Shown here piece after piece: positions 1 through 64,000 of a stretch of 64,000 nucleotides of DNA. Positions within the stretch are counted from its first letter, which is position 1. Each line of letters opens with the position of its first letter. This DNA comes from a virus. The notes under the pieces were generated by a model that was not told where the DNA came from, searched no databases, and saw nothing but the letters and a program-made list of their open reading frames with translations. Location: IMG/VR virus record IMGVR_UViG_3300032046_000014, positions 20,304 to 84,303 of that record; one strand, written 5' to 3'. The translations under genes and the position numbers were made by a program.

Positions 1-822
1 CAACCATCGATGCACAAAAGGATAGACACCGTAAGTCATTGCTTCGAAGATGGACTGATGATAACCTTCCTGCATACTGTTACTGATGATGATGTCGAGT
101 CCTTTCAAGAATTCTTTGTATCGGTCCGGTTTCATGTAATTATGAAAAATGATAGGATCAGTTGGTAGTCCTAAACTCTGGATTGTCGCTGCAAACTCTT
201 TTATCATGCTGAAATATTCTAGACTTTCTGCTATTCGCCATGTTGAAGGTGTGCTTCGAATATGCAGCTGCCAGTTAGCATCATAGCCACCGCGTTTTGT
301 TTGCTCGAGCAAATCATAAAAGGTCTCGATTGTAGTGTAGATCCGTTTCCGTGGCAGTCCTGTAATAGCAATGAGTCCGATATTATGACCGAAAACTTGT
401 TTCGGCGTTTTTGTAGGTTCAATATCTACACCGATATTTAAGAAATGGACTTGCGCTGGACTTGGAAGATCTTCCCTTTGAAATCGTGAAAACTGAGGCG
501 ACGAGCAGACCAACTGTACCTTTGACCAGTCAATCTCATGCATCCATGCTTCATACACTTCTAACCCGTGAAGCCTAGCGGTGATCCGGCATTCTCGAGC
601 CATTCGAGTGCCCCATACTAGAGGCGGATTGCAGAAGTCAAAAAATGCATAATCAGCCCACTGCATCAGTTCACAAACATTTATCCTGTTGATAGTCTCG
701 TTGGAGCCGAACATTGTTCTTTTGACTGTGCAGTGACGCTGGGCAAGCTCTGCTAATACTGGGGGAAGAAAGGTTTCGTTGTATGCTATAACCGCAACTT
801 TAGAGGAAGCCAAAACTTTCAA
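1..822 (-). CDS. Glycosyltransferase, GT-B fold, family 4-like (3' end off window)
   Basis: An open frame of 274 codons starts at TTG 822 and runs off the left edge, so the C-terminus is missing. It begins MKVLASSKVAVIAYNETF, typical of a GT-B N-terminal Rossmann domain, and ends near the window edge with ISNSMQEGYHQSIFEAMTYG, which matches the E-x7-E nucleotide-sugar site of family 4 glycosyltransferases. The TTG overlaps the stop of the upstream small gene (TTGA), so the two are probably co-translated. Known family role: transfer of a sugar from a nucleotide donor to protein, lipid or glycan. Inference: modification of virion or host surface glycans. The donor and acceptor cannot be read from the sequence. 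Confidence 0.85.
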   Translation of the reverse strand, partial: MKVLASSKVAVIAYNETFLPPVLAELAQRHCTVKRTMFGSNETINRINVCELMQWADYAFFDFCNPPLVWGTRMARECRITARLHGLEVYEAWMHEIDWSKVQLVCSSPQFSRFQREDLPSPAQVHFLNIGVDIEPTKTPKQVFGHNIGLIAITGLPRKRIYTTIETFYDLLEQTKRGGYDANWQLHIRSTPSTWRIAESLEYFSMIKEFAATIQSLGLPTDPIIFHNYMKPDRYKEFLKGLDIIISNSMQEGYHQSIFEAMTYGVYPFVHRWL

Positions 823-1031
823 CCGAGCTTTGCCTGCAGATCAGACGTCTTAACGTGAACTGCCATGCCTCTAGTATATTGGCCGGTGATGTTCTCGCTT
901 GAGGAGCTTGTTATTTGCACGTCTTCGCCTTCAGGGCTTTGACCCTTGAGGATCACCGTGTACTTTTCTTTTTCTTCATCTTCAATTTTCTTCTTTACTA
1001 TTACATCCAACTCCAAATCATTCAGCCTCAA
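819..1031 (-). CDS. Small hypothetical beta-rich protein
   Basis: A 70-residue protein starting MRLNDLELDVIVKKK, acidic and lysine-rich at the N-terminus, then alternating hydrophobic strands (YTVILKGQ, MAVHVK) suggesting a small beta barrel. No motif I recognise. It is directly upstream of the glycosyltransferase with a TTGA overlap, so the two share a transcript. It diverges from the plus-strand gene that starts near 1098, with a shared promoter region at about 1032-1070. Confidence 0.6.
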   Translation of the reverse strand: MRLNDLELDVIVKKKIEDEEKEKYTVILKGQSPEGEDVQITSSSSENITGQYTRGMAVHVKTSDLQAKLG

Positions 1032-1056
1032 AACTTATTCAATTATCAACGGAAAG

Positions 1057-1068
1057 CCTTTATATGAC
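1057..1068 (+). promoter_or_regulatory. Archaeal TATA promoter
   Basis: GGAAAGCCTTTATATGAC carries an archaeal BRE/TATA arrangement. A start of transcription about 25 bases further on falls near 1088, just before ATG 1098, which fits a nearly leaderless mRNA. Confidence 0.5.
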
Positions 1069-1097
1069 TTGCGATGAGTTCTTCTCTGCGAACCGAT

Positions 1098-1394
1098 ATG
1101 ACAGAAATAGACCGAGCCTGCGAACACTGTGGAAAAGTCACGAAGCATACCGTTACGCCTTTCTATATACCTTCAGTAAACCCAACAATTATCAGCTCGT
1201 CAAACAAGAGCATTGATCTTACAGGAAGAAGCGGACCCCCCGTGACTGTAACAAATACTCTGCCGCAGACCATAGAATATAAATGTAAAGAATGCGGCCA
1301 CCTTACAGTTGAGGCTGGCCCAATTCAAAAGCAATCCGGGGATGATGCTTTTTCTGGTTTGAAACGGGGCTCGGACTGGACGGAGCCAAAATAG
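1098..1394 (+). CDS. Zinc-binding hypothetical protein
   Basis: A 98-residue protein beginning MTEIDRACEHCGKVTKHTV. It has CEHC near the N-terminus and CKEC near residue 75, a two-knuckle zinc-ribbon pattern separated by a long Ser/Thr-rich linker. An in-frame ATG at 1074 would add eight residues, but the TATA box at 1059-1065 puts transcription start downstream of it, so 1098 is preferred. Function unknown; zinc ribbons of this size often bind nucleic acid or protein. Confidence 0.6.
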   Translation: MTEIDRACEHCGKVTKHTVTPFYIPSVNPTIISSSNKSIDLTGRSGPPVTVTNTLPQTIEYKCKECGHLTVEAGPIQKQSGDDAFSGLKRGSDWTEPK

Positions 1395-1407
1395 TTCGGT
1401 AGACCAT

Positions 1408-1421
1408 AAGCCTTAAAATTC
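1408..1421 (+). promoter_or_regulatory. TATA-type promoter, CATAAG-CTTAAAA class
   Basis: CCATAAGCCTTAAAATTC resembles CATAACCCTTTAAAACAC at 2401-2418 and CCATAACACTAAAAACAC at 4395-4412. All three sit 30-50 bases before a plus-strand gene start, suggesting one promoter class for this left block. Confidence 0.5.
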
Positions 1422-1449
1422 CTCATAACCTTTTTGAATAGCAGTTCAT

Positions 1450-1920
1450 GTGAGAAAAATGGACGTCTCAGAAGTCTTATCCTATATCGGTTCTGCCATC
1501 GGTGTCATCGTGGCAATAGCATCTTTTATTGTTGCGCGCGCGCGTGCTTCTGTGACTGACACGAGAGAGCTTGAGCATCGTCTTACACAGCTGGAAACTA
1601 ATCAGTTCACAAAAGAGGATCGCCAATGTCTGCGAGATAATGATTTGAAGATGAAGCTATTCTGGGGAGTCGTTGAAAAAGAGTTTCCTAAGCTATTGAA
1701 GCAGCATCGAACCCCGATGGTTGACAAGCTTCTAACTAAGGCCGCAATGGGACTCGACAAACTCACTCCGAACGAAACTTCAAAATTGATGAAAGCCCTG
1801 GATAACGAATTCAATATAGCTGTATCCCAAAAGAATCCACGTCGGGCTCTTATGATTGCTTTCTACCTTAAAGTTATGGAGTTCAAGAATGGCATCAGAC
1901 TATCAAGAGCCTGTGTGTAA
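1450..1920 (+). CDS. Membrane-anchored hypothetical protein
   Basis: The 156-residue product has a transmembrane segment at about residues 10-30 (VLSYIGSAIGVIVAIASFIV), followed by a charged helical region with a heptad-like stretch (RELEHRLTQLETNQF) and a C-terminal helical domain. GTG 1450 or ATG 1459 could start it; neither has a strong ribosome site and the promoter at 1408-1421 fits a short leader. Function unknown. Confidence 0.6.
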   Translation: MRKMDVSEVLSYIGSAIGVIVAIASFIVARARASVTDTRELEHRLTQLETNQFTKEDRQCLRDNDLKMKLFWGVVEKEFPKLLKQHRTPMVDKLLTKAAMGLDKLTPNETSKLMKALDNEFNIAVSQKNPRRALMIAFYLKVMEFKNGIRLSRACV

Positions 1921-1956
1921 AGGCATTAATAGTTTACTGATATATATTGCAAGAGC

Positions 1957-2391
1957 ATGTCTCTTCTGATCCAAATAGAACTTTATGATGACATGCATGG
2001 CAGTTTGGGAAGACGACATTTCCTAGCTCAGAACAACATAATTCCTGAGCCCAAACAAGTAATTCACGCAGTAAACTACTCCTATCAGACAAACGATACA
2101 ATCATAGAAGTCTATTTGGATCAGCTCTGCAGAGCAGCCGCTTTCCATTATCCGCTTCAGTATATGGGTGTGGTTATTGCAATGCTTACCGAAGATTTGC
2201 TTGCCCAGATAATTCTGGCTGAACTTCAGTTTCCTCATGATGTCACGGGACCCTCAAGTTTTCTGGCAGCCAGCATCGTAGATGATGCTGTAGAATCCAT
2301 TCTTCTCAGACAGAGTTTCAGCAAAAAAATCAGGGAGAAAGCATTGCCACGGGTTCTGGCCCGATACTCTCCTGATGAACGTTTTGTTTGA
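1957..2391 (+). CDS. Hypothetical protein
   Basis: A 144-residue protein beginning MSLLIQIELYDDMHGSLGRR. It has mixed alpha/beta composition and a long hydrophobic helix around residues 65-90, but no cysteine pairs or known motif. TATA-like TGATATATATTG at 1938-1949 precedes the ATG closely. It lies between two unknown genes on the same strand. Confidence 0.55.
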   Translation: MSLLIQIELYDDMHGSLGRRHFLAQNNIIPEPKQVIHAVNYSYQTNDTIIEVYLDQLCRAAAFHYPLQYMGVVIAMLTEDLLAQIILAELQFPHDVTGPSSFLAASIVDDAVESILLRQSFSKKIREKALPRVLARYSPDERFV

Positions 2392-2400
2392 CGCTGCATC

Positions 2401-2418
2401 ATAACCCTTTAAAACACT
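2401..2418 (+). promoter_or_regulatory. TATA-type promoter
   Basis: CATAACCCTTTAAAACAC lies about 40 bases before GTG 2453 and matches the promoter at 1408. Transcription would begin near 2438, leaving room for the ribosome site at about 2440. Confidence 0.5.
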
Positions 2419-2452
2419 TACAGATACAGAAGTCAGGGAAGAGGTTGCTAAA

Positions 2453-3379
2453 GTGGATTCAACGCAGAAACTCTATCTTTTCAACGGTGAAACCTACATC
2501 GTGGTTCCCGAGTCAGCATGGCTAGACGAGCTGAAATCAAACCCGCTGGGCCCCACGGCAATCCATGCCCTGGAAGACCCGCTTATTCAGAAAGGCTGGA
2601 CCAAGCTTCTAGGAGTACAGAACCCGAACAATCATGCTTACACGAGCGAATGGTTTTTCGCTGAAACAGGCACACATCTACGGGTCCTGGTTGATGAACA
2701 AGGTCAATTAACCGTTGACGGAGCACCTGTAGGATCGACTACTACAGGTGAAGCAGTGAAAACACTGCAGAAGATCTCTGAAGAGAAAACCGGCAAATGG
2801 ATAACAGCTGTCCAGGAAGTCAAAGATGCAAATGGTACGCCGATTGTTGTGAAAAGAAAAATCTTCATTCCCACTGACAAACTGCGCAAACCACAGATCT
2901 TCGCTCCCGGCAAAGATGCACGTTTGCCGGAACATATAACCAGGATCGGCGCGGAAAAAGGCGGTCCCCATCCTACCATGGATGTTATGACTTCACAGAA
3001 AATGGATGCGATGAACCAGCTTCTCGGCATCTATACGCCTATACTTTTGAAGGAGCAACCGAGCCCCCAAGAAATGTTGCGGCGCTGCAGTTGCATGTTG
3101 GAAATGGCTGAAAAAGAAGAAAATGAAGAAGAACGGCAGCGACTCTGCGAAACAATTGAAAGAGAACTAGCAGCTCTTGAGGCAATGCAGAAGTCTTTGA
3201 AACCAAGCCAACTGAAACCTTTCGTCGGCGACGAAGCAAAAGACAGAGACAAATACCGAAAACTGGCAGACCAAACTGATGATCCGAAAGAAAAGAAAAC
3301 CCTGACGGAGATCAGCCGGCAAGAAGGAGAACACAACGAGAAAATCCGACAGATGATCGCAAGGTCACATGAACAATAG
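2453..3379 (+). CDS. Hypothetical protein with C-terminal coiled coil
   Basis: A 308-residue protein starting at GTG 2453, eight bases after a GAGGT ribosome site. The N-terminal 150 residues are mixed alpha/beta (LYLFNGETYIVVPESAWL). From about residue 195 it is strongly helical and charged with heptads (QEMLRRCSCMLEMAEKEENE), suggesting oligomerisation. Its place before a small beta protein and a neck-like protein suggests a structural role, which is inference. No family recognised. Confidence 0.6.
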   Translation: MDSTQKLYLFNGETYIVVPESAWLDELKSNPLGPTAIHALEDPLIQKGWTKLLGVQNPNNHAYTSEWFFAETGTHLRVLVDEQGQLTVDGAPVGSTTTGEAVKTLQKISEEKTGKWITAVQEVKDANGTPIVVKRKIFIPTDKLRKPQIFAPGKDARLPEHITRIGAEKGGPHPTMDVMTSQKMDAMNQLLGIYTPILLKEQPSPQEMLRRCSCMLEMAEKEENEEERQRLCETIERELAALEAMQKSLKPSQLKPFVGDEAKDRDKYRKLADQTDDPKEKKTLTEISRQEGEHNEKIRQMIARSHEQ

Positions 3380-3390
3380 GAGAATGAGAA

Positions 3391-3642
3391 GTGTCAGCTC
3401 AAACTCCCCAAGTTGTCAGAGACTCAGCAGGCATCGTAGGCTATTATGTCATTTTGGAAGTTGTTGTTTCCACGGGCGACACGTTTAAGGTGCAACAGCT
3501 TGCAAGTATCAGCGGAGTCGCAGCTCTCAAAATTGCCGACTGGAGCACAGTCACCTGCACATCTGTAGGTAATGTTGTCACAGTCACTCAGGCGGGACTG
3601 AGCGGTGCAAGGATCGTGGCTGTGGTTGGTGGCCAAAAGTGA
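3391..3642 (+). CDS. Small beta-rich protein, possibly structural
   Basis: An 83-residue, Val/Ala/Thr-rich protein with regularly alternating strands (YYVILEVVVSTGDTF, VGNVVTVTQAGL), no charged catalytic cluster and no cysteine pairs. This composition is common for virion surface or decoration proteins. GTG 3391 follows AGGAGAATGAGA. The next gene starts inside its stop (GTGA). Confidence 0.55.
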   Translation: MSAQTPQVVRDSAGIVGYYVILEVVVSTGDTFKVQQLASISGVAALKIADWSTVTCTSVGNVVTVTQAGLSGARIVAVVGGQK

Positions 3643-4391
3643 CCCTTTTCCCCGGAGCAAAGACTCTTTCTTCAAGCGTCTATCTTAACCCGCATTTCCA
3701 ACAAGAAGCATATCAACCAAAATATTGCACTCTCGAGGACTTCGAAGATTATTATCAAGCAGACGTAACTGCAGATACTGTGCCAACTGTTTCGCAGGCC
3801 CTTAAACTACTACAGATCGGGGAAGCAGAAATCGACTCGCATGAATGGGGAAGATACATTCAGGAAGACGAATACTTAGACGGTCAATATGAAATCCTCA
3901 CCTTCCAATGGCGATACGTCGGCTTCTTCGCCCAAGTCTTTTATCCGCACCACACGAACATTCTACGAGTAATCGACTGCGCTTACAACTCCGGAGGAGT
4001 ACCTTCCAGCGACGCAACCTGGACAAAAGTCACCGAGGGCCCAGCAAACAACAGCAGCTTCGTAGTGCTGAGAAAACCCAAACTGAAAACCCAGGTGGGA
4101 AGTGCACTTCTTTTCTATTCAAACGTACCCTATCCAGGTCCGCTGCGGCTCAGACTCACGTACGAATACGGAATGGACATCGACAAAGCTTTACTGCGTG
4201 AATGGGCCGGCAAAAAAGCAGCCAAAGATGCATTGGAAATGCGTTCCGCAGCAGAACATGTTAACATCAATCTGGATGCGGGGCCATGGGCCGCTCTGTA
4301 CAAGGCATATGGAGACCGACTTAAAGAACTAGCAAATGACTTGTTCCCGAAGAAAGTGCGCAAAATTTGGGTCTATCCAAGCACAATGTAA
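3639..4391 (+). CDS. Neck/head-tail adaptor-like protein (tentative)
   Basis: A 250-residue protein. An early segment (CTLEDFEDYYQADVTADTVP) and a C-terminal helical part (KAAKDALEMRSAAEHVNINL, YGDRLKELANDL) resemble phage head-tail connector proteins that begin with a short all-helical unit. A beta-rich middle (LLFYSNVPYPGPLRLRLTYE) follows. It overlaps the small beta protein by four bases. It is distant from the main head cluster, so the assignment is inference; a spike or capsid protein is an alternative. Confidence 0.4.
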   Translation: MTLFPGAKTLSSSVYLNPHFQQEAYQPKYCTLEDFEDYYQADVTADTVPTVSQALKLLQIGEAEIDSHEWGRYIQEDEYLDGQYEILTFQWRYVGFFAQVFYPHHTNILRVIDCAYNSGGVPSSDATWTKVTEGPANNSSFVVLRKPKLKTQVGSALLFYSNVPYPGPLRLRLTYEYGMDIDKALLREWAGKKAAKDALEMRSAAEHVNINLDAGPWAALYKAYGDRLKELANDLFPKKVRKIWVYPSTM

Positions 4392-4441
4392 ACGTCCGCT
4401 AGACCATAACACTAAAAACACAAAACTTCTAAAACAGAACT

Positions 4442-4639
4442 ATGCCAATTCCACAGTTAACATGCCCAAAATGCGACAGCTCTCTCGAACAGGAAATCCG
4501 CGTTTCAAAAATGACCCATATCGTCAAAAATCCGAAGAGATCTACCAAAACCAAACGTGGTTACGTCTATCACTGTCTTCGCTGCAAGACATACTACAAA
4601 CCTGCCATGGCTCTAGTCGAGTGTGTCATAGTCGAATGA
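4442..4639 (+). CDS. Small zinc-ribbon protein
   Basis: A 65-residue protein with CPKC near residue 9 and CLRC near residue 48, separated by a basic stretch (HIVKNPKRSTKTKRG). This is the commonest layout among the tiny zinc proteins of this window. It is read in a different frame from the longer open frame that overlaps it, and its stop overlaps the start of the next gene (ATGA at 4636), which supports both starts. Confidence 0.7.
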   Translation: MPIPQLTCPKCDSSLEQEIRVSKMTHIVKNPKRSTKTKRGYVYHCLRCKTYYKPAMALVECVIVE

Positions 4640-5235
4640 CTCTGTCGCCAGCTTTGATGATGCTCATACCGATTCTGATTGTTCTCGTAACAGCATACTT
4701 CTTACATGAACTGTATATCATCATCAGAAAACTCTCGGCTTTCCAGCTTTCTAGCAGTTGGATAAAAATAGGCACCATAATCCTAGCATTCGCCTTGGCT
4801 GCAGTCTCAGGTATGATGGTGTATCAAAGCACTTTTGAAATATTCGCCGCGTCGATGCTGCTTGTCCCTTCACAAGGAACAATAAAAACTGCTGGCCTTG
4901 ACTTTGGAGTATACTGGGACATCACAGGAACTCAGCCCGTGACTTCTGTTGATTGGGGCACATTGAGCCCGGGAGACCACAAAACCGTGACTTTCTGGGT
5001 GAAAAATCAGGCTGCAATCCCGATTTATTGTGGTGCACAGCCGGACAGTGGAACATGGCAGCCTGCAACTGCAAGCAATTATCTTACGTTGAGCTGGACC
5101 TTTGGCACAAAGTCGCTGGGAGTCTCTATGCTTCGACGCATCAACATGACTCTTACCGTGAGCCCGACCATTAAGGACATCACAATTTTCAGTTTCACCA
5201 TAATAGTCAACGCGCAAGAAACTCCTCTCAGCTGA
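4636..5235 (+). CDS. Membrane-anchored beta-domain protein
   Basis: The 199-residue product has two hydrophobic segments (residues about 5-30 and 45-75) and then an external beta domain with VDWGTLSPGDHKTVTFWVKN and LTLSWTFG. The same layout (TM, then WG-x-L/I, V-x-N, P-I/L, LxW) is seen in the protein at 63217, so the two look paralogous. The frame is open upstream to 4336, but ATG 4636 overlaps the stop of the zinc protein and is preferred. Probable surface protein of the infected cell or virion; role unknown. Confidence 0.6.
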   Translation: MTLSPALMMLIPILIVLVTAYFLHELYIIIRKLSAFQLSSSWIKIGTIILAFALAAVSGMMVYQSTFEIFAASMLLVPSQGTIKTAGLDFGVYWDITGTQPVTSVDWGTLSPGDHKTVTFWVKNQAAIPIYCGAQPDSGTWQPATASNYLTLSWTFGTKSLGVSMLRRINMTLTVSPTIKDITIFSFTIIVNAQETPLS

Positions 5236-5285
5236 AACCCCACAAATGTTATTTAGTCCCACAGAAGAAGAATAGTTTGACCATT

Positions 5286-5675
5286 ATGCCATCGTTATGG
5301 TTCTGGATAGTCCTATGGCTATGCATTCTAGCAATAGTCATAATTGCTATCTGGTTCGGGAAGCATGTCTCTGTGCCGACGATAACCGTAAACACAAACA
5401 AGGACAGTTACGCCAGGAACGAAGTTGTACAAATCACAGGCACGGTAAAGCAGGGGGCCACCCCCCTTCCAGGAAAGACGGTCAAACTGGCAATCCAAGG
5501 GCCGGGACCTGATGCTTGGTCTTTGCCCGACGCGACCACGGATTCCAACGGCTTATTCAGTACAAGCTGGACCGTCCCCGCTGACGCTGCAAACGGAGAT
5601 TATACCCTGAATGTTTCGTGTTTAGGTTCGTCGGCTAGTAAGACCTTCAGACCGGACCAGATGGCAATCAACTAA
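5286..5675 (+). CDS. Membrane-anchored Ig-like domain protein
   Basis: A 129-residue protein with one N-terminal transmembrane helix (about residues 3-24) and an Ig-like/MG2-type beta sandwich: a strand with YARNEVVQITGTVKQ, then GKTVKLAIQGP, DSNGLFSTSWTVP and GDYTLNVSCLG. This pattern is known from alpha-2-macroglobulin MG2 and bacterial Ig-like repeats. A TTG at 5277 could add three residues. A TATA-like GTTATTTAGTCCC at 5246-5258 gives a short leader. It is probably displayed outside the cell. Confidence 0.6.
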   Translation: MPSLWFWIVLWLCILAIVIIAIWFGKHVSVPTITVNTNKDSYARNEVVQITGTVKQGATPLPGKTVKLAIQGPGPDAWSLPDATTDSNGLFSTSWTVPADAANGDYTLNVSCLGSSASKTFRPDQMAIN

Positions 5676-5682
5676 AGGTATA

Positions 5683-5712
5683 AACTCCATCGAACAAAAA
5701 AAGAAGGGAGTT
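5683..5712. terminator. Inverted repeat between convergent genes
   Basis: AACTCC at 5683-5688 and GGAGTT at 5707-5712 can pair around an A-rich loop, between the plus gene ending at 5675 and the minus gene ending at 5720. It probably serves as a terminator for either strand; the stem is short. Confidence 0.35.
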
Positions 5713-5719
5713 ACTGAGT

Positions 5720-5983
5720 TTACTCTTCTTCTATGTAGGCTTCGATTTTGGCGAGCAGTTTCAGTATGGATTTCGAGAGCATCATTAGTGTCCCGATGAT
5801 GAGGATGAACACTGTCAGGATGATCCAGTTCACCCATGTCATCATGGTAGCGGTTTCAGCTTGCAGTGCAGGCACTACGACGTATGCTCCGTAGAGAAAG
5901 TTAAGTGCCAAGCCGAAGATCGTCCAGAGCAGTAGAATCAGTGTTTTCAAGCCTTTAGGGATTCCTTTTCCATTTTCTGACAA
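5720..5983 (-). CDS. Small two-TM membrane protein (holin-like candidate)
   Basis: Starting at TTG 5983 the product is 87 residues with two transmembrane segments (LKTLILLLWTIFGLALNFLY and WVNWIILTVFILIIGTLMML) and an acidic C-terminal tail. The frame is open to ATG 6013, but a TATA box (AAAAGTTAAATAGA, complement of 6013-6026) lies on top of that codon, so the internal TTG fits better. Its size and topology match holins, and it lies at the end of the tail module, but function is inference. Confidence 0.5.
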   Translation of the reverse strand: MSENGKGIPKGLKTLILLLWTIFGLALNFLYGAYVVVPALQAETATMMTWVNWIILTVFILIIGTLMMLSKSILKLLAKIEAYIEEE

Positions 5984-6095
5984 AATGATCCCTGAAGAAC
6001 CATCGTGTAGCATCTATTTAACTTTTGTTGAGCAACCATAGGGTTTTGCGGGAAAACGAAAAGAGTCTATTATTCCGTTCACTGTTCTGAGAAAC

Positions 6096-6112
6096 GCAAA
6101 ACTTATATCATG
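6096..6112 (+). promoter_or_regulatory. Archaeal promoter for wHTH gene
   Basis: CGCAAAACTTATATCATG has a BRE-like A-rich element and a TATA box about 38 bases before ATG 6138. A start near 6127 leaves a short leader with the GGTGA ribosome site at 6133. Confidence 0.55.
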
Positions 6113-6137
6113 AATATACGTTTTATCATTTGGTGAA

Positions 6138-6407
6138 ATGATGCTGCTTAACACAGACCTTGTCCGAGAAGTAGTGAATGAACTTATTAAAGAGGATCGA
6201 GAGTTTCATTCAACCGAATTGGCTGAAGCATTGGGCAAAAGGATTGGTATGGTCATAAAAGTAGATACCGCCAGATACTGGGCGAACAAGTTCACTCTTG
6301 ATGGGTTGCTTGAGAGACGCCCGATCAATAAAAAACTTCGAGTCTACCGCAGAAGAAAAGGCATAGATCTTTCTTCATCATTGACAGTTCAGAAACCATC
6401 TAATTAA
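6138..6407 (+). CDS. Winged-helix DNA-binding regulator
   Basis: An 89-residue protein. Residues 5-70 form a wHTH pattern: helix (DLVREVVNELIKED), helix (STELAEALGKRIG), recognition helix (VDTARYWANKFTLDGLLERR) and basic wing (NKKLRVYRRRKG). GGTGA lies just before ATG 6138. It converges on the fibre gene and has its own promoter, so it is likely a local transcription regulator. Target unknown. Confidence 0.7.
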   Translation: MMLLNTDLVREVVNELIKEDREFHSTELAEALGKRIGMVIKVDTARYWANKFTLDGLLERRPINKKLRVYRRRKGIDLSSSLTVQKPSN

Positions 6408-8617
6408 CTATCAGTGTAACCCTTATATAATCCTTTGACGAAATGCAGAGTTCTTGTTCCACCGCCAACCTTTGCGACATCTACATCTCCATCCCATCCG
6501 TCAAGCCTCGCATCTGGAACAGTGCCGCTGCTGAGATCGGATGCGCTCAAATCAACATTATGCACTGCCCTAGCAGAACTGATTATTTCCGTTCCCTGTA
6601 TCTGCAATGAGCTCGCATTCACTACAGCTGAAGAAGCATCTAACGTCGTGATTATTACAAGCGTATTGAATTTGCCGCTATAACCACGTATGTAAGACCA
6701 TCTATAACTATCATTCCCCAATGCTCTAGCATTATCTGTAAGGGGCAACCAATCAGCATTGACGCCGGCAAGAACTTGAAGCTGATTAAATCTTCCTGTT
6801 TCCGCTCTGATCATCGACCAGCGATAATCATCCTTGCCTAAAGAATAGACATTATCCACACCTGGATAGAGAGACTCGAAAACCTTGCCATAAAGGTAGA
6901 GGTCCATCAGATGAAGTTCTTTCCATCTACGCGGGGGCATTCCCAAATCAAAAGTTTCGTCGCTGTCGGGTATGAAATCATTAGCGGAAGCAATAACGGG
7001 CGCGTTAAGAAGGATTTTGCTGTTCGCAGCGAGAAGAAGTTCGCCGTAGAGCCGTGGATTCTGCAGTGTGAGCAGATTTCCCGTGTACATTAGCACTGTC
7101 TGCGGAGTTTCTTCTGTATCCTTGAAAGCTAGATATCCCGAGTTCTCGAAAGTCAGCACTCCTCTAAACGCCATGTCCATTATGTATAAGCGTCGCCAGT
7201 AGGCGTCCTCACGTCCCAGATCATACATATCGCCTGCCAGAGGCACTATATTATAACAGTCGAATTCTGTTCCCCATTTGGCTTGAAACTCCATTCTTGA
7301 ATCAGTTACATTCCAGAGTTTGAAAGCGTCAATTCCTAATGCGATGACTACGGTTTTTCCGCCGGGAGCCGCGTTTCTCAGTCTGAAAATGTCCGTGGTG
7401 GTTGCTGTTATGTCAACAGTATTCGGTGTTCCACGGCTGTTATCGTCAACAATCAGTCGAGGAATGATTTTCAATCCTCTTGACTGGTCGCTCTGGGCTG
7501 GACTGTCAGCTCTCATGAAGGTGAGATTTTGATTATCAATTAGTTCCGTGTATGGTGGTGGCGGATGGCCTGCGCCAACATCAAAGTCAGCATGGCAGTC
7601 TTGGAGAATGTTGCTTTTGCTTTCTTTTCCTGCTGCTTGATACCAGCTGCTTTCTTTTGTGCCGATCCAGCTGGCATCATGCTCGTCGAAAAGGTCTATT
7701 CCTATGAGGTAATGAGTCCATTCAATGTCTAAGAATCTGTGTTGGCAGTTGTATCCGTGGATTCTGATGAAGAACGCATTGTAGGGTGCTTCGTCATTGC
7801 TTTGATTGCCAACTTTGATGGCTGCATTTGTGGTTTTGGAGATTACAATGTCGTCTCCCCAACACCAGTCACACTGACAGTCAATAGCGGTTGCTATCTG
7901 GTATTCTCCTTCTATTCGAATATTTTTTAATTCTTTAGAATTTCCCTTCAAAGAACTATAGGCCAGATTGATTGCGCTTTCGCTTGCATATCCGGTGAGG
8001 GCTATTACTTTCAGTTGAGCAAAGTCACAGTTGCCAACGCGAATGTGGCCTTTGGCTGAGGTATTCGTGTTTTTGATGGCAATATTTTCTATGTCAACAT
8101 TATTCTTTTTTCCGCTTTCAGTCTTTTCTCTTATTGCATAGTCTGTACCGGTGTAGGTGATGTTCGGTATTATGGTTCCGCCGCCGCCTAGCACAGTATT
8201 GCTCAAGATTAGGATGTTGTCCTTCCATAGAATCGGCGCATTGGTTATAATTGGATCGCGTATGAACAGTATCCCATAGGACATCCGATTGATACAAGCA
8301 TTTGCAACTGCAGCTGCATCTGTTCCATCGATTCCGCCTTCATTGTCTGCTCCTCCAAATTCAAGTCGAAGTGCTTCACCATTTATCCCACAGTAATAAC
8401 CGCCTTCTTCGATGAGTAAATAGGATTCTGCAATCATACTATATGTTGTCATATCCCCGATTTTTCCCACTACTTCAGGCCGGTTGGAGTCAGCATCGCT
8501 GAAAATCAGTGCAAGTTGATCGCCTGGAATGAAGTCTGCTTCGCTCTGAACTCTATAATCCGTGTATGGAGCCGTATTGACCTTGCTGCGATAGACTCTT
8601 ACAGTATAGGTTTTCAT
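6404..8617 (-). CDS. Tail fibre / spike protein with repeat shaft
   Basis: A 737-residue protein at the end of the tail operon. The N-terminal part contains repeated strand patterns typical of a right-handed beta helix (ILWKDNILILSNTVLGGG, VDIENIAIKNTNTS, LKVIALTGYASESAINLAYS). The C-terminal half carries four repeats of the form LG-x4-YRW-x2-I: DLGREDAYWRRLYIMD, DLGMPPRRWKELHLMD, SLGKDDYRWSMIRAE and ALGNDSYRWSYIRG, about 55-65 residues apart. Such repeats are known in phage tail fibres. It probably makes first contact with the host surface. It overlaps the hub gene by four bases. Confidence 0.75.
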   Translation of the reverse strand: MKTYTVRVYRSKVNTAPYTDYRVQSEADFIPGDQLALIFSDADSNRPEVVGKIGDMTTYSMIAESYLLIEEGGYYCGINGEALRLEFGGADNEGGIDGTDAAAVANACINRMSYGILFIRDPIITNAPILWKDNILILSNTVLGGGGTIIPNITYTGTDYAIREKTESGKKNNVDIENIAIKNTNTSAKGHIRVGNCDFAQLKVIALTGYASESAINLAYSSLKGNSKELKNIRIEGEYQIATAIDCQCDWCWGDDIVISKTTNAAIKVGNQSNDEAPYNAFFIRIHGYNCQHRFLDIEWTHYLIGIDLFDEHDASWIGTKESSWYQAAGKESKSNILQDCHADFDVGAGHPPPPYTELIDNQNLTFMRADSPAQSDQSRGLKIIPRLIVDDNSRGTPNTVDITATTTDIFRLRNAAPGGKTVVIALGIDAFKLWNVTDSRMEFQAKWGTEFDCYNIVPLAGDMYDLGREDAYWRRLYIMDMAFRGVLTFENSGYLAFKDTEETPQTVLMYTGNLLTLQNPRLYGELLLAANSKILLNAPVIASANDFIPDSDETFDLGMPPRRWKELHLMDLYLYGKVFESLYPGVDNVYSLGKDDYRWSMIRAETGRFNQLQVLAGVNADWLPLTDNARALGNDSYRWSYIRGYSGKFNTLVIITTLDASSAVVNASSLQIQGTEIISSARAVHNVDLSASDLSSGTVPDARLDGWDGDVDVAKVGGGTRTLHFVKGLYKGYTDS

Positions 8618-10437
8618 GGCAGGACCTCTCCTACCGCCGGGAACATTGCTTTTGAATCCTGCAGACTCTGTGTTCCAGTCTGGCCTTTAGCAATGTCTGT
8701 GAAGACTCCGGACAACAGGTTTGGACTTATTACCTGCGTGAACCTTCTCAACACCAGCTCCTGAATGTACCCATCTGGTCCAAGCTTATCAATGACGCCT
8801 GTTAGAAAGTAGGTGCCAGCAAGACCTGTAATACCATCATCTGTGAAGTTGCAGGCACTACCAGGCAGCAACTCCGGATCCCCGATGACTGTAATTCTAA
8901 TTTCATTCTCGGGATAAAGCAGTTTGAACAATGTCGAATAGGAAAGTACATCACAGTAAATTGGACTTTTCAATGTGCCATCTGTGATTATGGTTTGTTT
9001 TCGCCCATATCTTGCTTGGAAGTTTAGATCAAAACAGGGATTAGTTTGTCCTGAAGGAAATAATGTTGGACTGTTCGTGTCCGCAATAGAATATGCGCCC
9101 TCACCATAAACGGCAACTCTGTTCCGCATCGGAACCCCAGTGACTCTAACTTGCAAGCTTACGATGTCGATGCCCCACTTTTTAACTGCTGGCTTAATAA
9201 TTTCGGTGCTGAGCACGGGTCCCCATGCCAGAGGGAAATCAAAGTTGATGCCTCCTCCCGCTGGATTAATTGTTACCTTACCTGTAACCAAATCTACAGC
9301 TGTAGCTTGAACCATGTCTGCATAAGCCGGAACCATTCCAGGCTTATTGGCACAGATGAATAATGTTTCACCAACCCAACTTGAGAATAATATTGGGTCT
9401 TTAACATAGAGATAAGAATTACCGGCAGTTATGGGCTGCACAACTGCGCTGATGCGAATATGATCCTTCCACATCAATGTTGGAGTACCATAATGCTCGC
9501 CAGAATCCATCCAATAATACATTTTGTAGAGGCTGCTGATTTTCTCTATGGCTTCCAGAATCGTGGAATCATTGAATGGTAAATATGATACCCATGGATT
9601 CCAAGCCCAGTACGCCCAGTTTGGTGAGCCCAGCCCAGCTGTGGATAAACCTGCTCTGGTGCCGATGAGATCTTCCATCATGTCTTGCGGGTACATATCT
9701 ATGTAAGTGCCGTCGAAGTTTGTGCCTTCTGCAAGCTTCGCCATATAGTCGCGGCCTGTCACCCGGACCGTGCTGCCTCCGCCTTTGGTGACTGTATAGT
9801 CTACAGTGTCGATTAGGCCCCATAATCTGATGGTGTTTACGCCGTTATAGCCTATGTATATTTTGACGTTGCGGAAATAGTCAAAGACGGGCTGCTCCCA
9901 TGGGCCAACTAAAGCATTTTGTCCGTCTCGGTTGTCGAAGGTCATGTCAAAGGAAGCAGCTTGGCCGCCGAACTGACGTTCTATATTAAGTTCGATGAGG
10001 CCAACTGGTTCGACATACACGCCTATCTCGTTTGCAACAAGCACCTGCCATGATGGTTTCTGGAAGACTGTTGTGTCTGGAAGAAGTAAAAAGTCAATTC
10101 GGAAAGGAATCTGGCGTTCATAATATTTGATTTGTTCAGCTGAGAATTCCAGTTCCGTGATGACGGCATTTTCGCCCCCGTAATATGTTGGCGTTACAAG
10201 CTTGGCAACTGTGCCGTTTACCCATGCTATTTCCAGTTGGTTCATCACGGTCTCAGCGTCTGTGCCTGAGAGAATTCCTTCTAAACTTACTTTGACAAGG
10301 TGCCGCTGCTTGCTTTCCAGCGTCTGTCCAATTCCAAGAATGTTTTTGCGAGCTACAGACCGCATGTACGTTCTAATCATGCTTTCTGGATTAATAGGAA
10401 AAGTGATACTTCCGAATTTTGTTTGAGTCAAGACCAT
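8614..10437 (-). CDS. Tail hub / baseplate-like protein
   Basis: A 607-residue protein. It starts like distal-tail proteins (TKFGSITFPINPESMIRTYM, a beta domain with a DxETVMNQLE helix) and continues with domains like those of phage tail hub proteins (FDMTFDNRDGQ, VRVTGRDYMAKLAEG, and a late YFLTGVIDKLG strand pattern). It follows the tape-measure and paralog genes and precedes the fibre, the usual position for Dit/hub functions. It may combine distal tail and hub in one chain. No peptidase motif seen. Confidence 0.65.
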   Translation of the reverse strand: MVLTQTKFGSITFPINPESMIRTYMRSVARKNILGIGQTLESKQRHLVKVSLEGILSGTDAETVMNQLEIAWVNGTVAKLVTPTYYGGENAVITELEFSAEQIKYYERQIPFRIDFLLLPDTTVFQKPSWQVLVANEIGVYVEPVGLIELNIERQFGGQAASFDMTFDNRDGQNALVGPWEQPVFDYFRNVKIYIGYNGVNTIRLWGLIDTVDYTVTKGGGSTVRVTGRDYMAKLAEGTNFDGTYIDMYPQDMMEDLIGTRAGLSTAGLGSPNWAYWAWNPWVSYLPFNDSTILEAIEKISSLYKMYYWMDSGEHYGTPTLMWKDHIRISAVVQPITAGNSYLYVKDPILFSSWVGETLFICANKPGMVPAYADMVQATAVDLVTGKVTINPAGGGINFDFPLAWGPVLSTEIIKPAVKKWGIDIVSLQVRVTGVPMRNRVAVYGEGAYSIADTNSPTLFPSGQTNPCFDLNFQARYGRKQTIITDGTLKSPIYCDVLSYSTLFKLLYPENEIRITVIGDPELLPGSACNFTDDGITGLAGTYFLTGVIDKLGPDGYIQELVLRRFTQVISPNLLSGVFTDIAKGQTGTQSLQDSKAMFPAVGEVLP

Positions 10438-10499
10438 TAGGTAATCTCCACCAGCGCGCGCCGCAGTCTTATTCTGGATAGATAACTTACGTCCGTCAT
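10437..10499 (-). CDS. Mini-ORF, 20 residues, in tail operon
   Basis: A 21-codon frame (MTDVSYLSRIRLRRALVEIT) starts ten bases after GGAGTGTAAAAC, the leader type seen before several right-arm genes, and its TAA overlaps the ATG of the hub gene. This suggests a translated leader peptide or coupling device. Its reality is uncertain because of its length. Confidence 0.35.
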   Translation of the reverse strand: MTDVSYLSRIRLRRALVEIT

Positions 10500-10502
10500 G
10501 TT

Positions 10503-11108
10503 TTACACTCCGTAAATGTAAGTATCATCTATATTGCCGCAATAATGGGTTGCGTACGAATAATATCCATAGACTCTTATTCCTACTCTTCCCCCTATCG
10601 TCTTCCAGAGATTAAGAGTATCATAATAATCAAAGAGGGATGTCCAAACAGAGCCATTATAGTATTCTGCTCTTATTACCAGACCAACAGCATCATTCCA
10701 CCAAGTAATTCTTACATTGGTCCAGTTTGAGTCTATAGTATAAAGAGTTTTAACAGTAGTACCAAGTTGAGTTTGAATTCCAGCAACCACTTTGTAACAA
10801 GCGGCTTGTAAGCCATAACCACTAAGATAATTATAAGGAGAAAACTGCACATAATAATAGTTGTTGTCATCTTGGTATCTAAAGACAATATTTATTTGTC
10901 CAGCGCCAGCTTCCTGTCTCCATTGCGTTTCCATTTTACCTTCTTTTACACTCGCTATTGGTACAATACCAATTTTTATTAGGGCAAGCACACTATCAGT
11001 TGTCCACTGCACATGATGATCTTCTCTTAAACTGCTTGGAGAAGAAACATAATGAACACTATCCAATACCCAATTGGTATTACTGAAATCCCAATTACCT
11101 GTTGTCAT
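10503..11108 (-). CDS. Concanavalin-like lectin-domain tail protein
   Basis: A 201-residue protein with a beta-sandwich pattern of the LamG/concanavalin-A-like type: VFRYQDDNNYYYVQFSP, WTNVRITWWNDAVGLVIRAE and a closing GGRVGIRVYGYYS followed by IDDTYIYG. Such domains bind carbohydrate. ATG 11108 overlaps the stop of the upstream gene (ATGA); an in-frame ATG at 11117 would overlap further and is less likely. Position among tail genes suggests a receptor-binding or tail-tip accessory role. Confidence 0.6.
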   Translation of the reverse strand: MTTGNWDFSNTNWVLDSVHYVSSPSSLREDHHVQWTTDSVLALIKIGIVPIASVKEGKMETQWRQEAGAGQINIVFRYQDDNNYYYVQFSPYNYLSGYGLQAACYKVVAGIQTQLGTTVKTLYTIDSNWTNVRITWWNDAVGLVIRAEYYNGSVWTSLFDYYDTLNLWKTIGGRVGIRVYGYYSYATHYCGNIDDTYIYGV

Positions 11109-11638
11109 GTAGTCCAAGCCTCACTGAATATAACCGCAAATGTTGGTGGATTAAGATAGTTCCAGTCCTCTGAATAGAGGGGCGCGGCAAAGGTTGGAGG
11201 TCCATAGTTCCAAGGTTCATAATACTTGAGAGATGGTGGTGTGGGTTCGCTAATATCGATAGTCACTATTGTAATCGTTATTTCATAGTACACTTGATAT
11301 ATGCTTGGAGGAGAATCACTTCCTATTCCTGCTATATGTTGCGGGGGGATTCCCTTCTTTTCAATTGATACAATGTTTGTGATTCGCACTGTTGCTTCTT
11401 CCTCAAAATCGGGAATATTCAAAACCATCAGAGTCTCAGCATCCCAAGCAGCAAGAAGATCATTCAACGTGTCAACAGTTACTTCTACACCTGTAAGAGT
11501 AACCTCCCTGTTTGTGCGACCCATCCAATGAGCATGGTCCGTGCCGTCTGGAATCTCAACAATGACTATATGTGAGGACATAGTTTTTCGCGGAGCTGGT
11601 CCTGCCAGAAAAGTATGCGCACCCAACGTGACTGTCAT
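11105..11638 (-). CDS. Tail protein, paralog of the next gene, with extension
   Basis: A 177-residue protein whose first 130 residues are nearly the same as the neighbouring product at 11635 (shared VTLGAHTFLAGPAPRK, LTGVEVTVDTLNDLLAAW, KKGIPPQHIAGIGSDSPPS). A C-terminal extension is Pro/Tyr/Trp-rich with two copies of an x-Y-x-x-x-W-N-Y motif. This is a tandem duplication inside the tail operon. Position between tape measure and hub suggests distal-tail or baseplate wedge proteins. The start overlaps the previous stop (ATGA). Confidence 0.6.
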   Translation of the reverse strand: MTVTLGAHTFLAGPAPRKTMSSHIVIVEIPDGTDHAHWMGRTNREVTLTGVEVTVDTLNDLLAAWDAETLMVLNIPDFEEEATVRITNIVSIEKKGIPPQHIAGIGSDSPPSIYQVYYEITITIVTIDISEPTPPSLKYYEPWNYGPPTFAAPLYSEDWNYLNPPTFAVIFSEAWTT

Positions 11639-12024
11639 GTAGTCTTCACTACTGTAATCGTTATTTCGTAATAAACTTGGTATATGCTTGGCGGAGAATC
11701 GCTGCCGATTCCCATTATGTGCTGTGGTGGAATTCCTTTCTTTTCTACCGATATAATATTTGTAATTCGAACGGTTGCTCCTTCTTCAAAATCGGGAATA
11801 TTTAGAACCAGTGAAGTTTCAGCATTCCAAGCAGTAAGAAGATCGTTCAATGTGTCGATGGTTACTTCTATGCCTGTGAGAGTGATTTCTTTGTTTGTGT
11901 GGCCCATCCAATGAACTCTATCTTCTCCGTCTGGGATCTCGATCATGCCTATGTGCGAAGACATGATTTTTCGTGGAGCCGGCCCGGCAAGAAAAGTATG
12001 CGCACCTAGTGTGACTATAGACAT
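11635..12024 (-). CDS. Tail protein, shorter paralog
   Basis: A 129-residue beta-rich protein, close relative of the gene at 11105, lacking that gene's Pro/Tyr/Trp extension. It begins MSIVTLGAHTFLAGPAPRK. It directly follows the tape-measure gene, sharing the stop/start bases, and so belongs to the same transcript. Likely distal tail; exact role unknown. Confidence 0.6.
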   Translation of the reverse strand: MSIVTLGAHTFLAGPAPRKIMSSHIGMIEIPDGEDRVHWMGHTNKEITLTGIEVTIDTLNDLLTAWNAETSLVLNIPDFEEGATVRITNIISVEKKGIPPQHIMGIGSDSPPSIYQVYYEITITVVKTT

Positions 12025-13826
12025 TAAGCTCCTCCTGGCACCCTTACTATTTCATTTTGAATATGTCGGCGAAGTCTCAAGGCAACAGTCCGCATGTCTT
12101 CCTCTCTGGCCACCTGTTGCACTTGGATGATAATATCGCCAAAACTGTAATGGTAAGTGATTTGCGATGGCTCAGTTGCACCTCCAAGCTCAGTTCTAGC
12201 TGCAGCATTAAGAATTGCCGCTGACTCGCCTATCTCATTTCCAATTGACATCAAACGGTCAGCTGGAGCCTCAACTCCTACAGGTGTGACTTTCTCGCCT
12301 TTACCAAGCACATAAGGACCCGGTTTGGAAACTTCTTCTATTCCGAATTGACCGCCTGGTAGTTTAAGGCCAGTTGCTGCCTCTATCGCCCGCCTCGAAG
12401 CCTGTTCATCACCACCAACCATTGCTCTAAGACCCGCCGCCGGTGCACCCAGTCCAGTTAGAACTTGGCCTGGCAAAGACTTTTTGAATTCTTCGTAGGC
12501 ATATTGCCCTCCTCCTAGCCACCAATCCCAATAGCTTTGTTTATCAGGGTTCCATCCCGCTTTCTTTGCTGCTTCCTCACGATCTTTTTGCGCCTGACCA
12601 GAAATCTCGGTACTAATACCATAGCCAATTACTGGTGCCATGGCCGCCATCATCCCTGCATAAGGCAACGTTCGAGCTCCAATACTCACTGCAGCTTCAC
12701 CGACTCCTCCTCCTGCAGGTGCAAGACCCCCTAATGTTCCTCCTCCTCCGATCCCGCCTCCGATCCCGCCTGCGAGTCCCCCAAGCCCCCTGCAAGCAGC
12801 AAGACCGCCGCACGCCGCTGACAACAATCCTAGATTTGTAACGAGCATAATTACTTGTCCTGCCATTCCAACAACTTCTAACCCAAAGGCTATTCCTTGA
12901 AGTCTAGCTTCTTGCTCAGCAGCCGCGATTTTTTGCATGTCCGCAACTATGTCTCTGCGAGTGTTTTCAACAGTGTCTTTCCAGTCGCCCGTCAACTTGT
13001 TAAGTTTCTCTTGGTCAGTTGCTGTGTTCTTGAAGTCTTCCTGGATTCCTTTCGTAGCCATGTCAATAACAGAGTTCGCGTTCATTGCGAAAGTTCCAAG
13101 AGGGCCAAACTGTTCTGCGTTCCAGCCAATCTCTTCTCCGAGAGCTCGCCAGTTTGGAATTTGGCCATTCTTAATAGAATTCGTCAGCACGTTCATTATT
13201 GCATTGATTTGTCCTAACGGTACGCCCATTTCTCGAGCTTTTTCTCCCCAGCTTATCAGAGAGCCTTCCCAGTTGGCAACTGCGGCTGCGGCTTCATCGC
13301 TTTGCGGTCCGAATCTGCCAATGGCAATTATAGTGTCGCCTGTAGCGCGTCTCAGGTCATTGAATGCTGTTGGTGCAAGCACAGCAGCTTTGGCCATGTT
13401 CTGAAGTTGAGTTGCTATCTGGAAAGTTATCTGACCAAGATCTTTGTCTACTCTGATGACTTCTCTTTGTTGGGCAGCTTGTCTTTTCAAGGAGTCTAGA
13501 AGTTGACTCTGATATTGGATAAGACGGATTTGCCAAACATTCCACTGCGTATACATGCCGATGACTTGGCGGCCGAGACTGCCGACGGTCATCATGGCAC
13601 TCGCCATCTGGCTCAACGAAACACTAGCGGAGCGTGTGCTGCCTGTTAGAGCGCCTGCGGAACTGCCTGTCTTATTCAATGTTCCCTGAAATGCGAATAG
13701 GTTCTGATTTGTTCCTTCCTTAACAACGTTGAATTGTTGAAGGGACTGCTGTGCTTTCAAAAAGTTTGAACTGAAATTACTTGTGTCAGCTACCAGAGTA
13801 TAGCCAAGTTGAGGCCCTGCAGACAA
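12024..13826 (-). CDS. Tape measure protein
   Basis: A 600-residue protein: N-terminal coiled and helical region (NFLKAQQSLQQFNV), long helices, a central hydrophobic Gly/Ala-rich stretch at about residues 315-400 that includes membrane-like segments, then a C-terminal domain. This architecture, and placement between the tail chaperones and distal-tail genes, is diagnostic of siphovirus tape-measure proteins, which set tail length and are ejected into the host. By the usual 0.15 nm per residue the tail would be about 90 nm. Confidence 0.85.
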   Translation of the reverse strand: MSAGPQLGYTLVADTSNFSSNFLKAQQSLQQFNVVKEGTNQNLFAFQGTLNKTGSSAGALTGSTRSASVSLSQMASAMMTVGSLGRQVIGMYTQWNVWQIRLIQYQSQLLDSLKRQAAQQREVIRVDKDLGQITFQIATQLQNMAKAAVLAPTAFNDLRRATGDTIIAIGRFGPQSDEAAAAVANWEGSLISWGEKAREMGVPLGQINAIMNVLTNSIKNGQIPNWRALGEEIGWNAEQFGPLGTFAMNANSVIDMATKGIQEDFKNTATDQEKLNKLTGDWKDTVENTRRDIVADMQKIAAAEQEARLQGIAFGLEVVGMAGQVIMLVTNLGLLSAACGGLAACRGLGGLAGGIGGGIGGGGTLGGLAPAGGGVGEAAVSIGARTLPYAGMMAAMAPVIGYGISTEISGQAQKDREEAAKKAGWNPDKQSYWDWWLGGGQYAYEEFKKSLPGQVLTGLGAPAAGLRAMVGGDEQASRRAIEAATGLKLPGGQFGIEEVSKPGPYVLGKGEKVTPVGVEAPADRLMSIGNEIGESAAILNAAARTELGGATEPSQITYHYSFGDIIIQVQQVAREEDMRTVALRLRRHIQNEIVRVPGGA

Positions 13827-13829
13827 TTA

Positions 13830-14228
13830 TTATCCTCCTGCCAATTCATTCAGACGTGCGGTAATGTATTCTGGTATTTTTGGTCTGACAGTTTCTACCG
13901 CATTAGTGAGAAAGAGTTTCGGAGGTACACTTGTTCCTGCTCGAGTTGTCCAGCCGAACTCTTGAAAAAAAGGATATCCAAGAACATTGCTACCGACTTG
14001 AACTTTTACAATGTTTCCTTCAATGGACTGGTCTAGCATTTGAAGGCTATTGATCAATGTGCCTGTTCTTGACTTCAGGACTGCCATAGCATTTGTCCTT
14101 GCTAAAGACACAATCTCATTAGCCCCATCCCGCATACCTGCTAGTACGACTTCAAGCACTTTTGCTCTCATGCCCTGTAATTTTCTGAGAGCTTCAGGCA
14201 TTCCTATCTCTATGATTCTGGCACTCAT
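13830..14228 (-). CDS. HK97 gp10-like tail/neck completion protein
   Basis: A 132-residue protein with the HK97-gp10 family pattern: an N-terminal helix ending in ANEIVSLARTNA, RTGTLINSLQM, a strand pair with VQVGSNVLGYPFFQEFGWTT and a C-terminal helix after PKLFLTNAVETVRP. In phages this family sits at the head-tail or tail-tube end. Here it lies between the chaperones and tape measure, an unusual order. It overlaps the upstream gene by four bases. Confidence 0.65.
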   Translation of the reverse strand: MSARIIEIGMPEALRKLQGMRAKVLEVVLAGMRDGANEIVSLARTNAMAVLKSRTGTLINSLQMLDQSIEGNIVKVQVGSNVLGYPFFQEFGWTTRAGTSVPPKLFLTNAVETVRPKIPEYITARLNELAGG

Positions 14229-14524
14229 GTTGGTGGCGCCTTTTGAAATATCATTCCTTCCGGAAGCAGACTTATGCCCTTCTGCTGTCCCCGTCTCGAT
14301 TTTGCAGCTGCCATATGCAGTTGCACCTTTAATATAGTCTTCAGTAATTCAGCGTCCACAGCGTCCATCGCCTCAACCTGGGCTGGCGTGAATCCGTAGG
14401 CGGTGGCAAACTGATGTTTTTCAATTGCTTCTTTTGCGAGCGTATCGTCGCCGCAGAGACTTATGTTGTTGGAGTAGATCGCTGCCGCGAGACGCTGAAT
14501 GGTGCTAAAGGGGGCGAGTTCCAT
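14225..14524 (-). CDS. Tail assembly chaperone, distal part (T-like)
   Basis: A 99-residue helical frame overlapping the 3' end of the gene at 14461 by 64 bases in the -1 frame. It contains GFTPAQVEAMDAVDAELLKT and a basic tail. In many phages the equivalent frame is expressed only as a fusion made by -1 ribosomal frameshifting upstream of the tape measure. A canonical CCCTTTA heptamer sits in the overlap in the right register. An internal ATG at 14524 could also start it, but has no clear ribosome site. Confidence 0.65.
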   Translation of the reverse strand: MELAPFSTIQRLAAAIYSNNISLCGDDTLAKEAIEKHQFATAYGFTPAQVEAMDAVDAELLKTILKVQLHMAAAKSRRGQQKGISLLPEGMIFQKAPPT

Positions 14525-14988
14525 GCCAGAATTTGAGTGTATAGTATATCCAGGATTGCTCCGTCCAATGTTGTTTTATCAAGGTCTTCTTTGGTTTTCA
14601 GTGGTTCAGGACTTTTGACTGCGCATGTGGTGATGGCAAAATCCATGACGTCAGAAGTAACTTTGACGCCTGAAGATTGTCCTTCACCTGTTTGAGTAAA
14701 TGTGCCTGTCAGCCTGTAAAATTCCTGTCTTTCTCGGTATGTCCAGCGTCTTATCTTGAATGTGTTGCTTTCAGTTGGTTTGATTTTGTGGGTACAAAGT
14801 ATAGGAGTCGGAGTCTTGTGTTCTGGGTCTTCTGTGTCAAGCATTCCTATTTTTGTGTTACAGACGATTTCTGCTTTGCCCCGGCTTTCGATGATGCCAT
14901 TTGTTAGTCTATCGACATGTAGTGTGTTGCATTCGGGACATATTTCGATGAGTATGTCTTTTGTTTTTGTGGAGCTTTCTTCGCTCAT
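14461..14988 (-). CDS. Tail assembly chaperone, proximal part (G-like), zinc-binding
   Basis: A 175-residue protein just downstream of the tail-tube gene and just upstream of the tape measure, the standard place of gpG-type chaperones. It carries CPEC near residue 18 and further cysteines (VCNTK, LCTHK) that could bind zinc, an addition to the usual family. With -1 frameshifting at 14506-14512 it would make a fusion of about 254 residues with the frame at 14225. Confidence 0.65.
   Translation of the reverse strand: MSEESSTKTKDILIEICPECNTLHVDRLTNGIIESRGKAEIVCNTKIGMLDTEDPEHKTPTPILCTHKIKPTESNTFKIRRWTYRERQEFYRLTGTFTQTGEGQSSGVKVTSDVMDFAITTCAVKSPEPLKTKEDLDKTTLDGAILDILYTQILAWNSPPLAPFSVSRQRSTPTT
14506..14512 (-). 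promoter_or_regulatory. -1 frameshift slippery heptamer CCCTTTA
   Basis: On the minus strand the G-like frame reads TCG CCC CCT TTA GCA. The heptamer C CCT TTA fits X XXY YYZ exactly and in frame, so both tRNAs can re-pair one base back, moving ribosomes into the T-like frame. No strong downstream hairpin is obvious. Confidence 0.6.
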
Positions 14989-15006
14989 GCCTGTCTTGGT
15001 CTCCGT

Positions 15007-15919
15007 TTAAGTGAGAGATGCTGAGAGTGCTGTGAATGCCCAGCGTTCCAGTGCTACTTCTGTGGGTCGAATGGTGAAGCTATCGAGTCTGTGGAATTTG
15101 CATTTTGTCAGTGTCAGTATGGATGACGGTGAACTGTTCAAGGTCCAGGCAATAGTACGATCTGTATAATCTACTAGATCAGTGTAGCGGTTTTGGCTAA
15201 TCCAGATGAGAGTCATTGTGCCTGTGATGGCTCGTTGTTTTGGCGGAATGAATTCTGCTTGGCCGCTTCCCATCACGTAGATTACTTCTGGGTTGCGTTC
15301 TATTGTCACGGTGATTTCTGTGCATGGAACACCTGGACCGCCTACTGTTACTGGGTTGAGGCCGCCGCTTGTGAAGATCCATGGAGGTGTTGCAACATCA
15401 CCTGCCCAGCTGCCCGTGCCTACTGGATCTGCTGTGCTTGGCTTCGGGATTTCTCGGCATACGATTTCGCCTCTGAGTCTGATTGCTTCGTTCGGTCTTC
15501 CTGTCAAGGTAAGAGTTCTTGGTCTACAACCATTGAGCTTGTAATAGTAGACTGTGCCTGCTGCTCCGCCCATTTTGATGCCGAAGGCTAAGCTTAGACT
15601 TTTGTCAATGCTGCCAGCTCCTCCGCCCTGTGGATTGATGAAGTATTTGGCCCAAGTGCTTCCTTGCATGAAATGTTCAAGCGTGAACTCATATGATTCT
15701 TGTCCTTTCAATAGATACGCAGGATCTTCGCTTCCGAGCTGTCGAACTATGATCGGCGGTATGTCTGCTCTGGGATCCCAGCTTTCTGACGGACCTATCC
15801 AGCTGAGATCAGGATTTGTGGGGAACACTCCAAAGGTGACTTCTTCAACATATTGTGGGTGCTTATAGACGAAACCAGCCGCCGCTTGGCGGGGTTGTGA
15901 AGCTCGGTGGTGAGCTCAT
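15007..15919 (-). CDS. Major tail tube protein, apparent +1 frameshift near the start
   Basis: The main open part (15828 down to 15007) has the beta pattern and position of siphovirus major tail proteins. Upstream, the frame stays open and reads like coding sequence (FVYKHPQYVEEVTFG) but contains no start codon. ATG 15919, which follows a strong GGAGATGA ribosome site, begins MSSPPSFTTPPSGGWF in the other frame and hits a stop at 15863. Skipping one base after TGG TTT (near 15870) joins the two into a 303-residue protein. This is either a sequencing or real indel, or programmed +1 frameshifting. GTG 15828 could start a shorter protein. Confidence 0.7.
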
Positions 15920-15960
15920 TTCTTTTTCATCTCCTTTTTTCATTCTTTTTTGTTGTACGC

Positions 15961-16488
15961 TTAGCGGTTAACCTGGATTCCGCCTACTATGGCATTACGG
16001 AATTCGCGCGCCCGGACCGGAAGTATCGAGTGAAGTATGGGGAAGCCTGCTCTTGACGCTGCAGCAGAAGATTTCTGAGAACGCAAAATATCATCATCAA
16101 TGGCGAAGTATTGGTCAGCGCAGATTTCATTTTCGAAGTAGACCCATTGGATGTCTTCAACAGTGGTTTGGTACAGGTGTAGTATTCGTCTGACTTCCTG
16201 CAGCATATATTTACGATTGTTCTTGGCTTGCGCCAGAGCGTCTTTTTCTGTGGTTCGCGGCCGCACCCAGACGTGTACGTGTGCGAGATGATCAAGTTGT
16301 AGCCATTCTGCCGTTAACACTTTAGGAGTGTCGCCGATGGTGACTACTTCTATGCTTGGGTACTTGCGTGACGGAGCCGTTTCACCGGTGTTAAAATCAA
16401 CATGTTTCTTGTCCAAGTTCCCATGGAGCCGCCAATTGTCATATAGCTTTTGGCGTATTGCCTCGGGAACGTCTGTTGTGAATACCAT
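15961..16488 (-). CDS. Tail terminator / tail completion-like protein
   Basis: A 175-residue alpha/beta protein immediately before the tail-tube gene, the usual place for gpU-type terminators. It has a strand-helix pattern: IEVVTIGDTPKVL, HVHVWVRPRTTEKDALAQAK, a helix (KYMLQEVRRILHLYQ) and EDIQWVYFENEI. The ribosome site is GTGATGGAAGG before ATG 16488, and an in-frame stop lies just upstream so the start is fixed. It is the first gene of the tail operon, 90 bases after a late-type promoter. Confidence 0.6.
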   Translation of the reverse strand: MVFTTDVPEAIRQKLYDNWRLHGNLDKKHVDFNTGETAPSRKYPSIEVVTIGDTPKVLTAEWLQLDHLAHVHVWVRPRTTEKDALAQAKNNRKYMLQEVRRILHLYQTTVEDIQWVYFENEICADQYFAIDDDILRSQKSSAAASRAGFPILHSILPVRAREFRNAIVGGIQVNR

Positions 16489-16595
16489 TGTCTTTGCCTT
16501 CCATCACGCTACACGCGGTATAGGATCGGGTTGGGCTTTGCGCAACGTTGTCTATTTTGAGGTTAGCCGCTGCGCGCCTGGACAGCTGTTTGACC

Positions 16596-16624
16596 CACTA
16601 TATTTTTAAGCGTTCTGTTATAAC
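16596..16624 (-). promoter_or_regulatory. Late-type promoter, tail operon
   Basis: The complement of 16596-16624 has a TATA box (TTAAAAATATAG) preceded by GTTATAACAGAAC. A nearly identical 29-base element lies at 28195-28223 before the capsid operon (4 differences). Both read leftward, so they probably belong to one temporal class. Confidence 0.6.
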
Positions 16625-16662
16625 GAAAGGAATAATGTAATACTAGAAATTAGTTCTATACA

Positions 16663-16675
16663 TCTTTTTATATAA
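16663..16675 (+). promoter_or_regulatory. TATA box of structured RNA
   Basis: CTTTTTATATAAGCG is a near-ideal archaeal TATA box. Transcription would begin about 25 bases downstream, near 16693, exactly where the helix-forming RNA begins. Confidence 0.55.
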
Positions 16676-16691
16676 GCGTGGAGGAATGGAA

Positions 16692-16785
16692 AGGGTAGGT
16701 GGTTGGCTTCAAGGTGCCGGGTTCTTCCTCTCCTTTCTCCCGGGAATGCGCATAGAAATTTTCCATCGAGCCACCACCTACAAAA
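16692..16785 (+). ncRNA. Candidate structured ncRNA, about 90 bases
   Basis: GTAGGTGGT plus GGCT at 16694-16708 pairs with AGCC plus ACCACCTAC at about 16769-16781, a terminal helix of about 13 pairs with one bulge. Inside, CCGGG and CCCGG at about 16717 and 16738 form a second hairpin with a pyrimidine-rich loop. It has its own TATA box and no open frame. A T-run at 16838-16846 may end transcription. It does not match a tRNA, 5S or C/D-box pattern. Confidence 0.5.
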
Positions 16786-16922
16786 TCTTAAAATAATTAG
16801 ACGCGCGCGCTAACGCCAAAAGGGACGCAAATATTGCTCTTTTTTAGAAAACTAATGTCCGATATTTAGAAAATTAGAGTAGAGAATTTTTAGGTAAACA
16901 GGACAAGAGAAGATAGACTTCT

Positions 16923-17204
16923 ATGCGGATCACAGTAACTAATCGAGAAGCAGCGGCTTTCATCAAGCTCAGACAGCTCGGATATCCAGTTCACCTAATC
17001 GCAAAAGCTTTTGGAAGAAGCACGAGTGTTGTGCAGCGTCGATTCCGTTTCAACGAGTTTATCCATGCAATCCGGAAAGTTGACTTAAGAAAATTGCCAG
17101 CGCGTATTCGCAGGCTCGCAGCAGCCAGACAATGGACAGCGCTCATGAAGTTTTTGCCCGCTTGGGAAAACTGGATTCTGGGCCCTGGAGGAAAGCCGCC
17201 CTAA
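16923..17204 (+). CDS. Small helix-turn-helix DNA-binding protein
   Basis: A 93-residue, strongly basic protein. Residues 12-45 (AFIKLRQLGYPVHLIAKAFG, then RSTSVVQRRFRF) form an HTH of the homeodomain/Hin type, where a linker helix precedes the recognition helix. The C-terminal half has repeated Arg-rich helices. It lies in a plus-strand island between minus-strand late operons. Probably a regulator or genome-binding protein; the weak ribosome site suggests a short leader. Confidence 0.6.
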   Translation: MRITVTNREAAAFIKLRQLGYPVHLIAKAFGRSTSVVQRRFRFNEFIHAIRKVDLRKLPARIRRLAAARQWTALMKFLPAWENWILGPGGKPP

Positions 17205-17224
17205 CCTTCACGTCAAACCTTCAG

Positions 17225-17302
17225 TCTAACGTTTAATGTTAAGGGTAAAGCTTAAAGTATAACCTTAAAGTTTAAGTTTAAAGGATAATCTTAAAGTAAA
17301 AG
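17225..17302. repeat. AT-rich direct repeats of CTTAAAG type
   Basis: Four close copies of (C/G)(C/T)TTAAAG(T) occur at about 17250, 17264, 17274 (as TTTAAAG) and 17291, with related GTTAAG and GTTTAA between. Spacing is irregular, 10-17 bases. The tract lies in the plus-strand island between two HTH/Myb genes, so operator or origin iterons are possible. Confidence 0.4.
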
Positions 17303-17371
17303 AATCAAGATGCCCGCGCTGCAACACCTCAGAATTTTCTCATAGAAAATCTTTTATCTACATAACGCCAA

Positions 17372-17565
17372 GGCTTCTCTCAGCACGGCGTGATGAGCTG
17401 CTCCTACAGCAACCCAAAAAGGGAAGCTTGAGAGTAAGACGCTTGCAGAGAACGGGTGATGGAAATCTTGGTAATGCTAACGTTGCCCAAGTGCTGTAAG
17501 GTGCTCACCAGGTCTACACGTGGTCCTTTAGACCAGCATGACGCATGTGACCATAACGGTCACGC
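17372..17565 (+). ncRNA. Candidate structured RNA region
   Basis: No open frame is convincing here. Several self-complementary blocks are present: CTCTCA with TGAGAG (17374-17432), CCC with GGG around an A-loop (17413-17423), GGTCTA with TAGACC (17511-17535) and GTGACC with GGTCAC around ATAAC (17548-17564). A weak TATA (ATCTTTTATCTAC, 17346-17358) lies upstream. It may be an independent RNA or a long leader of the gene at 17605. Confidence 0.35.
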
Positions 17566-17604
17566 GCGCTTGTCAGTCGCACGTGCAAATTGGAGATATC
17601 GAGA

Positions 17605-18462
17605 GTGCCTATACAAACAATCGAAGAACTGAAAGCAAAGTTTCCCAAAGAAGAAGTAAGTCCGTATGGTCCTTGCCTCATTATCCCTGGAACTGAGTTT
17701 GATCCAGACTCGGAAGATCCTCTTGAAGAACAAGGATATAGAATAATCAACATGTCTTTTAAAGGAAAGATGGTTACTCTCGTGAAGCTTACAAAAAAAG
17801 AACAGACCCCAGATGTTCATGAACCGCCTGTGGAAAAAGCCAAAAACGATTCTGTTAAACGTGGACGAGGCCAGAAAATGACAACGGGATTTTGCCGATG
17901 GACTGCCGATGATCAAGCAAAGTTGCTTCGGCTTTGGGATGAAACGCCAGGTATAGCTGCAGAAAAAACTGCAGCTCTAACGGCTCAGTTTCCAAACCGC
18001 ACCGCAAAAGCTCTTGATCTACAGCATCTTAAGCTCTTGCACAAGACCGGTCAAAAGTCAAAGAAATCGAAACATTGGGCTGAGCTTCCTGTTCCACCAA
18101 TATCCAAACGTGGCTATACTTCTGGTGAAGAAATAGAAAAAAATGAAGTGGATGGCAAAGAAGAAAAGAAAGAAGCTCCAGAGATCATGGACACGATCTT
18201 AGACAGCGTCAAATCTCTAGCAGAGGCAATAGACAAGCTTGCTGTGTTGATGGCTGAAGACCATCTCCTACATGAAAAATTAAGCTGCCAAGTGATAATG
18301 CACGGTCTGGAAATCAGCGAAGTTGAAGAAGAATTCCAGATCCCACTATCGCTCAAGTTGCTTCTCAAGAATGCTCTTCTCAGCAATGACGGAATACACT
18401 GCGCTGTTTTTAAAGCGAGAACTAATAAGTTTCTTGAAGCTGTCCGTCCAGTGGAAATGTAG
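17605..18462 (+). CDS. Myb/SANT-like DNA-binding protein
   Basis: A 285-residue protein from GTG 17605, which follows TTGGAG by about ten bases; an upstream TTG is less likely. The middle (residues about 95-155) contains a Myb/SANT pattern with spaced aromatic residues: FCRWTADDQAKLLRLWDETP, then FPNRTAKALDLQHLKLLHK. Flanking regions are charged and partly disordered; the C-terminal 80 residues are helical. Myb-like domains bind DNA as single or tandem units. Likely a viral regulator or replication-linked protein. Confidence 0.6.
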   Translation: MPIQTIEELKAKFPKEEVSPYGPCLIIPGTEFDPDSEDPLEEQGYRIINMSFKGKMVTLVKLTKKEQTPDVHEPPVEKAKNDSVKRGRGQKMTTGFCRWTADDQAKLLRLWDETPGIAAEKTAALTAQFPNRTAKALDLQHLKLLHKTGQKSKKSKHWAELPVPPISKRGYTSGEEIEKNEVDGKEEKKEAPEIMDTILDSVKSLAEAIDKLAVLMAEDHLLHEKLSCQVIMHGLEISEVEEEFQIPLSLKLLLKNALLSNDGIHCAVFKARTNKFLEAVRPVEM

Positions 18463-18476
18463 GGGTGGGGTCTAAC

Positions 18477-18611
18477 ATGGATTGTCCTAGATGTGGAAGT
18501 CTATGGATATCTGACAAGGCTATCGTTATGCGGATAACTAAGAGCATCGCTGCCCAGAAGATTGATGGTCAACGGTATAAATGCTTGAACTGTGGAACTG
18601 AATTTTCTTGA
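18477..18611 (+). CDS. Tiny zinc-ribbon protein
   Basis: A 44-residue protein, MDCPRCGSLWISD at the start and CLNCGTEF at the end: two CxxC knuckles about 33 residues apart. GGGGTGGGG precedes ATG 18477. Its TGA overlaps the TTG start of the next gene (TTGA). Confidence 0.6.
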   Translation: MDCPRCGSLWISDKAIVMRITKSIAAQKIDGQRYKCLNCGTEFS

Positions 18612-18847
18612 ATCCTAAGACTAAGAAAAAGAAGAAGAAGAAAAAACCCTCGACATACGTCGTGCAACCTCATCATATCACTTATGATCCTGAATGGGTA
18701 GTTCCTATGTTCAAGGGTGAACACTTCAGTATCACGAAGATGCTGAGACGCAAACGGGTCAGTTTCGGTTTTCTCGAGGCGCTGATGGATTTCATCGAGA
18801 AACATAAAGGGCAGGCAGAAGCCCTACAACTGCCGCCTAAGAAATAA
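18608..18847 (+). CDS. Small basic hypothetical protein
   Basis: A 79-residue protein from TTG 18608, overlapping the previous stop. It starts with a lysine run (KTKKKKKKKK) and continues with a compact helical segment (VSFGFLEALMDFIEKHKG). Probably nucleic-acid-contacting because of the basic tail. It ends ten bases inside the convergent ATPase gene. Confidence 0.5.
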   Translation: MNPKTKKKKKKKKPSTYVVQPHHITYDPEWVVPMFKGEHFSITKMLRRKRVSFGFLEALMDFIEKHKGQAEALQLPPKK

Positions 18848-20492
18848 TTACGTTAGGAGCCAGTTTCCAGCGATTGCGATCCGTATGCTTCATGCCAAGC
18901 ACATCAGCTTCTACAAGTTCTACGAGAGTTCCAGTCACAGCTTGAGACGTGTTAGGTCCCAATGCCAATTCGTCAAGTCTACTCTGCACTTCATTTAGGG
19001 CTTTCCAAGTCTTAAAGAAATCTTCCTTTACAAGTCGAAGAACTTTGCCCTTCACAGTGTCGCTTGGAACCTTCGGCAATTCCCTCTTGATCTCTTCCAG
19101 TTCAACCACGGTGACAATAGGTTGAAGTCCTAAAGTGGTATGCACCGGTGTATCTACCGATGTAGGTACTGGTGTAGGCGCGAATTCAATGAGAGCCTTA
19201 TTTAAAGCATCAAAGGCCGCAACTTTCCTTACAACTTCCTTGGGCAACGGGCGCTCTTCTGTTTCAGCATCTGCTCGCCCTCGAGAATAACCATTCAAAT
19301 CAGCTTCAACGACAGCCTTTTGCAATTCATCTTTCGAAACATAGTCCTGCAGAACTTTTCGAAGTTTCTCTTCTACCATCCGATTACTTAGATGTTCAAG
19401 TTGACGAGCGAATTCTTTCTCACATTCTTCACGCTTTCGTTTTTCTTCTTCATACATTTCCTTGTACATTTCATCATTCACTTCCATGTTTGGTTTCAGA
19501 TAAGCTTCCTTCACCTGTAATGGTGTCATGATTCCTCGGGCCACGGCCTCCCCGACATTCTCCGGTACACCTGTAGGCAACACGTAAACTTTCTTGACCA
19601 TGTTACCGATGGCCGCGTAGAAATGGCCCAGGGGCAATGTTTGTATTTCTTCAGCAGGCACCTTCACACCCAACAGCTGTTTGAGAATGCGTTCTATTTC
19701 ATGGGCTTCTTTCATACGTCCCATGAGCCAGTTGTCGACCTGCCGCAGCGGAGTCTTGTCGATTCCCCCGATGTCTTGGCTGTCCAGCCATAGATAATTG
19801 CCCAATGCAGCGCCTTTGCGAATGAACTGCTGTGCAACCCATTTCACCGGCGTCATTCTGCCCTGGGGAATCATTTCCCAAGCTTCAGGAATTATGATGA
19901 TCACATGATCCAGCTTTGCAAAAACATGCTCGATCGTGCTGGCTATCACGAGCTGCTGCGTCTCGAGACGCATGTCCTTTAAGTCCATAACGTTGACACC
20001 GTCTTTCAAGTCAAGATTCACGGTGAAGGTCCACTTGGCCAATTCAGGAATTACGATGTCCAGGTACTCGTCGAGACGTTCGTAGACGGCGCGCATGAAC
20101 CCGCTTTTCTCAGTCTTTGCCAATTCACGAGATACAAGCTGAATTTCCTTCAGGTCTTTTCGTCCACGACAAACCTTCATGATCGCAGAACGCATGCCCG
20201 GCTCATACTTTACCTTCTCACCAAGGGCCACATTCACAAGACTTTCGACATACTGCCAGTCAGAACGGGGCTTATAATAGGGCATTAAAAAATTGAATTT
20301 GGTAAAGCCACCTTCACCACGCTTGGTGATGAATGCGATGGCCCTGAGTTTTGAACGACTGATGAATCCTTCTATGCCGGTGGTTTTCCCTGAGAGCGCG
20401 CTCATGCCGAAGATGGCAAGATGATGAAGAGACATGTAGACAGGCAGGCCCGAGCCGATCTCATAGCCGACAAGAACCTGATCAACTGTCAT
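18837..20492 (-). CDS. HerA/FtsK-like P-loop ATPase
   Basis: A 551-residue protein. Walker A is GMSALSGKTT (G29-T38), with the hydrophobic strand LAIFGM before it. A Walker-B-like strand is HVIIIIPEAWEM near residue 200, with a glutamate but no preceding aspartate. LWLDSQDIGGID near residue 235 resembles the sensor region of HerA/VirD4-type translocases. A long coiled coil follows (residues about 345-400), and the C-terminus has a winged-helix-like end. Known relatives move DNA or protein through a ring. The virus also has a terminase, so this ATPase may act in segregation, DNA entry or regulation. Confidence 0.65.
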   Translation of the reverse strand: MTVDQVLVGYEIGSGLPVYMSLHHLAIFGMSALSGKTTGIEGFISRSKLRAIAFITKRGEGGFTKFNFLMPYYKPRSDWQYVESLVNVALGEKVKYEPGMRSAIMKVCRGRKDLKEIQLVSRELAKTEKSGFMRAVYERLDEYLDIVIPELAKWTFTVNLDLKDGVNVMDLKDMRLETQQLVIASTIEHVFAKLDHVIIIIPEAWEMIPQGRMTPVKWVAQQFIRKGAALGNYLWLDSQDIGGIDKTPLRQVDNWLMGRMKEAHEIERILKQLLGVKVPAEEIQTLPLGHFYAAIGNMVKKVYVLPTGVPENVGEAVARGIMTPLQVKEAYLKPNMEVNDEMYKEMYEEEKRKREECEKEFARQLEHLSNRMVEEKLRKVLQDYVSKDELQKAVVEADLNGYSRGRADAETEERPLPKEVVRKVAAFDALNKALIEFAPTPVPTSVDTPVHTTLGLQPIVTVVELEEIKRELPKVPSDTVKGKVLRLVKEDFFKTWKALNEVQSRLDELALGPNTSQAVTGTLVELVEADVLGMKHTDRNRWKLAPNVIIS

Positions 20493-20770
20493 TCAGTTTC
20501 CTCTTCTTCTTCTCTTTTCTTGCGGTAATGCTTTTTAAATGCAATCTGTATTCTGTCTCCACAGACGATGCCATAAAGTTCCCAGAGATCTTTGGGCAAG
20601 AACAAACACATGCCTGTGCCTCGAGCAGAAACTGGCAATGTAACAACTTCATCAAGCTTCGCAAGAAGATCCCATTCACTTGTACTGAATCTTCGTTCGA
20701 ATGGTGGGGCTTTCTTCCTTTTTCTAAATCCTCCCCGAAGTTCCCCTCGAACTTCCATGTCTTTTGCCAT
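20489..20770 (-). CDS. AbrB/SpoVT-like DNA-binding protein
   Basis: A 93-residue protein. Residues about 40-80 (VTLPVSARGTGMCLFLPKDL, ELYGIVCGDRIQIAFKK) match the swapped-hairpin AbrB fold, where a strand, an L-P-K-x-L helix and a GD-x-I/V strand recur. N- and C-termini are highly charged. Its stop overlaps the ATPase start (ATGA), so the two are expressed together, with this protein first. Probably an autoregulator of the pair. Confidence 0.65.
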   Translation of the reverse strand: MAKDMEVRGELRGGFRKRKKAPPFERRFSTSEWDLLAKLDEVVTLPVSARGTGMCLFLPKDLWELYGIVCGDRIQIAFKKHYRKKREEEEETE

Positions 20771-20981
20771 TACATTTCACAACCATAATCCCGATTAATA
20801 ATCATATCTTCAACAACTGATGATGCTATTAATTAGACTAGAATATACACTGAACGAAGTTTCACATCGCACATCTACACTAACCATTGAAAAGACTCCA
20901 TTCATGTCGTCCTCAGCATGTTCTCTGTCTGACAATACATAAAAATCTTACGTAGTATTGAACAATGCTACACTAATCGGG
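20771..20981. other. Intergenic, no gene seen
   Basis: AT-rich, no convincing frame on either strand. A TATA-like ATGATTATTAATCGGG on the minus strand (about 20790-20805) fits the promoter of the AbrB-like gene. Nothing else is visible. Confidence 0.4.
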
Positions 20982-21290
20982 TCAAACTGGTCTGCCCCTT
21001 AACCATTTTTGATTAGTGCTCAAAGTAACAGCGTACCCAGCCAAGATAACAGTACCCTCACGCAGACAAGCTGACTTCAAATCCAAATCGTCTGAAGAAC
21101 TTTTCCATACGGAGCCATCATCGTTTCTATGCCAATGTTTCGTCCGTCCTTCACATACCTGCAGGTGTAGCTGATAATCGTAACTGCTCATCAAAAAACA
21201 GGGACAGTAATGGCATTTTCTGCCCCATCCAAGATAGAATATTGTGCCTTCAGGCGCATCATCATGATGAATGACAGATGAAAAACTCAA
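20982..21290 (-). CDS. Zinc-finger-like hypothetical protein
   Basis: A 102-residue protein with CHYCPCFLMSS near residue 26 and HLQVCEGRTKHWH near residue 42, a Cys-Cys/His-Cys cluster that could bind zinc. The rest is mixed. It overlaps the upstream membrane-protein gene by four bases and ends the trypsin-like protease transcript. Confidence 0.5.
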   Translation of the reverse strand: MSFSSVIHHDDAPEGTIFYLGWGRKCHYCPCFLMSSYDYQLHLQVCEGRTKHWHRNDDGSVWKSSSDDLDLKSACLREGTVILAGYAVTLSTNQKWLRGRPV

Positions 21291-21544
21291 GCGGGTATCG
21301 CCGTAGCCTTTTTTGCTGCGAAGTCAGCTTTTTCTTGTGCTAGTTGGGCCATTGTTTGGTATGCTTTTGCTTGTCCCGAGTAGTAGCCTGCGCTTACGAA
21401 GCCCATGCCAGAGAGAAGCATTAGAAAAATCGTGTAGATATCACTCCATGGAGCAACGTGAGCAAGAGCCAGCTCAACACATGCGGCGATAATCGCTATT
21501 GCTGTGACGGCCATAAGTATTCTATCGATTGGAATATCTGCCAA
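21287..21544 (-). CDS. Two-TM membrane protein (holin-like candidate)
   Basis: An 85-residue protein with two transmembrane helices (about residues 9-29 and 36-56) and a charged helical C-terminal tail (AQLAQEKADFAAKKATA). TTG 21544 follows GGAGGAGGTGAAAATG. Topology fits a class II holin or a small virion-associated membrane protein. It lies directly after the trypsin-like protease. Confidence 0.5.
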   Translation of the reverse strand: MADIPIDRILMAVTAIAIIAACVELALAHVAPWSDIYTIFLMLLSGMGFVSAGYYSGQAKAYQTMAQLAQEKADFAAKKATAIPA

Positions 21545-21576
21545 AACATTTTCACCTCCTCCAATACAGCAAACTG

Positions 21577-22584
21577 TTACCAGATGATTTCAAGGTTTGC
21601 GTCTGTTTCTATGAAGTCGTAGTGGCAGAAGATCGTGTGGGTGTCGCTGCCTGCGAATAGGAGCCCCGCGAATTTCTTGTCCGTTTGGGTGATGATGGCG
21701 CTGCTGCTGTCGCCGCCTGCGCTGAATCCTGTTTTCTGGATGAGGCCACAGGGGCCGAATATGGCTGCTCCGCTTGAATAGCCAACTTCACCGTACCAAG
21801 CGTCGTCGATGAGCAGGCCGTCAGTTGTAAAACAAGTTGTGCGACCGGACTTCATTACCATCTCGCCAACTTTGCCCCGGCGTTTGCCCGTGATTGCACC
21901 TATGCCAATGATCTCGAGAAGGATATCCGATGGATCGACTGAGACGACACCGACGTCCACGCGGTTAAGCGGCTTCTTCGTGCCGAACAAGCATCTGCGT
22001 GCAAACTTTATAGGCACAAATCTTTTAAGAATGCCCAGAAAACTTGGCAAGCCATCGTATGGTGAAGGTTGCATGTAAGAGGCTCCGAAGGGCAATCGGT
22101 TTTCATTGGCAGTACAGTGATTGTTAGCTATGATTACAAGTTTGCCGTCTACTTTGTCTTTGGCAAACCAGCCGAGCGTACATGCAGTGCCTCCATTATA
22201 GATTGCTGAGCAGCCGGCGGATGCTGGCCGTTGCTTGGCCTTCTTAGCCGCTTCCAGTGCCATCTTACCAGGGTCTCCCTCTTCTTTCTTAATTCGACCT
22301 TGTGAATCAAGCTTAACAGGTTTTGGCCATGGTGGTGCTGTTGGGCGATGCATCTCCACAACATCAGTCTCCACACTTTCTTGGTCATTCAGTTTGAGGG
22401 ATAGCGGAATCAGCTGCTTTGGTTTCAGTTTCTGAGTGTCTATCTTTTGAATTACATAGACTCTGAAGACTCGTGTTCCTGGAACTTCTTTTCCGTCCTG
22501 TATTCTCGGTCGCAGTTCACCGCTGTAGCCGATGACGTTGGGTAGATGCTGAACTTGTTTCCAGAGTTTCGTCATATCGGTCAT
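21577..22584 (-). CDS. Trypsin-like serine protease
   Basis: A 335-residue protein with a readable chymotrypsin-fold triad: His156 in IIANNHCTA, Asp210 in RVDVGVVSVD and Ser293 in SAGGDSSSAI. The first 120 residues form a separate charged domain. No signal peptide. Proteases of this fold that lie in virion operons usually process structural proteins, but the operon already has a prohead protease, so this one may act on tail or repeat-fibre proteins, or on host targets. Four cysteines near residues 125-157 could form a disulfide or metal site. Confidence 0.75.
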   Translation of the reverse strand: MTDMTKLWKQVQHLPNVIGYSGELRPRIQDGKEVPGTRVFRVYVIQKIDTQKLKPKQLIPLSLKLNDQESVETDVVEMHRPTAPPWPKPVKLDSQGRIKKEEGDPGKMALEAAKKAKQRPASAGCSAIYNGGTACTLGWFAKDKVDGKLVIIANNHCTANENRLPFGASYMQPSPYDGLPSFLGILKRFVPIKFARRCLFGTKKPLNRVDVGVVSVDPSDILLEIIGIGAITGKRRGKVGEMVMKSGRTTCFTTDGLLIDDAWYGEVGYSSGAAIFGPCGLIQKTGFSAGGDSSSAIITQTDKKFAGLLFAGSDTHTIFCHYDFIETDANLEIIW

Positions 22585-22629
22585 GTTTTGATTCTTCCTT
22601 TCAGCCTAAAAGTTTTCTCATTTAGCACT

Positions 22630-22833
22630 TTATTCATTGACTTCCCTAGCGAGAATTCTTGGAGTTTCAGGCAGAAAATGGTACGTGAAATCATTGCCAT
22701 CAATCGTTAGTCTCCAGCGAGTTCGCCGTTTGATCTCTCTTTCCTTGGCCGGTTTCTTCGGGACCAGAATGTAGAGACTGGCGTTGATTTCTTTTGTGTC
22801 GCCTACTGCCACTGTTTTTCCATTATTACTCAT
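22630..22833 (-). CDS. Small hypothetical protein
   Basis: A 67-residue basic protein with probable beta strands (ASLYILVPKK, TRWRLTIDGND). It is preceded by TCGGTGAAAGC and a TATA box, so it begins a transcript leading into the protease. Function unknown. Confidence 0.5.
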   Translation of the reverse strand: MSNNGKTVAVGDTKEINASLYILVPKKPAKEREIKRRTRWRLTIDGNDFTYHFLPETPRILAREVNE

Positions 22834-22863
22834 GAGCTTTCACCGAAATCTCAATACAAAACA

Positions 22864-22878
22864 CGTATATATCTTTTG
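22864..22878 (-). promoter_or_regulatory. TATA promoter
   Basis: On the minus strand AAAAGATATATACG lies about 35 bases before ATG 22833, with GGTGA between, a complete archaeal promoter and ribosome-site set. Confidence 0.5.
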
Positions 22879-22915
22879 GCAGAACGCGCGCGGCACGCTA
22901 AAAATAAAGAGAAAA

Positions 22916-23872
22916 TTAGCCGCCTGTCCGACTTTTCAGGGCTGCCCAAGCGCGACTGTTGCTACTGGGAGTCTTGTTCTTTGCTTGAACTCTGACTTTT
23001 TCAAATTCTCCGGTGAATGATGCTATGGTGCCCATGTTGTCAGGGTCGCTGACTGTGATATCAACGTCGACCTGGTTCGGTATCCCTACCCATACGTTCG
23101 GACGGTCTCTGGTGGCTGCTTGGATTCTGTAGGTTATGTCGTTAGGGGCTCCTGCAGCAATTGCTATGCTGTGACTGAAATAGCCAATCACATCCTGCTC
23201 CATGATCGTCGCGTAATTGTCAGTTGTTGGACGTGATGCTGGGCTACATGACTTCTGGATGACGAAGTTGTTGATGCGCTCCACCGTGTACGTCGGTGCT
23301 GTGATCCAAAAGCTACATGAAAGATTCGCATTTTGGGTGATGCCAAATTTGCAGCTGAGATTTGCAAATCGGGCAACTCCGAATTTAATGCTTAAATTCT
23401 TAGAGCTGCTCTTCCGAACAGTGATGCTTGAGCTCAGTGCTTTGGTTGCCGATTTTCGAATGGTGAGGCTTGAAGATAGGGCCTTAGTGCCTGCTCCTCG
23501 AACAGTAATATTCGAATGCAACGGTGTACTGGCTGACCTTTGGATCGTAAAACTGGATGAAAGGATTTTTGAGCTCCTCTTCTGAATGGTGATGCTGGAA
23601 GAAAGGGACTTGATCCCTTGGCTTGTGAAGCTACATGAAAGATCTGCTGAATCAGCATTTCTGATGGTGATACTATTGCTGAGAGCTTTCATGGATGTTT
23701 TCCGAAGTGTGATGCTTGAAGAAAGAGATATGACTGCTTGGCTTGTGAAGCTGCTTGAAACATTTGCTGAACCAATATTCCGAACGGTAATGCTGCTGCT
23801 CAGGTTTTTCAGAGAAGCTTTCCGTATTGTGAAACTGATGGATTCTCCGTCTACAGAGTCATATTCTACCAT
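22916..23872 (-). CDS. Repeat-fibre protein, xRx(4-6)LSSSIT repeats
   Basis: A 318-residue protein whose residues about 12-190 are 13 repeats of 12-14 residues, such as LRKTSMKALSNSIT, IRKSATKALSSSIT and IQKRSSKILSSSFT. Each unit looks like one beta strand plus turn, so a triangular beta solenoid or fibre shaft is likely. The C-terminal 120 residues are a globular beta domain. It lies in the virion operon after the capsid genes, suggesting a head fibre or decoration protein. The repeats probably grew by local duplication. Confidence 0.6.
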   Translation of the reverse strand: MVEYDSVDGESISFTIRKASLKNLSSSITVRNIGSANVSSSFTSQAVISLSSSITLRKTSMKALSNSITIRNADSADLSCSFTSQGIKSLSSSITIQKRSSKILSSSFTIQRSASTPLHSNITVRGAGTKALSSSLTIRKSATKALSSSITVRKSSSKNLSIKFGVARFANLSCKFGITQNANLSCSFWITAPTYTVERINNFVIQKSCSPASRPTTDNYATIMEQDVIGYFSHSIAIAAGAPNDITYRIQAATRDRPNVWVGIPNQVDVDITVSDPDNMGTIASFTGEFEKVRVQAKNKTPSSNSRAWAALKSRTGG

Positions 23873-23953
23873 TTGTTCAGCCTCGATTTTTCCATAGCTC
23901 GGAATGTCTGCCCGAAAAAAACTTGGGAAAGGTAGTGACCTCTAATTGGAACA

Positions 23954-24199
23954 CTAATCCTTTGGCTTTTCAGGCCAAACAGGTCTATCATTCACTACCT
24001 TAAAGGGTACATCGCTTTGTGGTTGGACTGGAGAATTGCCGTAACACAGCACGACTGCGCCGGGCGGTAGCATCGGATTTTTGGCTGGTTCGATTCCTGG
24101 TTCGCCGAAAGCTTTCCGTTCGCCTTTGGGCAATGGTTTCATGCCGATTGTTTTGGTCGGATTTCCGAAGAACAGTCTCTTCATGTTTGATTCTGCCAT
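23954..24199 (-). CDS. Hypothetical virion-operon protein
   Basis: An 81-residue, Pro/Lys-rich protein from ATG 24199, six bases after GGTGA in the end of the previous gene; an in-frame GTG at 24208 is less likely. MKRLFFGNPTKTIGMKPLP is followed by LPPGAVVLCYG. No motif recognised; position suggests a minor capsid component. Confidence 0.5.
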   Translation of the reverse strand: MAESNMKRLFFGNPTKTIGMKPLPKGERKAFGEPGIEPAKNPMLPPGAVVLCYGNSPVQPQSDVPFKVVNDRPVWPEKPKD

Positions 24200-24200
24200 G

Positions 24201-24539
24201 TTATTCACCGACCACTACGAATGGGATTTCAAGCGCGCTGACATCAACTTTGTCTGAAACTTGAGAGTTAACGTCCGAGTACATCTTCAGCTTTTTGTTT
24301 GCATGATCATACAGATTGTAGTAGGTTCCTGTGTTGTCTAGTTGGCAGATGAGTCGATAGTTTTCCAGCGGAAAATATTTTGTGAGTGCTGCTAGGTTGC
24401 AGAGGATACCGCCTGTCTTGTAGTATTTCGGTTTGAATATTCCTCGGATGAGCGTTTGTGATCGTCCGGTGGTTCGCTCTGTGATTTCACATTCGAACGC
24501 TGCATCGTCTAGGGTGGTGACTGGTATGCCGCCTGCCAC
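24201..24539 (-). CDS. Capsid-associated paralog B (decoration-like)
   Basis: A 112-residue protein, clearly related to the gene at 24587: both share an N-terminal D-x2-AF-x2-E region, IRG-x-K, LCNLA, a YxxI strand, NTG, YDHANKKLKMY or YDHTNKKLKVY, and a final F-x2-VGE. It follows the capsid gene closely. Tandem small beta proteins here are usually decoration or head-tail joining proteins. Confidence 0.55.
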   Translation of the reverse strand: MAGGIPVTTLDDAAFECEITERTTGRSQTLIRGIFKPKYYKTGGILCNLAALTKYFPLENYRLICQLDNTGTYYNLYDHANKKLKMYSDVNSQVSDKVDVSALEIPFVVVGE

Positions 24540-24586
24540 TGAAAATGAGCTGCTTATGGCTTTTGATGCGTCAGTCGCCGTTTAAG

Positions 24587-24934
24587 TCACTCTCCGACAG
24601 CTATGAAGCCGAAGATTCCGTTCACAGACTGGTCGCCGGTTGCTTCCGCACCTAATCCAGTGTAGACTTTGAGTTTCTTGTTCGTGTGATCGTAGACGCC
24701 AAGTCGGTTGCCCGTGTTGGACAACGGGTTCAGGATAACGCGGTACTTGACGGTTTGGTCAAAGCCGGAGCGTGGAAAATAGTTGGCAAGATTGCAAAGA
24801 TCGCCGTTGCTTGCATATGAAGCTGAAGCTTTGATGGTGCCTCTGATGATCCTTTGGCCTCTCTGTTGGGCTCTTCCACCGGATACTTCTGATACGAAAG
24901 CAGTTGTATCCAGTGTTACCATGCAAGTTCCCAT
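24587..24934 (-). CDS. Capsid-associated paralog A (decoration-like)
   Basis: A 115-residue protein, first gene after the major capsid gene, paralogous to the one at 24201 (see shared YDHTNKKLKVYTG and FGFIAVGE ends). AAGGAG overlaps the capsid stop and serves as ribosome site. Probably a decoration or head-completion protein present in many copies. Confidence 0.55.
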   Translation of the reverse strand: MGTCMVTLDTTAFVSEVSGGRAQQRGQRIIRGTIKASASYASNGDLCNLANYFPRSGFDQTVKYRVILNPLSNTGNRLGVYDHTNKKLKVYTGLGAEATGDQSVNGIFGFIAVGE

Positions 24935-24943
24935 GCTAATCGA

Positions 24944-26158
24944 CTACTCCTTCAAGTCTCTTATTTTGCCTTGGACATTGAAACGAGTGCAGATTATGTC
25001 TCCCATGGTCCTGTACAGGCCCTTGTCTCCGATGAAGTTGATTGCGAATGGGTTGCCGGTGCTGATGCCTGCCTCGAAGTATTGTGTTGGTTTTGCGACT
25101 TTGAAGAGCAAGTAGTCTGTGTCTAGGAAGTAGAGTCTGCTGAGTCCAGCTGGCGTTGCGCTTGGTTGGTCTTGCAGGTTGTTCTTGGTCGGAAGTATGG
25201 GTACTCCGTTGTAGGTTGCAACGATGAATCCGGCTGCGATGCCTTCAATTCCTCTGACTCCGCCGTAGGTTGGGACAACAGTCTTGTATTCGACGAATCT
25301 CTGTTGCGCCTGGAGCAGTCTCTGGACTGCTTTGAGTGTGTCGTATCCGGTTTGGATTATCTTGGGGGTTCCGCCTGCCTTCCAGATCTGTCGGAATATA
25401 TCGTCCAAAAGGTCTAGTGTGAGGCTTCTCAGGCTGCCTTTGGTTGCGTGGTAGCTGATGATGGCGTCTGCCCAGCTGTAGTTTGTGGCGTCTGACCTGT
25501 CTATTGTGGTTCCGTTCACGTACACGTCGTTGCTGACTACGTCTGGTGTGGTGGAGCCATCGGCCATGAAGCAGGTTCCATCTGATTCAACTTTTGCTGA
25601 AACAAGTCTGTCAATTGTTTGGATGTCATTGCCTTCTTGGACTGCTGTAGAGGCAACTCCTTCAGCGTTGAGCATGATGTTGATGTGTTCTGCGTGGTGC
25701 AGGCCCATGTATTCTCTCATCTGGCGCATGACATCGCCGAGTGAGTCGTCGATTCCACCCAAGTATTGTATCATTTCAGCTACGTTGAACGTGTGGCCCA
25801 CGATTTTTGGTTTGCTGTAGAGCTGTTTCCATGTTGGCTTTGTCGTGTCTGGCAATGCAGATCCTTCAGCAAGCCCGCCTGGAGCTACTGTGTATGACCC
25901 AACGGGTGGCACTGGAGCTCTTGCGGTTAGGACACGGAAGCCACTGTGGTCCCATACTGCTTTGGGCAGAAAAGCAAAAGTGTTGGCTTCAAGGTTGAGT
26001 TGTGACCATACTTTAGCGCCGTAGATTGGATTATAGATTCCGCCTTGCGTGGTTAGGATTGGTGCGTCTGCCTTCATTACGTCGGCTACGCCGAGACCGT
26101 AGTAGTATCGTTCCATATCTTCGAGGGTTTTGATTTCAAATATGCTTCTTCCTGACAT
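24944..26158 (-). CDS. Major capsid protein, HK97 fold
   Basis: A 404-residue protein directly after the protease/scaffold gene, as in HK97-type clusters. It shows the family pattern: an N-terminal arm region, FLPKAVWDHSGFRVLTAR, an E-loop-like GSYTVAPGGLAEGSALPD, the spine helix region (DDSLGDVMRQMREYMGLHHA), the P-domain and a late beta segment (GFIVATYNGVPILPT) typical of the A-domain. It is probably made abundantly: compact spacing and a GGGAGAG site precede ATG 26158. Confidence 0.85.
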   Translation of the reverse strand: MSGRSIFEIKTLEDMERYYYGLGVADVMKADAPILTTQGGIYNPIYGAKVWSQLNLEANTFAFLPKAVWDHSGFRVLTARAPVPPVGSYTVAPGGLAEGSALPDTTKPTWKQLYSKPKIVGHTFNVAEMIQYLGGIDDSLGDVMRQMREYMGLHHAEHINIMLNAEGVASTAVQEGNDIQTIDRLVSAKVESDGTCFMADGSTTPDVVSNDVYVNGTTIDRSDATNYSWADAIISYHATKGSLRSLTLDLLDDIFRQIWKAGGTPKIIQTGYDTLKAVQRLLQAQQRFVEYKTVVPTYGGVRGIEGIAAGFIVATYNGVPILPTKNNLQDQPSATPAGLSRLYFLDTDYLLFKVAKPTQYFEAGISTGNPFAINFIGDKGLYRTMGDIICTRFNVQGKIRDLKE

Positions 26159-26160
26159 GC

Positions 26161-28167
26161 TTATGCACTCTCCCGTAAGCGCGCTGCGCGCTGTTGATCA
26201 CTCATGTCATGGACTTTAGTCCATGGCAGCTCATGCAATGTCTGCAAGGTCAATGGTTGGCCGGGTGCAGCTGCACCTGGAGTTCCGGGCGTTTCCGGTG
26301 CGTTGTCGCCTGTGAATGCAGACTTTCTAACTGTTGCGCTTTGGCTCTTCAGAATATCAGCGGTTTTCTTGGCGATGCCATCAACATCGACGGCAGTGGC
26401 GCTCTTCTGTAAGGTTGCTACTGCTTTCGTTAGTTCAGCAACGGCTTTTCCGATGTCTGCGATTCTTTGAGAATCGCTCTTTTTGCGATGTTCCTCAATG
26501 TATCGTTTCAAGCCTGGAGGCATTTTGCCTTTTGCTTCAAGTCCCTCGAGAGTGGAGATGACTTCTGGGTCGTTGAGCATTTTCTCGTCTTCAGGAGGAT
26601 ATGGTAATTTGGTTTTGTCCTTGCCAGCAGCATCCTTAGCATCCTCGTCTTCTTCGTCCTCTTCCTCTCCTGGTTTCGCAGCAGCCTTTGCGGCGCCTTC
26701 TTTCTCGCCTGGCGGTGGATATTTGCCTGCCTTACAGCCAGCATCTTTGACTGCACCTTCCTTCGCTGCACCCTCTTTCTCGGGTTTCTCTTCATCCTCT
26801 GGTTTTGCAGCTTCTTTCTCTGGCTTTTCCTCTTCACCTGGCTTTACTTCAGCTTTGACTGCTCCCTCTTTTCCTTCAGAGGGCAGCATTGCTTCGAGCT
26901 CCTTGATTTTGGAGCGCATGGTCGCTATGTTCGGTCCCGTTGCAGAAGTTCCTGTTACTCCGCCTGTGTTTGGTCCTGTTCCAGTTCCTACGATTCCTGG
27001 TGTTCCAATTGTTTTTTCTACTTTGTCGGACATTTTTGAGTCCTCAGTGGTTGATGTTCGACCTTCTATGTTTTTAAGTGTTATGTTTGACTGAGCGCTA
27101 GACGGTTCGCCTGACTGTGACGTTTCTGCCTTTATCATGTCAACCCTACCGAGACTATCGCAAGGCACGAGTGCAAGATCAAATAGGGGCCTATAAGCAT
27201 CATGAGGCCCTCCTTCGTCGCCGAAGATGAATTCAAGTTTGTCCCAGAGCTCATTAGGCAATGCTTTGAGGATTCGTGTCTCAATATGTCTCCGCATAGG
27301 ATTGTCAGTATCCATTTTTATGAGCAAGTCAAAGTCGTTGCCTTCTCCTTTCTCCACACTGCTTCCGACTTGGCACACGAATTCTTTGCGGATGATGAGG
27401 CTTTTGCCCATGAGGTTCGGCAGAAAAGACAGCTCCTTCACGAGTTTCTCGCTGTTCTTCAGTTCTGCGCTTTTCTGCAGGAACATTTCTTCCGTGATGA
27501 GCCCATGGTCCAAGTAACTTTTGAGAACCTGGAACCCGCTCTCCGTGTTCTTGCCACGCTTGCAAACCGTAATCTCGTAAAGTTCAAGATCATCAATCTT
27601 CCAGAACGCGCCCGAACGTGCCTGCGCTACAAGAGTTTTTCCGCCGAGAGCCCGTCCGCCAATGCTGAAAGCGTTAAGTTCGCCCTTGTTAGCCATTTCC
27701 CAGACTTTGTCAGCGATTTCTATATCATCGCGTAATTCAGCGACCACATAGAGGCCCTTATCGTCGACGTGGCTCCAGTATTTCTTGCCTTCTGAATCTT
27801 CAACGGTTTCTTTGAGAAGGATTTTGCCGATGGTAATGTTGCTGTGTTCCAGGTTGATGTTAGCGTATTTTTCGCCGGCTGCCTTCATTCTGTCCCATGC
27901 TTTCTGCAAGGCGGGGATGGTGACAAGTTCGTTTTGTTTGTCGATAACTTCGACACTGGCGTAACCGTGGATGATTCTGCGTTTGCCGTCTTTCAGAAGT
28001 AATCCTGCGGCTGGAATATCGAATCGTATGTAGGCGGGGACGGGGGAGTCAACAAGCTCTTTCAGCAGAAGTTCGGTGATGGGATGTTCAAGGACCTGGC
28101 GTGCCATTGGGTCTCCGGCTAATGCGCTTTTCTCAAGCTCAGCCAAAAGTGTTGCAGCATTTGGCAT
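26161..28167 (-). CDS. Prohead protease - nucleotidyltransferase - scaffold fusion
   Basis: A 668-residue protein. Residues about 40-215 form an HK97-type prohead protease with His108 (INLEHSN) and Ser168 (LNAFSIGG). Residues about 250-345 hold a pol-beta-type nucleotidyltransferase pattern: VGSSVEKGEGNDFDLLI with Asp278 and Asp280, and a third acidic residue in FDLALVP (Asp330). Residues about 385-560 are a long Lys/Glu/Pro-rich scaffold-like tract, then a coiled, helical end. Protease plus scaffold in one chain is known in phages; the inserted transferase is unusual. It is the first gene after a late-type promoter. Confidence 0.75.
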   Translation of the reverse strand: MPNAATLLAELEKSALAGDPMARQVLEHPITELLLKELVDSPVPAYIRFDIPAAGLLLKDGKRRIIHGYASVEVIDKQNELVTIPALQKAWDRMKAAGEKYANINLEHSNITIGKILLKETVEDSEGKKYWSHVDDKGLYVVAELRDDIEIADKVWEMANKGELNAFSIGGRALGGKTLVAQARSGAFWKIDDLELYEITVCKRGKNTESGFQVLKSYLDHGLITEEMFLQKSAELKNSEKLVKELSFLPNLMGKSLIIRKEFVCQVGSSVEKGEGNDFDLLIKMDTDNPMRRHIETRILKALPNELWDKLEFIFGDEGGPHDAYRPLFDLALVPCDSLGRVDMIKAETSQSGEPSSAQSNITLKNIEGRTSTTEDSKMSDKVEKTIGTPGIVGTGTGPNTGGVTGTSATGPNIATMRSKIKELEAMLPSEGKEGAVKAEVKPGEEEKPEKEAAKPEDEEKPEKEGAAKEGAVKDAGCKAGKYPPPGEKEGAAKAAAKPGEEEDEEDEDAKDAAGKDKTKLPYPPEDEKMLNDPEVISTLEGLEAKGKMPPGLKRYIEEHRKKSDSQRIADIGKAVAELTKAVATLQKSATAVDVDGIAKKTADILKSQSATVRKSAFTGDNAPETPGTPGAAAPGQPLTLQTLHELPWTKVHDMSDQQRAARLRESA

Positions 28168-28194
28168 AATACATACCTGTTCTAGCGTGCAGTT

Positions 28195-28223
28195 GACTAT
28201 ATTTTTAACTGTTCTGTTGTAAC
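28195..28223 (-). promoter_or_regulatory. Late-type promoter, capsid operon
   Basis: The complement has GTTACAACAGAAC followed by a TATA box (TTAAAAATATAG), ending about 30 bases before ATG 28167. It differs from the tail-operon element at 16596-16624 in 4 of 29 positions. An ACAGGT ribosome site lies just before the start. Confidence 0.65.
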
Positions 28224-28267
28224 GGCAACACTTTTTAGTCTCGCATTACCACTACAACAAGATAATC

Positions 28268-28678
28268 ATGAAAGATGTTATCGGCATATTAGTTTGCAAC
28301 AGCCAGAAAGTGCTTGACCATAAATTGAAGGATGGTAAAAAGAGCGAACATTGCTATTGTTTTTGGAACATGACTCGTTTTCCTCGACGAATTCTCCAGC
28401 GCGTATTTCCTGAATCTATAGGTGCAGTTTCTGAAGCAGCAAAAGCGCCTGGCTTCGGATGGTATGCTGAAGATGATATAGGGGTTCCAGAGGATTTTGA
28501 GGTTCACCTTTACTTCGCAGTGAAGGGGCAAGTGCTGGGCTATTTTGTTTGTAAGGCAATGGGAGAACGGCATAGAACGCAGGAATTAAGATTTCACAGT
28601 GAATCATGGACTCCGATAAAACCAGTAACTATCAAGCCGAGCCAGGGATTCCGATACTTCAAGCATGACTTAGACTAG
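28268..28678 (+). CDS. ASCH/PUA-like hypothetical protein
   Basis: A 136-residue protein in a plus-strand island. A strand-rich centre (DFEVHLYFAVKGQVLGYFVC) and a late FHSESWTPIKPVTIKPSQGF ending in RYF resemble ASCH/EVE-type RNA-binding barrels in which a W-x-P-hh motif precedes a final Gly-Phe-x-Tyr-Phe. CTTTTTAGTC (28231-28240) could be its TATA, giving a nearly leaderless mRNA. The assignment is tentative. Confidence 0.45.
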   Translation: MKDVIGILVCNSQKVLDHKLKDGKKSEHCYCFWNMTRFPRRILQRVFPESIGAVSEAAKAPGFGWYAEDDIGVPEDFEVHLYFAVKGQVLGYFVCKAMGERHRTQELRFHSESWTPIKPVTIKPSQGFRYFKHDLD

Positions 28679-28707
28679 CGCGCATTTAATGGTTATAACA
28701 GCAAAGG

Positions 28708-29238
28708 GTGAAAAATACGGAACGTAAACTGAAATATCACTTGTTCCCTGAGCAAATCGTAAACTATGTTTGGCAAGGAAAGCAGTGTTCAGTACAAGGT
28801 ATTCATAAAGCCCTAGATATGGAATATGATAAAGAACACAAAACTTGGCTCAGATTTGAACAAAAACCTGACGACAGAGGATACTTCTGGTGGGAGGAAG
28901 CTGATCTTATTGCGATAGTTAAAGGGCAGAGATCATTCTCATGTGACATTTGCCGAAAAACATTTTCGCCAAAGAGAGTAGGCTTTCTTTCTTCCCAAAG
29001 GATAGTCGAACCTGCTTACTATGTTGGGTTACTCGATATGGAGGGTTGTACTCCTCCACCTTGGGGATACACTACTAAAATCTGCTTAGACTGCGCTTCG
29101 GAAATCTTCAAGGATGCCATAGTTTACAAGTGTGATCCAGATTCGGACTGGTGGTGCGGATGGCATTCAGAAGCACCGAAAATAGATAGACCAAAAATCA
29201 AGCTGATAGACGAATTATTCCCTTTTCTTTGCGGTTAA
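28708..29238 (+). CDS. Zinc-ribbon-containing hypothetical protein
   Basis: A 176-residue protein. CDICRKTFSPKR near residue 77 and ICLDCASEIF near residue 128 are CxxC pairs flanking a Trp/Pro/Tyr-rich insertion. GTG 28708 is 25 bases after CGCATTTAATGG, a TATA-like element, so a leaderless message is likely. No match to a known enzyme. Confidence 0.5.
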   Translation: MKNTERKLKYHLFPEQIVNYVWQGKQCSVQGIHKALDMEYDKEHKTWLRFEQKPDDRGYFWWEEADLIAIVKGQRSFSCDICRKTFSPKRVGFLSSQRIVEPAYYVGLLDMEGCTPPPWGYTTKICLDCASEIFKDAIVYKCDPDSDWWCGWHSEAPKIDRPKIKLIDELFPFLCG

Positions 29239-29289
29239 CTTAGTTTGTGCGAAAAGGATGAAAAGAATAGCGCGCGTATGAGGTATATT

Positions 29290-29577
29290 TCAATTCCGCA
29301 GAGATAGGAGCTGCTGGCGCACCGCCTTATTCCATCTGAGCTGCATAACGGCTCTGATGCTGATTTTCTGCATCTTAGAATTGCCACAGATAGGACATTT
29401 GTTTCCCCGACCAGTTTTATGGAAAAGAAATGGTATGGCATGACCCTTTTTTGAACTGTCCTCACAAGTACAGCATTTATAGACTGACAGTTTGTCTTGC
29501 ATTCGCCGACCTAGAAACTCCGTGGTTTTCGGCGTTTCCCTCTCCATTCCTAAAAACTTCTTCAAACTCATCTTCAT
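29290..29577 (-). CDS. Zinc-ribbon protein
   Basis: A 95-residue basic protein with CCTC near residue 36 and CPIC near residue 61, a classical zinc ribbon, followed by a basic helix (RAVMQLRWNKAVRQQLLSLR). ATG 29577 overlaps the stop of the giant protein (ATGA), so it is co-translated with it. It probably binds nucleic acid or the giant protein; unknown. Confidence 0.55.
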   Translation of the reverse strand: MKMSLKKFLGMERETPKTTEFLGRRMQDKLSVYKCCTCEDSSKKGHAIPFLFHKTGRGNKCPICGNSKMQKISIRAVMQLRWNKAVRQQLLSLRN

Positions 29578-32500
29578 CCCTCTATCGGCTTCTTTTCTTC
29601 TCCTGGGCTTTGGACCGGGGCTTCAGTCTCTCCCGCAAGTCTATAGTGGCCATCATCTTCATGTTTAATTGGGTCCATGGGTTGCTGATCGGATGGTCGA
29701 AAGGCAAGCCATCTAGGGCTGCCAGACGCAAGCTTAAGGAGCCGGAAGATCCATCTGCCCCGGAGGAGTTTTCCATAGAAGAAGTATTCGTGGAGATTGT
29801 TTCTTTGGACCCCGTACTTGAACGTGCCTTCTTCCAAAATCTCATAGAAACCACACCTGTTTGTTTCAGCTGCAGATCCTTCTCCGCCGAGAAGCACTGG
29901 TTTACGTAGGCCCTGGACGTCTAGCCAGCCTCTAGGAAACTTTTTGCTGCTCTGTTTAGGAATGGCCGGTTTGGCCGTGGTCATGCCCTTAATGCTGCCG
30001 CTGAAGAATCTCTGAGTTTTCTCCCAAGGATATGTGAGGAAAGTCCAGCCGATCATGCTTTTCGCGTCGCCTGTGTCCTGGCGAGTTTCCCAATGTTCAC
30101 GAAAACCGCCCACGCCCTTCCTTATTTCTTCAGGTTCAGAGTCTCCGAATTCGATGTCTGGCTCTTCAGACTTTGCTAAGTCAGGTTTCAATTGTTCCCA
30201 GACGTAACGTTCAGCCGAGCTTGGGTCTCTTGGTGCAGAAATGGCGTCTCCGGGCGGATTGCCGCCTGCGCTGCTAGGCGGAGAACCTGTGATCTTGATA
30301 TCGCCGGCAGTGTCTGGTTCTATTCTTTTCTCCTTGTTGATCTTGGGTCCATATGGAAAATGATGATGGACGATGAATGTGAAAGCTTTTCCATGCAGCC
30401 ATTCGGCCCCCTTGTAAAACTGGGCGGGATATGGATTGCCTTCCTTGGTCTCGGGCAGCTGAGGTTCAGCAGCTTTTTTCAGTCCTCCAGGCAATACGAA
30501 ACCATCATGTGCAGCGAGCACTGGCTTGTCATATTCTGCTTCCAACGCAATCTTTGACAAAGCTTCCGGCATATCCTCTTGCTTCACGCCCAAGTGTCCA
30601 ACATGGGTAATTATCACTTGGGGCACACCGTTTTTCTTCGCCTGTTTCAGACTATTCAAGATGCTTTGATGCCCATAATCTTCACCATCTTGCTCTCGAA
30701 CGATGTCTCGAGTGAGGCTTGCGCCGTCTATGATCCAGGTTTCCACACCGCCAAGCCACTTGTCACTTATTTCTAGGCAGTCGGGACTATAGAGTACGAT
30801 GCCGTTGATGCGGATGGCGAACGTTTGAACCTTCAAGCTGTGTTTAACTGGGAGCCAGCGGACCTTCACGTTTCCGATTCTGATGGCGTTATAGCTGCTG
30901 TAGAAGTGAAGTTCTCGATGACTCAGTTTCTCAGCGTATTCAGGACGCTGCTCACGTATGTCACGCCATATAGAACGGTGCATGTATATGGGCACGTCTT
31001 CAGACAGAAATTCCAGGCCGTCTATATGGTCCGGATGTGCATGAGTGACGCAGACTGCATCAAGGCGTGTTTGAACCTTCTCCGCGAGCTCCTTGCTTCC
31101 GCAGTCAAGCAGAACGTTCGTACCGCTGTTTTCGAATATGGCGCTTGCATTCAACCTTTTATCGGTGCGACACTGCTCATCATCGCAGTCTTTGCGCGGA
31201 AAAGTTTTCTCTCCGCTTGTACCGAGGAACCGGAGATTCCAGGTTGCAAGCTCAACCGCGTCGGCTGCTGCTCCCCGGCTCGGAGTCCATGTTACAGGAC
31301 CTTGCCGAGTTGATTCTTCGGGCGGCATCTGTTTTTCCGTCGGGTTAACGGGCGGCTTTTCAGACGAAAGAGGCTTTCCCGTTTTCGGGTCTGCTCTATG
31401 GCCAGTCCACGGCGGCCATAACTGTTTCTGCAGAGTGTCTATGCGTTCTTTCAGTTTTTCAGGGTCAGTTGCTGAGGCTCTCACGGTGGCGACCCAACCG
31501 TCTGCTTCTTCATCGACAGAGATTTTGTAGTTGCTGATGCCGATGCTTTCAAACAGGTTTTCTACTTGAGCTTTCCATTGTTGGGCTTTCGCGTATCCTT
31601 CGGGCCCTTTGAAGAAAACATGAGATGTCAATGATGTCTCGTCAGCGCGCATATACTGTAACGGTGTGATTTCATGGAAAGTATTGTCTGCAGGGTCGGG
31701 AACTCTTTCGCCGCCGCCCATTCCAGGAACGCCTATGACCCCACCGGGAGCATAAGTAAATCCGCCATTTGCTTTCGTCAGCTCTTCCTTTTCTAATGGT
31801 GTGTTATGGTTCATTCCGCGTTTTTCAATTTCTCTGGCGATGGCATCGTGAAGAGCTTTGACCGTTGGCTTATCATGCACTAGAGGTTTGCCGCTTTGCA
31901 GTGTGCTCCACCAAGCATGTGTGATTCTGTGATCATCGAGAAGGACGCGGTCATCAATCTTGGCCGGATCATACGTGTCTACGTCCTTGATTTTTGTTAT
32001 GCCAGCTGAACCTTCTGGACCCGTAGAATCTGCGCTGGGCTCGGGCTTCGTTGTCGTAGTCATGATGCCCTGGTCAAGTCTGCCCGGTTCAAACTGCTGT
32101 GAACCGCTGTCAGGATCAGATGCAAACTGTTTCTGAACTTTCTCATCATGCTGTTGAGAATGTTCTTTCCAGTGGACAGGAACTTCACCATCTGTGACTT
32201 TGTAGACTTTGCAAATGTCCTTCTCATGCGTGTAAGCAGCATCGTATTCGGGATCTTCTTTTTCCCAGGGACCGCCGGGCTCTTGTTTCCATTCTTCGAA
32301 GTCTTTGTCGCAGAACCAAGCGCGGCCCATTCCTTCAGCATAGAGTACGTCGACTGTCGGAGGGTCTTCGCAGCGCATGCATTTTTGGCGATTAGCCCTT
32401 TTTTCTATGTAGTCAGAGGCTTTCTTGAACTGGGTGATTTCTTCAGGTGTAGGAAGCGATCGTCCTGGACTAATCGGCGCCAGCATATGCAGATATCCTG

Positions 32501-34643
32501 CTACGTCATCGGCTTTCTGAAGGGTTTGACTGGCCAATTCTTCAGCTGTATCCAAACCGTCTGGCACATTCTTTTCAGGCTGGTACATGGGAACAGCATT
32601 CTGGTATGTGTAGTCGTAACTGTTGTTTTTGACGATTTCCAAGCAGCGAACTCGGAGGATATCCCCCTCAGCTGCTTCTACGCCTGAGACGTGCGTGTGG
32701 CCCATGATAAGCCATTTCTTGCCTTTCATTTCTGCAATACGGTTTGCCGGCAGAGTCTTCGCCTGCGCGTCATTGATGGGGCCTATTGCGCCGAGATAGC
32801 GCCAGCCTTCCTGTTTGCGTTCTTTCTTGACGACGAGGACGTCGATTTCTTTCTGCTTCTTCCATTTTGCCCATCCGAAATTGATGATTCGCTTAGTATT
32901 CCATTGGCTTTGTGCGTCGAAGAGCATGGCGCCTTCGCTGCCCTTCAGGTTGCCCATGCGTTCAGCTGCTTCTGCGGTTTTACTTGGCGGTACAACGGTA
33001 AACTGTTCAGGTTTTATGATGGGCAGATGCACGGTTCCTTTGAATTCTTTTCTGAGCAGTTTCAGTCTGTCTATCATGGGCATGTCCGCGAGGCTTTTTC
33101 CGTCTAACTCGATGATGTCGAAGATCCATATTCGGAGGTTGCGGCCTTCCTCTACCGGGGCCTCCCCATTCAAGTATCCGATTGCTAATGTCCGGTGCAT
33201 CGGCTGACTGTCCGAATACATCATCGCTTGTCCATGGAGGATGAATGATTCGTGGGGCCAATTTTTCAACTCCTCAATAATATGGGGAACACGACTTGTC
33301 TTGTCAAGTCCCCTGCCACTCCAAACTTTTTCTTTGCTCAGCATCATGTCCATGCCGTCAAACTTCTGCTGAACAAGAACATTGGCAAACCTTCTGAGAA
33401 GGGATGGAAGCTTCTTGACGTCATAGTACCGGGTGGCAGGCTTGTTTGCTTTCGGCAATGATGCCTTCGCTATAAGCTGGCCGTCCTCGACAATGAGGTC
33501 GCTTTTGCCGATTTGCTCTGGAGAATGAACGGTTCTGACGGCTTCCTGGTAAGTGGTGGGGTGCATTTCGACTGCTGTTTCTCCGCCGGGCCCTGCAGAT
33601 TCGGGAGTTTGTTTTTCTTCGCTGAACATTTCAGCAGCAGCATGGGCTACTCCGACAACATCTCTCCAGTTGTCGCAGAAGTTCACTCCTAAATCGTCAA
33701 TGTACATGTCGGCAACGGGCTTGCCTAGTATGAGCTCATCATAAGAAATTCCGTTCTTGTCGAGCCATCCTGCAGTGAGCTCATAGTACCGGGGATCTCG
33801 AGCGGTGTAAATGACGATGTTTGCCAGGTCATTAAGGTCTTTCATGCTTTCCTGCGCGAGAGTTTTCGGTTTTGCTTGTGTATAGCATTCTGGAATCGGC
33901 AGGTTAGTGTCGGTGTCGGCTATTGTGCCATCCAGGTCGACGGCGATTGTGAGGTCTTGAGTGTCGCTTTTCCATTCAGGCGTCGGGAAAAAGACTTGTA
34001 CTCCTCGCTGGTACTTGTAGGATTGTGGAGTTTTGAAGCGGTTGAGAATCTTGAGAGTGTAGGCGTAGAGCATGTTGGCGTCGGGCCACCATCGGGTTCG
34101 CTCTTTGTCGCTGATCTTGTGCTGGGGCTGGAGCTTCTTGAACTGCTCGAGCGTAATGGGCTCGATGTCCGTGAATTTGAGAACTCCATAGACATATTCA
34201 TCGTCGGCCCAGTAGAGCGGTTTGTTGAGCATGCCGCTGTAATTGCGGCATTTTACAGTGAGACTTTTTTCGCCGTTCCAGATCATACGTGCATGGGGCG
34301 GGGCAAGATAAACGCTTTTGGCGTTTATTTGTGAAACTGTGCTCTTGAGACTTTGAACAGTGCTTTTGCCCACGGTCACGCCGTCTAGGTCATCGTAAGT
34401 TTTATGGATGAAACCGCGTCTGTCCATTTCTGCTTGGAGCAACCAGTGATAATCAACCAGATCCTCTATCGACCAGCCTGGCACCGCGTCTGGCACATCT
34501 TTTTTTCTGCACCAGAGCGCGTGACATAAGGCATGGTCAAACAGCAACTGTTGATCAACAAGTTCTCCAGGAACCGACATGGCAGTTAGGCTCTCCGGCT
34601 TAAATCCTCCTTGTTTACCCGCTGTTTCGTAGGGTCTACCCAT
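29574..34643 (-). CDS. Giant multi-enzyme head-operon protein (HAD, DNA-ligase-like, MBL, LigD-like)
   Basis: Up to 1,689 residues (1,668 if ATG 34580 is used; that start lies just after the portal stop). Regions, by residue: 35-85 helical domain, repeated at about 903-955; 108-215 ASCH/PUA-like (APPHARMIWNGEKSLTVKCR); 231-330 HAD phosphatase (VDLDGTIAD, YTARDP, YIDDLG); 405-670 DNA-ligase-like adenylation domain with QQKFDG (Lys427), a degenerate motif III (FILHGQAMM), EGAMLF and WAKWKKQKEID; 755-785 zinc knuckle (CMRC, FCDKDF); 1130-1385 metallo-beta-lactamase (THAHPDHIDG, VKHSL, SPDC, ITHVGH, AHDGF); 1510-1660 LigD-phosphoesterase-like end (EYFFYGKLLRGRWIFRLL). Pro/Glu-rich linkers join them. 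Placed between portal and protease, it is probably packaged and possibly cleaved. Confidence 0.75.
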   Translation of the reverse strand: MGRPYETAGKQGGFKPESLTAMSVPGELVDQQLLFDHALCHALWCRKKDVPDAVPGWSIEDLVDYHWLLQAEMDRRGFIHKTYDDLDGVTVGKSTVQSLKSTVSQINAKSVYLAPPHARMIWNGEKSLTVKCRNYSGMLNKPLYWADDEYVYGVLKFTDIEPITLEQFKKLQPQHKISDKERTRWWPDANMLYAYTLKILNRFKTPQSYKYQRGVQVFFPTPEWKSDTQDLTIAVDLDGTIADTDTNLPIPECYTQAKPKTLAQESMKDLNDLANIVIYTARDPRYYELTAGWLDKNGISYDELILGKPVADMYIDDLGVNFCDNWRDVVGVAHAAAEMFSEEKQTPESAGPGGETAVEMHPTTYQEAVRTVHSPEQIGKSDLIVEDGQLIAKASLPKANKPATRYYDVKKLPSLLRRFANVLVQQKFDGMDMMLSKEKVWSGRGLDKTSRVPHIIEELKNWPHESFILHGQAMMYSDSQPMHRTLAIGYLNGEAPVEEGRNLRIWIFDIIELDGKSLADMPMIDRLKLLRKEFKGTVHLPIIKPEQFTVVPPSKTAEAAERMGNLKGSEGAMLFDAQSQWNTKRIINFGWAKWKKQKEIDVLVVKKERKQEGWRYLGAIGPINDAQAKTLPANRIAEMKGKKWLIMGHTHVSGVEAAEGDILRVRCLEIVKNNSYDYTYQNAVPMYQPEKNVPDGLDTAEELASQTLQKADDVAGYLHMLAPISPGRSLPTPEEITQFKKASDYIEKRANRQKCMRCEDPPTVDVLYAEGMGRAWFCDKDFEEWKQEPGGPWEKEDPEYDAAYTHEKDICKVYKVTDGEVPVHWKEHSQQHDEKVQKQFASDPDSGSQQFEPGRLDQGIMTTTTKPEPSADSTGPEGSAGITKIKDVDTYDPAKIDDRVLLDDHRITHAWWSTLQSGKPLVHDKPTVKALHDAIAREIEKRGMNHNTPLEKEELTKANGGFTYAPGGVIGVPGMGGGERVPDPADNTFHEITPLQYMRADETSLTSHVFFKGPEGYAKAQQWKAQVENLFESIGISNYKISVDEEADGWVATVRASATDPEKLKERIDTLQKQLWPPWTGHRADPKTGKPLSSEKPPVNPTEKQMPPEESTRQGPVTWTPSRGAAADAVELATWNLRFLGTSGEKTFPRKDCDDEQCRTDKRLNASAIFENSGTNVLLDCGSKELAEKVQTRLDAVCVTHAHPDHIDGLEFLSEDVPIYMHRSIWRDIREQRPEYAEKLSHRELHFYSSYNAIRIGNVKVRWLPVKHSLKVQTFAIRINGIVLYSPDCLEISDKWLGGVETWIIDGASLTRDIVREQDGEDYGHQSILNSLKQAKKNGVPQVIITHVGHLGVKQEDMPEALSKIALEAEYDKPVLAAHDGFVLPGGLKKAAEPQLPETKEGNPYPAQFYKGAEWLHGKAFTFIVHHHFPYGPKINKEKRIEPDTAGDIKITGSPPSSAGGNPPGDAISAPRDPSSAERYVWEQLKPDLAKSEEPDIEFGDSEPEEIRKGVGGFREHWETRQDTGDAKSMIGWTFLTYPWEKTQRFFSGSIKGMTTAKPAIPKQSSKKFPRGWLDVQGLRKPVLLGGEGSAAETNRCGFYEILEEGTFKYGVQRNNLHEYFFYGKLLRGRWIFRLLKLASGSPRWLAFRPSDQQPMDPIKHEDDGHYRLAGETEAPVQSPGEEKKPIEG

Positions 34644-36538
34644 CTTTTCTTCTTCGGGATTGAAGCGGTCGGGTTCAGGATGCCCGGTGTTGCAGTGGTG
34701 ACGGGAGAGTCTTCTTTAGCAAGGATCGGTTCCGTTGTTGTTTCTTGCAGTTTTGGGTTAACGAAGCTTGTTTTCTGGGGGCCATGATACCATTGTTCTT
34801 TATCTTTCCAGAAGGCGCCGCAGAAATCTTCAGGGTCTTTCACCCAGCCTTTAACCCGGACCTTGCAGGCTTCCATGAAAGGATCTATAGAGGAACTTGA
34901 CTTCGAAAGCAATATTAGATCATCTATCATGGATTTGTTGTAGTTTTCAGCTTGTTGCCCCGCAGGTTTCGGCGCGAAGCGTCCGGTTCTTTCTCGAATT
35001 TCGCCGGTGGCTTCAGATTCGATGCCAATTTTCTCGGGCGGTGATGGCGTACTCTTTTTACCTTGTTCTGTAAGTTCTCCTTCTCCAGAAACTTCCAGTT
35101 CCCCTCTTTCGTTGAGGCGAACATCAAAACCTGCTTTCAGCCAAGTGAAGGCAGTGTTTGCTTTGATTTGGCCAATCTCGGTGAGCCGCAGTTCATCTCG
35201 AAGTTCCAGCGTGTTAAACCTGAATTTCCAGTCTGTAATGTTGAAGGCTGGAAACACACGGTTGTTCATTATGTCCTCGCGGTTCTTGTGATGCTCGCGT
35301 ATGGCACGGTCTTGGACTGTGACCTGCATCATAGGTGTGGTGCCTGCTTTGCCTGATTCTATGTCGCCTGTGAAGACTGGCTGGGCCGAGTACACGGCGC
35401 CGCAGGCTGCTCTCCAGAACTTGTAGAATTCGATGCTTTGCATGCGTTTGAAGTCTTCCATGACTCGAGTGACTTTGATGGGGTCTTTGCTAGCTATCAT
35501 CATAGTGCGGACTTTCTTGCTTGTCCGGAATCTGCGGAGCACGGGGTCGTAGACTCGTTTGCGCAAGGCTTCCTGCTCAAACTGATCCATGATCTCGTTG
35601 ACTTCTTCCTGTTCGTGGCCTGGAAAATTGACGATGCTGCCCAGTTTTCCTTCAGTATAGAGTTCTATGTTGAAGTCATCCATTGCCTGTATGCTGAGCA
35701 GGATTTTCCAGAGGCAGATGATTCTGCTTTCACCATACAAATTCGGTACCCAGCGGTCACTGCTGCCGTGGATAACTTCGTCTTTGGTGAATCTTGCTTT
35801 GACAGCTCCGCCCACACGCTGCACGTATGCTGTTTTCTGCAATGGTTTGCCGCAGACTAGACAGGTAACTGTTGGAGGCGCATAGACAAAATCTGGTTTC
35901 CAGCATTCTGGACAGAAAAGCTGGTTAGGATCTCCGATGTGGCCTTTATCATCGGCAACAACACGGAAGTATCGCGGGTCTTCCACGTTAAGTTCAGCCG
36001 GGATCTTGAGTAGTTCACTGGCTTTCTCGGGTTCGGGGTTGATCACATACTTGTAGCTGATAGTCATGAAATAGTTGTCCAAGCTCAGGTCATACATCAG
36101 CGTGCTCTTCAAGAGTTCATAGAAGGTGTTTTCCTCATTTGGTTTCGTCAGCAGTTCCAGGGCTCTTTGCTCCTGTTCCGTGTCAGGAGGCACGAGTGAT
36201 TCTTTGTCCTTTGGACATTTGTTGTCAGGCGGCGGATCCTTGAATTCCTTCTTGCATTTTGGACATTTGCCGATGAAAGCAGGTTCTAAACGCCAGCCGG
36301 GACTCATGGTTTCACGGATGATTGTGCCGAAAACATTCTTCAAAACCCAGTGAGTGCGCGCGATCAGCATGAGCTCTTCGAAGTTGTAGATAGGCTCACG
36401 TATCTTGTAGCTAGGTTCCCATATGTATTCCGGAATTACTGTACGGTCAGCTTTGCGGATTTCCTTTTCAAACTCGGTCAACGGCGCAGTTGCCTTGACC
36501 ATTACTTCGGCTTTTTCAACAATGTTTTCCCATGGCAT
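34586..36538 (-). CDS. Portal protein with inserted zinc knuckles
   Basis: A 650-residue protein from ATG 36538, nine bases after AAGGAG; an in-frame ATG at 36568 lacks a site. It has the portal stem/wing pattern: VLKNVFGTIIRETMSPGWRL, EVIHGSSDRWVPNLYGESRI, LWKILLSIQAMDDFNIELYT, GKLGSIVNFP and the clip/crown helices after it. Two Cys pairs are inserted in the N-terminal half (CPKCKKEF with NKCPK; CPECW with CLVCG), an addition not typical of phage portals. The portal forms the dodecameric DNA gate. Its 3' end overlaps the giant gene's longest frame by 58 bases. Confidence 0.8.
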   Translation of the reverse strand: MPWENIVEKAEVMVKATAPLTEFEKEIRKADRTVIPEYIWEPSYKIREPIYNFEELMLIARTHWVLKNVFGTIIRETMSPGWRLEPAFIGKCPKCKKEFKDPPPDNKCPKDKESLVPPDTEQEQRALELLTKPNEENTFYELLKSTLMYDLSLDNYFMTISYKYVINPEPEKASELLKIPAELNVEDPRYFRVVADDKGHIGDPNQLFCPECWKPDFVYAPPTVTCLVCGKPLQKTAYVQRVGGAVKARFTKDEVIHGSSDRWVPNLYGESRIICLWKILLSIQAMDDFNIELYTEGKLGSIVNFPGHEQEEVNEIMDQFEQEALRKRVYDPVLRRFRTSKKVRTMMIASKDPIKVTRVMEDFKRMQSIEFYKFWRAACGAVYSAQPVFTGDIESGKAGTTPMMQVTVQDRAIREHHKNREDIMNNRVFPAFNITDWKFRFNTLELRDELRLTEIGQIKANTAFTWLKAGFDVRLNERGELEVSGEGELTEQGKKSTPSPPEKIGIESEATGEIRERTGRFAPKPAGQQAENYNKSMIDDLILLSKSSSSIDPFMEACKVRVKGWVKDPEDFCGAFWKDKEQWYHGPQKTSFVNPKLQETTTEPILAKEDSPVTTATPGILNPTASIPKKKRWVDPTKQRVNKEDLSRRA

Positions 36539-36639
36539 TATTTTTTGCTCCTTTTGATGTTGCTGCATGTAACGCAGCCTAACCCGTATTCACTGCATTT
36601 TCTGCAGAGGTCACGGTTAATCACCTGGCGTTTCATCAT
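36538..36639 (-). CDS. Tiny zinc protein upstream of portal
   Basis: A 33-residue protein (MMKRQVINRDLCRKCSEYG, then CVTC) with two CxxC pairs. ATG 36639 overlaps the preceding stop, and its TAA overlaps the portal ATG (TAATG), placing it firmly in the operon. Too short for most gene finders. Confidence 0.5.
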   Translation of the reverse strand: MMKRQVINRDLCRKCSEYGLGCVTCSNIKRSKK

Positions 36640-36824
36640 GGTTCCTTCTTTTCCCTTACTATGCGAACTTCCTGAAGCTTGATTGTCTTGGTAATATCGA
36701 CGCCGTTGACAAGTATGTGAAGTTCCTTTATGTTGCAGTCTAAAGTCATGCCGAGCGCTTTCACTTCACTGTCATTGGCGCCGGGAACGCTTGGAGCTTT
36801 AGCTTTGAAAAGTTCTTCTTCCAA
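36636..36824 (-). CDS. Small hypothetical head-operon protein
   Basis: A 62-residue protein from TTG 36824, which follows GAGGTGATGACGA, a strong ribosome site. It has strands (KELHILVNGVDITKTIKL, EVRIV). No motif. Lies between zinc proteins upstream of the portal. Confidence 0.5.
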   Translation of the reverse strand: MEEELFKAKAPSVPGANDSEVKALGMTLDCNIKELHILVNGVDITKTIKLQEVRIVREKKEP

Positions 36825-36835
36825 TCGTCATCACC

Positions 36836-37129
36836 TCATGTTTTGAATGCTTCCTGGATGGCCAGCATCATCCGCTCGTTCGCTGCTTGCTGGCGAGAAT
36901 CCAGCCCTGTTGGTTTCCTGTTGACGACATGGACCGTTCCGCAGGCTGGACATTTTTTTTCCCATTCACCACCGATGTCTTTAACGGCGACCTTAAGCAG
37001 ACAACCGCAGCTTCCGCAACGGAATCGGACAGTTCTACCTTGTTGGACGAATGGGTTCAAACCTCTTGTAGGCTCTACAGCCTTACGGTATCGAAGGTCT
37101 TTTCCTGCTGGTTTTCGGTCAAAACTCAT
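36836..37129 (-). CDS. Zinc-ribbon protein
   Basis: A 97-residue protein with CGSCGCLLKV near residue 38 and CPACGTVHVV near residue 59, a zinc ribbon, then a helical tail with QQAANERMMLAIQEAF. ATG 37129 overlaps the preceding stop (ATGA); a longer frame to 37174 is not needed. Resembles portal- or terminase-operon zinc proteins; function unknown. Confidence 0.55.
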   Translation of the reverse strand: MSFDRKPAGKDLRYRKAVEPTRGLNPFVQQGRTVRFRCGSCGCLLKVAVKDIGGEWEKKCPACGTVHVVNRKPTGLDSRQQAANERMMLAIQEAFKT

Positions 37130-37323
37130 GCTTTCGTCTCCAAAGCTTTTTTGAGGCCAAATGGCGTGAGCCAAATTACTTTACGGCCGAACTCATCGAC
37201 GCCTGTTTTGCAATAGCCATTCGCTTCCAAGCTTGTTAGAACTTTGGCAGAGCCTGGATCTCGAAGATTCTGCAGCCAGTTTTGCAGTTTATCCTTTCGG
37301 GTTTGTTTCAGTCCACTACTCAT
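37126..37323 (-). CDS. Small winged-helix protein
   Basis: A 65-residue protein from ATG 37323 (ATGA overlap with the methyltransferase stop). LQNWLQNLRDPGSAKVLTSL, EANGYCK and FGRKVIWLTPFGLKKALE form a wHTH-like pattern with the wing at VIWLTP. Probably DNA-binding. Confidence 0.55.
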   Translation of the reverse strand: MSSGLKQTRKDKLQNWLQNLRDPGSAKVLTSLEANGYCKTGVDEFGRKVIWLTPFGLKKALETKA

Positions 37324-37973
37324 ACTCTCAATCTCCATGTACAGAACCAGGCAAGGTTGCTGTTGTCAGCAGTAACGCCGTCGAAAGAATCTATCAATAT
37401 GTAGTTACTGTTGAGGAGCTGGCGAAATTCTTTCCGACCCATCGTTAAAACGTGACTTGCAGTCCAGCCCTTCCAATCTTGCCCTTCTTCATTAATTGGG
37501 ATTTGGAAGGCTAGGTACTTCACTCTGGCTTCTGCCACATAATTCATGAGGTACATCACTTCCTCATCGTTGAAGTGTTCCAGCGTTTCTGAAGCTATGA
37601 GTAGGTCGTACTTTTGCAGGGGAACTCGTTCCACCCATAGGGGCAGGGTTAAAACGTGTTCTCTGTAGGTCTGGGGCAAGCCCTGCATTGGATTGTGCTG
37701 GATAATTTCAATGTTAAGCCACGACTTGCATCCTACGCTGCAGCTTACGGCTTGGGCAAGTTCGCCTTGGTAGCCGCCGATTTCCACGATGTCCAGCAGA
37801 GGCTTCTTCAATTCTTCACTGGCGGTTCGAACAGCGTTGCAGAAGAATTCCTGTCTGAAATGCAGTTGTTCAGGAAATATGTGGTACCAAGTCAGGTTCA
37901 GCATTTTCAAATCGTTGAAGCTGAGGCTACTGTATTGCTGACGGTACTCTTCGAAGTTTCGAGGCAACGTCAT
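37320..37973 (-). CDS. SAM-dependent methyltransferase, class I
   Basis: A 217-residue protein. Motif I is DIVEIGGYQGELAQA near residue 61, an acidic residue follows the second strand (LNIEIIQHN), and YDLLIASETLEHFNDEE near residue 125 is the typical motif IV with E-x-LEH. These mark a Rossmann class I methyltransferase of the Methyltransf_11/23 type. Substrate unknown. It overlaps neighbours by four bases on both sides, so it is part of the terminase-portal operon. Confidence 0.7.
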   Translation of the reverse strand: MTLPRNFEEYRQQYSSLSFNDLKMLNLTWYHIFPEQLHFRQEFFCNAVRTASEELKKPLLDIVEIGGYQGELAQAVSCSVGCKSWLNIEIIQHNPMQGLPQTYREHVLTLPLWVERVPLQKYDLLIASETLEHFNDEEVMYLMNYVAEARVKYLAFQIPINEEGQDWKGWTASHVLTMGRKEFRQLLNSNYILIDSFDGVTADNSNLAWFCTWRLRV

Positions 37974-38173
37974 CGTTCCAGACTCCTGACAGCCAATTTC
38001 ACAGACAGCCTGTTTTTGTCAAACATGATTTTATATATGATTCCGTTGCTCGAATTCCAGTTTGCGTCAATAATCTTGCCTATTTTCAGGCCCGCATCAT
38101 CAAGAATGGGCTTTCCAGTCATGGACAAGGCGAATTCTTCAAGTTCTTTCTGCATCATCTTATGCGCAATCAA
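37970..38173 (-). CDS. PRC-barrel-like small protein
   Basis: From TTG 38173, overlapping the terminase stop (TTGA), the product is 67 residues; ATG 38158 is an alternative. SMTGKPILDDAGLKIGKIID and GIIYKIMFDKNRLSVKL fit the two-strand PRC-barrel pattern (GKPV-x-D-x2-G-x2-IGKV). Its last residues (VKLAVRSLER) echo the terminase C-terminus (VKLAIRSVDF), and the DNA there is also similar, hinting at a small local duplication. Confidence 0.5.
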   Translation of the reverse strand: MIAHKMMQKELEEFALSMTGKPILDDAGLKIGKIIDANWNSSNGIIYKIMFDKNRLSVKLAVRSLER

Positions 38174-39666
38174 AAGTCTACACTCCTGATAGCCAATTTC
38201 ACAGGCGGCTTCAATATGCTTCGCAGCATGAGCCCACAACTCTTGGGATAGTCATCATGCTTATCGTAGCCTTCCGGCGCGGCCAAATGCAGCATGTTGC
38301 CCTTCCAGAGCATGTTCAGGTCTAGGAATTCTCTGATAAACCTGTCTCGTTGGCGACGCTGGCGTCTGGCAATTGCTTCATTGATACTGGGAAAATCTAT
38401 GAGTTTCTTTCTGAAGCAGTTAAGCATGAGTTTGCTTGTGATGTCTTCTTCGCGTATCTCGTTTGTTCGGATGCCCTGGATGTCCAGGCGAGCTCCGCCG
38501 CCGGGCAGATTACGCCATTCTTTGCGGAAGTAATCCAGCACAGGATCTCCGACGCCGGCACTGTCTATGCAGATCTGCCGCGCGCCCAGTTCCAGGCATC
38601 GTTGAGCTACATGCTGGCTTTGCACTGGATAGTCTGTGCCTTCAAACTCCATCCATTCCAGAATATGGGCCATGTCACCTTCACCATAGCCGAAGGTGAT
38701 GACGCTGCGGTCGCTTTGTTTTGCCACATCCCAGCCAGCATAAATGTTGAACACTGGCTTTCCATCAACCATCGGTACTACGAGAGGCTGTTTCCTGCTC
38801 ATGTCCTGCAACGTTTCCAGTGTGGTGAATTTGTCAATGCCTAAAGCCCATTGCAGCTCGTACTGAGTTCGGAACCCGATGCTTTCCGGACCCAGTCTTT
38901 CACGTTCATTCTCCACGAATAGAGCGTATCGTTTGTTCCATCGGCTTGCTTCGTGGCAGTCGACACGTGTAATATTGCTGCGGTCTTCCCGTTTGGTACA
39001 GGCATCATAGAAGTAGCTGTTGATAACCACGTTTTTCGGTGTGCCATCCAAGATGCGCGCTCCACCTACAGCAGCGCTCATGGGGAATACTTCCTGCGTC
39101 ATCTTCAACGGGTCCACATCTTCGCTTTGTTCGATGACAATGAGGTTCAATGTTTCGCTGGTTACATTGCTTTTTTCTCCTATGCTTAGGCAGCGGATGC
39201 GGGCATCAACGTTTTCAGCAATGTTCCGTATAACGAAAAGTTCGCTATATACTGAATCTCCGGTTATTAGTCTAAGGCCAAGCATATCGAGTAACAGTTT
39301 GATCCGCATATATCTGCGTCTGAGACGTTCCTTTACAACCAGGATTGACTGGCTTGCAGCAGGAGCGAACACGCCAATGCGCACGTGCTGCTTCAAAATT
39401 TTCGTGAAGAAGATGCTGAGCGTGAGGAAGCTTATGCATACCGCCTCTGTTTTGCCACTTTGCCGGCACTGCAGTATGAAGAGTTCTTCTCCTTTCGCGT
39501 TCAAAGTCACACGCATGATGTCATCGCTAACCCTCGTCTCATAAGGGTAAAGTCCTTCTGGCAAGTCTTCTTTGAGAGCGGCGACGATGATCTTTCGTAA
39601 TGCACGACAAATATCCAAGGAACTATGACCGTTATTACTGGTTAGAAGTTCCTGGAGTTGATTCAT
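38170..39666 (-). CDS. terL: Terminase large subunit
   Basis: A 498-residue protein. ATPase: Walker A CRQSGKT (Cys67-Thr73), Walker B LNLIVIEQSED near residue 175. RNase-H-fold nuclease: AGWDVAKQSDRSVI near residue 310, ARQICIDSAGVGDP near 355, and KHDDYPKS near the C-terminus give the three acidic positions. It packages DNA through the portal using ATP and cuts the concatemer. It overlaps the small subunit by 32 bases. Length is normal. Confidence 0.9.
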   Translation of the reverse strand: MNQLQELLTSNNGHSSLDICRALRKIIVAALKEDLPEGLYPYETRVSDDIMRVTLNAKGEELFILQCRQSGKTEAVCISFLTLSIFFTKILKQHVRIGVFAPAASQSILVVKERLRRRYMRIKLLLDMLGLRLITGDSVYSELFVIRNIAENVDARIRCLSIGEKSNVTSETLNLIVIEQSEDVDPLKMTQEVFPMSAAVGGARILDGTPKNVVINSYFYDACTKREDRSNITRVDCHEASRWNKRYALFVENERERLGPESIGFRTQYELQWALGIDKFTTLETLQDMSRKQPLVVPMVDGKPVFNIYAGWDVAKQSDRSVITFGYGEGDMAHILEWMEFEGTDYPVQSQHVAQRCLELGARQICIDSAGVGDPVLDYFRKEWRNLPGGGARLDIQGIRTNEIREEDITSKLMLNCFRKKLIDFPSINEAIARRQRRQRDRFIREFLDLNMLWKGNMLHLAAPEGYDKHDDYPKSCGLMLRSILKPPVKLAIRSVDF

Positions 39667-40204
39667 TTTCCTTCTGCTCGTTCTGACCCATTACTCTTTC
39701 AAGCAGTTCTCTGAGAGCTTCATCGCTCATGCCCTTCGAAACATCGCCACTGCTTATTCGTGCCCGTAGGCCCAAGTCCATTTCTATTCCAAGTATACTC
39801 TTCAAGATATCTCCGAGAGTGGCTACGCCCTTATCGACAATGCCGCTCATCGTGTTTTTGTCTTCTTCCAGCTTCAAGCCTATGCTCAAACGCTTCATCT
39901 GTAACTGAACAAGCTTATACAATTCTAGCAGCGCATCAATCTTCTCTTTCGCGCCGAGCACTGCTTTAGCATAATGCGTGTCTTTTAGAGCAGTTATGAC
40001 TCCTAAAACATTTCTGCGATAATCACTGACGCAGTGGGTGCCAATATTCTTGTGCCTCTCCTGTTTCAGCCAGCCGCTGATCTGCACTGAACTCTGGCCA
40101 TTAACAATCTTTTGTTCAATTTCGTCTCGCAAGTCAGGGTTGAGATACTCGATTTTGCTCTTCTTCTGCAGCCTTTTCTTTTTCTCTGTAACCTGTTCAG
40201 TCAC
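39635..40204 (-). CDS. terS: Terminase small subunit-like protein
   Basis: A 189-residue protein just before the large subunit. An N-terminal HTH region (NPDLRDEIEQKIVNGQSSVQ, ISGWLKQERH) is followed by long helices (AKEKIDALLELYKLVQLQMK), as in small terminases that bind the packaging site and oligomerise. GTG 40204 is used; ribosome-site-like AGGTGTAGGCG lies about 15-20 bases before it. Confidence 0.65.
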   Translation of the reverse strand: MTEQVTEKKKRLQKKSKIEYLNPDLRDEIEQKIVNGQSSVQISGWLKQERHKNIGTHCVSDYRRNVLGVITALKDTHYAKAVLGAKEKIDALLELYKLVQLQMKRLSIGLKLEEDKNTMSGIVDKGVATLGDILKSILGIEMDLGLRARISSGDVSKGMSDEALRELLERVMGQNEQKENESTPGTSNQ

Positions 40205-40311
40205 TCAGAAATCGCCTACACCTGTACTAATCGAGTTTTCAGTGTTAAAACGTTTACGCTCAACCAAACAGCAGAGAACACGTTAGAACCGAAAAGTTTA
40301 CGCAGCTGACG

Positions 40312-40455
40312 ACATGCCGGCATAGGGCTCCTGCAATCTTATGGGGAAGGGTCCCTTCGGAGAGAGACAGTGTCTCCCCAGACCGCGCGGAGCCCCTAGC
40401 CGAGCATGGCGCTGTTCTTTGTTGGTGGTTGATGCGCGGTTGTGAACGCGCAAAG
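40312..40455 (-). ncRNA. Structured leader or RNA before terminase operon
   Basis: On the minus strand, a TATA box (TTTTATATTTTCC, 40470-40482) would start RNA near 40452. The RNA contains TGCGCG/CGCGCA (40430-40449), GGGGCTCC with GGAGCCCT (40389-40399 and 40323-40330), GAGACA/TGTCTC and GAAGGG/CCCTTC hairpins, one after the other. It reads into the terminase operon, so it may be a leader or a packaging-linked RNA. No good frame covers it. The same AT tract can act as a plus-strand TATA. Confidence 0.4.
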
Positions 40456-40676
40456 TATACTAGATCAGGGAAAATATAAAAGAGTTTCGTAAATAGCAAG
40501 GAATAAAAGGCAGAGAGAAAATAGGATTCGGCTTGAGGGGACTGCTGTTGGGTGCAAGCACTTTTCTCTTCTCCTTTCAGATGTCAGAATTGAAATCCTT
40601 GTTCGGCAGCAGCAGGTCCCCGGCAATATCATAATGAAAAGGGAGTTGTTCTTCCAAATTGGCTTTTCGAGAGCGC

Positions 40677-41039
40677 ATGCATCCGACTGTGAGCAATGCT
40701 GAATGGGACGTGAGAATCGACCTTACTCTTCTGCGAGATCGTCTTGAGAAAGCAAGCGTGCACATGGAATACCAAAAGCAGATTGTGTTGGATGCAACAA
40801 CCATGGATGCCTACGCTGAACTTTCTAACGGGGAGAAACACTGCTTCCTCCTAGATGGACCTGTACACTTGAAAAGCGAGAAGGTCAAGTTACGCGATGA
40901 GTATGTGGAGCAAGTGCTGCAGAAAAGACACTACAAGATCCACCGATATCCTTACGTACCGCCACTGAGCAAAGAGAAACTTGCGGAGATCGAGGCAGAC
41001 ATCCTTAAGGCTTTAGGGGTCAAGATGAAGAATGAATGA
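40677..41039 (+). CDS. DUF559/Vsr-like PD-(D/E)XK nuclease
   Basis: A 120-residue protein (from ATG 40677; TTG 40659 possible). CFLLDGPVHLKSEKVKLRDE near residue 68 is the DUF559/Vsr-type pattern hVDGxxH...D, followed by YVEQVLQKRHYKIHRYPY, in which a basic residue follows the second helix. A catalytic lysine is possible at the VKLRD segment. Such proteins are small endonucleases of unknown target, sometimes mismatch-linked. It overlaps the next tiny gene by eight bases. Confidence 0.6.
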   Translation: MHPTVSNAEWDVRIDLTLLRDRLEKASVHMEYQKQIVLDATTMDAYAELSNGEKHCFLLDGPVHLKSEKVKLRDEYVEQVLQKRHYKIHRYPYVPPLSKEKLAEIEADILKALGVKMKNE

Positions 41040-41187
41040 AGAAAAATTAAGAGAACTTCGATTGAGAACAGGCAGACAATGGGCCTGGTACTTCTATCAA
41101 GAACTTGGTTATCGAATAACTGAAGATTTTGAGCAGGAAGAATCGCTGAAGAAAGCAATAGCCAAAATCCTAGATGGGACATGTTGA
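41032..41187 (+). CDS. Tiny helical protein
   Basis: A 51-residue, mostly helical protein (MNEEKLRELRLRTGRQWAWY...) overlapping the nuclease gene by eight bases and the radical SAM gene by seven. Compact overlaps on both sides support translation. Function unknown; possibly a partner of either enzyme. Confidence 0.5.
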   Translation: MNEEKLRELRLRTGRQWAWYFYQELGYRITEDFEQEESLKKAIAKILDGTC

Positions 41188-42071
41188 ATGTTATGAGTGT
41201 TTGGCTAACCGTATCGCCGGAGGATCCGTACCTACAAACAATCGCTGTAGAATTCACTAATTATTGTAATCTGCAGTGTGACCCTTGTTATGGACAAAAT
41301 CCGAGACTCTATAAGGCCAGATCTAAAGGTTACATGACACTTGAAAATTTCCGCGTTTTGCTGGAACAATTAAAGAGGCTGCCAAGACTGAGAATTCTGA
41401 ACCTCAGCTACAATGGCGAATCATTGCTGCATCCGCAGTTTGAACTGATGGCTCAAGAGGCAAGGGCAGTTCTGCCTAACATGATGATAGGGATTGTTAC
41501 AAACGCAACTTTGATTACACGGTCGAAAGCTTTTGCCATTCTTAAGAACTGCAGCAGTATAATTGTCAGCATGCACCATGGCCCTAAGCTTGATGAAGCC
41601 TTAGACGGCCTCGAGACCCTTTCAACTATCAATCAGCAGGCCAAGAACCCGCGCAGCCTATTCGTTAACGTGATGGCTGACGAGTTCAAACATCATGAAA
41701 TCATAGCGTTGGCTGATCGAGTGAAGGAAAGGAAGATTGTTGTGCAGTTTAGGCGAGGGTGGCCGATGACGGAAGACTTGAAAAGGCCAATGCAACATCC
41801 GCAAACTACTACCACATGGACAGATGTTCCCGCGCCTTTTCACTCAGACAAATTCTGTCTGGCGCCCTTCTATTACACGGCGGTCCTCTGGAACGGCGAC
41901 ACGTTGCCGTGCTGTCACATATTAAACGGCGGCGACTTCAGTTTAGGCAACGTCTTCAACACCAGCCTTCTTGACGTTTGGAACGGCCAAGCCTATGGAA
42001 GACTACGGAACGAAAACTACGAGTCATCATGTCCTTGCGTTGCATGTGAAGTTCGTGAGCTTCCGGTTTAG
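41181..42071 (+). CDS. Radical SAM / SPASM-type enzyme
   Basis: A 296-residue protein (ATG 41181 or 41193). CNLQCDPCYG (Cys29, Cys33, Cys36) is the CX3CX2C site of the 4Fe-4S cluster. NLSYNGESLLHP matches the SAM-binding GGE region (here NGE), and GIVTNATLIT is the usual strand after it. The C-terminal part (FCLAPFYYTAVLWNGDTLPC and SCPCVAC) has the SPASM/twitch cysteines for extra clusters. Members modify peptides or other substrates by radical chemistry. No obvious peptide substrate gene is adjacent, except the 51-residue protein. Confidence 0.75.
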   Translation: MLNVMSVWLTVSPEDPYLQTIAVEFTNYCNLQCDPCYGQNPRLYKARSKGYMTLENFRVLLEQLKRLPRLRILNLSYNGESLLHPQFELMAQEARAVLPNMMIGIVTNATLITRSKAFAILKNCSSIIVSMHHGPKLDEALDGLETLSTINQQAKNPRSLFVNVMADEFKHHEIIALADRVKERKIVVQFRRGWPMTEDLKRPMQHPQTTTTWTDVPAPFHSDKFCLAPFYYTAVLWNGDTLPCCHILNGGDFSLGNVFNTSLLDVWNGQAYGRLRNENYESSCPCVACEVRELPV

Positions 42072-42078
42072 CGCTCAT

Positions 42079-42187
42079 CGTATCACACATCATATTGCTT
42101 ATCATATCGCAAATCGTATCACACATCATATTGCTTATCATATCGCAAATCATATAGTGTACTATATGGCGTAGGATATGGCGTAGG
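42079..42187. repeat. Two 36-bp tandem repeats and two 12-bp repeats
   Basis: Positions 42079-42114 and 42115-42150 are identical 36-base units, each built from ATCATAT/ATCGCA-like sub-units of about 9 bases. After a palindromic ATATAGTGTACTATAT, the 12-base unit ATATGGCGTAGG occurs twice (42164-42175, 42176-42187) and a third time imperfectly. The tract is AT-rich and lies just before the gene at 42202. Operator, origin iteron or attachment function are possible. Confidence 0.75.
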
Positions 42188-42201
42188 ATAAGGTGTATCG
42201 T

Positions 42202-42618
42202 ATGCGAGAGGAACTGGAAAAGTTTCATGGGGAAAGACGCCGCTTCCAAGGAGAATTCATACGTTACGGCCAGAAAAGAGGATGGAAACATCCTCTCACT
42301 ACAATAGTTCTCAGAAACGTCATCGACGTCAAGACCGGCAGAATAGTCACGGACCATCTGTGGTTTACGCAGGGCAAGCAGTTCGAACGGCTTTATCTTG
42401 AACCGGGGGACATAGTAAGTTTTACGGCTCGAGTGACAAAGTATCTGAAAGGCTACCAGGGACGAAGAGACGAATATGATGACCGGCCTCCCGTAGAAAT
42501 TGATTGTCGCCTCAGTTACCCAGCCAAACTTGAGAAGAAAACTACTGAAACTGCACATAATAGTACAGTACAAAATGGGACCCGAACAACAGTTCTTACG
42601 CGCTGGACAAGCCCATAA
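42202..42618 (+). CDS. OB-fold-like viral protein
   Basis: A 138-residue protein from ATG 42202, six bases after AGGTG. FQGEFIRYGQKRGWKHPLTT, IVLRNVIDVKTGRIVTDHLW and LEPGDIVSFTARVTKYLKGY form a beta barrel pattern known from small phage proteins thought to bind single-stranded nucleic acid. The C-terminal tail is Thr-rich and disordered. Function is inferred. Confidence 0.55.
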   Translation: MREELEKFHGERRRFQGEFIRYGQKRGWKHPLTTIVLRNVIDVKTGRIVTDHLWFTQGKQFERLYLEPGDIVSFTARVTKYLKGYQGRRDEYDDRPPVEIDCRLSYPAKLEKKTTETAHNSTVQNGTRTTVLTRWTSP

Positions 42619-42628
42619 AATATAAAAG
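42616..42628 (+). promoter_or_regulatory. TATA box before large structured RNA
   Basis: CATAAAATATAAAAG lies 25-30 bases before GAGGCTG at 42651, the first base-paired segment of the RNA. Confidence 0.55.
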
Positions 42629-42647
42629 AAAGCTGAGAATACATACT

Positions 42648-42975
42648 TCTGAGGCTGGTGTCCTTTAGCAGACTAGGCCAAGGCAGCTTCGTTCAAGCTG
42701 CTACGTTCCCGCTCCTAGGCGGGAACTAAGAACCTGCGGCGAAGGAGGTTCAAAGCACCGAGTTTTACGGTGCTAAAAGACCATTTGATCAGGTCTTGTA
42801 AGGCGCTCGGCACCCGAAGACGAAATCGGCTTCATAACCGAGGGTCGTCAGGGAGTCCCAGAGAGCCAGCCAGTTAGGTACCCAAAATTCGCTTTAGGCA
42901 CCTAATCAGAGTTTAGGTACCGAACTGGTGTGTCTGGAGAAGGTATGAAGCTTAAGGGCTACAGCCTCCCTGACT
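42648..42975 (+). ncRNA. Large structured ncRNA, about 325 bases, unknown class
   Basis: No frame covers this stretch. GAGGCTG (42651-42657) pairs with CAGCCTC (42962-42968), closing the whole unit. Inside are successive perfect hairpins: GCAGCTT/AAGCTGC, GTTCCCGC/GCGGGAAC, GAACC/GGTTC, AGCACCG/CGGTGCT, AAGACC/GGTCTT and CTCGG/CCGAG, then a long helix CCAGTT/AACTGG that encloses three TTAGG(T/C)ACC copies. CAGGGAG/CTCCCTG offers an alternative closing helix. It has a TATA box and lies next to the tRNA cluster, as GOLLD and ROOL RNAs often do, but I see no sequence match to them, nor RNase P or SRP core motifs. Confidence 0.65.
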
Positions 42976-43014
42976 GAACTGAATTGAACTGCCATTGACA
43001 CAACAATGCCATAA

Positions 43015-43139
43015 ACAGGGGTGGTGTAGTCAGGCTATCGCGCTGGGTCCATAAGGCTATGGTCTGGCAAGCCCAGAGATCAGAGGTTCAAAAATGCATA
43101 AGAAAAGCTTATGTGTTGAAAGTCCTCTCCCCTGTACCA
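43015..43139 (+). tRNA. Initiator tRNA-Met (CAU) with two introns
   Basis: Acceptor ACAGGGG (43015-43021) pairs with CCCCTGT (43129-43135), then A and encoded CCA. A1:U72 and three G:C pairs next to the anticodon loop (CTGGG/CCCAG) are initiator marks. The anticodon loop reads UCCAUAA, interrupted by about 17 bases that can pair with the anticodon (CCATA/TATGG), a bulge-helix-bulge type intron. A second insert of about 27-29 bases sits inside the T-loop (TTCAA...GT), with its own CATAAG/CTTATG hairpin. The base before the anticodon is C, not the usual U. Confidence 0.8.
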
Positions 43140-43142
43140 CTA

Positions 43143-43187
43143 TTTCATTAAATTGAATTTGCTTATAAGTAGTTCAATTTTATGAAA
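43143..43187. terminator. Hairpin between convergent tRNA genes
   Basis: TTTCATTAAATTGAA and TTCAATTTTATGAAA form a 15-pair stem with one mismatch around a 15-base loop, directly between the plus initiator tRNA and the minus tRNA-Asp. It likely ends transcription or guides processing from both sides. Confidence 0.55.
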
Positions 43188-43262
43188 TGGCGGTCTGTGC
43201 GGGAGTTGAACCCGCCTCAGTCGAGTGACAGTCGACCATCCGCACCGGCGGACTTACAAACC
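43188..43262 (-). tRNA. tRNA-Asp (GTC)
   Basis: Acceptor GGTTTGT/ACAGACC, D-stem GTCC/GGAT, anticodon stem GTCGA/TCGAC with loop CTGTCAC (anticodon GTC), T-arm GCGGG-TTCAACT-CCCGC, discriminator G and encoded CCA. No intron. Confidence 0.9.
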
Positions 43263-43268
43263 TTGATG

Positions 43269-43339
43269 TGCACCCGCCGGGATTTGAACCCGGCCGTCAG
43301 CGTGGAAAGCTGAGATCCTAGCCACTGGACCACGAGTGC
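43269..43339 (-). tRNA. tRNA-Gly (TCC)
   Basis: Acceptor GCACTCG/CGGGTGC, D-stem GTCC/GGAT, anticodon stem TCAGC/GCTGA with loop TTTCCAC (anticodon TCC), T-arm CCGGG-TTCAAAT-CCCGG, discriminator A. CCA is not encoded. Confidence 0.88.
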
Positions 43340-43351
43340 GATGATCCTGTT

Positions 43352-43513
43352 TGGTGCAGAGGACCGGATTTGAACCGGCGCGTCCGCCTTGCGGAAAGAG
43401 GTTTCTCACAGGCTGAACAGTCGTTCCTAACCGTCCTTAGCTTCGAGCTTACGACTTGAGCTTCGAGCTGGGTCTTAAGCCTCTCGCTTTCAGCCATGCT
43501 TGGCTACCCCTGC
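43352..43513 (-). tRNA. tRNA-Leu (TAA) with intron
   Basis: Acceptor GCAGGGG/CCTCTGC, long class II variable arm (TTCCGCAAGGCGGA), T-arm GCCGG-TTCAAAT-CCGGT, encoded CCA. Anticodon stem AGAGG/CCTCT with loop CTTAAGA (anticodon TAA) interrupted by an intron of about 70 bases in the canonical position. The intron contains two copies of AGCTCGAAGCT. Confidence 0.88.
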
Positions 43514-43541
43514 ATTAACGGATGGTACTGATAGATCGTAC

Positions 43542-43617
43542 TGGTGGAAGCTGTGGGATTCGAACCCACGGCCTACTGCTTGCAAAGCAGCTGCTCATTC
43601 CGCTGAGCTAAGCCCCC
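43542..43617 (-). tRNA. tRNA-Ala (TGC)
   Basis: Acceptor GGGGGCT/AGCTTCC, D-arm AGCTCAGCGGAATGAGC, anticodon stem GCTGC/GCAGT with loop TTTGCAA (anticodon TGC), T-arm GTGGG-TTCGAAT-CCCAC, encoded CCA. First tRNA of the leftward operon. Confidence 0.92.
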
Positions 43618-43621
43618 AACA

Positions 43622-43790
43622 AAACGGTTCAAGGGTCAAAACAACGTGGATGCAACACCGCTTTACTGGGCGGCCTGCGCTTCAGCGGGATCTTTTTGTT
43701 CGTACTGTGGTCTACTCAGGCGGCTATGACCGCCTCCTAAGAAGTTAGGCAACTTAGACCCTTGCACGAAACACATTGTCATCCACGCTG
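43622..43790 (-). ncRNA. Structured RNA upstream of tRNA operon, possible pseudoknot
   Basis: Read on the minus strand, CGTGGATG (43780-43787), CAAGGGTC (43757-43764), CATCCACG (43645-43652) and GACCCTTG (43630-43637) pair 1 with 3 and 2 with 4, each 8 bases and perfect: an H-type pseudoknot order. Between them lies a hairpin GGCGG/CCGCC. A palindromic TATA (ATTTAAAT, 43814-43821) could start it near 43790, running on into the tRNA genes. It may be a separate RNA or a processed leader. Confidence 0.45.
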
Positions 43791-43810
43791 CCATTTAGAG
43801 TGTGCAGACA

Positions 43811-43823
43811 TTTATTTAAATAT
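43811..43823. promoter_or_regulatory. Bidirectional TATA element
   Basis: TTTATTTAAATATG is near-symmetric. To the right it lies about 30 bases before ATG 43849 (PAPS-reductase-like gene); to the left it is 25-30 bases before the structured RNA and tRNA operon. Confidence 0.5.
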
Positions 43824-43848
43824 GATGTTTCACACAAGGATTGATGGA

Positions 43849-44584
43849 ATGAATCCTCAAGAATTTGTCAAAGAATACAGTATCAGAAGCATTGCATGCT
43901 GCTTCAGTGGCGGCAAAGATAGTCTCGTGGCCACGCATCTGATGATGACCGCGCTTGGAGACAGATATGACATTGATAAGCACGTGGTCTACGCTGATAC
44001 CGGCTGTATGTTGCCTATTACAGAACCTTTCGTGGTCGACATTTGCAAAAGGTTCGGTTGGCCTTTGACGATTGTTCGCGGCTACTTCTTCGAGAAAGCC
44101 CATTAAGAATGGCATGCCCCGGATGAAGCATCGCTGGTGCTGCCATACCTGCAAAGTGGGCCCCATGCAAGAATATGTAAAAACTCTCAAGCCCCAACGT
44201 GCAGAGGTTCTCGGCCTAAGACGAGAGGAATCAGTGGCCAGGAGCAAGCTGCCGCAGATCCTCTATAAGAAAAGAGTGCCCTCATGGGGTTATTGTCCGC
44301 TCATAACATGGACAGGAAAGGAAGTGGCCAGTTACCTGAGAAGAAACGACTTGCCAGTGCCGCCTAACTATCGACTTGGTTTGAAAGAACCGTGTATGTG
44401 CGGTGTCTTCTCAACCAAGAAGCAGATGCTTATTCTCAAGGCGCAGTTTCCGGAGCTCTTCGACAAGTTCATACAGCTGGAGAAACAGTTCAGAAGCGGC
44501 GGCGCCTGCTTCTACTTCCACGACAAACCAGTGCGCGCCGGGGACCTAGCGAAACAGAAAACGCTTGGAGAACCTTTAAGTTGA
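43849..44584 (+). CDS. PAPS-reductase-family protein, split by +1 frameshift
   Basis: From ATG 43849 the frame has CCFSGGKDSLVATHL, the PP-loop, then VVYADTGCMLPITEPFV and FGWPLTIVRGYFFEKAH, stopping at 44106. The rest of the family continues in the +1 frame: PIKNGMPRMKHRWCCHTCKV, VLGLRREESVAR, SWGYCPLITWTGKEV and a Cys-rich ending (CMCG). Skipping one G after GAG AAA (near 44099) restores one protein of about 244 residues. Family members bind PAPS or ATP and act on sulfur, or belong to DNA phosphorothioation. The break may be an indel, decay or programmed shift. Confidence 0.75.
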
Positions 44585-45015
44585 TACTTTACCACGGAAC
44601 AGGAGCTCGAAGAAAGCAGAGCATCAAACGGCGAGGGCTCTTGCCGAAGCCCAGCTCATTCGTTTTTGCTTCGCCTATACGGTTGATCGGCGTTGTTTTT
44701 GCAGCTGCCAGGTCAGAACTCGAGGACGACTTCGGGCTTCTAGTGTCTTTTGAGGCAGAGGAGAAGTGGAAAGAAGATCCTCTGTTCCCTTTGAGTGTTC
44801 GTTCCAGAAAGTCTGTGAAGCCTGAGAAGATCATAGCGATGAAGATTGTTAAGCCGGATGAAGAGCTTAAAGGCAATGAGTTTCTCTGGAAACTGGTGAA
44901 GTCAATCAGGCTTCCAACAGGCCAGCTTGAACTGCCAAACGTTACTACTCGAGCGCAGTTTGTGGATGCAGTCCGAAGCTCGGACTCAAAGGCCTCATCG
45001 GTCTTCTCGTCCTAA
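44581..45015 (+). CDS. ADP-ribosyltransferase/Tpt1-like protein
   Basis: A 144-residue protein from TTG 44581, overlapping the previous stop (TTGA). It begins with LYHGTGARRKQSIKRRGLLP, the H-G-T plus I-x2-GL motif of the ART fold (Tpt1/KptA, PARP-like and phage ARTs), followed by VFASPIRLIGVVFAAARSEL and a C-terminal beta part. NAD-dependent transfer to protein, RNA or DNA is known for the family. Its target and the last catalytic residue are not clear. Coupled to the PAPS-reductase-like gene. Confidence 0.6.
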   Translation: MILYHGTGARRKQSIKRRGLLPKPSSFVFASPIRLIGVVFAAARSELEDDFGLLVSFEAEEKWKEDPLFPLSVRSRKSVKPEKIIAMKIVKPDEELKGNEFLWKLVKSIRLPTGQLELPNVTTRAQFVDAVRSSDSKASSVFSS

Positions 45016-45074
45016 CATTCTGCCTGAATGCCAGGCTCGCCCCGGTGCAATCATAGAATTCTGCAGAACAACAT

Positions 45075-45209
45075 TTAAACATTTTCTATGTTGTCACTGT
45101 CTGGACAGACCACATCAACGTTGTAGGCGGCTGGGCAGATTCTTCTTCGACTGCAGCCGTCGCACCTGGTTTTTCTGTTTTCCGCAGTTTCTTCCCAGGA
45201 ATCATTCAT
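45075..45209 (-). CDS. Tiny zinc protein
   Basis: A 44-residue protein with CDGC near residue 16 and later Cys at 25 and 35 (RRRICPAAYNVDVVCP). ATG 45209 overlaps the stop of the upstream TM peptide (ATGA). Short but in a clear operon-like arrangement. Confidence 0.5.
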   Translation of the reverse strand: MNDSWEETAENRKTRCDGCSRRRICPAAYNVDVVCPDSDNIENV

Positions 45210-45313
45210 GCTAATCCATCGTTTCTTTTCTTAAATCTTCTTCTCCGCTCTGAAATTAGAAAGATAGCTACAATAATAATAATCGGTGCTAAGTAATACA
45301 GAACGTCAATCAT
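45206..45313 (-). CDS. Single-TM micropeptide
   Basis: A 35-residue peptide: MIDVLYYLAPIIIIVAIFLI is a transmembrane helix, followed by a basic tail (SERRRRFKKRN). It overlaps the following zinc peptide by four bases. Basic single-TM peptides can act at the membrane or as small toxins; this is inference only. Confidence 0.5.
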   Translation of the reverse strand: MIDVLYYLAPIIIIVAIFLISERRRRFKKRNDGLA

Positions 45314-45340
45314 TCTTTCATCTAAACACTCTGGACTCTT

Positions 45341-45748
45341 CTATTCCTTTTTGAGATGTTGGCGTATCGATAGGGCATGCAAGAATTGTTCTAGGCAATC
45401 AATATGAAATCCGTTTGGTTCTAAAGAAGGCTTTTTCCCGTGTGATACTGCTGTCAAACCACAGAACAAGCATTCACGCTTATCCTTTTGGCTCTGGTCG
45501 TCTCGATAAAACATATCAAGCTTTGGAATCAAGGCGGCTTCCGGCAGATCCGGGAACTCTGCGCTCTCAAGAATAACCTGCAACACATTCGAAACCTGTC
45601 CGGACATGTACTGAACACGAACTACCCTCGCATCCACCGGTATATTCGTCTCAATCGACAGCCGCAATGGCAGCTCCTCTTCTGGAAGGTGGCCCTTAAG
45701 CACACCGCCCAACCATTCTACGCCCACTTCAACATACATCAACCTCAT
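45341..45748 (-). CDS. Hypothetical protein with Cys/His cluster
   Basis: A 135-residue protein. The N-terminal 85 residues are beta-rich; the end has ECLFCGLTAVSHGKKPSLEP and FHIDCLEQFLHAL, a CxxC plus H-x2-C cluster of RING- or zinc-finger type. It lies seven bases after the upstream gene's stop and shares its transcript. Function unknown. Confidence 0.55.
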   Translation of the reverse strand: MRLMYVEVGVEWLGGVLKGHLPEEELPLRLSIETNIPVDARVVRVQYMSGQVSNVLQVILESAEFPDLPEAALIPKLDMFYRDDQSQKDKRECLFCGLTAVSHGKKPSLEPNGFHIDCLEQFLHALSIRQHLKKE

Positions 45749-45754
45749 ATTTTC

Positions 45755-46336
45755 TCAGCTCCAATCGGACCGTATTTTCTGTTGTTGGATAAATTCTTTC
45801 CTGCCTTCTACACTACCGTTATATTGGACCCTTGCATAGTCGAGAAACATATGAAAAGCTTTGAGCACTTCATTTTCCAATACTTCAGAATCAAAGATTT
45901 TGGAAGGCGCTAATCTGTAGACGAACGTTTGAGTGTTTTCCTTCGACATTAAAGTGATGACCACGTCGTCTTGAAGGAGATATTTGCGCGCCCAAGACTC
46001 AAGCAATAATGCATTAGGAATCCTCCGCAGTCCCTTCAAGTCTGCTTCAGCAGCGGAGAAGCCAAGCCAGAAAGCTACATCCCTAAACTTGTTTCCCAAC
46101 ACAACATTCTCACTCATAGGCCGCTTCGCAAGATCCTCCACTGTTAACCTGTCAATATCAGCCGCAAGATAATACACAACCTTCCCCCAGCGCGCCAAAA
46201 AATTCTGCTGATCCGCAGTCAACACTTTCAACCATTCACGGTCAGAAATCGCCGGCCCTTCAGCTGGCCCCTTACAGAGATTCATCAACTGCCGAAGTTT
46301 TCTGCGAAGAATCTTGAAACAATCCTGGCCTATCAT
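45755..46336 (-). CDS. Hypothetical helical protein
   Basis: A 193-residue, mainly helical protein beginning MIGQDCFKILRRKLRQLMNL. No motif recognised. It is transcribed leftward from the edge of the composition-switch region at 46337-46945, so its promoter should lie there. Confidence 0.55.
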   Translation of the reverse strand: MIGQDCFKILRRKLRQLMNLCKGPAEGPAISDREWLKVLTADQQNFLARWGKVVYYLAADIDRLTVEDLAKRPMSENVVLGNKFRDVAFWLGFSAAEADLKGLRRIPNALLLESWARKYLLQDDVVITLMSKENTQTFVYRLAPSKIFDSEVLENEVLKAFHMFLDYARVQYNGSVEGRKEFIQQQKIRSDWS

Positions 46337-46339
46337 ACG

Positions 46340-46945
46340 TCAGGTTCCTCAACACCGAAAACTCTTAAGATTCCACAGAATTATAAACTTTTCCCACAAC
46401 ACCAAAACTAAACAGCACAAACAACACAAACAGCACACACCACACATAAACACAATATCATAAAGTCACAAAAGACACAGAGCAGCAAAAATAGAAGAAG
46501 CAACAAAAGACCCTCCGGCACCGCGTCAACGCCGTACACAAAATACACGCCGTCCACAACATCAACACCGTACACAAAACTTGTTACCCACCCCATCACC
46601 TACTAACCGCCCCTTCACCCGCCTACCCATCCTACACCATCACCTACCAAACTCTCCAACACCACCCCAACAGTCCAAAAACAGAACCCACCAACCCACA
46701 AACACAATCCCCCCCACAACATAGCGGGTGGTTTAATTGTTTATTCAATTATTTGTCATTTTGGTTGGTTTGTTGGTTGGTTTGTTTTAGTGTTAACTGT
46801 TGGTTGGTTTTTCTGTTTGGTTCGGTGTTATGGTTGGTTCGGTTCGGGTCTCTTGTTTGGTCACTGCAGAAAATCGTTAGGCTTTTTCTGGAACGGTTTT
46901 CTGTGTATCGTTATGGTGAGTTTAATTGTTTATTATCCTTTTTTG
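46340..46945. other. Strand-composition switch, candidate origin region
   Basis: About 46380-46720 on the plus strand is almost free of G and T-runs and very rich in C and A; from about 46730 to 46870 it is rich in G and T. The switch is within a few bases of 46726, near ATAGCGGGTGG. The right side contains GGTTGGTTTGTTGGTTGG, able to form a two-layer G-quadruplex. No convincing gene is present. Such a sharp skew flip between divergent genes suggests an origin or another strand-asymmetric process. Confidence 0.6.
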
Positions 46946-46946
46946 C

Positions 46947-46960
46947 GAAAAGTATATATT
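46947..46960 (+). promoter_or_regulatory. TATA promoter
   Basis: AAAAGTATATATTC lies about 70 bases before ATG 47023; transcription would start near 46980, leaving a leader with the strong AAAGGTGAG ribosome site. Confidence 0.55.
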
Positions 46961-47022
46961 CTTCCGTGTGTACCATAGTAGTGTAAAAGAAAAGCACAAC
47001 ACGGAAAAAAGGTGAGAAAAAA

Positions 47023-47118
47023 ATGACAGTAAAAAACTTCATCATTGGAACGCTTCTCATAAGCACAATGGCAGCGATAACCTACTATTTCACCTTTATG
47101 TATAGGTGGTTCGCATGA
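47023..47118 (+). CDS. Single-TM micropeptide
   Basis: A 31-residue peptide, MTVKNFIIGTLLISTMAAIT plus a short aromatic end, predicted to span the membrane once. AAAGGTGAG lies seven bases before the ATG. Its stop overlaps ATG 47115 of the next gene (ATGA). Confidence 0.55.
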   Translation: MTVKNFIIGTLLISTMAAITYYFTFMYRWFA

Positions 47119-47642
47119 ACAGCGATTACCTAAGCGTCAACAAGACAACTGGAAAACCACACTATACATACGGACAGAGCCAACAATGCCATGAACGGGA
47201 GCACGGACTGTTCTTTCATCCGAGAACGGGAGAAAAGATAGTTTGCCTAAGCGAAGCCAACATACGATATAAGACGATCTGGAAGCCAAAAGCGGAACGC
47301 ATGATCGTCAACGGTGACACGGTGATCAAGGTTCCAAGCACCGACAAGGTCAACGGCACAATACCGCAAACAGCTTATCACCGAATAGTAAACGCGATAA
47401 CGGAAACACCAGTCAAGGTATGTAAGACGGGAGACGGTCACACGTTCCTAGAGAATCCCGCAGCATGGCAGCTTAAAGCGGTCAACACTAAGAAGCACTT
47501 TTACGGAGAACGCAAGCATGGATACGCAAGCAAGGCAATAATCGAGGCACACCAACAACCAAGATGGAGACCGCCAGAAAAAGAAGCACCTCATAAGCTG
47601 AGGATAAGCAGCAGCGGTAAACTCAAGCTCTGCAGAATCTAA
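47115..47642 (+). CDS. Hypothetical protein
   Basis: A 175-residue basic protein from ATG 47115, coupled to the micropeptide; a GTG at 47106 is less likely. It contains QQCHEREHGLFFHPRTGEKI and a Lys/Arg-rich C-terminus (KAIIEAHQQPRWRPPEKEAP). Cysteines and histidines near residue 25 could bind metal. No family recognised. Confidence 0.55.
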   Translation: MNSDYLSVNKTTGKPHYTYGQSQQCHEREHGLFFHPRTGEKIVCLSEANIRYKTIWKPKAERMIVNGDTVIKVPSTDKVNGTIPQTAYHRIVNAITETPVKVCKTGDGHTFLENPAAWQLKAVNTKKHFYGERKHGYASKAIIEAHQQPRWRPPEKEAPHKLRISSSGKLKLCRI

Positions 47643-47644
47643 GC

Positions 47645-47985
47645 GCAGAGTTGGCAAGCGGAACCTAAAAGGTTCATTCCGCAAGCCTCGAGCACTGGGA
47701 ACCTTTGAGAAGCCTAAGTTTCCCTTGGCGAGAAAATCCGCTGAGAAGCCATAGCTTTTCAATCCTAGTTATTCCCTTCGGAGAATAGCTACATACGCAA
47801 GCTCTTTGCGTACGACGGACTGACCCGTAGTGGAATGAAAGTCCGAATCCACGAAATTTTAGTAGTGGATCAAAAAGGGAGAAAATAATAAAGCCCAAGC
47901 CCATGGGCACACATCCAATTAATGACAAAGTTTTCATTAATCCGCAAAGCTCGACAACTTTGCGCTAAGGTGAAAACTTAAACAA
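47645..47985 (+). ncRNA. Hairpin-chain structured RNA region
   Basis: No frame fits. Consecutive hairpins are visible: GCGGAACC/GGTT plus TTCCGC (47660-47683), TAGTTATTC/GAATAGCTA around TTCG (47767-47790), TACGCAAG/TTTGCGTA (47795-47813), TCCAC/GTGGA (47847-47869), GCCCA/TGGGC (47893-47908), TTAATGA/TCATTAA (47917-47941) and GCAAAG/CTTTGC (47944-47965). They follow each other with few unpaired bases, like an ornate RNA or a heavily structured spacer. Confidence 0.5.
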
Positions 47986-47997
47986 AGATATTATACG
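47985..47997 (+). promoter_or_regulatory. TATA promoter of leader-controlled gene
   Basis: AAAGATATTATACG fits an archaeal TATA box. A start near 48015 would give the about 110-base leader described at 48036-48129. Confidence 0.45.
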
Positions 47998-48035
47998 ATG
48001 AGGTCGCCAGTAGCGCGGCGACTGAGCTAAGCTCC

Positions 48036-48129
48036 TAACATTCTTTTTTCTATTCTCCCTAGCAAGGGATTGACAATGACCGTGAAACTCGGTCGAAAAT
48101 AGAAAAGGATGGTGATATAAAGAATGTTA
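48036..48129 (+). promoter_or_regulatory. Structured leader hiding a start codon (riboswitch-like)
   Basis: TAACATTCTTT (48036-48046) is the exact complement of AAAGAATGTTA (48119-48129), which contains ATG 48124. Next inside, TTTTCTATT (48046-48054) pairs with AATAGAAAA (48098-48106), and GACCG/CGGTC (48078-48094) forms the apical hairpin. The ribosome site GGTGAT (48111-48116) is left in a bulge. This nested fold would block initiation until opened by ligand, protein or temperature. Confidence 0.6.
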
Positions 48130-48228
48130 AGCGGAAACCAAGCTCGAAAACTTCGCCTTAGAATACTCGGCGAAGACCAGTACAAGATCCTCATGCAACT
48201 GCATGGACGGAAGGTGAAGACGCAATGA
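48124..48228 (+). CDS. Small basic protein under leader control
   Basis: A 34-residue basic protein (MLSGNQARKLRLRILGEDQY...). GGTGAT lies eight bases before ATG 48124; the ATG itself lies in a stem of the leader. Its TGA overlaps ATG 48225 (ATGA). Possibly a leader peptide or small regulator. Confidence 0.5.
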   Translation: MLSGNQARKLRLRILGEDQYKILMQLHGRKVKTQ

Positions 48229-48467
48229 GAATACCAGTAGGCAATAGTTGTTCATGGCTTCCAGCTGAAGCGCTCGCAAAGATCACGAAGCTGCAGCTGT
48301 ACCGTGAAAGATGCATGAACTGGAACGTCAAAGCCTTCATGCCTAAGCAGGAAGCGGCGTTGGTAAGAGTTCCTATGACAGCGAAGCCACAGGAAACATT
48401 AGCGAGCCTGTTTGAACGATTGCAGATTCTCACAGACAAGATGGATGAAGGGCTGCAAAAATGTTGA
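48225..48467 (+). CDS. Small hypothetical protein
   Basis: An 80-residue, basic and helical protein (MRIPVGNSCSWLPAEALAKI...), coupled to the upstream 34-residue gene and overlapping the next by seven bases. No motif recognised. Confidence 0.5.
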   Translation: MRIPVGNSCSWLPAEALAKITKLQLYRERCMNWNVKAFMPKQEAALVRVPMTAKPQETLASLFERLQILTDKMDEGLQKC

Positions 48468-48868
48468 ATGCAAACCAAGAACTTGCTCGGAACATAGCGC
48501 ACTTACAGGAAGTCTACAATAGCGATTGCGCTTTCTGCAATCGGTACGGTGACTGCCACCCATGTCCCGACCCGGATCTCCTGCAGAAACGAGCCGACGA
48601 ATGGGCAGCAGAATATGTCCTCACCGACATCGTACCATTACTGTTGAAGCAAATCCAAGAGCTCCAGTTTAAAGCTGGCCTCACAGGCAAGACCAAGCTA
48701 GTGCATGTCACAGTGTACATGGATGAAGAAGGCAACATAGTTCTCGGCGGCTACGGATGGCAAGAATTCTACAACTATGAACAGGTTCAGACTCAACGCT
48801 GGCGAGATCTTGAAGCTGAACGGATAAGACGTGCAGTCGAACCCTTGCCAATGCTGGTCGGACCCTAA
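48461..48868 (+). CDS. Zinc-cluster hypothetical protein
   Basis: A 135-residue protein. CAFCNRYGDCHPCPDPDLL near residue 23 has four close cysteines plus a histidine. A helical middle and a beta part (HVTVYMDEEGNIVLGGYGWQ) follow. It ends the transcript controlled by the leader at 48036. Confidence 0.55.
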   Translation: MLNANQELARNIAHLQEVYNSDCAFCNRYGDCHPCPDPDLLQKRADEWAAEYVLTDIVPLLLKQIQELQFKAGLTGKTKLVHVTVYMDEEGNIVLGGYGWQEFYNYEQVQTQRWRDLEAERIRRAVEPLPMLVGP

Positions 48869-48882
48869 CCCTTCCTTTTGTG

Positions 48883-48923
48883 GACCGTAAGTTGAGCAGC
48901 CTCCACGACGGCGCGGTCTGGAA
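48883..48923 (+). promoter_or_regulatory. RNA motif II, copy A
   Basis: GACCG (48883-48887) pairs with CGGTC (48914-48918); inside are TAAGTTGAGCA, a hairpin GCC-TCCACGAC-GGC, and after the stem TGGAA. Copy B at 49845-49884 has the same loops but a different outer stem, which indicates selection for pairing. Confidence 0.5.
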
Positions 48924-48987
48924 CAGGATTATTCACCTGTACTAAGTGCTCAGCAGATTACCTGCAGGTGCAGGAGGTGAAACAAAG

Positions 48988-49821
48988 ATGATGAAAAAGC
49001 AAGTTGCGATACTTCTGGTTGCTGCATTGGCAACTGTACTTGTAGCTTCAGCCATAGTCAGCGCATGTGATCCTCCCAGATGTCCACCGGGTCCTCAAGG
49101 ACCAATTGGACCAGCAGGTCCTAAAGGTGACAAAGGAGATGTAGGAGCAACTGGCCCAACAGGACCTCAAGGTGCAACAGGAGCAACAGGACCAGAAGGT
49201 GCAATAGGACCAATGGGTTCTCAAGGACCCAGAGGAATAAGAGGACCGCAAGGTGAAACAGGATCTCAAGGGCTAACAGGACAGGCTGGAATCAACGGAA
49301 CCGATGGAGTTAACGGAACTGACGGAGTCAACGGAACAGATGGAACTGACGGAAAAGACGGTTCCACTTGGTATAATGGAAACGGCACAGCAACTTCAGA
49401 CTTAGGCAAGGATGGAGACTACTACCTACAAACAACAAACGGTGACATCCTCTACAAGATAGAAGGAACTTGGACTTTCCTGATGAACATCAAAGGCTCC
49501 GATGGAAGCAATGGACTCAACGGACTCGATGGACTCAACGGACAAGACGGCATCGATGGGAAAGACGGAATTGATGGTCTCAATGGAACAGATGGAGAGG
49601 ATGGTAAAGATGGACTTGACGGTCTTAACGGACAAGATGGACTCGATGGAGAAGATGGATTCAACGGACAAGACGGCAATGATGGAACAGACGGAATGTC
49701 TGCACAATCTTCAAGCGGATGCGATTGCAAACTATTGATTCTAATGCTCTTCCTGACCATGATAGCAATCTGGATAATCGCAATCAAAATGCTAAGGTGC
49801 AAGTGCAAGCAGCCCAACTAA
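48988..49821 (+). CDS. Collagen-like membrane protein
   Basis: A 277-residue protein after GGAGGTGAAAC. Signal or N-terminal TM segment at residues 5-25 with a Cys after it (VSACDPP). Then Gly-X-Y triplets at about 35-100 (GPIGPAGPKGDKGDVGATG), then GTDGVN repeats; a small non-collagen unit at about 130-165 (TWYNGNGT...DYYLQTTNGDILY) known from phage collagen-like proteins; a second Gly-rich tract with NG-x-DG repeats; and a C-terminal TM helix (LLILMLFLTMIAIWIIAI) with a basic Cys-rich tail. Probably a surface-exposed trimer. Confidence 0.75.
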   Translation: MMKKQVAILLVAALATVLVASAIVSACDPPRCPPGPQGPIGPAGPKGDKGDVGATGPTGPQGATGATGPEGAIGPMGSQGPRGIRGPQGETGSQGLTGQAGINGTDGVNGTDGVNGTDGTDGKDGSTWYNGNGTATSDLGKDGDYYLQTTNGDILYKIEGTWTFLMNIKGSDGSNGLNGLDGLNGQDGIDGKDGIDGLNGTDGEDGKDGLDGLNGQDGLDGEDGFNGQDGNDGTDGMSAQSSSGCDCKLLILMLFLTMIAIWIIAIKMLRCKCKQPN

Positions 49822-49844
49822 AACCAACAGACTCTTTCTTTGTG

Positions 49845-49884
49845 AGTTGCAAGCTGAGACGCCTCCACGTGGCGCAACTTGGAA
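49845..49884 (+). promoter_or_regulatory. RNA motif II, copy B
   Basis: AGTTGC (49845-49850) pairs with GCAACT (49874-49879); inside are AAGCTGAGA, a hairpin CGCC-TCCACGT-GGCG, and then TGGAA. Unpaired bases match copy A at 48883; the outer stem differs by paired changes. It lies upstream of the gene at 49929. Confidence 0.5.
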
Positions 49885-49928
49885 TACGCGAAGAGCTCAG
49901 CAAAACGATTGGAGTGTGAAAAAAGAAA

Positions 49929-50105
49929 ATGACTGTAGTATTCTTGGTGCAACGACTGGTCCACGGCAGATGGCAAAGCATCGGAGCTGTCTTCTGCAGG
50001 TACGACCGCAAGGCAGCACTACACCGCGCGCATGAAAACCCAATCATGCATGAACTACTGGCTGGCCACTGTGAAGACGTAGAGTTTTTGAGGTGGCTAC
50101 TGTGA
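49929..50105 (+). CDS. Small hypothetical protein
   Basis: A 58-residue protein (MTVVFLVQRLVHGRWQSIGA...) nine bases after GGAGTGTGAAA, a leader seen before four right-arm genes. Its TGA overlaps GTG 50102. No motif recognised. Confidence 0.5.
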   Translation: MTVVFLVQRLVHGRWQSIGAVFCRYDRKAALHRAHENPIMHELLAGHCEDVEFLRWLL

Positions 50106-50287
50106 AGACACTGAAGATCCCGACGCTTGTGAAGATCATGGGCGGCTGGGTTATGATCCAGCTCGGCAGCTTCCAATGGTGCAGCATAGGCGATCCACTC
50201 GGCGGAATCCTAGCCGTGACAGTCGGTCTCTCCCTGTTTCTTTGGGGACTATCAAACATAACCAACAATTGTGAGGTGATAGAATGA
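50102..50287 (+). CDS. Small membrane protein
   Basis: A 61-residue protein from GTG 50102 (AGGTG five bases upstream; overlap GTGA). It has two hydrophobic stretches (VKIMGGWVMIQLGSFQW and GGILAVTVGLSLFLWGLSNI). Probably membrane-inserted. Overlaps the next gene by four bases. Confidence 0.5.
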   Translation: MKTLKIPTLVKIMGGWVMIQLGSFQWCSIGDPLGGILAVTVGLSLFLWGLSNITNNCEVIE

Positions 50288-50640
50288 CAAGTATAACCGT
50301 AGAGGTTAAGGAAGAAGTCTGGCATGATCCCATCGAAGACGCGGAACTCGTGATACTGAGATTCAAGAATCCAGAAGAGCTAATGATGGCAGCGCATGAA
50401 GGCGTCACCGACATCGGCCTCTGGAAGAAGAAGGCCGGGATCGCGGTGCCGCTCCACGTGCAGAACCTCGTGGAATACCTGATGCAAAGACGCGAGATCA
50501 TAACTGCAAAAGCAGTCACAAATCTTCTCTGCCATTCACTGACAGTCCTACCGATCCTGGAAGGCATACAAGAAGCTCTCGACCTCGAATACTGTGAAGC
50601 GGAAGACAAGCTGCACCTGCAAGGAGGCGAACAAGTATGA
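50284..50640 (+). CDS. Hypothetical helical protein
   Basis: A 118-residue acidic protein, mainly helical after an N-terminal strand. No motif. GAGGTGATAG precedes ATG 50284; both ends overlap neighbours, showing a tight operon 49929-50753. Confidence 0.5.
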   Translation: MTSITVEVKEEVWHDPIEDAELVILRFKNPEELMMAAHEGVTDIGLWKKKAGIAVPLHVQNLVEYLMQRREIITAKAVTNLLCHSLTVLPILEGIQEALDLEYCEAEDKLHLQGGEQV

Positions 50641-50753
50641 AGCCGGAACTCACAGAACTCAGCCGCATAATCTGCAAACCCTGCAAAGCCTCGGACTACG
50701 AAGACTGCGCTCACTGCAGAATCCACGTACTCGTCAACAAGCTAGACTGCTGA
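50637..50753 (+). CDS. Tiny zinc protein
   Basis: A 38-residue protein with CKPC (residues 13-16) and CAHC (24-27). ATG 50637 overlaps the preceding stop. One of at least a dozen such miniature CxxC proteins in the window. Confidence 0.5.
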   Translation: MKPELTELSRIICKPCKASDYEDCAHCRIHVLVNKLDC

Positions 50754-50786
50754 GAGCAAGAAGCCGGCCGTTCAAAGGTCGGCAAT

Positions 50787-50848
50787 CCAAGCGTAATCGC
50801 TTGGCAGCAGGAAACCGCTGAGCCCAAATTGAAGGGCTGAAAAAGAGG
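50787..50848 (+). promoter_or_regulatory. RNA motif I, copy 1 (three hairpins plus GAAAAAGAG)
   Basis: P1 CCAAGCG-TAAT-CGCTTGG (50787-50804), P2 CAGC-AGGAAACC-GCTG (50805-50820), P3 AGCCC-AAATTGAA-GGGCT (50821-50838), then GAAAAAGAGG. Copy 2 at 57551-57611 keeps the layout with compensatory changes in P3 and a G:U in P1. It is the leader region of the gene at 50878. Confidence 0.55.
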
Positions 50849-50877
50849 CCAATGATCTTTTGGAGTGTGAAAGAAAG

Positions 50878-51000
50878 ATGGAAAAGAAATCTACACGTTT
50901 GTGCGACCAGATACAAATGGTCAAGTCGTACACCATCAAAGAACCAGACGGCGGCAAAACAGTCGTCTATGTTAGTAGTCAACCGTGGAGAGAGAGGTGA
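50878..51000 (+). CDS. Small protein ahead of AAA ATPase
   Basis: A 40-residue protein (MEKKSTRLCDQIQMVKSYTI...) after a GGAGTGTGAAAG leader and RNA motif I. Its end contains the AGGTGA ribosome site of the AAA ATPase. No motif. Confidence 0.45.
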   Translation: MEKKSTRLCDQIQMVKSYTIKEPDGGKTVVYVSSQPWRER

Positions 51001-51007
51001 GTGAAAG

Positions 51008-52675
51008 TTGACATGGCTAGATAAGTCAATCATAGAACGGCTCTGCCAAAGAAGCTGCGGCTTCATCTTCCAGACAGAAGACAAAGTGCGAATTGAACAG
51101 CTGATCAACTCGGCAAGACAATGCAACCTAAGCAAAGCCTTCAAGGCAAACTACGCAAGCATCCTCGAATACAATATCCTCCGCAGAGAACTTAAAGAAC
51201 TCAAGCCGACCAGCGAAACCATACTCGCGCCGGAACCTGGCAAGTCATACTTGCAGATCATAGACGAACGACTACACCAAACAGCCTCGCGTACAGACCA
51301 GCCGCAAGGCGCTCTCGTCATAATCCACTGGGTCCTAACCAAAGCCCACGCTGACAACATAGCGGACATGCTTGCCAGCTGGAGCCAAGACAAGACAATG
51401 TACAAGACCACGAGCACAGTATTCGTGTTCACGAGCGACGAAGGATTATTCAGCGAAACAGTCAGACGCCTATGCTACACAACTGAGATCGAGCCAGGCT
51501 CAGACGCAGAGTACCGGGACGTTCTCGATACACTTGCAGCTAAGATGAAGCCAGCCTTGAAGCTCAACGTCACAGAACAGTTTGTGCAAGCGCCAAGAGG
51601 ATTAACATTGCATCAGACGGAAACAGCAGCCTTGAAAGGAATCTACACGAACCCGGAAAGGCAGTTGTCACTGCCGCCGTTCACTGACCTCAAGATACAG
51701 ATACTGCGTTCAAGCGGCCTAGAATTCATAACGCCGAGCTTCGGCTATGAAGCAATAGGCGGCTTCGAAAGTATCAAGCAAGAATTCGCTGACTTCGTAG
51801 TGGCGCCATTGCAAGACCCGGCGAAAGCATTGTACTATGGCCTCGGCAGCCCAAGAGGAATCATCGAGTATGGACCTCCAGGCGTCGGCAAAACAGTGTT
51901 CGCCATAGCCACAGCCAAGGCGTTAGAACTGCCAATGGTAAAGCTTACACCTGCAGACCTGTACCGCAGCCTCGTAGGCGAATCAGAATCCCGAGTGAAA
52001 CACTTGACGGAACTCATTGAAAGCCTCTCGCCAATCGTAGTGTTCATAGACGAAGTAGACCAGCTGTTCATCGCAAGAAACCAAGTTATGATGACGGACT
52101 CAGGAGTCAACAGACGCATACTCAACGGCTTGCTTGACTGGCTAGGCCAACCAAGCAGACGAAGCTTCGTTATCGGAGCAACCAACTGCATAGAACAGAT
52201 GGACGAAGCAGCAACCCGGGCAGGAAGGTTCGACGAGATCCTCTTCATCCCGTACCCGAACCGCAAAGCCAGAGAAGACATCTTCAAGATACAATGCACT
52301 ATGACGCACAAGATACCGGTAGCCAAAGAACTCAGCTACAAAGAGCTCGCAGCAGAAAGCCAGTTGCTAAGCGGCGCAGAAATTGAGAAGTGGTGCATAC
52401 TCGCATCACGAGCAGCAATGCGTCACGGCGACAAATACGTCACTCAAGACCACTTCAAAGACACGGTAAGCCAGATAGTTATTGACCCGAAGAAACGCTG
52501 GGATGATCTGCAGGTGCAGGTGAAACGTCTTAGGACGATGAGCAACGTGAACGTACCCTTGTTGGAAGAGAGCCTGCAAGAATTCTATGATTCAGAGAAA
52601 GAAGTAGGCGATGAAAGAACAAGTAGTTTCCTGAAGATAATAGGTGAAAATGGAACGGAGGGAACAGCACTATGA
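51008..52675 (+). CDS. AAA+ ATPase, Ycf46/CDC48-like
   Basis: A 555-residue protein from TTG 51008, after AGGTGAGTGAAAG. The first 240 residues are a distinct alpha/beta domain (ALVIIHWVLTKAHADNIADM, VFVFTSDEGLF), as in Ycf46-type proteins. The AAA core has GPPGVGKT near residue 288, VVFIDEVDQLF near 345 (Walker B), IGATNCIE (sensor 1) and ATRAGRFDE (arginine fingers), then a helical lid. It heads a three-gene module with DUF1257- and DUF2997-like partners. Probably hexameric; the substrate is unknown. Confidence 0.75.
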   Translation: MTWLDKSIIERLCQRSCGFIFQTEDKVRIEQLINSARQCNLSKAFKANYASILEYNILRRELKELKPTSETILAPEPGKSYLQIIDERLHQTASRTDQPQGALVIIHWVLTKAHADNIADMLASWSQDKTMYKTTSTVFVFTSDEGLFSETVRRLCYTTEIEPGSDAEYRDVLDTLAAKMKPALKLNVTEQFVQAPRGLTLHQTETAALKGIYTNPERQLSLPPFTDLKIQILRSSGLEFITPSFGYEAIGGFESIKQEFADFVVAPLQDPAKALYYGLGSPRGIIEYGPPGVGKTVFAIATAKALELPMVKLTPADLYRSLVGESESRVKHLTELIESLSPIVVFIDEVDQLFIARNQVMMTDSGVNRRILNGLLDWLGQPSRRSFVIGATNCIEQMDEAATRAGRFDEILFIPYPNRKAREDIFKIQCTMTHKIPVAKELSYKELAAESQLLSGAEIEKWCILASRAAMRHGDKYVTQDHFKDTVSQIVIDPKKRWDDLQVQVKRLRTMSNVNVPLLEESLQEFYDSEKEVGDERTSSFLKIIGENGTEGTAL

Positions 52676-53067
52676 GTCACACAACAGTCTACCTAACCAA
52701 ACTCGGCAACCTTAACCCGCAAATGCTCAAGGCAGCAGTTGAATACTTCGCCAAGATGCTTGGAGCCACCGTCTTCCATGGCACGATCCACAATGAATAC
52801 GATGACGAGACCAGACAGATAATCGTCGGATTCAAAACCGACGACCTGCCCCATGGCATAGGCTTCAACTTGGACCACGCCGGCAACCTCGTAATCGTCG
52901 GCGACCCATACGACCAAGCGGAAGCATACCAAAAATTCATTGACATGGCCACCAGCGGCCAGATCACCAACGCCTATCAGATCGCAATGAACGCGCAAGA
53001 GAACAATGAAACAGTAGATTCAAGAGTCGAAGGCGACAGCATCATAATGGAAGTGAACCCACAATGA
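52672..53067 (+). CDS. DUF1257 (Ycf35-like) protein
   Basis: A 131-residue protein starting MSHTTVYLTKLGNLNPQMLK, the DUF1257 start (MSHxTxIxTxIxDxxxL), with later IIVGFKTDDLPHGIGFNLDH and a C-terminal tail. In other genomes DUF1257 genes are next to Ycf46-like AAA and DUF2997 genes, as here. Overlaps the AAA gene by four bases. Biochemical role unknown. Confidence 0.65.
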   Translation: MSHTTVYLTKLGNLNPQMLKAAVEYFAKMLGATVFHGTIHNEYDDETRQIIVGFKTDDLPHGIGFNLDHAGNLVIVGDPYDQAEAYQKFIDMATSGQITNAYQIAMNAQENNETVDSRVEGDSIIMEVNPQ

Positions 53068-53246
53068 AAACCACAATAGTTCTCACGAAGGACGGAAAGA
53101 TCCATACGGACGCTGAAGGCTTCAACGGACCACAATGCATGATAGAGATCCAGAAGTTGCTCGCCGGTTTGGTCACGCAAGAAGTAGACACGAAACGGAA
53201 GAATGAGTATTATGCAAACGAAACAGAAGCTTCAACTGGTGCTTAG
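53064..53246 (+). CDS. DUF2997-like small protein
   Basis: A 60-residue protein. IVLTKDGKIHTDAEGFNGPQ, then C-x3-I-x-LL-x-GL, matches the DUF2997 pattern (G-x-I-x2-E/D-x2-GF-x-G-x2-C). It is the third member of the AAA module and overlaps DUF1257 by four bases. Function unknown, probably a cofactor of the ATPase complex. Confidence 0.6.
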   Translation: MKTTIVLTKDGKIHTDAEGFNGPQCMIEIQKLLAGLVTQEVDTKRKNEYYANETEASTGA

Positions 53247-53358
53247 AAGCAACGCGATAGTTCCTGTTGGTTACATCGATGACCAAGAGGAACACCGCGT
53301 AGACGAGCTCCTAAAGAACATAGAAGTCACAGGCAAAACACAAGTGCCTTGTGGCTAA
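53203..53358 (+). CDS. Small hypothetical protein
   Basis: A 51-residue protein (ATG 53203; 53212 possible) overlapping the DUF2997 gene by 44 bases in another frame. GYIDDQEEHRVDELLKNIEV suggests one helix. The long overlap makes it less certain. Confidence 0.4.
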   Translation: MSIMQTKQKLQLVLRSNAIVPVGYIDDQEEHRVDELLKNIEVTGKTQVPCG

Positions 53359-53381
53359 AACAGGTATGGAGTGTGAAAAGA

Positions 53382-54521
53382 ATGACAGATGAACAGCCTA
53401 AACTGCCAGACATAAACGTTCCAACATTGCCCTTGCCAGTCGACAGCAACCGTGTTGACCAGTTCCTAGCACACTTGCCACCGCCAGAACACACCGAATT
53501 CGAATTACTCTGTATGAAACGGCCAGTCATGCTGCAGGGCATACTGTTCGACATGCACTTCCACGGCGACGACCTCTTGAAAACGCAGGCGCCGGGACTC
53601 GGCGAAGACGTCTTCAACCAACTGAAGAATCATCTTGAAGACCAGATGATAGTCCTAGACCGCAAGTATGCACACAGAGAAACAAGCGGAGCCGCAAGCT
53701 GGGAAGCATACGGCAGCCGCAGCAAAGAACAGGAAGACGGCACTGACAGAACTCGCAGCATAAAAATCAGAGTGTTCCCGCGCAGCTTCTATAACAAGTT
53801 AGCCAGCTTCAAAGACCGCTTGGTCACAGAGCGACTGAGCAAATGCATAATGATTGAAAGCTACAAGAGCGGCAGATACAAGGAATGCATATACATTCTG
53901 CCCTATGAAAGCGCGCCCAGCATGGTAGCGCTCATAGAGGCGGTCAACCGGGAAATCGACATGTTCAACAAGGAAGTACAAGAGTACCTCGGCAGCCAAG
54001 ACTACCAGAACGTACGCGGAGTGCTTGAACGGTTCCACATGGAACATTTAGTAGACAAGAAATCCTTTATGATTCCGCATGTTGAGTACAGACTGATCCC
54101 GCTTGCATTGAATCCGAACGTAGTCATGGACATGGTTAAAACTAAGGAAGGCACATTGAACGAGAAACTGCAGCAAGAGTATGAATCAGGAAGACAACTG
54201 CTTCAAGAGAGCTTGGAACGTCAAAGCCAAGAGCTTGTTACAGCTGCATTAGCAAAGCTGAAGAAGGAAATCGACGCCAACGTGACACAAATAGTCATGA
54301 AGATGAAGACTGACCCTGACCGTGTGAAGGCTGACTTGGACAACATCAGACGAAAGGCAGACATGATCGGGCTTGAAGCATTAGCAGACAGCGTCATCAA
54401 CCCATTGAAACTGCTCATCGACACGCCAGACAGAGTCGAAGAACTATTCGGAGTCTCAGTGCTCGGCACGTTGCCTGAAGCAGTTGACGAAAGAATCAAA
54501 GCCCTGCTCAAAAGCCTCTAA
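53382..54521 (+). CDS. Hypothetical protein with long coiled coil
   Basis: A 379-residue protein from ATG 53382, eight bases after GGAGTGTGAAAAG. An alpha/beta N-terminal half (IKIRVFPRSFYNKLASFKDR, KCIMIESYKSGRYKECIYIL) is followed by an extended helical region from about residue 265 (QQEYESGRQLLQESLERQSQ). It may work with the AAA module just upstream, but nothing shows this directly. Confidence 0.55.
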   Translation: MTDEQPKLPDINVPTLPLPVDSNRVDQFLAHLPPPEHTEFELLCMKRPVMLQGILFDMHFHGDDLLKTQAPGLGEDVFNQLKNHLEDQMIVLDRKYAHRETSGAASWEAYGSRSKEQEDGTDRTRSIKIRVFPRSFYNKLASFKDRLVTERLSKCIMIESYKSGRYKECIYILPYESAPSMVALIEAVNREIDMFNKEVQEYLGSQDYQNVRGVLERFHMEHLVDKKSFMIPHVEYRLIPLALNPNVVMDMVKTKEGTLNEKLQQEYESGRQLLQESLERQSQELVTAALAKLKKEIDANVTQIVMKMKTDPDRVKADLDNIRRKADMIGLEALADSVINPLKLLIDTPDRVEELFGVSVLGTLPEAVDERIKALLKSL

Positions 54522-54538
54522 CCTACAGGTGAAGCGAA

Positions 54539-54736
54539 GTGAACAAGAAACAGTTCAAGAAAGCGATTAGAAGCCTGCCTCTTGGAGCACAGCAGACAAT
54601 GGCAAGAGCGCTCTCAGGTGAAGAAAGTTACCTAGTGAGAGTATGCACTTGCGGTTGCAAGTACGTGAGCCGAGACTACGGCTTCCATTATGAGCCCTTG
54701 GAGAGATGCCAGAAACATCTGAGCAAAGGGAGGTGA
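54539..54736 (+). CDS. Small Cys-rich protein
   Basis: A 65-residue basic protein (GTG 54539 after ACAGGTGAAGC) with VCTCGCKYVSRDYGFHYEPL and a later Cys. Spacing (C-x-C-x-C, then H-x-C) could form a zinc site. Co-transcribed with the SWIM-like protein that follows. Confidence 0.5.
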   Translation: MNKKQFKKAIRSLPLGAQQTMARALSGEESYLVRVCTCGCKYVSRDYGFHYEPLERCQKHLSKGR

Positions 54737-54744
54737 GATAAAGA

Positions 54745-55143
54745 ATGTCAGCGCAACAGAGCTACTATGCAGAACAGTTCCACGTGAGAAGTGAGACGCG
54801 GAACAAATGCAACAGGTGTAGAAACAAGTTTCCCAACGCTCAAGACAGCTGCCCTAAATGCGGAAGTACCGACGTCGCTCCGCTCGAACACACCGTCAGT
54901 CTCAGACATGATGGCGGATGGGAATGCGGATGCGAAAGCTGGATCTTCGGACGCAAACGACATTCGTCAGGCTGGGGATGCAAACACATAGAAGAAGTCC
55001 GCGCAAGTTATGATGCTGCAGCTGTAGCCGCAAACCGTAGAGCAGGGCAACGCACCGTCATCCGAACCGCCGAGAGCACAATCGAACTCGCCGAAGACCC
55101 CGATGGTCGCATCAAAGGCTTCCTCGACAAACTCGACAAGTAG
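54745..55143 (+). CDS. Zinc-ribbon plus SWIM-like protein
   Basis: A 132-residue protein. CNRCRNKF and CPKCGSTD near residues 22-40 form a zinc ribbon. WECGCESWIFGRKRHSSGWG followed by CKHIEEV matches SWIM (C-x-C-x(n)-C-x-H). SWIM domains bind DNA or protein and occur with helicases or recombination factors. AGGTGAG precedes ATG 54745. Confidence 0.6.
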   Translation: MSAQQSYYAEQFHVRSETRNKCNRCRNKFPNAQDSCPKCGSTDVAPLEHTVSLRHDGGWECGCESWIFGRKRHSSGWGCKHIEEVRASYDAAAVAANRRAGQRTVIRTAESTIELAEDPDGRIKGFLDKLDK

Positions 55144-55379
55144 GCTTCCTGCAATTCCGAGGGACTGTATGCTGGTCGTTTCATCCTAGCAGAGTCTGCA
55201 GTGCCGCCAAAGTCGGTCTAGCGAGCCCTGATGACGAGCAGAGAGAAGCCTGCTTCCCAATTTCATACACCTGTATTTTCCTTCAGAATTCTTAAGCCCC
55301 ACACGCCTGTGGGGAGGCTGGACATCCTGCCACGGGAACGGTGGCGAAACAGCCAATAAATGGAGTGTGAAAAGAAAGC
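55144..55379. other. Hairpin-containing spacer
   Basis: No gene seen. Two hairpins, CCCCACA/TGTGGGG (55299-55315) and GCCAC/GTGGC within GGCTG/CAGCC (55317-55354), precede a GGAGTGTGAAAAG leader at 55362-55374. TACACCTGTA at 55267-55276 is one of the recurrent palindrome-like words. Confidence 0.45.
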
Positions 55380-55574
55380 ATGAAAACTTTTGGAAAGAAG
55401 CCTGAGTCCTCCGCCCGCGCCCACGTCGTTGTCAGATGGTGGGAAGCTGGCAAGCTCAGGTACTTGACCGTTGGCACGGTGTATGCTGCACCTGCAGAAG
55501 TCGCCAAGTATCTTGAAGAGAAGCTTGCTGAACACTGGGGAAGCGGGGTGAACCACACCCCTACAGGTGCATGA
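55380..55574 (+). CDS. Small hypothetical protein
   Basis: A 64-residue basic protein (MKTFGKKPESSARAHVVVRW...) with two probable strands and a helix (EVAKYLEEKLAEHWG). It has the GGAGTGTGAAAAG leader and overlaps the next gene by four bases. Confidence 0.5.
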   Translation: MKTFGKKPESSARAHVVVRWWEAGKLRYLTVGTVYAAPAEVAKYLEEKLAEHWGSGVNHTPTGA

Positions 55575-55726
55575 CCTTGGCGACCCATTGTGACTGGTGC
55601 GGCAATGAGATTGAAGGAACTCCCATCAGAGCCTACGAAAAACGGGATGGCTGCTGCCTTGAACTTTCACGAAGCCCCATCAAAGGCGGCAAACCAATAG
55701 TCCTATGCAGGAGGTGCGCAGAATGA
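55571..55726 (+). CDS. Tiny zinc-ribbon protein
   Basis: A 51-residue protein with CDWCGNEI (residue 7) and CRRCAE at the end, typical treble-clef or ribbon knuckles. ATG 55571 follows CTACAGGTGC; the stop overlaps ATG 55723. Confidence 0.55.
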   Translation: MTLATHCDWCGNEIEGTPIRAYEKRDGCCLELSRSPIKGGKPIVLCRRCAE

Positions 55727-56046
55727 AAAACCCGCAGCTTAAAATCTGGAACCTAAAAGCAGTTGAAACCGCACTGCGAAACAGAAGAAACAGCTCAACC
55801 GCCTACACCATAAGACAAGTGCTAGACCTCCTCTCCTCCAACTGGGACACCGCCATGACCCCTGAAGAGATACAGCTAAAGTTTGCTGAAGCACTCAACA
55901 ATGCAACAGACGAACTAGCCGAAGCACTCGCAGACTTCGACGCTTGCATTTCTCCAGACGAAGAAGCGTACGAGGCAATGCGAAGACACGTTGAAGAAGC
56001 ACAGAAGCATTTGCTGCCGCTCCTACAGGTGAAGAATCATGCCTGA
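55723..56046 (+). CDS. Hypothetical helical protein
   Basis: A 107-residue helical acidic protein from ATG 55723 (AGGAGGTGCGC upstream). The C-terminal LLQVKN is dictated by the next gene's ribosome site (CTACAGGTGAAG). No motif. Confidence 0.5.
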   Translation: MKNPQLKIWNLKAVETALRNRRNSSTAYTIRQVLDLLSSNWDTAMTPEEIQLKFAEALNNATDELAEALADFDACISPDEEAYEAMRRHVEEAQKHLLPLLQVKNHA

Positions 56047-56161
56047 ACAATCCTGCCTAACCTGCAAACACAGGGGCGACTGTGAAGACACGGCTGAAAC
56101 GACAACCCACTGCATAGACTACGAACCTGACTACGAACCTGCAACAACAAACTACAGGTGA
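56039..56161 (+). CDS. Tiny Cys-rich protein
   Basis: A 40-residue protein with CLTCKHRGDC and a later C; overlaps the previous gene by eight bases. Its final TAC AGG TGA doubles as the ribosome site of the gene at 56168. Confidence 0.5.
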   Translation: MPEQSCLTCKHRGDCEDTAETTTHCIDYEPDYEPATTNYR

Positions 56162-56167
56162 ATCAGC

Positions 56168-56455
56168 ATGAGCGAAGAAGCCGTCAAGTTCAAGCCGCTT
56201 GAAGGCTACGTCTACTATCCTGAAGGCACACCTCGACAGGTAATCAGCGTTCTCCAACATGCCCGCGCCGAACACACGCGACTCCACCTCTGCTACGGCG
56301 ACCCAGCTACAGGTGAAGACTGGAACGAAATCTACGATTGCACGGGCATCATCGGCCGCACCACGGGCCCAGAGCCCATTCCCATCCTCCTCTACAACAA
56401 GCGCAGCCTCGGCGGAACAGCAGTCCTCACCAAAAACATCATCAAAATCACATGA
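56168..56455 (+). CDS. Hypothetical protein
   Basis: A 95-residue protein (MSEEAVKFKPLEGYVYYPEG...) with mixed strands and helix. No motif. Last gene before the second composition-switch region. Confidence 0.5.
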   Translation: MSEEAVKFKPLEGYVYYPEGTPRQVISVLQHARAEHTRLHLCYGDPATGEDWNEIYDCTGIIGRTTGPEPIPILLYNKRSLGGTAVLTKNIIKIT

Positions 56456-56479
56456 AACAAGGTACACCTACACTCGAAC

Positions 56480-56830
56480 TCACAAAGAATCCCAAGGGGC
56501 ACATGGCAGGCCAACACACTCCACCTGCCAAGCCCCACAACCCAGAACAGTCGCCAACCATCCCTACCTACACCTGCACCAACAAACTCACCATCAAACA
56601 CTCACCATCCCTCACAACCACGCATGGGGTTTTGTGTTTAGTTTTTGTTGTTGTGTTGTGGTTGTGTTGGTTTTGTTGGTTGTTCTTGTAGGGGTTGTTC
56701 TTGTTGGGAAGGGTTGTGGTTTTGGTTGGTTGGTGTGTGTTGGTTTGTTTGTTGTTGTTTGTTTGGTGTTTTTCTTCTTGTTTGGGCGTAATGTTTATAG
56801 TTTTGTGTGTGGTGTTGTTCTTGTGGATGG
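56480..56830. other. Second strand-composition switch
   Basis: The plus strand is C/A-rich to about 56622 and then G/T-rich to about 56830, with the change at ACCACGCATGGGGTTTTG. GGTTGGTTGGTGTGTG resembles G-quadruplex sequence. A TATA-like TGTTTATAGTTTTG (56791-56804) lies in the right half, before the gene at 56838. No gene seen inside. Same polarity as the switch at 46.7 kb. Confidence 0.6.
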
Positions 56831-56837
56831 TGTTTGA

Positions 56838-57053
56838 TTGAAGCCGTTGATTTTTAGTGAGGAAGATTTTCGTCTTCGTCTTGTGGATGGGCATGAGGAG
56901 TATGATGTGTGTGAGGATAGGCGTATGTTGCATGTGGAGTTTTCTGGGGAGAAGAGTTTTTGGAAGATTGAGAAGGTTGTGGTGTTGGAGCAGAGCTTCA
57001 CGGTTATGCTTTCACGGGTGAAGAGGGAAGAGGAGAAGGGAAGGGATGGATAG
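56838..57053 (+). CDS. Small hypothetical protein
   Basis: A 71-residue protein from TTG 56838. Strands (WKIEKVVVLEQSFTVMLSRV) dominate the C-terminal half. Its codons are unusually G/T-rich, continuing the composition of the switch region. It overlaps the next gene by eight bases. Confidence 0.5.
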   Translation: MKPLIFSEEDFRLRLVDGHEEYDVCEDRRMLHVEFSGEKSFWKIEKVVVLEQSFTVMLSRVKREEEKGRDG

Positions 57054-57297
57054 TGCTCGTAGGCTTGAGTTGCTTTGTGTTGTTGTTGTTTGTTTGGAGC
57101 GTAGGTGTAGTCCGAATGTGGTTTTGGAGAGGCTGCTTGGGTTGCAGGTGAAGGGAGAAGAGCTTGTGGAGGTTGCCGCTGCGGCTTCGGCTTTGCTGTT
57201 TGACCAGTTGGAAGTGGAGTATGGTGGCAGGTGGGCGGCGGAGGCGCGGGAACGGGCAAGAGCGTTAGTTGCAGGTGTAGGAAGTGAACAGGGATGA
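57046..57297 (+). CDS. Small helical protein
   Basis: An 83-residue helical protein (RRLELLCVVVVCLERRCSPN, then VEVAAAASALLFDQLEVEYG). Still G/T-biased in codon use. Overlaps neighbours. No family recognised. Confidence 0.5.
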   Translation: MDSARRLELLCVVVVCLERRCSPNVVLERLLGLQVKGEELVEVAAAASALLFDQLEVEYGGRWAAEARERARALVAGVGSEQG

Positions 57298-57560
57298 TGC
57301 AGGATAGGCCAGTTGACGAGCGTTTGAAGGAGATGTTGGATAGGGTAGAAGCGGCGGCGAAGAGACTTAGAAAATGGAAGCGGAGAAACATTGTAAGGGG
57401 ATGGCATCCGACTAAAGAGAAGTGCAGCGAATGCAGCAGGCCGCTCCCGTACAACAATGATAGGAAACGAAGCCTTTGTAACCCGTGCAGCGCAAGAAGA
57501 CAAAGCCGCTTGAACAGGCAGAAGCACCTGCAACAAAAGGAGAGAGAAAACCAAGCGTAA
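57294..57560 (+). CDS. Basic zinc-finger-like protein
   Basis: An 88-residue, strongly basic protein with CSECSRPLPYNNDRKRSLCN and CSARRQ: two close Cys pairs of treble-clef or HNH-like spacing, though the usual His-Asn pair is not clear. Its stop codon lies inside the P1 loop of RNA motif I copy 2. Confidence 0.5.
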   Translation: MMQDRPVDERLKEMLDRVEAAAKRLRKWKRRNIVRGWHPTKEKCSECSRPLPYNNDRKRSLCNPCSARRQSRLNRQKHLQQKERENQA

Positions 57561-57611
57561 CTCGTTTGGCAGCAACGGAGCCGCTGGGCACAAGTGAGTG
57601 CCGAAAAAGAG
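57551..57611 (+). promoter_or_regulatory. RNA motif I, copy 2
   Basis: P1 CCAAGCG-TAACT-CGTTTGG (57551-57569), P2 CAGC-AACGGAGCC-GCTG (57570-57586), P3 GGCAC-AAGTGA-GTGCC (57587-57602), then GAAAAAGAG. P3 differs from copy 1 at several positions on both strands, keeping the pairs. It precedes the gene at 57644. Confidence 0.55.
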
Positions 57612-57643
57612 CTCCCTCTAAAAATGTGAGGTGCAACGAAAAA

Positions 57644-58519
57644 ATGAAGTTAAGGTACGGCGAATTTGAAGCCGAAGTTTCAAAAGACCTTTTAGACGTG
57701 AACAAACTGGGTGATCAGCCAGTAATAATTGAACTGGTCAAAAACCACGCGGAAATCTGCAGCAAATGCCCACAGCACGTTGACTGCAAACAGTTTCCAT
57801 GGTGCAGCCAGATACAGGTGAAAGAGTGGCAAGTGCCCCTGTACCCTAACGGCGTAGCCCCTGATGAGCATGGCAAGCCTAAGACGGTGTGGCGTAAGGG
57901 CGACATCTGCACGTGCCACAGCAACGCGCGCGTAGTCATCGCAGACGGCAAACCACGTGAAGTGTTTGCTGAAGACGTGCAAGGCTACGAAGTCCTGCCC
58001 GACGGCAACGGCGGAGTACGCTTAGAAGTTAGGGTGCCCTTCATGGAAAGCACAAGCACACTGGACATCGGCGACTCTGACCTATATCCTGCAGGTGTAG
58101 CAACCAATTTTCTGCAGGAAAAGAACTATGAACTGTACGCGAAGCCCATCAAGAAACAGGCGGACAGCATCCGCAACGAACGCCGATTCTACGAGCTGGT
58201 TAAGAAGCTGTTCGAGAAGCATGTGGTCGTTGTGAAGACGGGGTTCGTGTTCAAAAGCGGAGTCTACGTCAGCTGGGCAGTAGTGCTGGAGCCAATCATC
58301 TTTGAGGACGGCAGCTATGACCTTCACATGTTCACCACCAAATGCAATTTGGTGTGGCAGCATCGACGGCCAGTTCCGCCCGAAGCAACTGCACCTGCAG
58401 AAGCATCAACAGTCAACAACCTGAAGGCGCTGAGCAGCTTCTTGGAACACGCTAAAACCGCGAAGGCCACCACGCCAATCGCGGCTTCTCCGCCACTCCA
58501 ACTCCAACAGAACCAGTAA
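57644..58519 (+). CDS. RecT/YqaJ-type or unknown nucleic-acid protein with Cys cluster (unassigned)
   Basis: A 291-residue protein from ATG 57644 (GAGGTGC upstream); the longer open frame reads through RNA motif I and is not used. CSKCPQHVDCKQFPWC near residue 37 and a nearby CTC suggest metal binding. The middle is beta-rich with VRVPFMESTSTLDIGDSDLY. I do not recognise the family; the name is only a placeholder for a large unknown early-region protein. Confidence 0.4.
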   Translation: MKLRYGEFEAEVSKDLLDVNKLGDQPVIIELVKNHAEICSKCPQHVDCKQFPWCSQIQVKEWQVPLYPNGVAPDEHGKPKTVWRKGDICTCHSNARVVIADGKPREVFAEDVQGYEVLPDGNGGVRLEVRVPFMESTSTLDIGDSDLYPAGVATNFLQEKNYELYAKPIKKQADSIRNERRFYELVKKLFEKHVVVVKTGFVFKSGVYVSWAVVLEPIIFEDGSYDLHMFTTKCNLVWQHRRPVPPEATAPAEASTVNNLKALSSFLEHAKTAKATTPIAASPPLQLQQNQ

Positions 58520-58543
58520 CCCCAAGGCTACAGGTGAAAGAAG

Positions 58544-58765
58544 ATGGTGACTAAAGCAGTGAAGATAGTGACCGAATGGGTTGACGGCGGAGTAATCGCG
58601 GACGCACTTGCCGAGAACCTGAAGATACGCGGCGTACCCGCCTCCGTCAACAACATGAAAGGCTTATGGCTGGCCACCTTAGAAAGCCTACCCAGAATGT
58701 TCGACGATGTTCCCGACGAAAGAATCATCAGGGAAGCCCAGAAGCTACAGGTGAAGAAGCCATGA
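58544..58765 (+). CDS. Small hypothetical protein
   Basis: A 73-residue protein after CTACAGGTGAAAG. DALAENLKIRGVPASVNNMK and a LQVKKP end (next gene's ribosome site). No motif. Confidence 0.5.
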   Translation: MVTKAVKIVTEWVDGGVIADALAENLKIRGVPASVNNMKGLWLATLESLPRMFDDVPDERIIREAQKLQVKKP

Positions 58766-59142
58766 TCATCTACGTTGTAACCCACGTCAGCGCAGGAATC
58801 CATCAGGGAATTCACGCCTTCAGCAAGAAGAAAGACGCAGACGCTTACGAGAAGTATCTCTGCCAACAAAACAGTGTACCCTATGAAGCCGCAGCCCGCG
58901 ACCAATACTACGAAGAGAACGAAGTTGACGACGATATTATCCAGTGGACAGTGGAAGTAGACCAGCTCCTACAGGACAGCATGCCCCACCTCAAAACCAA
59001 AGTAAAGAAGACTGGCACAACGATCGAGGTCATTGACTACGGCGAAAATTTTGTTCCCCGCTACTGGTCAAAACCAAACCGACAAGGAGTAAGCCATGGA
59101 TACCAGCCTGACAAGCTGGAACTACAGGTGAAGAACCCATGA
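58762..59142 (+). CDS. Hypothetical protein
   Basis: A 126-residue protein from ATG 58762, overlapping the previous stop (ATGA). MIIYVVTHVSAGIHQGIHAF followed by KKDADAYEKYLCQQ resembles small phage proteins with a strand then helix. Ends in LQVKNP, made by the ribosome site of the next gene. Confidence 0.5.
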   Translation: MIIYVVTHVSAGIHQGIHAFSKKKDADAYEKYLCQQNSVPYEAAARDQYYEENEVDDDIIQWTVEVDQLLQDSMPHLKTKVKKTGTTIEVIDYGENFVPRYWSKPNRQGVSHGYQPDKLELQVKNP

Positions 59143-59597
59143 CAACCGTTGAAGCTCTCATCAAACGGCTCCAAGAAGACTACAAGCCAACAACAATGTT
59201 GGCTGTGGCCATGTGGGGAATAGAGGATGTGCAAAGCCGCGCCAAAGAACGGCGCATCTACCTGTCGAAAGCAGCAGCCCAAAACATCATCGACTACATC
59301 GACAATGAGCAAGATGCGACACAGGGCATCAACTGGGACACGCTGGACTGTGCAACGGACAAGTATCTTGACGACCATCCACAGGTGCAGTACGTCTGCC
59401 CCGACTGCAGTTGGACAGTGAAAAGCAGAGCTCGCCGAATCAGGTGCAGCCATTGCGGCAGCCTCAACCTTGAACGCAAACTAGAGGACGGCAGACTCAT
59501 CAAGGCAGACGCGGACGAGAACACGCCTGAAGGACAGAAGCTCATTCATAAGGACGGAGAACCAACCTTTTGGCAGAAGGAAGGAAGTAAACAATGA
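59139..59597 (+). CDS. Zinc-ribbon hypothetical protein
   Basis: A 152-residue protein. CPDCSWTVKSRARRIRCSHC near residue 87 is a compact zinc ribbon between helical flanks. Overlaps neighbours by four bases on both sides. Confidence 0.55.
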   Translation: MTTVEALIKRLQEDYKPTTMLAVAMWGIEDVQSRAKERRIYLSKAAAQNIIDYIDNEQDATQGINWDTLDCATDKYLDDHPQVQYVCPDCSWTVKSRARRIRCSHCGSLNLERKLEDGRLIKADADENTPEGQKLIHKDGEPTFWQKEGSKQ

Positions 59598-60004
59598 CAA
59601 GTCTCGCAAGACAGTTTGAAGAATGGATGGTTAACGAACGCAGCATGGACAAGGACGAAATAACGGCCGTGTGGTTCAGACAACACGAAGGCTGCTATCC
59701 CGAAGGCTATCTCAAAGACGAAATAAGCATCAACATCATCGACAAATTCTATTACCCAATAGACTTTCTGCTGGAACTGGTTGAACGACAAATCCCAAAC
59801 CTACACCTGAAAACACGAGTCAACGTCATGCCCAGTCTGGAAGACACCACCTACGCAGTGGCCTACGTCATAGACGGACAAGTGCTCTTGGAGGAACAGG
59901 CCAAATGCTGGGGCTTCAAATTCTCGAACCGAAGAGAGTTTACCCAGTGGGCTAAGACGACACTGAAGTATATGCTGAAGGCAGCCACAGGTGAAGCGTC
60001 ATGA
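59594..60004 (+). CDS. Hypothetical alpha/beta protein
   Basis: A 136-residue protein with tryptophan-rich helix ends (ARQFEEWMVNERS, WAKTTLKYMLK). No motif. The end (ATGEAS) contains the ACAGGTGAAG ribosome site of the next gene. Confidence 0.5.
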   Translation: MTSLARQFEEWMVNERSMDKDEITAVWFRQHEGCYPEGYLKDEISINIIDKFYYPIDFLLELVERQIPNLHLKTRVNVMPSLEDTTYAVAYVIDGQVLLEEQAKCWGFKFSNRREFTQWAKTTLKYMLKAATGEAS

Positions 60005-60216
60005 AAGAGAAGCGCAAAGTCCTCGGCTCAGACCTTATCCTCAAAGCAAACTGGACAGAGGAAGCAACACCCCAGCTTGAGAGCGTAAGCCTCCAGCCGA
60101 ACAGCATCAAACCCGCAGACATTCCAGAAGTAATTGACATCCTGCAAAGCATCTACCGCGACTACACAGTGCAAGTTGGAACCAAGGCACGCAGAACTAC
60201 AGGTGAAGCGCCATGA
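60001..60216 (+). CDS. Small hypothetical protein
   Basis: A 71-residue protein (MKEKRKVLGSDLILKANWTE...) with a helix ADIPEVIDILQSIYRDY. ATGA overlaps at both ends; its own end is TTGEAP from the next ribosome site. Confidence 0.5.
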   Translation: MKEKRKVLGSDLILKANWTEEATPQLESVSLQPNSIKPADIPEVIDILQSIYRDYTVQVGTKARRTTGEAP

Positions 60217-60386
60217 GCGTGCACACCGAAGAAGAACTGAAGGCAATGCCGAAGCATCCGAAGATAAAGGCAGTCAAGAAGGCTCTGGACAACCTAGTCG
60301 GACAGAAGATTTCTTACCCGATTATTCTTGAGATACAGCATGAAGTAGACGCTCTCTCGAAGAAACTGGAGAAGCTGGGCTATTGA
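60213..60386 (+). CDS. Small helical protein
   Basis: A 57-residue, mainly helical protein (EEELKAMPKHPKIKAVKKAL...EVDALSKKLEKLGY) with a short coiled coil at the end. Preceded by CTACAGGTGAAGC. Confidence 0.5.
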   Translation: MSVHTEEELKAMPKHPKIKAVKKALDNLVGQKISYPIILEIQHEVDALSKKLEKLGY

Positions 60387-60577
60387 TGAAATACAATTTC
60401 CCACCTGAAAAAGAATCGATCAACATGACTGAAGCAAGAAAAATACCGCATGAAGTAAGACGAATAGAGGAACATATCGAGTACATACGTTCTGAAATAG
60501 AAATGTATGAACGGTGTGTACTTGAACCGCGCACTTCAAACGCGCGCGTAAAGCGGAGGAATCCTGATGACGTTTGA
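60386..60577 (+). CDS. Small coiled-coil protein
   Basis: A 63-residue protein (ATG 60386, sharing a base with the previous stop) with a charged helix EVRRIEEHIEYIRSEIEMYE and a basic end. Overlaps the next gene by eleven bases. Confidence 0.5.
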   Translation: MKYNFPPEKESINMTEARKIPHEVRRIEEHIEYIRSEIEMYERCVLEPRTSNARVKRRNPDDV

Positions 60578-60734
60578 AGTAGCAATGTATGCGAAGCGGC
60601 CTTCAGGCCACAAGATCCTGATCGTCCGCGCCGAGTTCTCATGTGAAGGCGAAGCAGCCATCAAGAAAGAGTTCGGAGCTCTCATTCAGAAGTATGCAGC
60701 TGTAGCCACAATCAAGAGGGGACTTGCAACATGA
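60567..60734 (+). CDS. Small hypothetical protein
   Basis: A 55-residue protein (MTFEVAMYAKRPSGHKILIV...) after GCGGAGGAATCCTG. Two strands and a helix (GEAAIKKEFGALIQKYAAVA). It overlaps the ligase start (ATGA), so it is co-translated with it. Confidence 0.5.
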   Translation: MTFEVAMYAKRPSGHKILIVRAEFSCEGEAAIKKEFGALIQKYAAVATIKRGLAT

Positions 60735-61702
60735 CAAGCAAAGAGAACGTGATGCTCGGCATCGACGGTTCACTCACGGATCTGCACTCTCATCCTGACA
60801 TGTACTGGCAAGCTAAGTGGGACGGGTATCGCGGCAAACTCGTATTCCAAAATGGCCACGTCAGCGTACTCAATAGAAACGGCAGCGATGAATGGACGCC
60901 GCGACTGCCAGACGTCGTTGAAGGATTGCAGCAGTTCGCAACTGCTACAGGTGCAGCAAGATTCACCCTCGACGCAGAACTCGTCGTTTTCCAAGAGGGC
61001 CACAGCAGCCTCAGCGCCATAGCGAGCAGATGCAAAACTCAGAACCTACAGATGATACAGCTGAAACTACGCAGACTCTACCCAGTGGACGTCATGCTCT
61101 TCGACATCATCGAATGGGACGACCAGCGCCTCGAGAGCGACCCGCTCATGAACAGGCACAACCTCCTAACATCACTCTACAGCACATACAGCAAAGCAGT
61201 TGCAGGCCAGCCTAAACATGTTCAGCTTACCCCGAACTATCTTGATGTGGACACGGCGTGGAACGAGTGGGTTGTCAAGCGGCATGAAGAAGGACTCATG
61301 GCCAAAGATCCTATGAGTCCATACGTGTATGAGCGGAGCTCCAGCTGGCTTAAGGTCAAGATACGGGACAGCGGCACCTTTCATGTGGTCGGCTACACGG
61401 CGGGCGATGGGAACCGCAGCGACACGTTCGGCGCTTTGATTCTGGCTGACGATGTAGGTGTATGCAGAGGACGATGCGGCGGAGGCTTCAGCTGGGCAGC
61501 ACAGGACAGCACCGCACGCCAGATCCTCCAAGCGTTACGGCAGGCGCCGGTAATCAACCCGCCATTCTCAGAAGCCGAGGTTGGATTGCCCTACACTGCT
61601 GTCGACACGAAGATGCAGGTGAAGGTAGCTTTCCTGAAAACGTTCAATGGGTCCAGCAAGCTTCGAAGCCCACAACTAATAGACTGGTGGATACCACAAT
61701 GA
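60731..61702 (+). CDS. ATP-dependent DNA ligase
   Basis: A 323-residue protein. Motif I KWDGYRG with adenylated Lys29, motif III TLDAELVVFQ near residue 80, PVDVMLFDIIEW (motif IIIa), motif IV EGLMAKDP near 179 and motif V SSWLKVKIRD near 198, then an OB-like C-terminal domain. No N-terminal DNA-binding domain, so it is of the small viral/LigD-type. It seals nicks during replication or repair. It is separate from the degenerate ligase domain inside the giant head protein. Confidence 0.85.
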   Translation: MTSKENVMLGIDGSLTDLHSHPDMYWQAKWDGYRGKLVFQNGHVSVLNRNGSDEWTPRLPDVVEGLQQFATATGAARFTLDAELVVFQEGHSSLSAIASRCKTQNLQMIQLKLRRLYPVDVMLFDIIEWDDQRLESDPLMNRHNLLTSLYSTYSKAVAGQPKHVQLTPNYLDVDTAWNEWVVKRHEEGLMAKDPMSPYVYERSSSWLKVKIRDSGTFHVVGYTAGDGNRSDTFGALILADDVGVCRGRCGGGFSWAAQDSTARQILQALRQAPVINPPFSEAEVGLPYTAVDTKMQVKVAFLKTFNGSSKLRSPQLIDWWIPQ

Positions 61703-62070
61703 GCGACCCGCTAACACTGCAGGAATGTAACAAGCTGGAGGCTTGGCTTGAAACAATCAAGCCTGAAGATGCAGCTGTAGCCAGGGACATATGGAACATG
61801 TTTGCAGCATTGATGGATGGACAGACGATGTCTGCCGAATACGCTGCCCCCTTATTGAAAAGAACGAAGGGACTTCTCACGCGCATGGGCGACACCGTTA
61901 CCGCGAAGTATGTTGAATGGGTGAGACTGAAAGAAGGCGATGCTCAAGCGTCCGAATGGGACAACATCCGCAACCTCCTTCACCTGATCTTTGAACCCAA
62001 GAGCGGCGGCGGCTGGAGCTGGGCCGAAATCAGACGCGGCAAATATAAAGACAATCGGGGGCGAGTTTGA
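61699..62070 (+). CDS. Hypothetical helical protein
   Basis: A 123-residue, mainly helical protein from ATG 61699 (ATGA overlap with the ligase). No motif. It may partner the ligase because of the coupling. Confidence 0.5.
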   Translation: MSDPLTLQECNKLEAWLETIKPEDAAVARDIWNMFAALMDGQTMSAEYAAPLLKRTKGLLTRMGDTVTAKYVEWVRLKEGDAQASEWDNIRNLLHLIFEPKSGGGWSWAEIRRGKYKDNRGRV

Positions 62071-62255
62071 TGGGAAAATGGGCAAACAAGATCGTGACCA
62101 AACGACACCCAAAGTACGGCTGGCCAACAGAACATCATTGGGCATGCTCAAAATGCGGCAAAGAATACGAAGACCAATCTGACGCGATGAACTGCTGCGG
62201 CAAAGAAAAAGGGTTGCCGTGGCTGGAAAGAAGCGAACATGATGGAGGCATATAA
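62070..62255 (+). CDS. Small zinc-binding protein
   Basis: A 61-residue protein with ACSKCGKEY near residue 26 and NCCGKEKG near residue 41. It lies directly before the methyltransferase gene, sharing its transcript. Confidence 0.5.
   Translation: MGKWANKIVTKRHPKYGWPTEHHWACSKCGKEYEDQSDAMNCCGKEKGLPWLERSEHDGGI

Positions 62256-64000: not shown

Follow-up and report, generated by a model that had tools for sequence, protein, structure and literature searches.

A giant multidomain ORF lies among the head genes

The window, a stretch of 64,000 nucleotides from the virus record IMGVR_UViG_3300032046_000014, carries head genes on its minus strand, and a single 1,689-aa ORF lies there with the portal gene on one side and the prohead protease gene on the other (Table 1). 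This agrees with the initial annotation, which had described a chain of about 1.7 thousand residues between these two genes, and the motifs named there are all present, i.e. DLDGT at residue 236, KFDG at 427 and THAHPDHIDG at 1200. The order of domains along the polyprotein is RGH-HAD-ligase-RGH-MBL-PE, where RGH denotes a small helical domain, MBL a metallo-beta-lactamase domain and PE a LigD-type phosphoesterase. Searches of Pfam, PHROGs and NCBIfam supported the domains, and the MBL fold was recovered by structure prediction. The first ATG of the polyprotein is located 58 nt inside the portal gene; Met22 at 34580, just beyond the portal stop and preceded by GGAG, is a plausible alternative start judging by its context. 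One same-strand 95-aa ORF and two plus-strand ORFs occupy the gap between polyprotein and protease. The protease is an ORF of its own, outside the repair chain, and contains a polymerase-beta-type NTase domain, the module being split over two neighbouring head genes.

Table 1. Features of the window. Coordinates are window positions; residue numbers refer to the ORF that contains the domain.
Feature	Coordinates	Strand	Evidence or remark
Major capsid protein	24944..26158	minus	phrog_24667 E 5.3e-44
Prohead protease, 668 aa, with polymerase-beta-type NTase	26161..28167	minus	Peptidase_S78 E 1.1e-6; head maturation protease PHROGs; XkdF and NTase by own profiles
NTase domain within protease ORF, residues 250-347	27127..27420	minus	VGSS...NDFDLLI; both catalytic Asp present
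Head-operon polyprotein	29574..34643	minus	1,689-aa ORF; L003 homologue 97% identical; dN/dS 0.13
LigD-type 3'-phosphoesterase core, residues 1507-1653	29685..30125	minus	own PE profile; ANMV-1 match E 6e-5
Metallo-beta-lactamase domain, residues 1136-1393	30465..31238	minus	PF12706 E 2.8e-18 (Pfam)
RGH domain copy 2, residues 899-954	31782..31949	minus	profile built from relatives
Intein site in RGH copy 2, after I907	31922..31923	none	L003 homologue carries 337-aa intein at this site
Intein site in ligase motif V, after W591	32870..32871	none	L003 homologue carries 316-aa intein at this site
ATP-dependent DNA ligase, adenylation domain and OB-like region, residues 400-690	32574..33446	minus	DNA_ligase_A_M E 1.2e-10 (Pfam)
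HAD phosphatase domain, residues 227-335	33639..33965	minus	phrog_1238 E 9.4e-18
RGH domain copy 1, residues 31-88	34380..34553	minus	profile built from relatives
Portal protein	34586..36568	minus	PHROG portal E 2.2e-9; vir519 portal E 9e-31
Terminase large subunit	38170..39666	minus	phrog_2 E 2.9e-13
Second, stand-alone ATP-dependent DNA ligase	60731..61702	plus	Pfam E 1.5e-24; outside head operon

All nine capsid matches in the phage database were archaeal tailed viruses, and the matched portal records (6/6) were archaeal viruses; judging by these matches, the window virus is most likely a tailed virus of archaea. Its nearest portal and capsid relatives are the haloarchaeal tailed viruses HVTV-1/2 and HCTV-1/5, which also encode very large proteins between portal and capsid, one of them with zeta toxin plus ADP-ribosyltransferase. 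Pfam and PHROGs detected no ligase in the large protein that immediately follows the portal of HVTV-2.

A truncated copy of the polyprotein (98% identical) was found on another contig. The L003 copy, also on a contig other than the window, reaches 2,332 aa owing to two inteins; inteins typically occupy conserved sites. In the pairwise comparison of window and L003, dN/dS stayed below 0.2 in each domain, and every domain is under purifying selection by this measure. Because of these values and the overall ratio, we regard the polyprotein as a translated and selected protein, and a pseudogene is ruled out. Chance matches of the domains were ruled out by the E values and by recurrence.

Changes at three conserved ligase positions

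The ligase region also matched a PDB DNA ligase (E 1.3e-4) and the NCBIfam model NHEJ_ligase_lig (E 2.8e-11, yet under the curated cut-off). It retains K427 of motif I, E570 of motif IV, a Glu kept in 47/47 sequences of the column tallies, and K593/K595 of motif V. The degenerate motif III (HGQ) pointed out earlier was confirmed, but it is not the sole change: D432 stands for the motif I Arg (KxDGxR), Q472 for the Glu of motif III and F575 for the motif IV Lys. Motif III has E in 43 of 46 aligned sequences, with Q confined to the window lineage, and the motif I position has R in 33 of 46; two of the three departures from the family consensus are unique to the window. The motif I Arg and the motif III acidic residue contact the AMP ribose in ATP-dependent DNA ligases (PMC6698739), and both are replaced in the window ligase.

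The second ligase of the window has canonical motifs (KWDGYR, DAEL and EEGLMAK). Among the 30 records searched, such an enzyme was seen in the window virus only; in the remaining 29, the polyprotein ligase was the sole ligase of its family seen. Given the three motif departures and the separate canonical ligase, ligation by the polyprotein's own copy appears doubtful.

Phosphoesterase, helical, HAD and metallo-beta-lactamase domains

The window PE had no direct LigD_N match in Pfam and none over a curated cut-off; among relatives, two members matched LigD_N (best E 1.4e-5). A profile from relatives recovered the LigD-type phosphoesterase-like end that had been proposed, in divergent form. Its core has H, E and R at the H48/D50/R52-like columns and HEYFFYGKLLRGRW at 1618. 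Loss of the second His was considered and ruled out: the family profile places GGFREHWETRQ there, with H and R kept. The sole change in this segment is Asp to Glu, relatives being mostly H/H/D/R. FIVHHHFPYG (about residues 1423-1432), about 80 residues off the core, is likely the N-terminal strand of the PE.

Profiles from relatives likewise recovered both copies of the helical domain, whose duplication had been noted before. No direct Pfam match above the curated cut-off was obtained for the repeat in the window chain; copy 1 weakly matched Pyr_excise (E 1.1e-4, slightly under its cut-off). In the AlphaFold2 model covering residues 1-345, quality was poor except for this helical domain, in which helices 30-49 and 59-75 were confident. 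Besides DLDGT, the HAD domain has YTARD at 279 and YIDDLG at 314, and it weakly matched polynucleotide kinase PHROGs (E about 3e-5). Among the relatives compared, HAD was found in the window lineage only.

The MBL site and fold assigned at the outset were both borne out. HxHxDH and the later His and Asp metal ligands are all present in the alignment, and the AlphaFold2 model (pLDDT 76, pTM 0.79) found the PhnP-family diphosphatase 6b9v as best Foldseek match (E 2.5e-14). The modelled fold is closest to the PhnP/YhfI/Apyc1 phosphodiesterases, at 23% identity at most, and resembles small-molecule phosphodiesterases more than DNA nucleases; scores against all NCBIfam MBL models were far under cut-off. 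Because of this resemblance of the model, counter-defence would be as plausible a role for the MBL domain as repair.

The module recurs in the head genes of other viruses

Relatives were gathered with search patterns seeded from head-located members, and therefore represent a biased sample of phage ligases. They comprise 44 distinct clusters (80% identity), mostly virus contigs and with no cultured virus found among them; domains were tallied over 45 rows. Our own profiles found the ligase in 45 rows, PE in 38, NTase in 34, RGH in 27 and an in-chain protease in 22. In these 22 relatives an XkdF prohead protease shares the chain with the ligase; the fused chains belong to different clusters below 80% identity, which rules out assembly artefacts. 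Pfam independently detected Peptidase_S78_2 in 18 of 39 relatives. The NTase catalytic Asp pair was invariant (41/41). In one relative, L009, a PE and the XkdF protease are joined without other domains in between; UDG plus NUDIX are fused as well in L009 and L012, and a DNA adenine methyltransferase in 10/39 relatives. MBL and HAD are sporadic.

At least 38 of the 44 clusters lie in head modules, as indicated by an in-chain protease or by flanking portal, minor head, protease or capsid genes. A repair-type polyprotein in the head operon is thus recurrent. The repair of nicks proposed in the initial annotation is too simple for a core of NTase, PE and ligase: because this core resembles LigD, end processing and joining fit better. 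Of six stand-alone phage ligases, five are annotated at loci outside head modules, and the sixth has hypothetical neighbours only.

Searched directly against 50,697 phage records, the full-length protein gave matches to MBL and HAD only, and single-sequence scans with the ANMV-1 chain described below and with the second ligase found no relatives. The profile search of 295 archaeal genomes gave mostly single matches, each in a frame of about 560 aa; these are most likely chromosomal ligases and say nothing of the host. No publication found in our literature search describes a fusion of prohead protease and DNA ligase. We place the polyprotein in a widespread, apparently undescribed class of head-operon polyproteins that would process DNA ends.

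Comparison with known systems

Bacterial LigD is the POL-PE-LIG protein of non-homologous end joining. The viral family shares with it a PE and a ligase in one chain with a polymerase-type domain; LigD, however, has an AEP polymerase, whereas the viral proteins have a polymerase-beta-type NTase, a variable domain order and a fused prohead protease. No AEP-type family match was obtained in the window chain or in 39 relatives, and scores were far below the curated LigD cut-offs. Ku was found in none of the 30 records, most of them fragments, while the B. subtilis positive control was detected; for these records, we reject virus-encoded classical Ku-dependent end joining, although a host Ku may be available. 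The mycobacteriophage Corndog encodes Ku and is thought to recircularise its incoming genome by end joining, with no ligase mentioned (PMC4351075), whereas the window virus has ligase and PE and Ku was not found in it.

A close counterpart is an 'ATP-dependent DNA ligase' (AJP62006.1) of ANMV-1, a virus assigned to methane-oxidising archaea. This NTase-ligase-PE chain of 866 aa is encoded immediately after the portal gene, and its PE is 32% identical to that of the window. It is shorter than the window chain, HAD, MBL and RGH were not found there, and the motif III Glu is kept. The main text of the ANMV-1 paper mentions no ligase.

Big multidomain chains of unrelated enzymes beside late virion genes are also known as polyvalent proteins of phages and conjugative elements (Iyer et al. 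2017, PMC5512222). According to that paper, those of portal-terminase viruses are predicted to be injected, archaea are poor in them, and almost all chains above 1,000 aa are bacterial (PMC5512222). The window chain likewise combines at least two disparate activities (HAD, ligase, MBL, PE and helical domains) in a late virion gene setting with portal, protease, capsid and terminase neighbours. The network published for polyvalent proteins comprises MuF, MPTase, ART, ArdC-N and other domains, none of which Pfam matched in the window chain; overlap consists of the polymerase-beta NTase, in type only, and of DNA methylases in relatives. A word search of the main text of Iyer et al. returned RNA ligases only, and no DNA ligase, LigD or XkdF (PMC5512222).

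Discussion

The core parts of the family are a polymerase-beta-type NTase, an ATP-dependent ligase, LigD-like PE domains, a small helical domain and an XkdF/S78 protease, encoded either as a single chain or by adjacent head genes. We propose that this module enters the procapsid together with the protease or as part of it, that cleavage of the linkers during maturation would free it, and that it would be carried in with the genome to trim, fill, join or circularise the incoming ends. The window lineage has gained an HAD phosphatase and a PhnP-like phosphodiesterase, and its polyprotein ligase has drifted, the genome having a canonical ligase at another locus; here the protein may mainly serve end-cleaning or counter-defence. 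Taken as a whole, we give this explanation an even chance. Position alone is weak evidence for packaging, because the enzymes encoded between portal and protease in Corndog were not found in virions (PMC4351075). Procapsid entry is better supported than by position, since the protease is in the same chain in 22 relatives.

The same Corndog observation (PMC4351075) would fit a late-made polyprotein that acts in the producing cell and mends nicks or damaged ends of concatemeric DNA so that packaging finishes, operon position and protease fusion then reflecting timing and dosage. That 29 of the records searched showed no other ligase of this family points in the same direction. Packaging motors stall on damaged DNA. 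However, the protease fused to the ligase in the 22 relatives acts inside the procapsid, and the second ligase of the window virus could do the job, which makes a role confined to the producing cell rather unlikely. We also consider it unlikely, to a greater degree, that the chain is an injected multi-effector ('polyvalent') protein against host defence, in which the MBL would degrade a nucleotide signal like Apyc1, HAD and PE would remove phosphates, and nucleotide transfer to proteins or nucleic acid would fall to the NTase and ligase-like domains. The MBL fold near YhfI, PhnP and Apyc1, the methyltransferase fusions and the altered window ligase site are consistent with it, and polyvalent proteins are predicted to counter nucleotide-signalling defence (PMC5512222). 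The conserved NTase, PE and ligase core nevertheless fits DNA-end chemistry, nearly all relatives retain its catalytic residues, and MBL and HAD occur sporadically.

Reuse of worn-out enzymes inside the head, as scaffold or core proteins, would account for the three ligase substitutions and the Asp to Glu change in the PE, but most relatives keep their catalytic residues, both the MBL and the NTase retain intact sites, and the low dN/dS extends to each domain of the window copy; we regard it as very improbable. Much the same holds, with slightly less credit still, for repair, through HAD, PE and ligase-like domains, of tRNA or mRNA after cleavage by anticodon nucleases of the host, like the T4 Pnkp/Rnl pair. 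PhnP-type MBLs act on cyclic phosphates and the HAD weakly resembles polynucleotide kinase families, both of which would suit RNA. Against this, the ligase belongs to the DNA ligase family and has an OB region, a kinase domain was not found, and the substrates of the UDG, NUDIX and Dam partners seen in relatives are DNA or DNA precursors.

Returning to delivery with the genome, the presence of the same set, fused or adjacent to the protease, in dozens of unrelated viruses suggests that DNA-end repair may be built into the particle. In its general form, our proposal is a tentative one, held at somewhat under even confidence: a self-contained, Ku-free end-joining machine of NTase, LigD-type PE and ligase, fused to the prohead protease in the capsid and delivered to process and join incoming ends, may be common among tailed viruses, those of archaea and possibly also those of bacteria. 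It predicts that the repair enzymes are cut from the prohead protease inside the capsid. The family is also a source of compact NTase-PE-ligase enzymes. If virion-borne, these proteins would explain how linear genomes are mended and closed on entry, before viral gene expression. This would apply to many tailed viruses that are uncultured, those of methane-cycling archaea among them, and would widen the range of injected multi-enzyme proteins, with archaeal viruses as carriers and DNA end repair as a function.

A multidomain polyprotein in the head operon

The initial annotation had described a multidomain chain encoded between the portal and prohead protease genes, and this was confirmed by the ORF itself, by Pfam/PHROGs matches and by profiles made from relatives (see table). 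Translation may start at Met22 instead of Met1. The gene order is portal, polyprotein, intervening ORFs, prohead protease and then capsid; the intervening ORFs comprise one of 95 aa and two on the plus strand, which break up the minus-strand head operon. Opposite-strand ORFs occupy the equivalent place in L003, the contig with a 97% identical homologue. A Cys stretch (CMRC...C) between the ligase and the second helical domain is possibly a zinc knuckle, and a Cys-rich stretch also follows the ligase in the relative L008. Because the polymerase-beta-type nucleotidyltransferase (NTase) of this virus sits within the prohead protease ORF, the core set is complete over two adjacent head genes.

All nine phage-database records matched by the capsid protein are archaeal tailed viruses (Haloarcula viruses, E 9e-40; Methanofastidiosa vir519, E 5e-20), and all six matched by the portal are archaeal, which argues that the virus is itself most likely archaeal. 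The portal-capsid interval of the haloarchaeal relative HVTV-2 encodes a zeta toxin/ADP-ribosyltransferase protein and an uncharacterised protein of 1,048 aa that contains an HExxH motif.

Features of the window and of related loci (MBL, metallo-beta-lactamase; PE, LigD-type 3'-phosphoesterase)
Feature	Location	Strand	Remarks
Polyprotein ORF	34643-29574	minus	1,689 aa; source record 84 kb
HAD domain			Pfam/PHROGs, E 9.4e-18
DNA ligase domain			Pfam/PHROGs, E 1.2e-10
MBL domain			Pfam/PHROGs, E 2.8e-18
Duplicated helical domain	residues 31-88 and 899-954		profiles made from relatives
LigD-PE-like end	residues 1507-1653		profiles made from relatives
Cys stretch	residues 755-779 (about 32307-32381)	minus	
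NTase	27127-27420	minus	
Intervening ORF	28268-28678	plus	136 aa
Intervening ORF	28708-29238	plus	176 aa, Cys-rich
Radical SAM/SPASM protein	41181-42071	plus	
tRNA-Gly (tcc)	43268-43339	minus	
tRNA-Ala (tgc)	43542-43617	minus	
AAA ATPase	51008-52675	plus	
Second ligase	60731-61702	plus	
C5 cytosine DNA methylase	62256-63209	plus	
Inteins, L003	L003:9372-10319 and L003:11268-12278		Intein_splicing E 8.5e-5 (under Pfam cut-off); LAGLIDADG_3 E 0.0024
Portal, ANMV-1	L004:1913-3193		AJP62005.1
HVTV-2 gp113-gp115	L006:9478-17185		between portal and capsid
XkdF prohead protease	L009:10648-11472		LigD-PE-like domain N-terminal
Apparently divided ligase	L021:5651-9665		overlapping ORFs of 593 and 766 aa

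Ligase and head genes go together in most relatives

We reached ANMV-1 through the C-terminal end of the polyprotein. This virus has been assigned to methane-oxidising archaea, and its gene for an 866-aa 'DNA ligase' comes directly after the portal gene. That portal is labelled 'MutT-like phage hydrolase' in its record, an assignment we rejected given its match to Phage_portal_3 (Pfam, E 3.2e-22). An alignment of the window and ANMV-1 sequences retrieved L008 and L009, and the four-sequence alignment then retrieved 53 virus and 5 genome loci, forming 44 clusters at 80% identity.

Using our own iterated profiles over 45 rows, with the window and L003 as separate rows, we detected the ligase in 45, PE in 38, the NTase in 34, the helical domain in 27, an XkdF protease in the same chain in 22, MBL in 4 and HAD in 2. 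Frequent orders were helical-NTase-PE-PE-ligase-protease and helical-NTase-ligase-PE-PE. Pfam, applied independently of these profiles to 39 chains, identified Peptidase_S78_2 in 18, a D12 methyltransferase in 10, UDG plus NUDIX in 2 and LigD_N in 2. In L009, a DNA methylase gene separates the protease from the preceding chain, whose domains are NUDIX, NTase, ligase, UDG and PE; in L021 the ligase is apparently divided, whether by a frameshift, an error or a true split.

A head gene lies in the chain or at most five ORFs away in 38 or more of the 44 clusters (fusions plus Pfam/PHROGs neighbours, our own count from the tables), a proportion that is no unbiased census since the family was found with patterns seeded from head-located members. 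As a small control sample we took six stand-alone ligases of cultured phages (coordinates give lengths of 270-449 aa; Rhizobium N1_10 and N28_2, Vibrio EniLVp02 and F100, SPBc2 and Alicyclobacillus KKP_3916). Going by annotation, head genes are absent from the vicinity of five of them, and the KKP_3916 ligase is uninformative because its neighbours are all hypothetical.

The nearest known kind is the polyvalent proteins (PMC5512222); a word search of that paper's main text gave no mention of DNA ligase, LigD or XkdF, and according to the text such proteins are scarce in archaea. No published account of a prohead protease-DNA ligase (XkdF) fusion was found in a search mostly of non-subscription literature, so its novelty is not proven. 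The family core resembles LigD in content, but LigD contains an AEP polymerase and works with Ku: Pfam detected no AEP polymerase in the window chain or 39 relatives, and Ku was found in none of 30 records, most of them fragments.

Active sites and selection

Across aligned ligases, motif I retains Lys in 44/45 and Arg in 33/46, motif III Glu in 43/46, and motif IV Glu in 47/47 and Lys in 45/47. The window lineage has Asp for the motif I Arg, Gln for the motif III Glu and Phe for the motif IV Lys; these replacements are confined to it, although the motif I Arg is missing in other relatives too. Solved ligase structures show the Glu of motif III touching the AMP ribose and a metal-bound water (PMC6698739). 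The virus also encodes a canonical, stand-alone, ATP-dependent ligase outside the head operon, unique among 30 records with a head polyprotein, many of the others being fragments. Drift of the head ligase where a spare one exists is seen just once here and hence is only suggestive. The NTase Asp pair is present in 41/41 aligned sequences including the window, and all MBL metal ligands are present. The window PE has His, Glu, Arg versus mostly His, Asp, Arg in relatives, with about 80 additional residues past the first strand.

The polyprotein is under selection: dN/dS between the window and L003 is 0.13 overall and 0.00-0.18 per domain. The L003 gene carries two inteins: one of 316 aa interrupts ligase motif V, and one of 337 aa lies in copy 2 of the helical domain. 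Conserved sites are the usual intein positions. Other family chains also match intein or LAGLIDADG models.

A possible role at DNA ends

The core chemistry (NTase, PE and ligase, sometimes with UDG and NUDIX) fits the cleaning, filling and joining of DNA ends. The repair interpretation of the initial annotation is partly supported and, given the family, applies more generally than proposed there. Nick sealing by the window's own ligase copy is doubtful. That altered ligase recalls a rival account, in which worn-out enzymes are retained as scaffold; the measured selection extends to every domain. RNA repair is a further rival to action on DNA.

The AlphaFold2 model of the MBL domain (pLDDT 76, pTM 0.79) is nearest in the PDB to the PhnP-family diphosphatase 6b9v (E 2.5e-14), followed by YhfI, Apyc1 and PhnP and then RNase Z and RNase J. 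The predicted fold points to phosphodiester hydrolysis, with small nucleotides as plausible a substrate as DNA ends. Apyc1 is a counter-defence MBL, and the module might likewise form a counter-defence cocktail. Alternatively, DNA could be mended prior to packaging. The chief warning against virion packaging is Corndog, whose virions contain the protease but lack the enzymes that are encoded between it and the portal (PMC4351075).

The partner common to the family is the prohead protease, which works inside the procapsid. The domains, their recurrence across relatives, the protease fusions and the selection are shown directly; that the module is packaged, cut and delivered, and what it acts on, is inferred. 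For packaging of the repair module, the simplest account is that it enters the procapsid together with the protease. It would then be released by cuts at the Pro/Glu-rich linkers, and the released module would travel in with the DNA and mend or join its ends.
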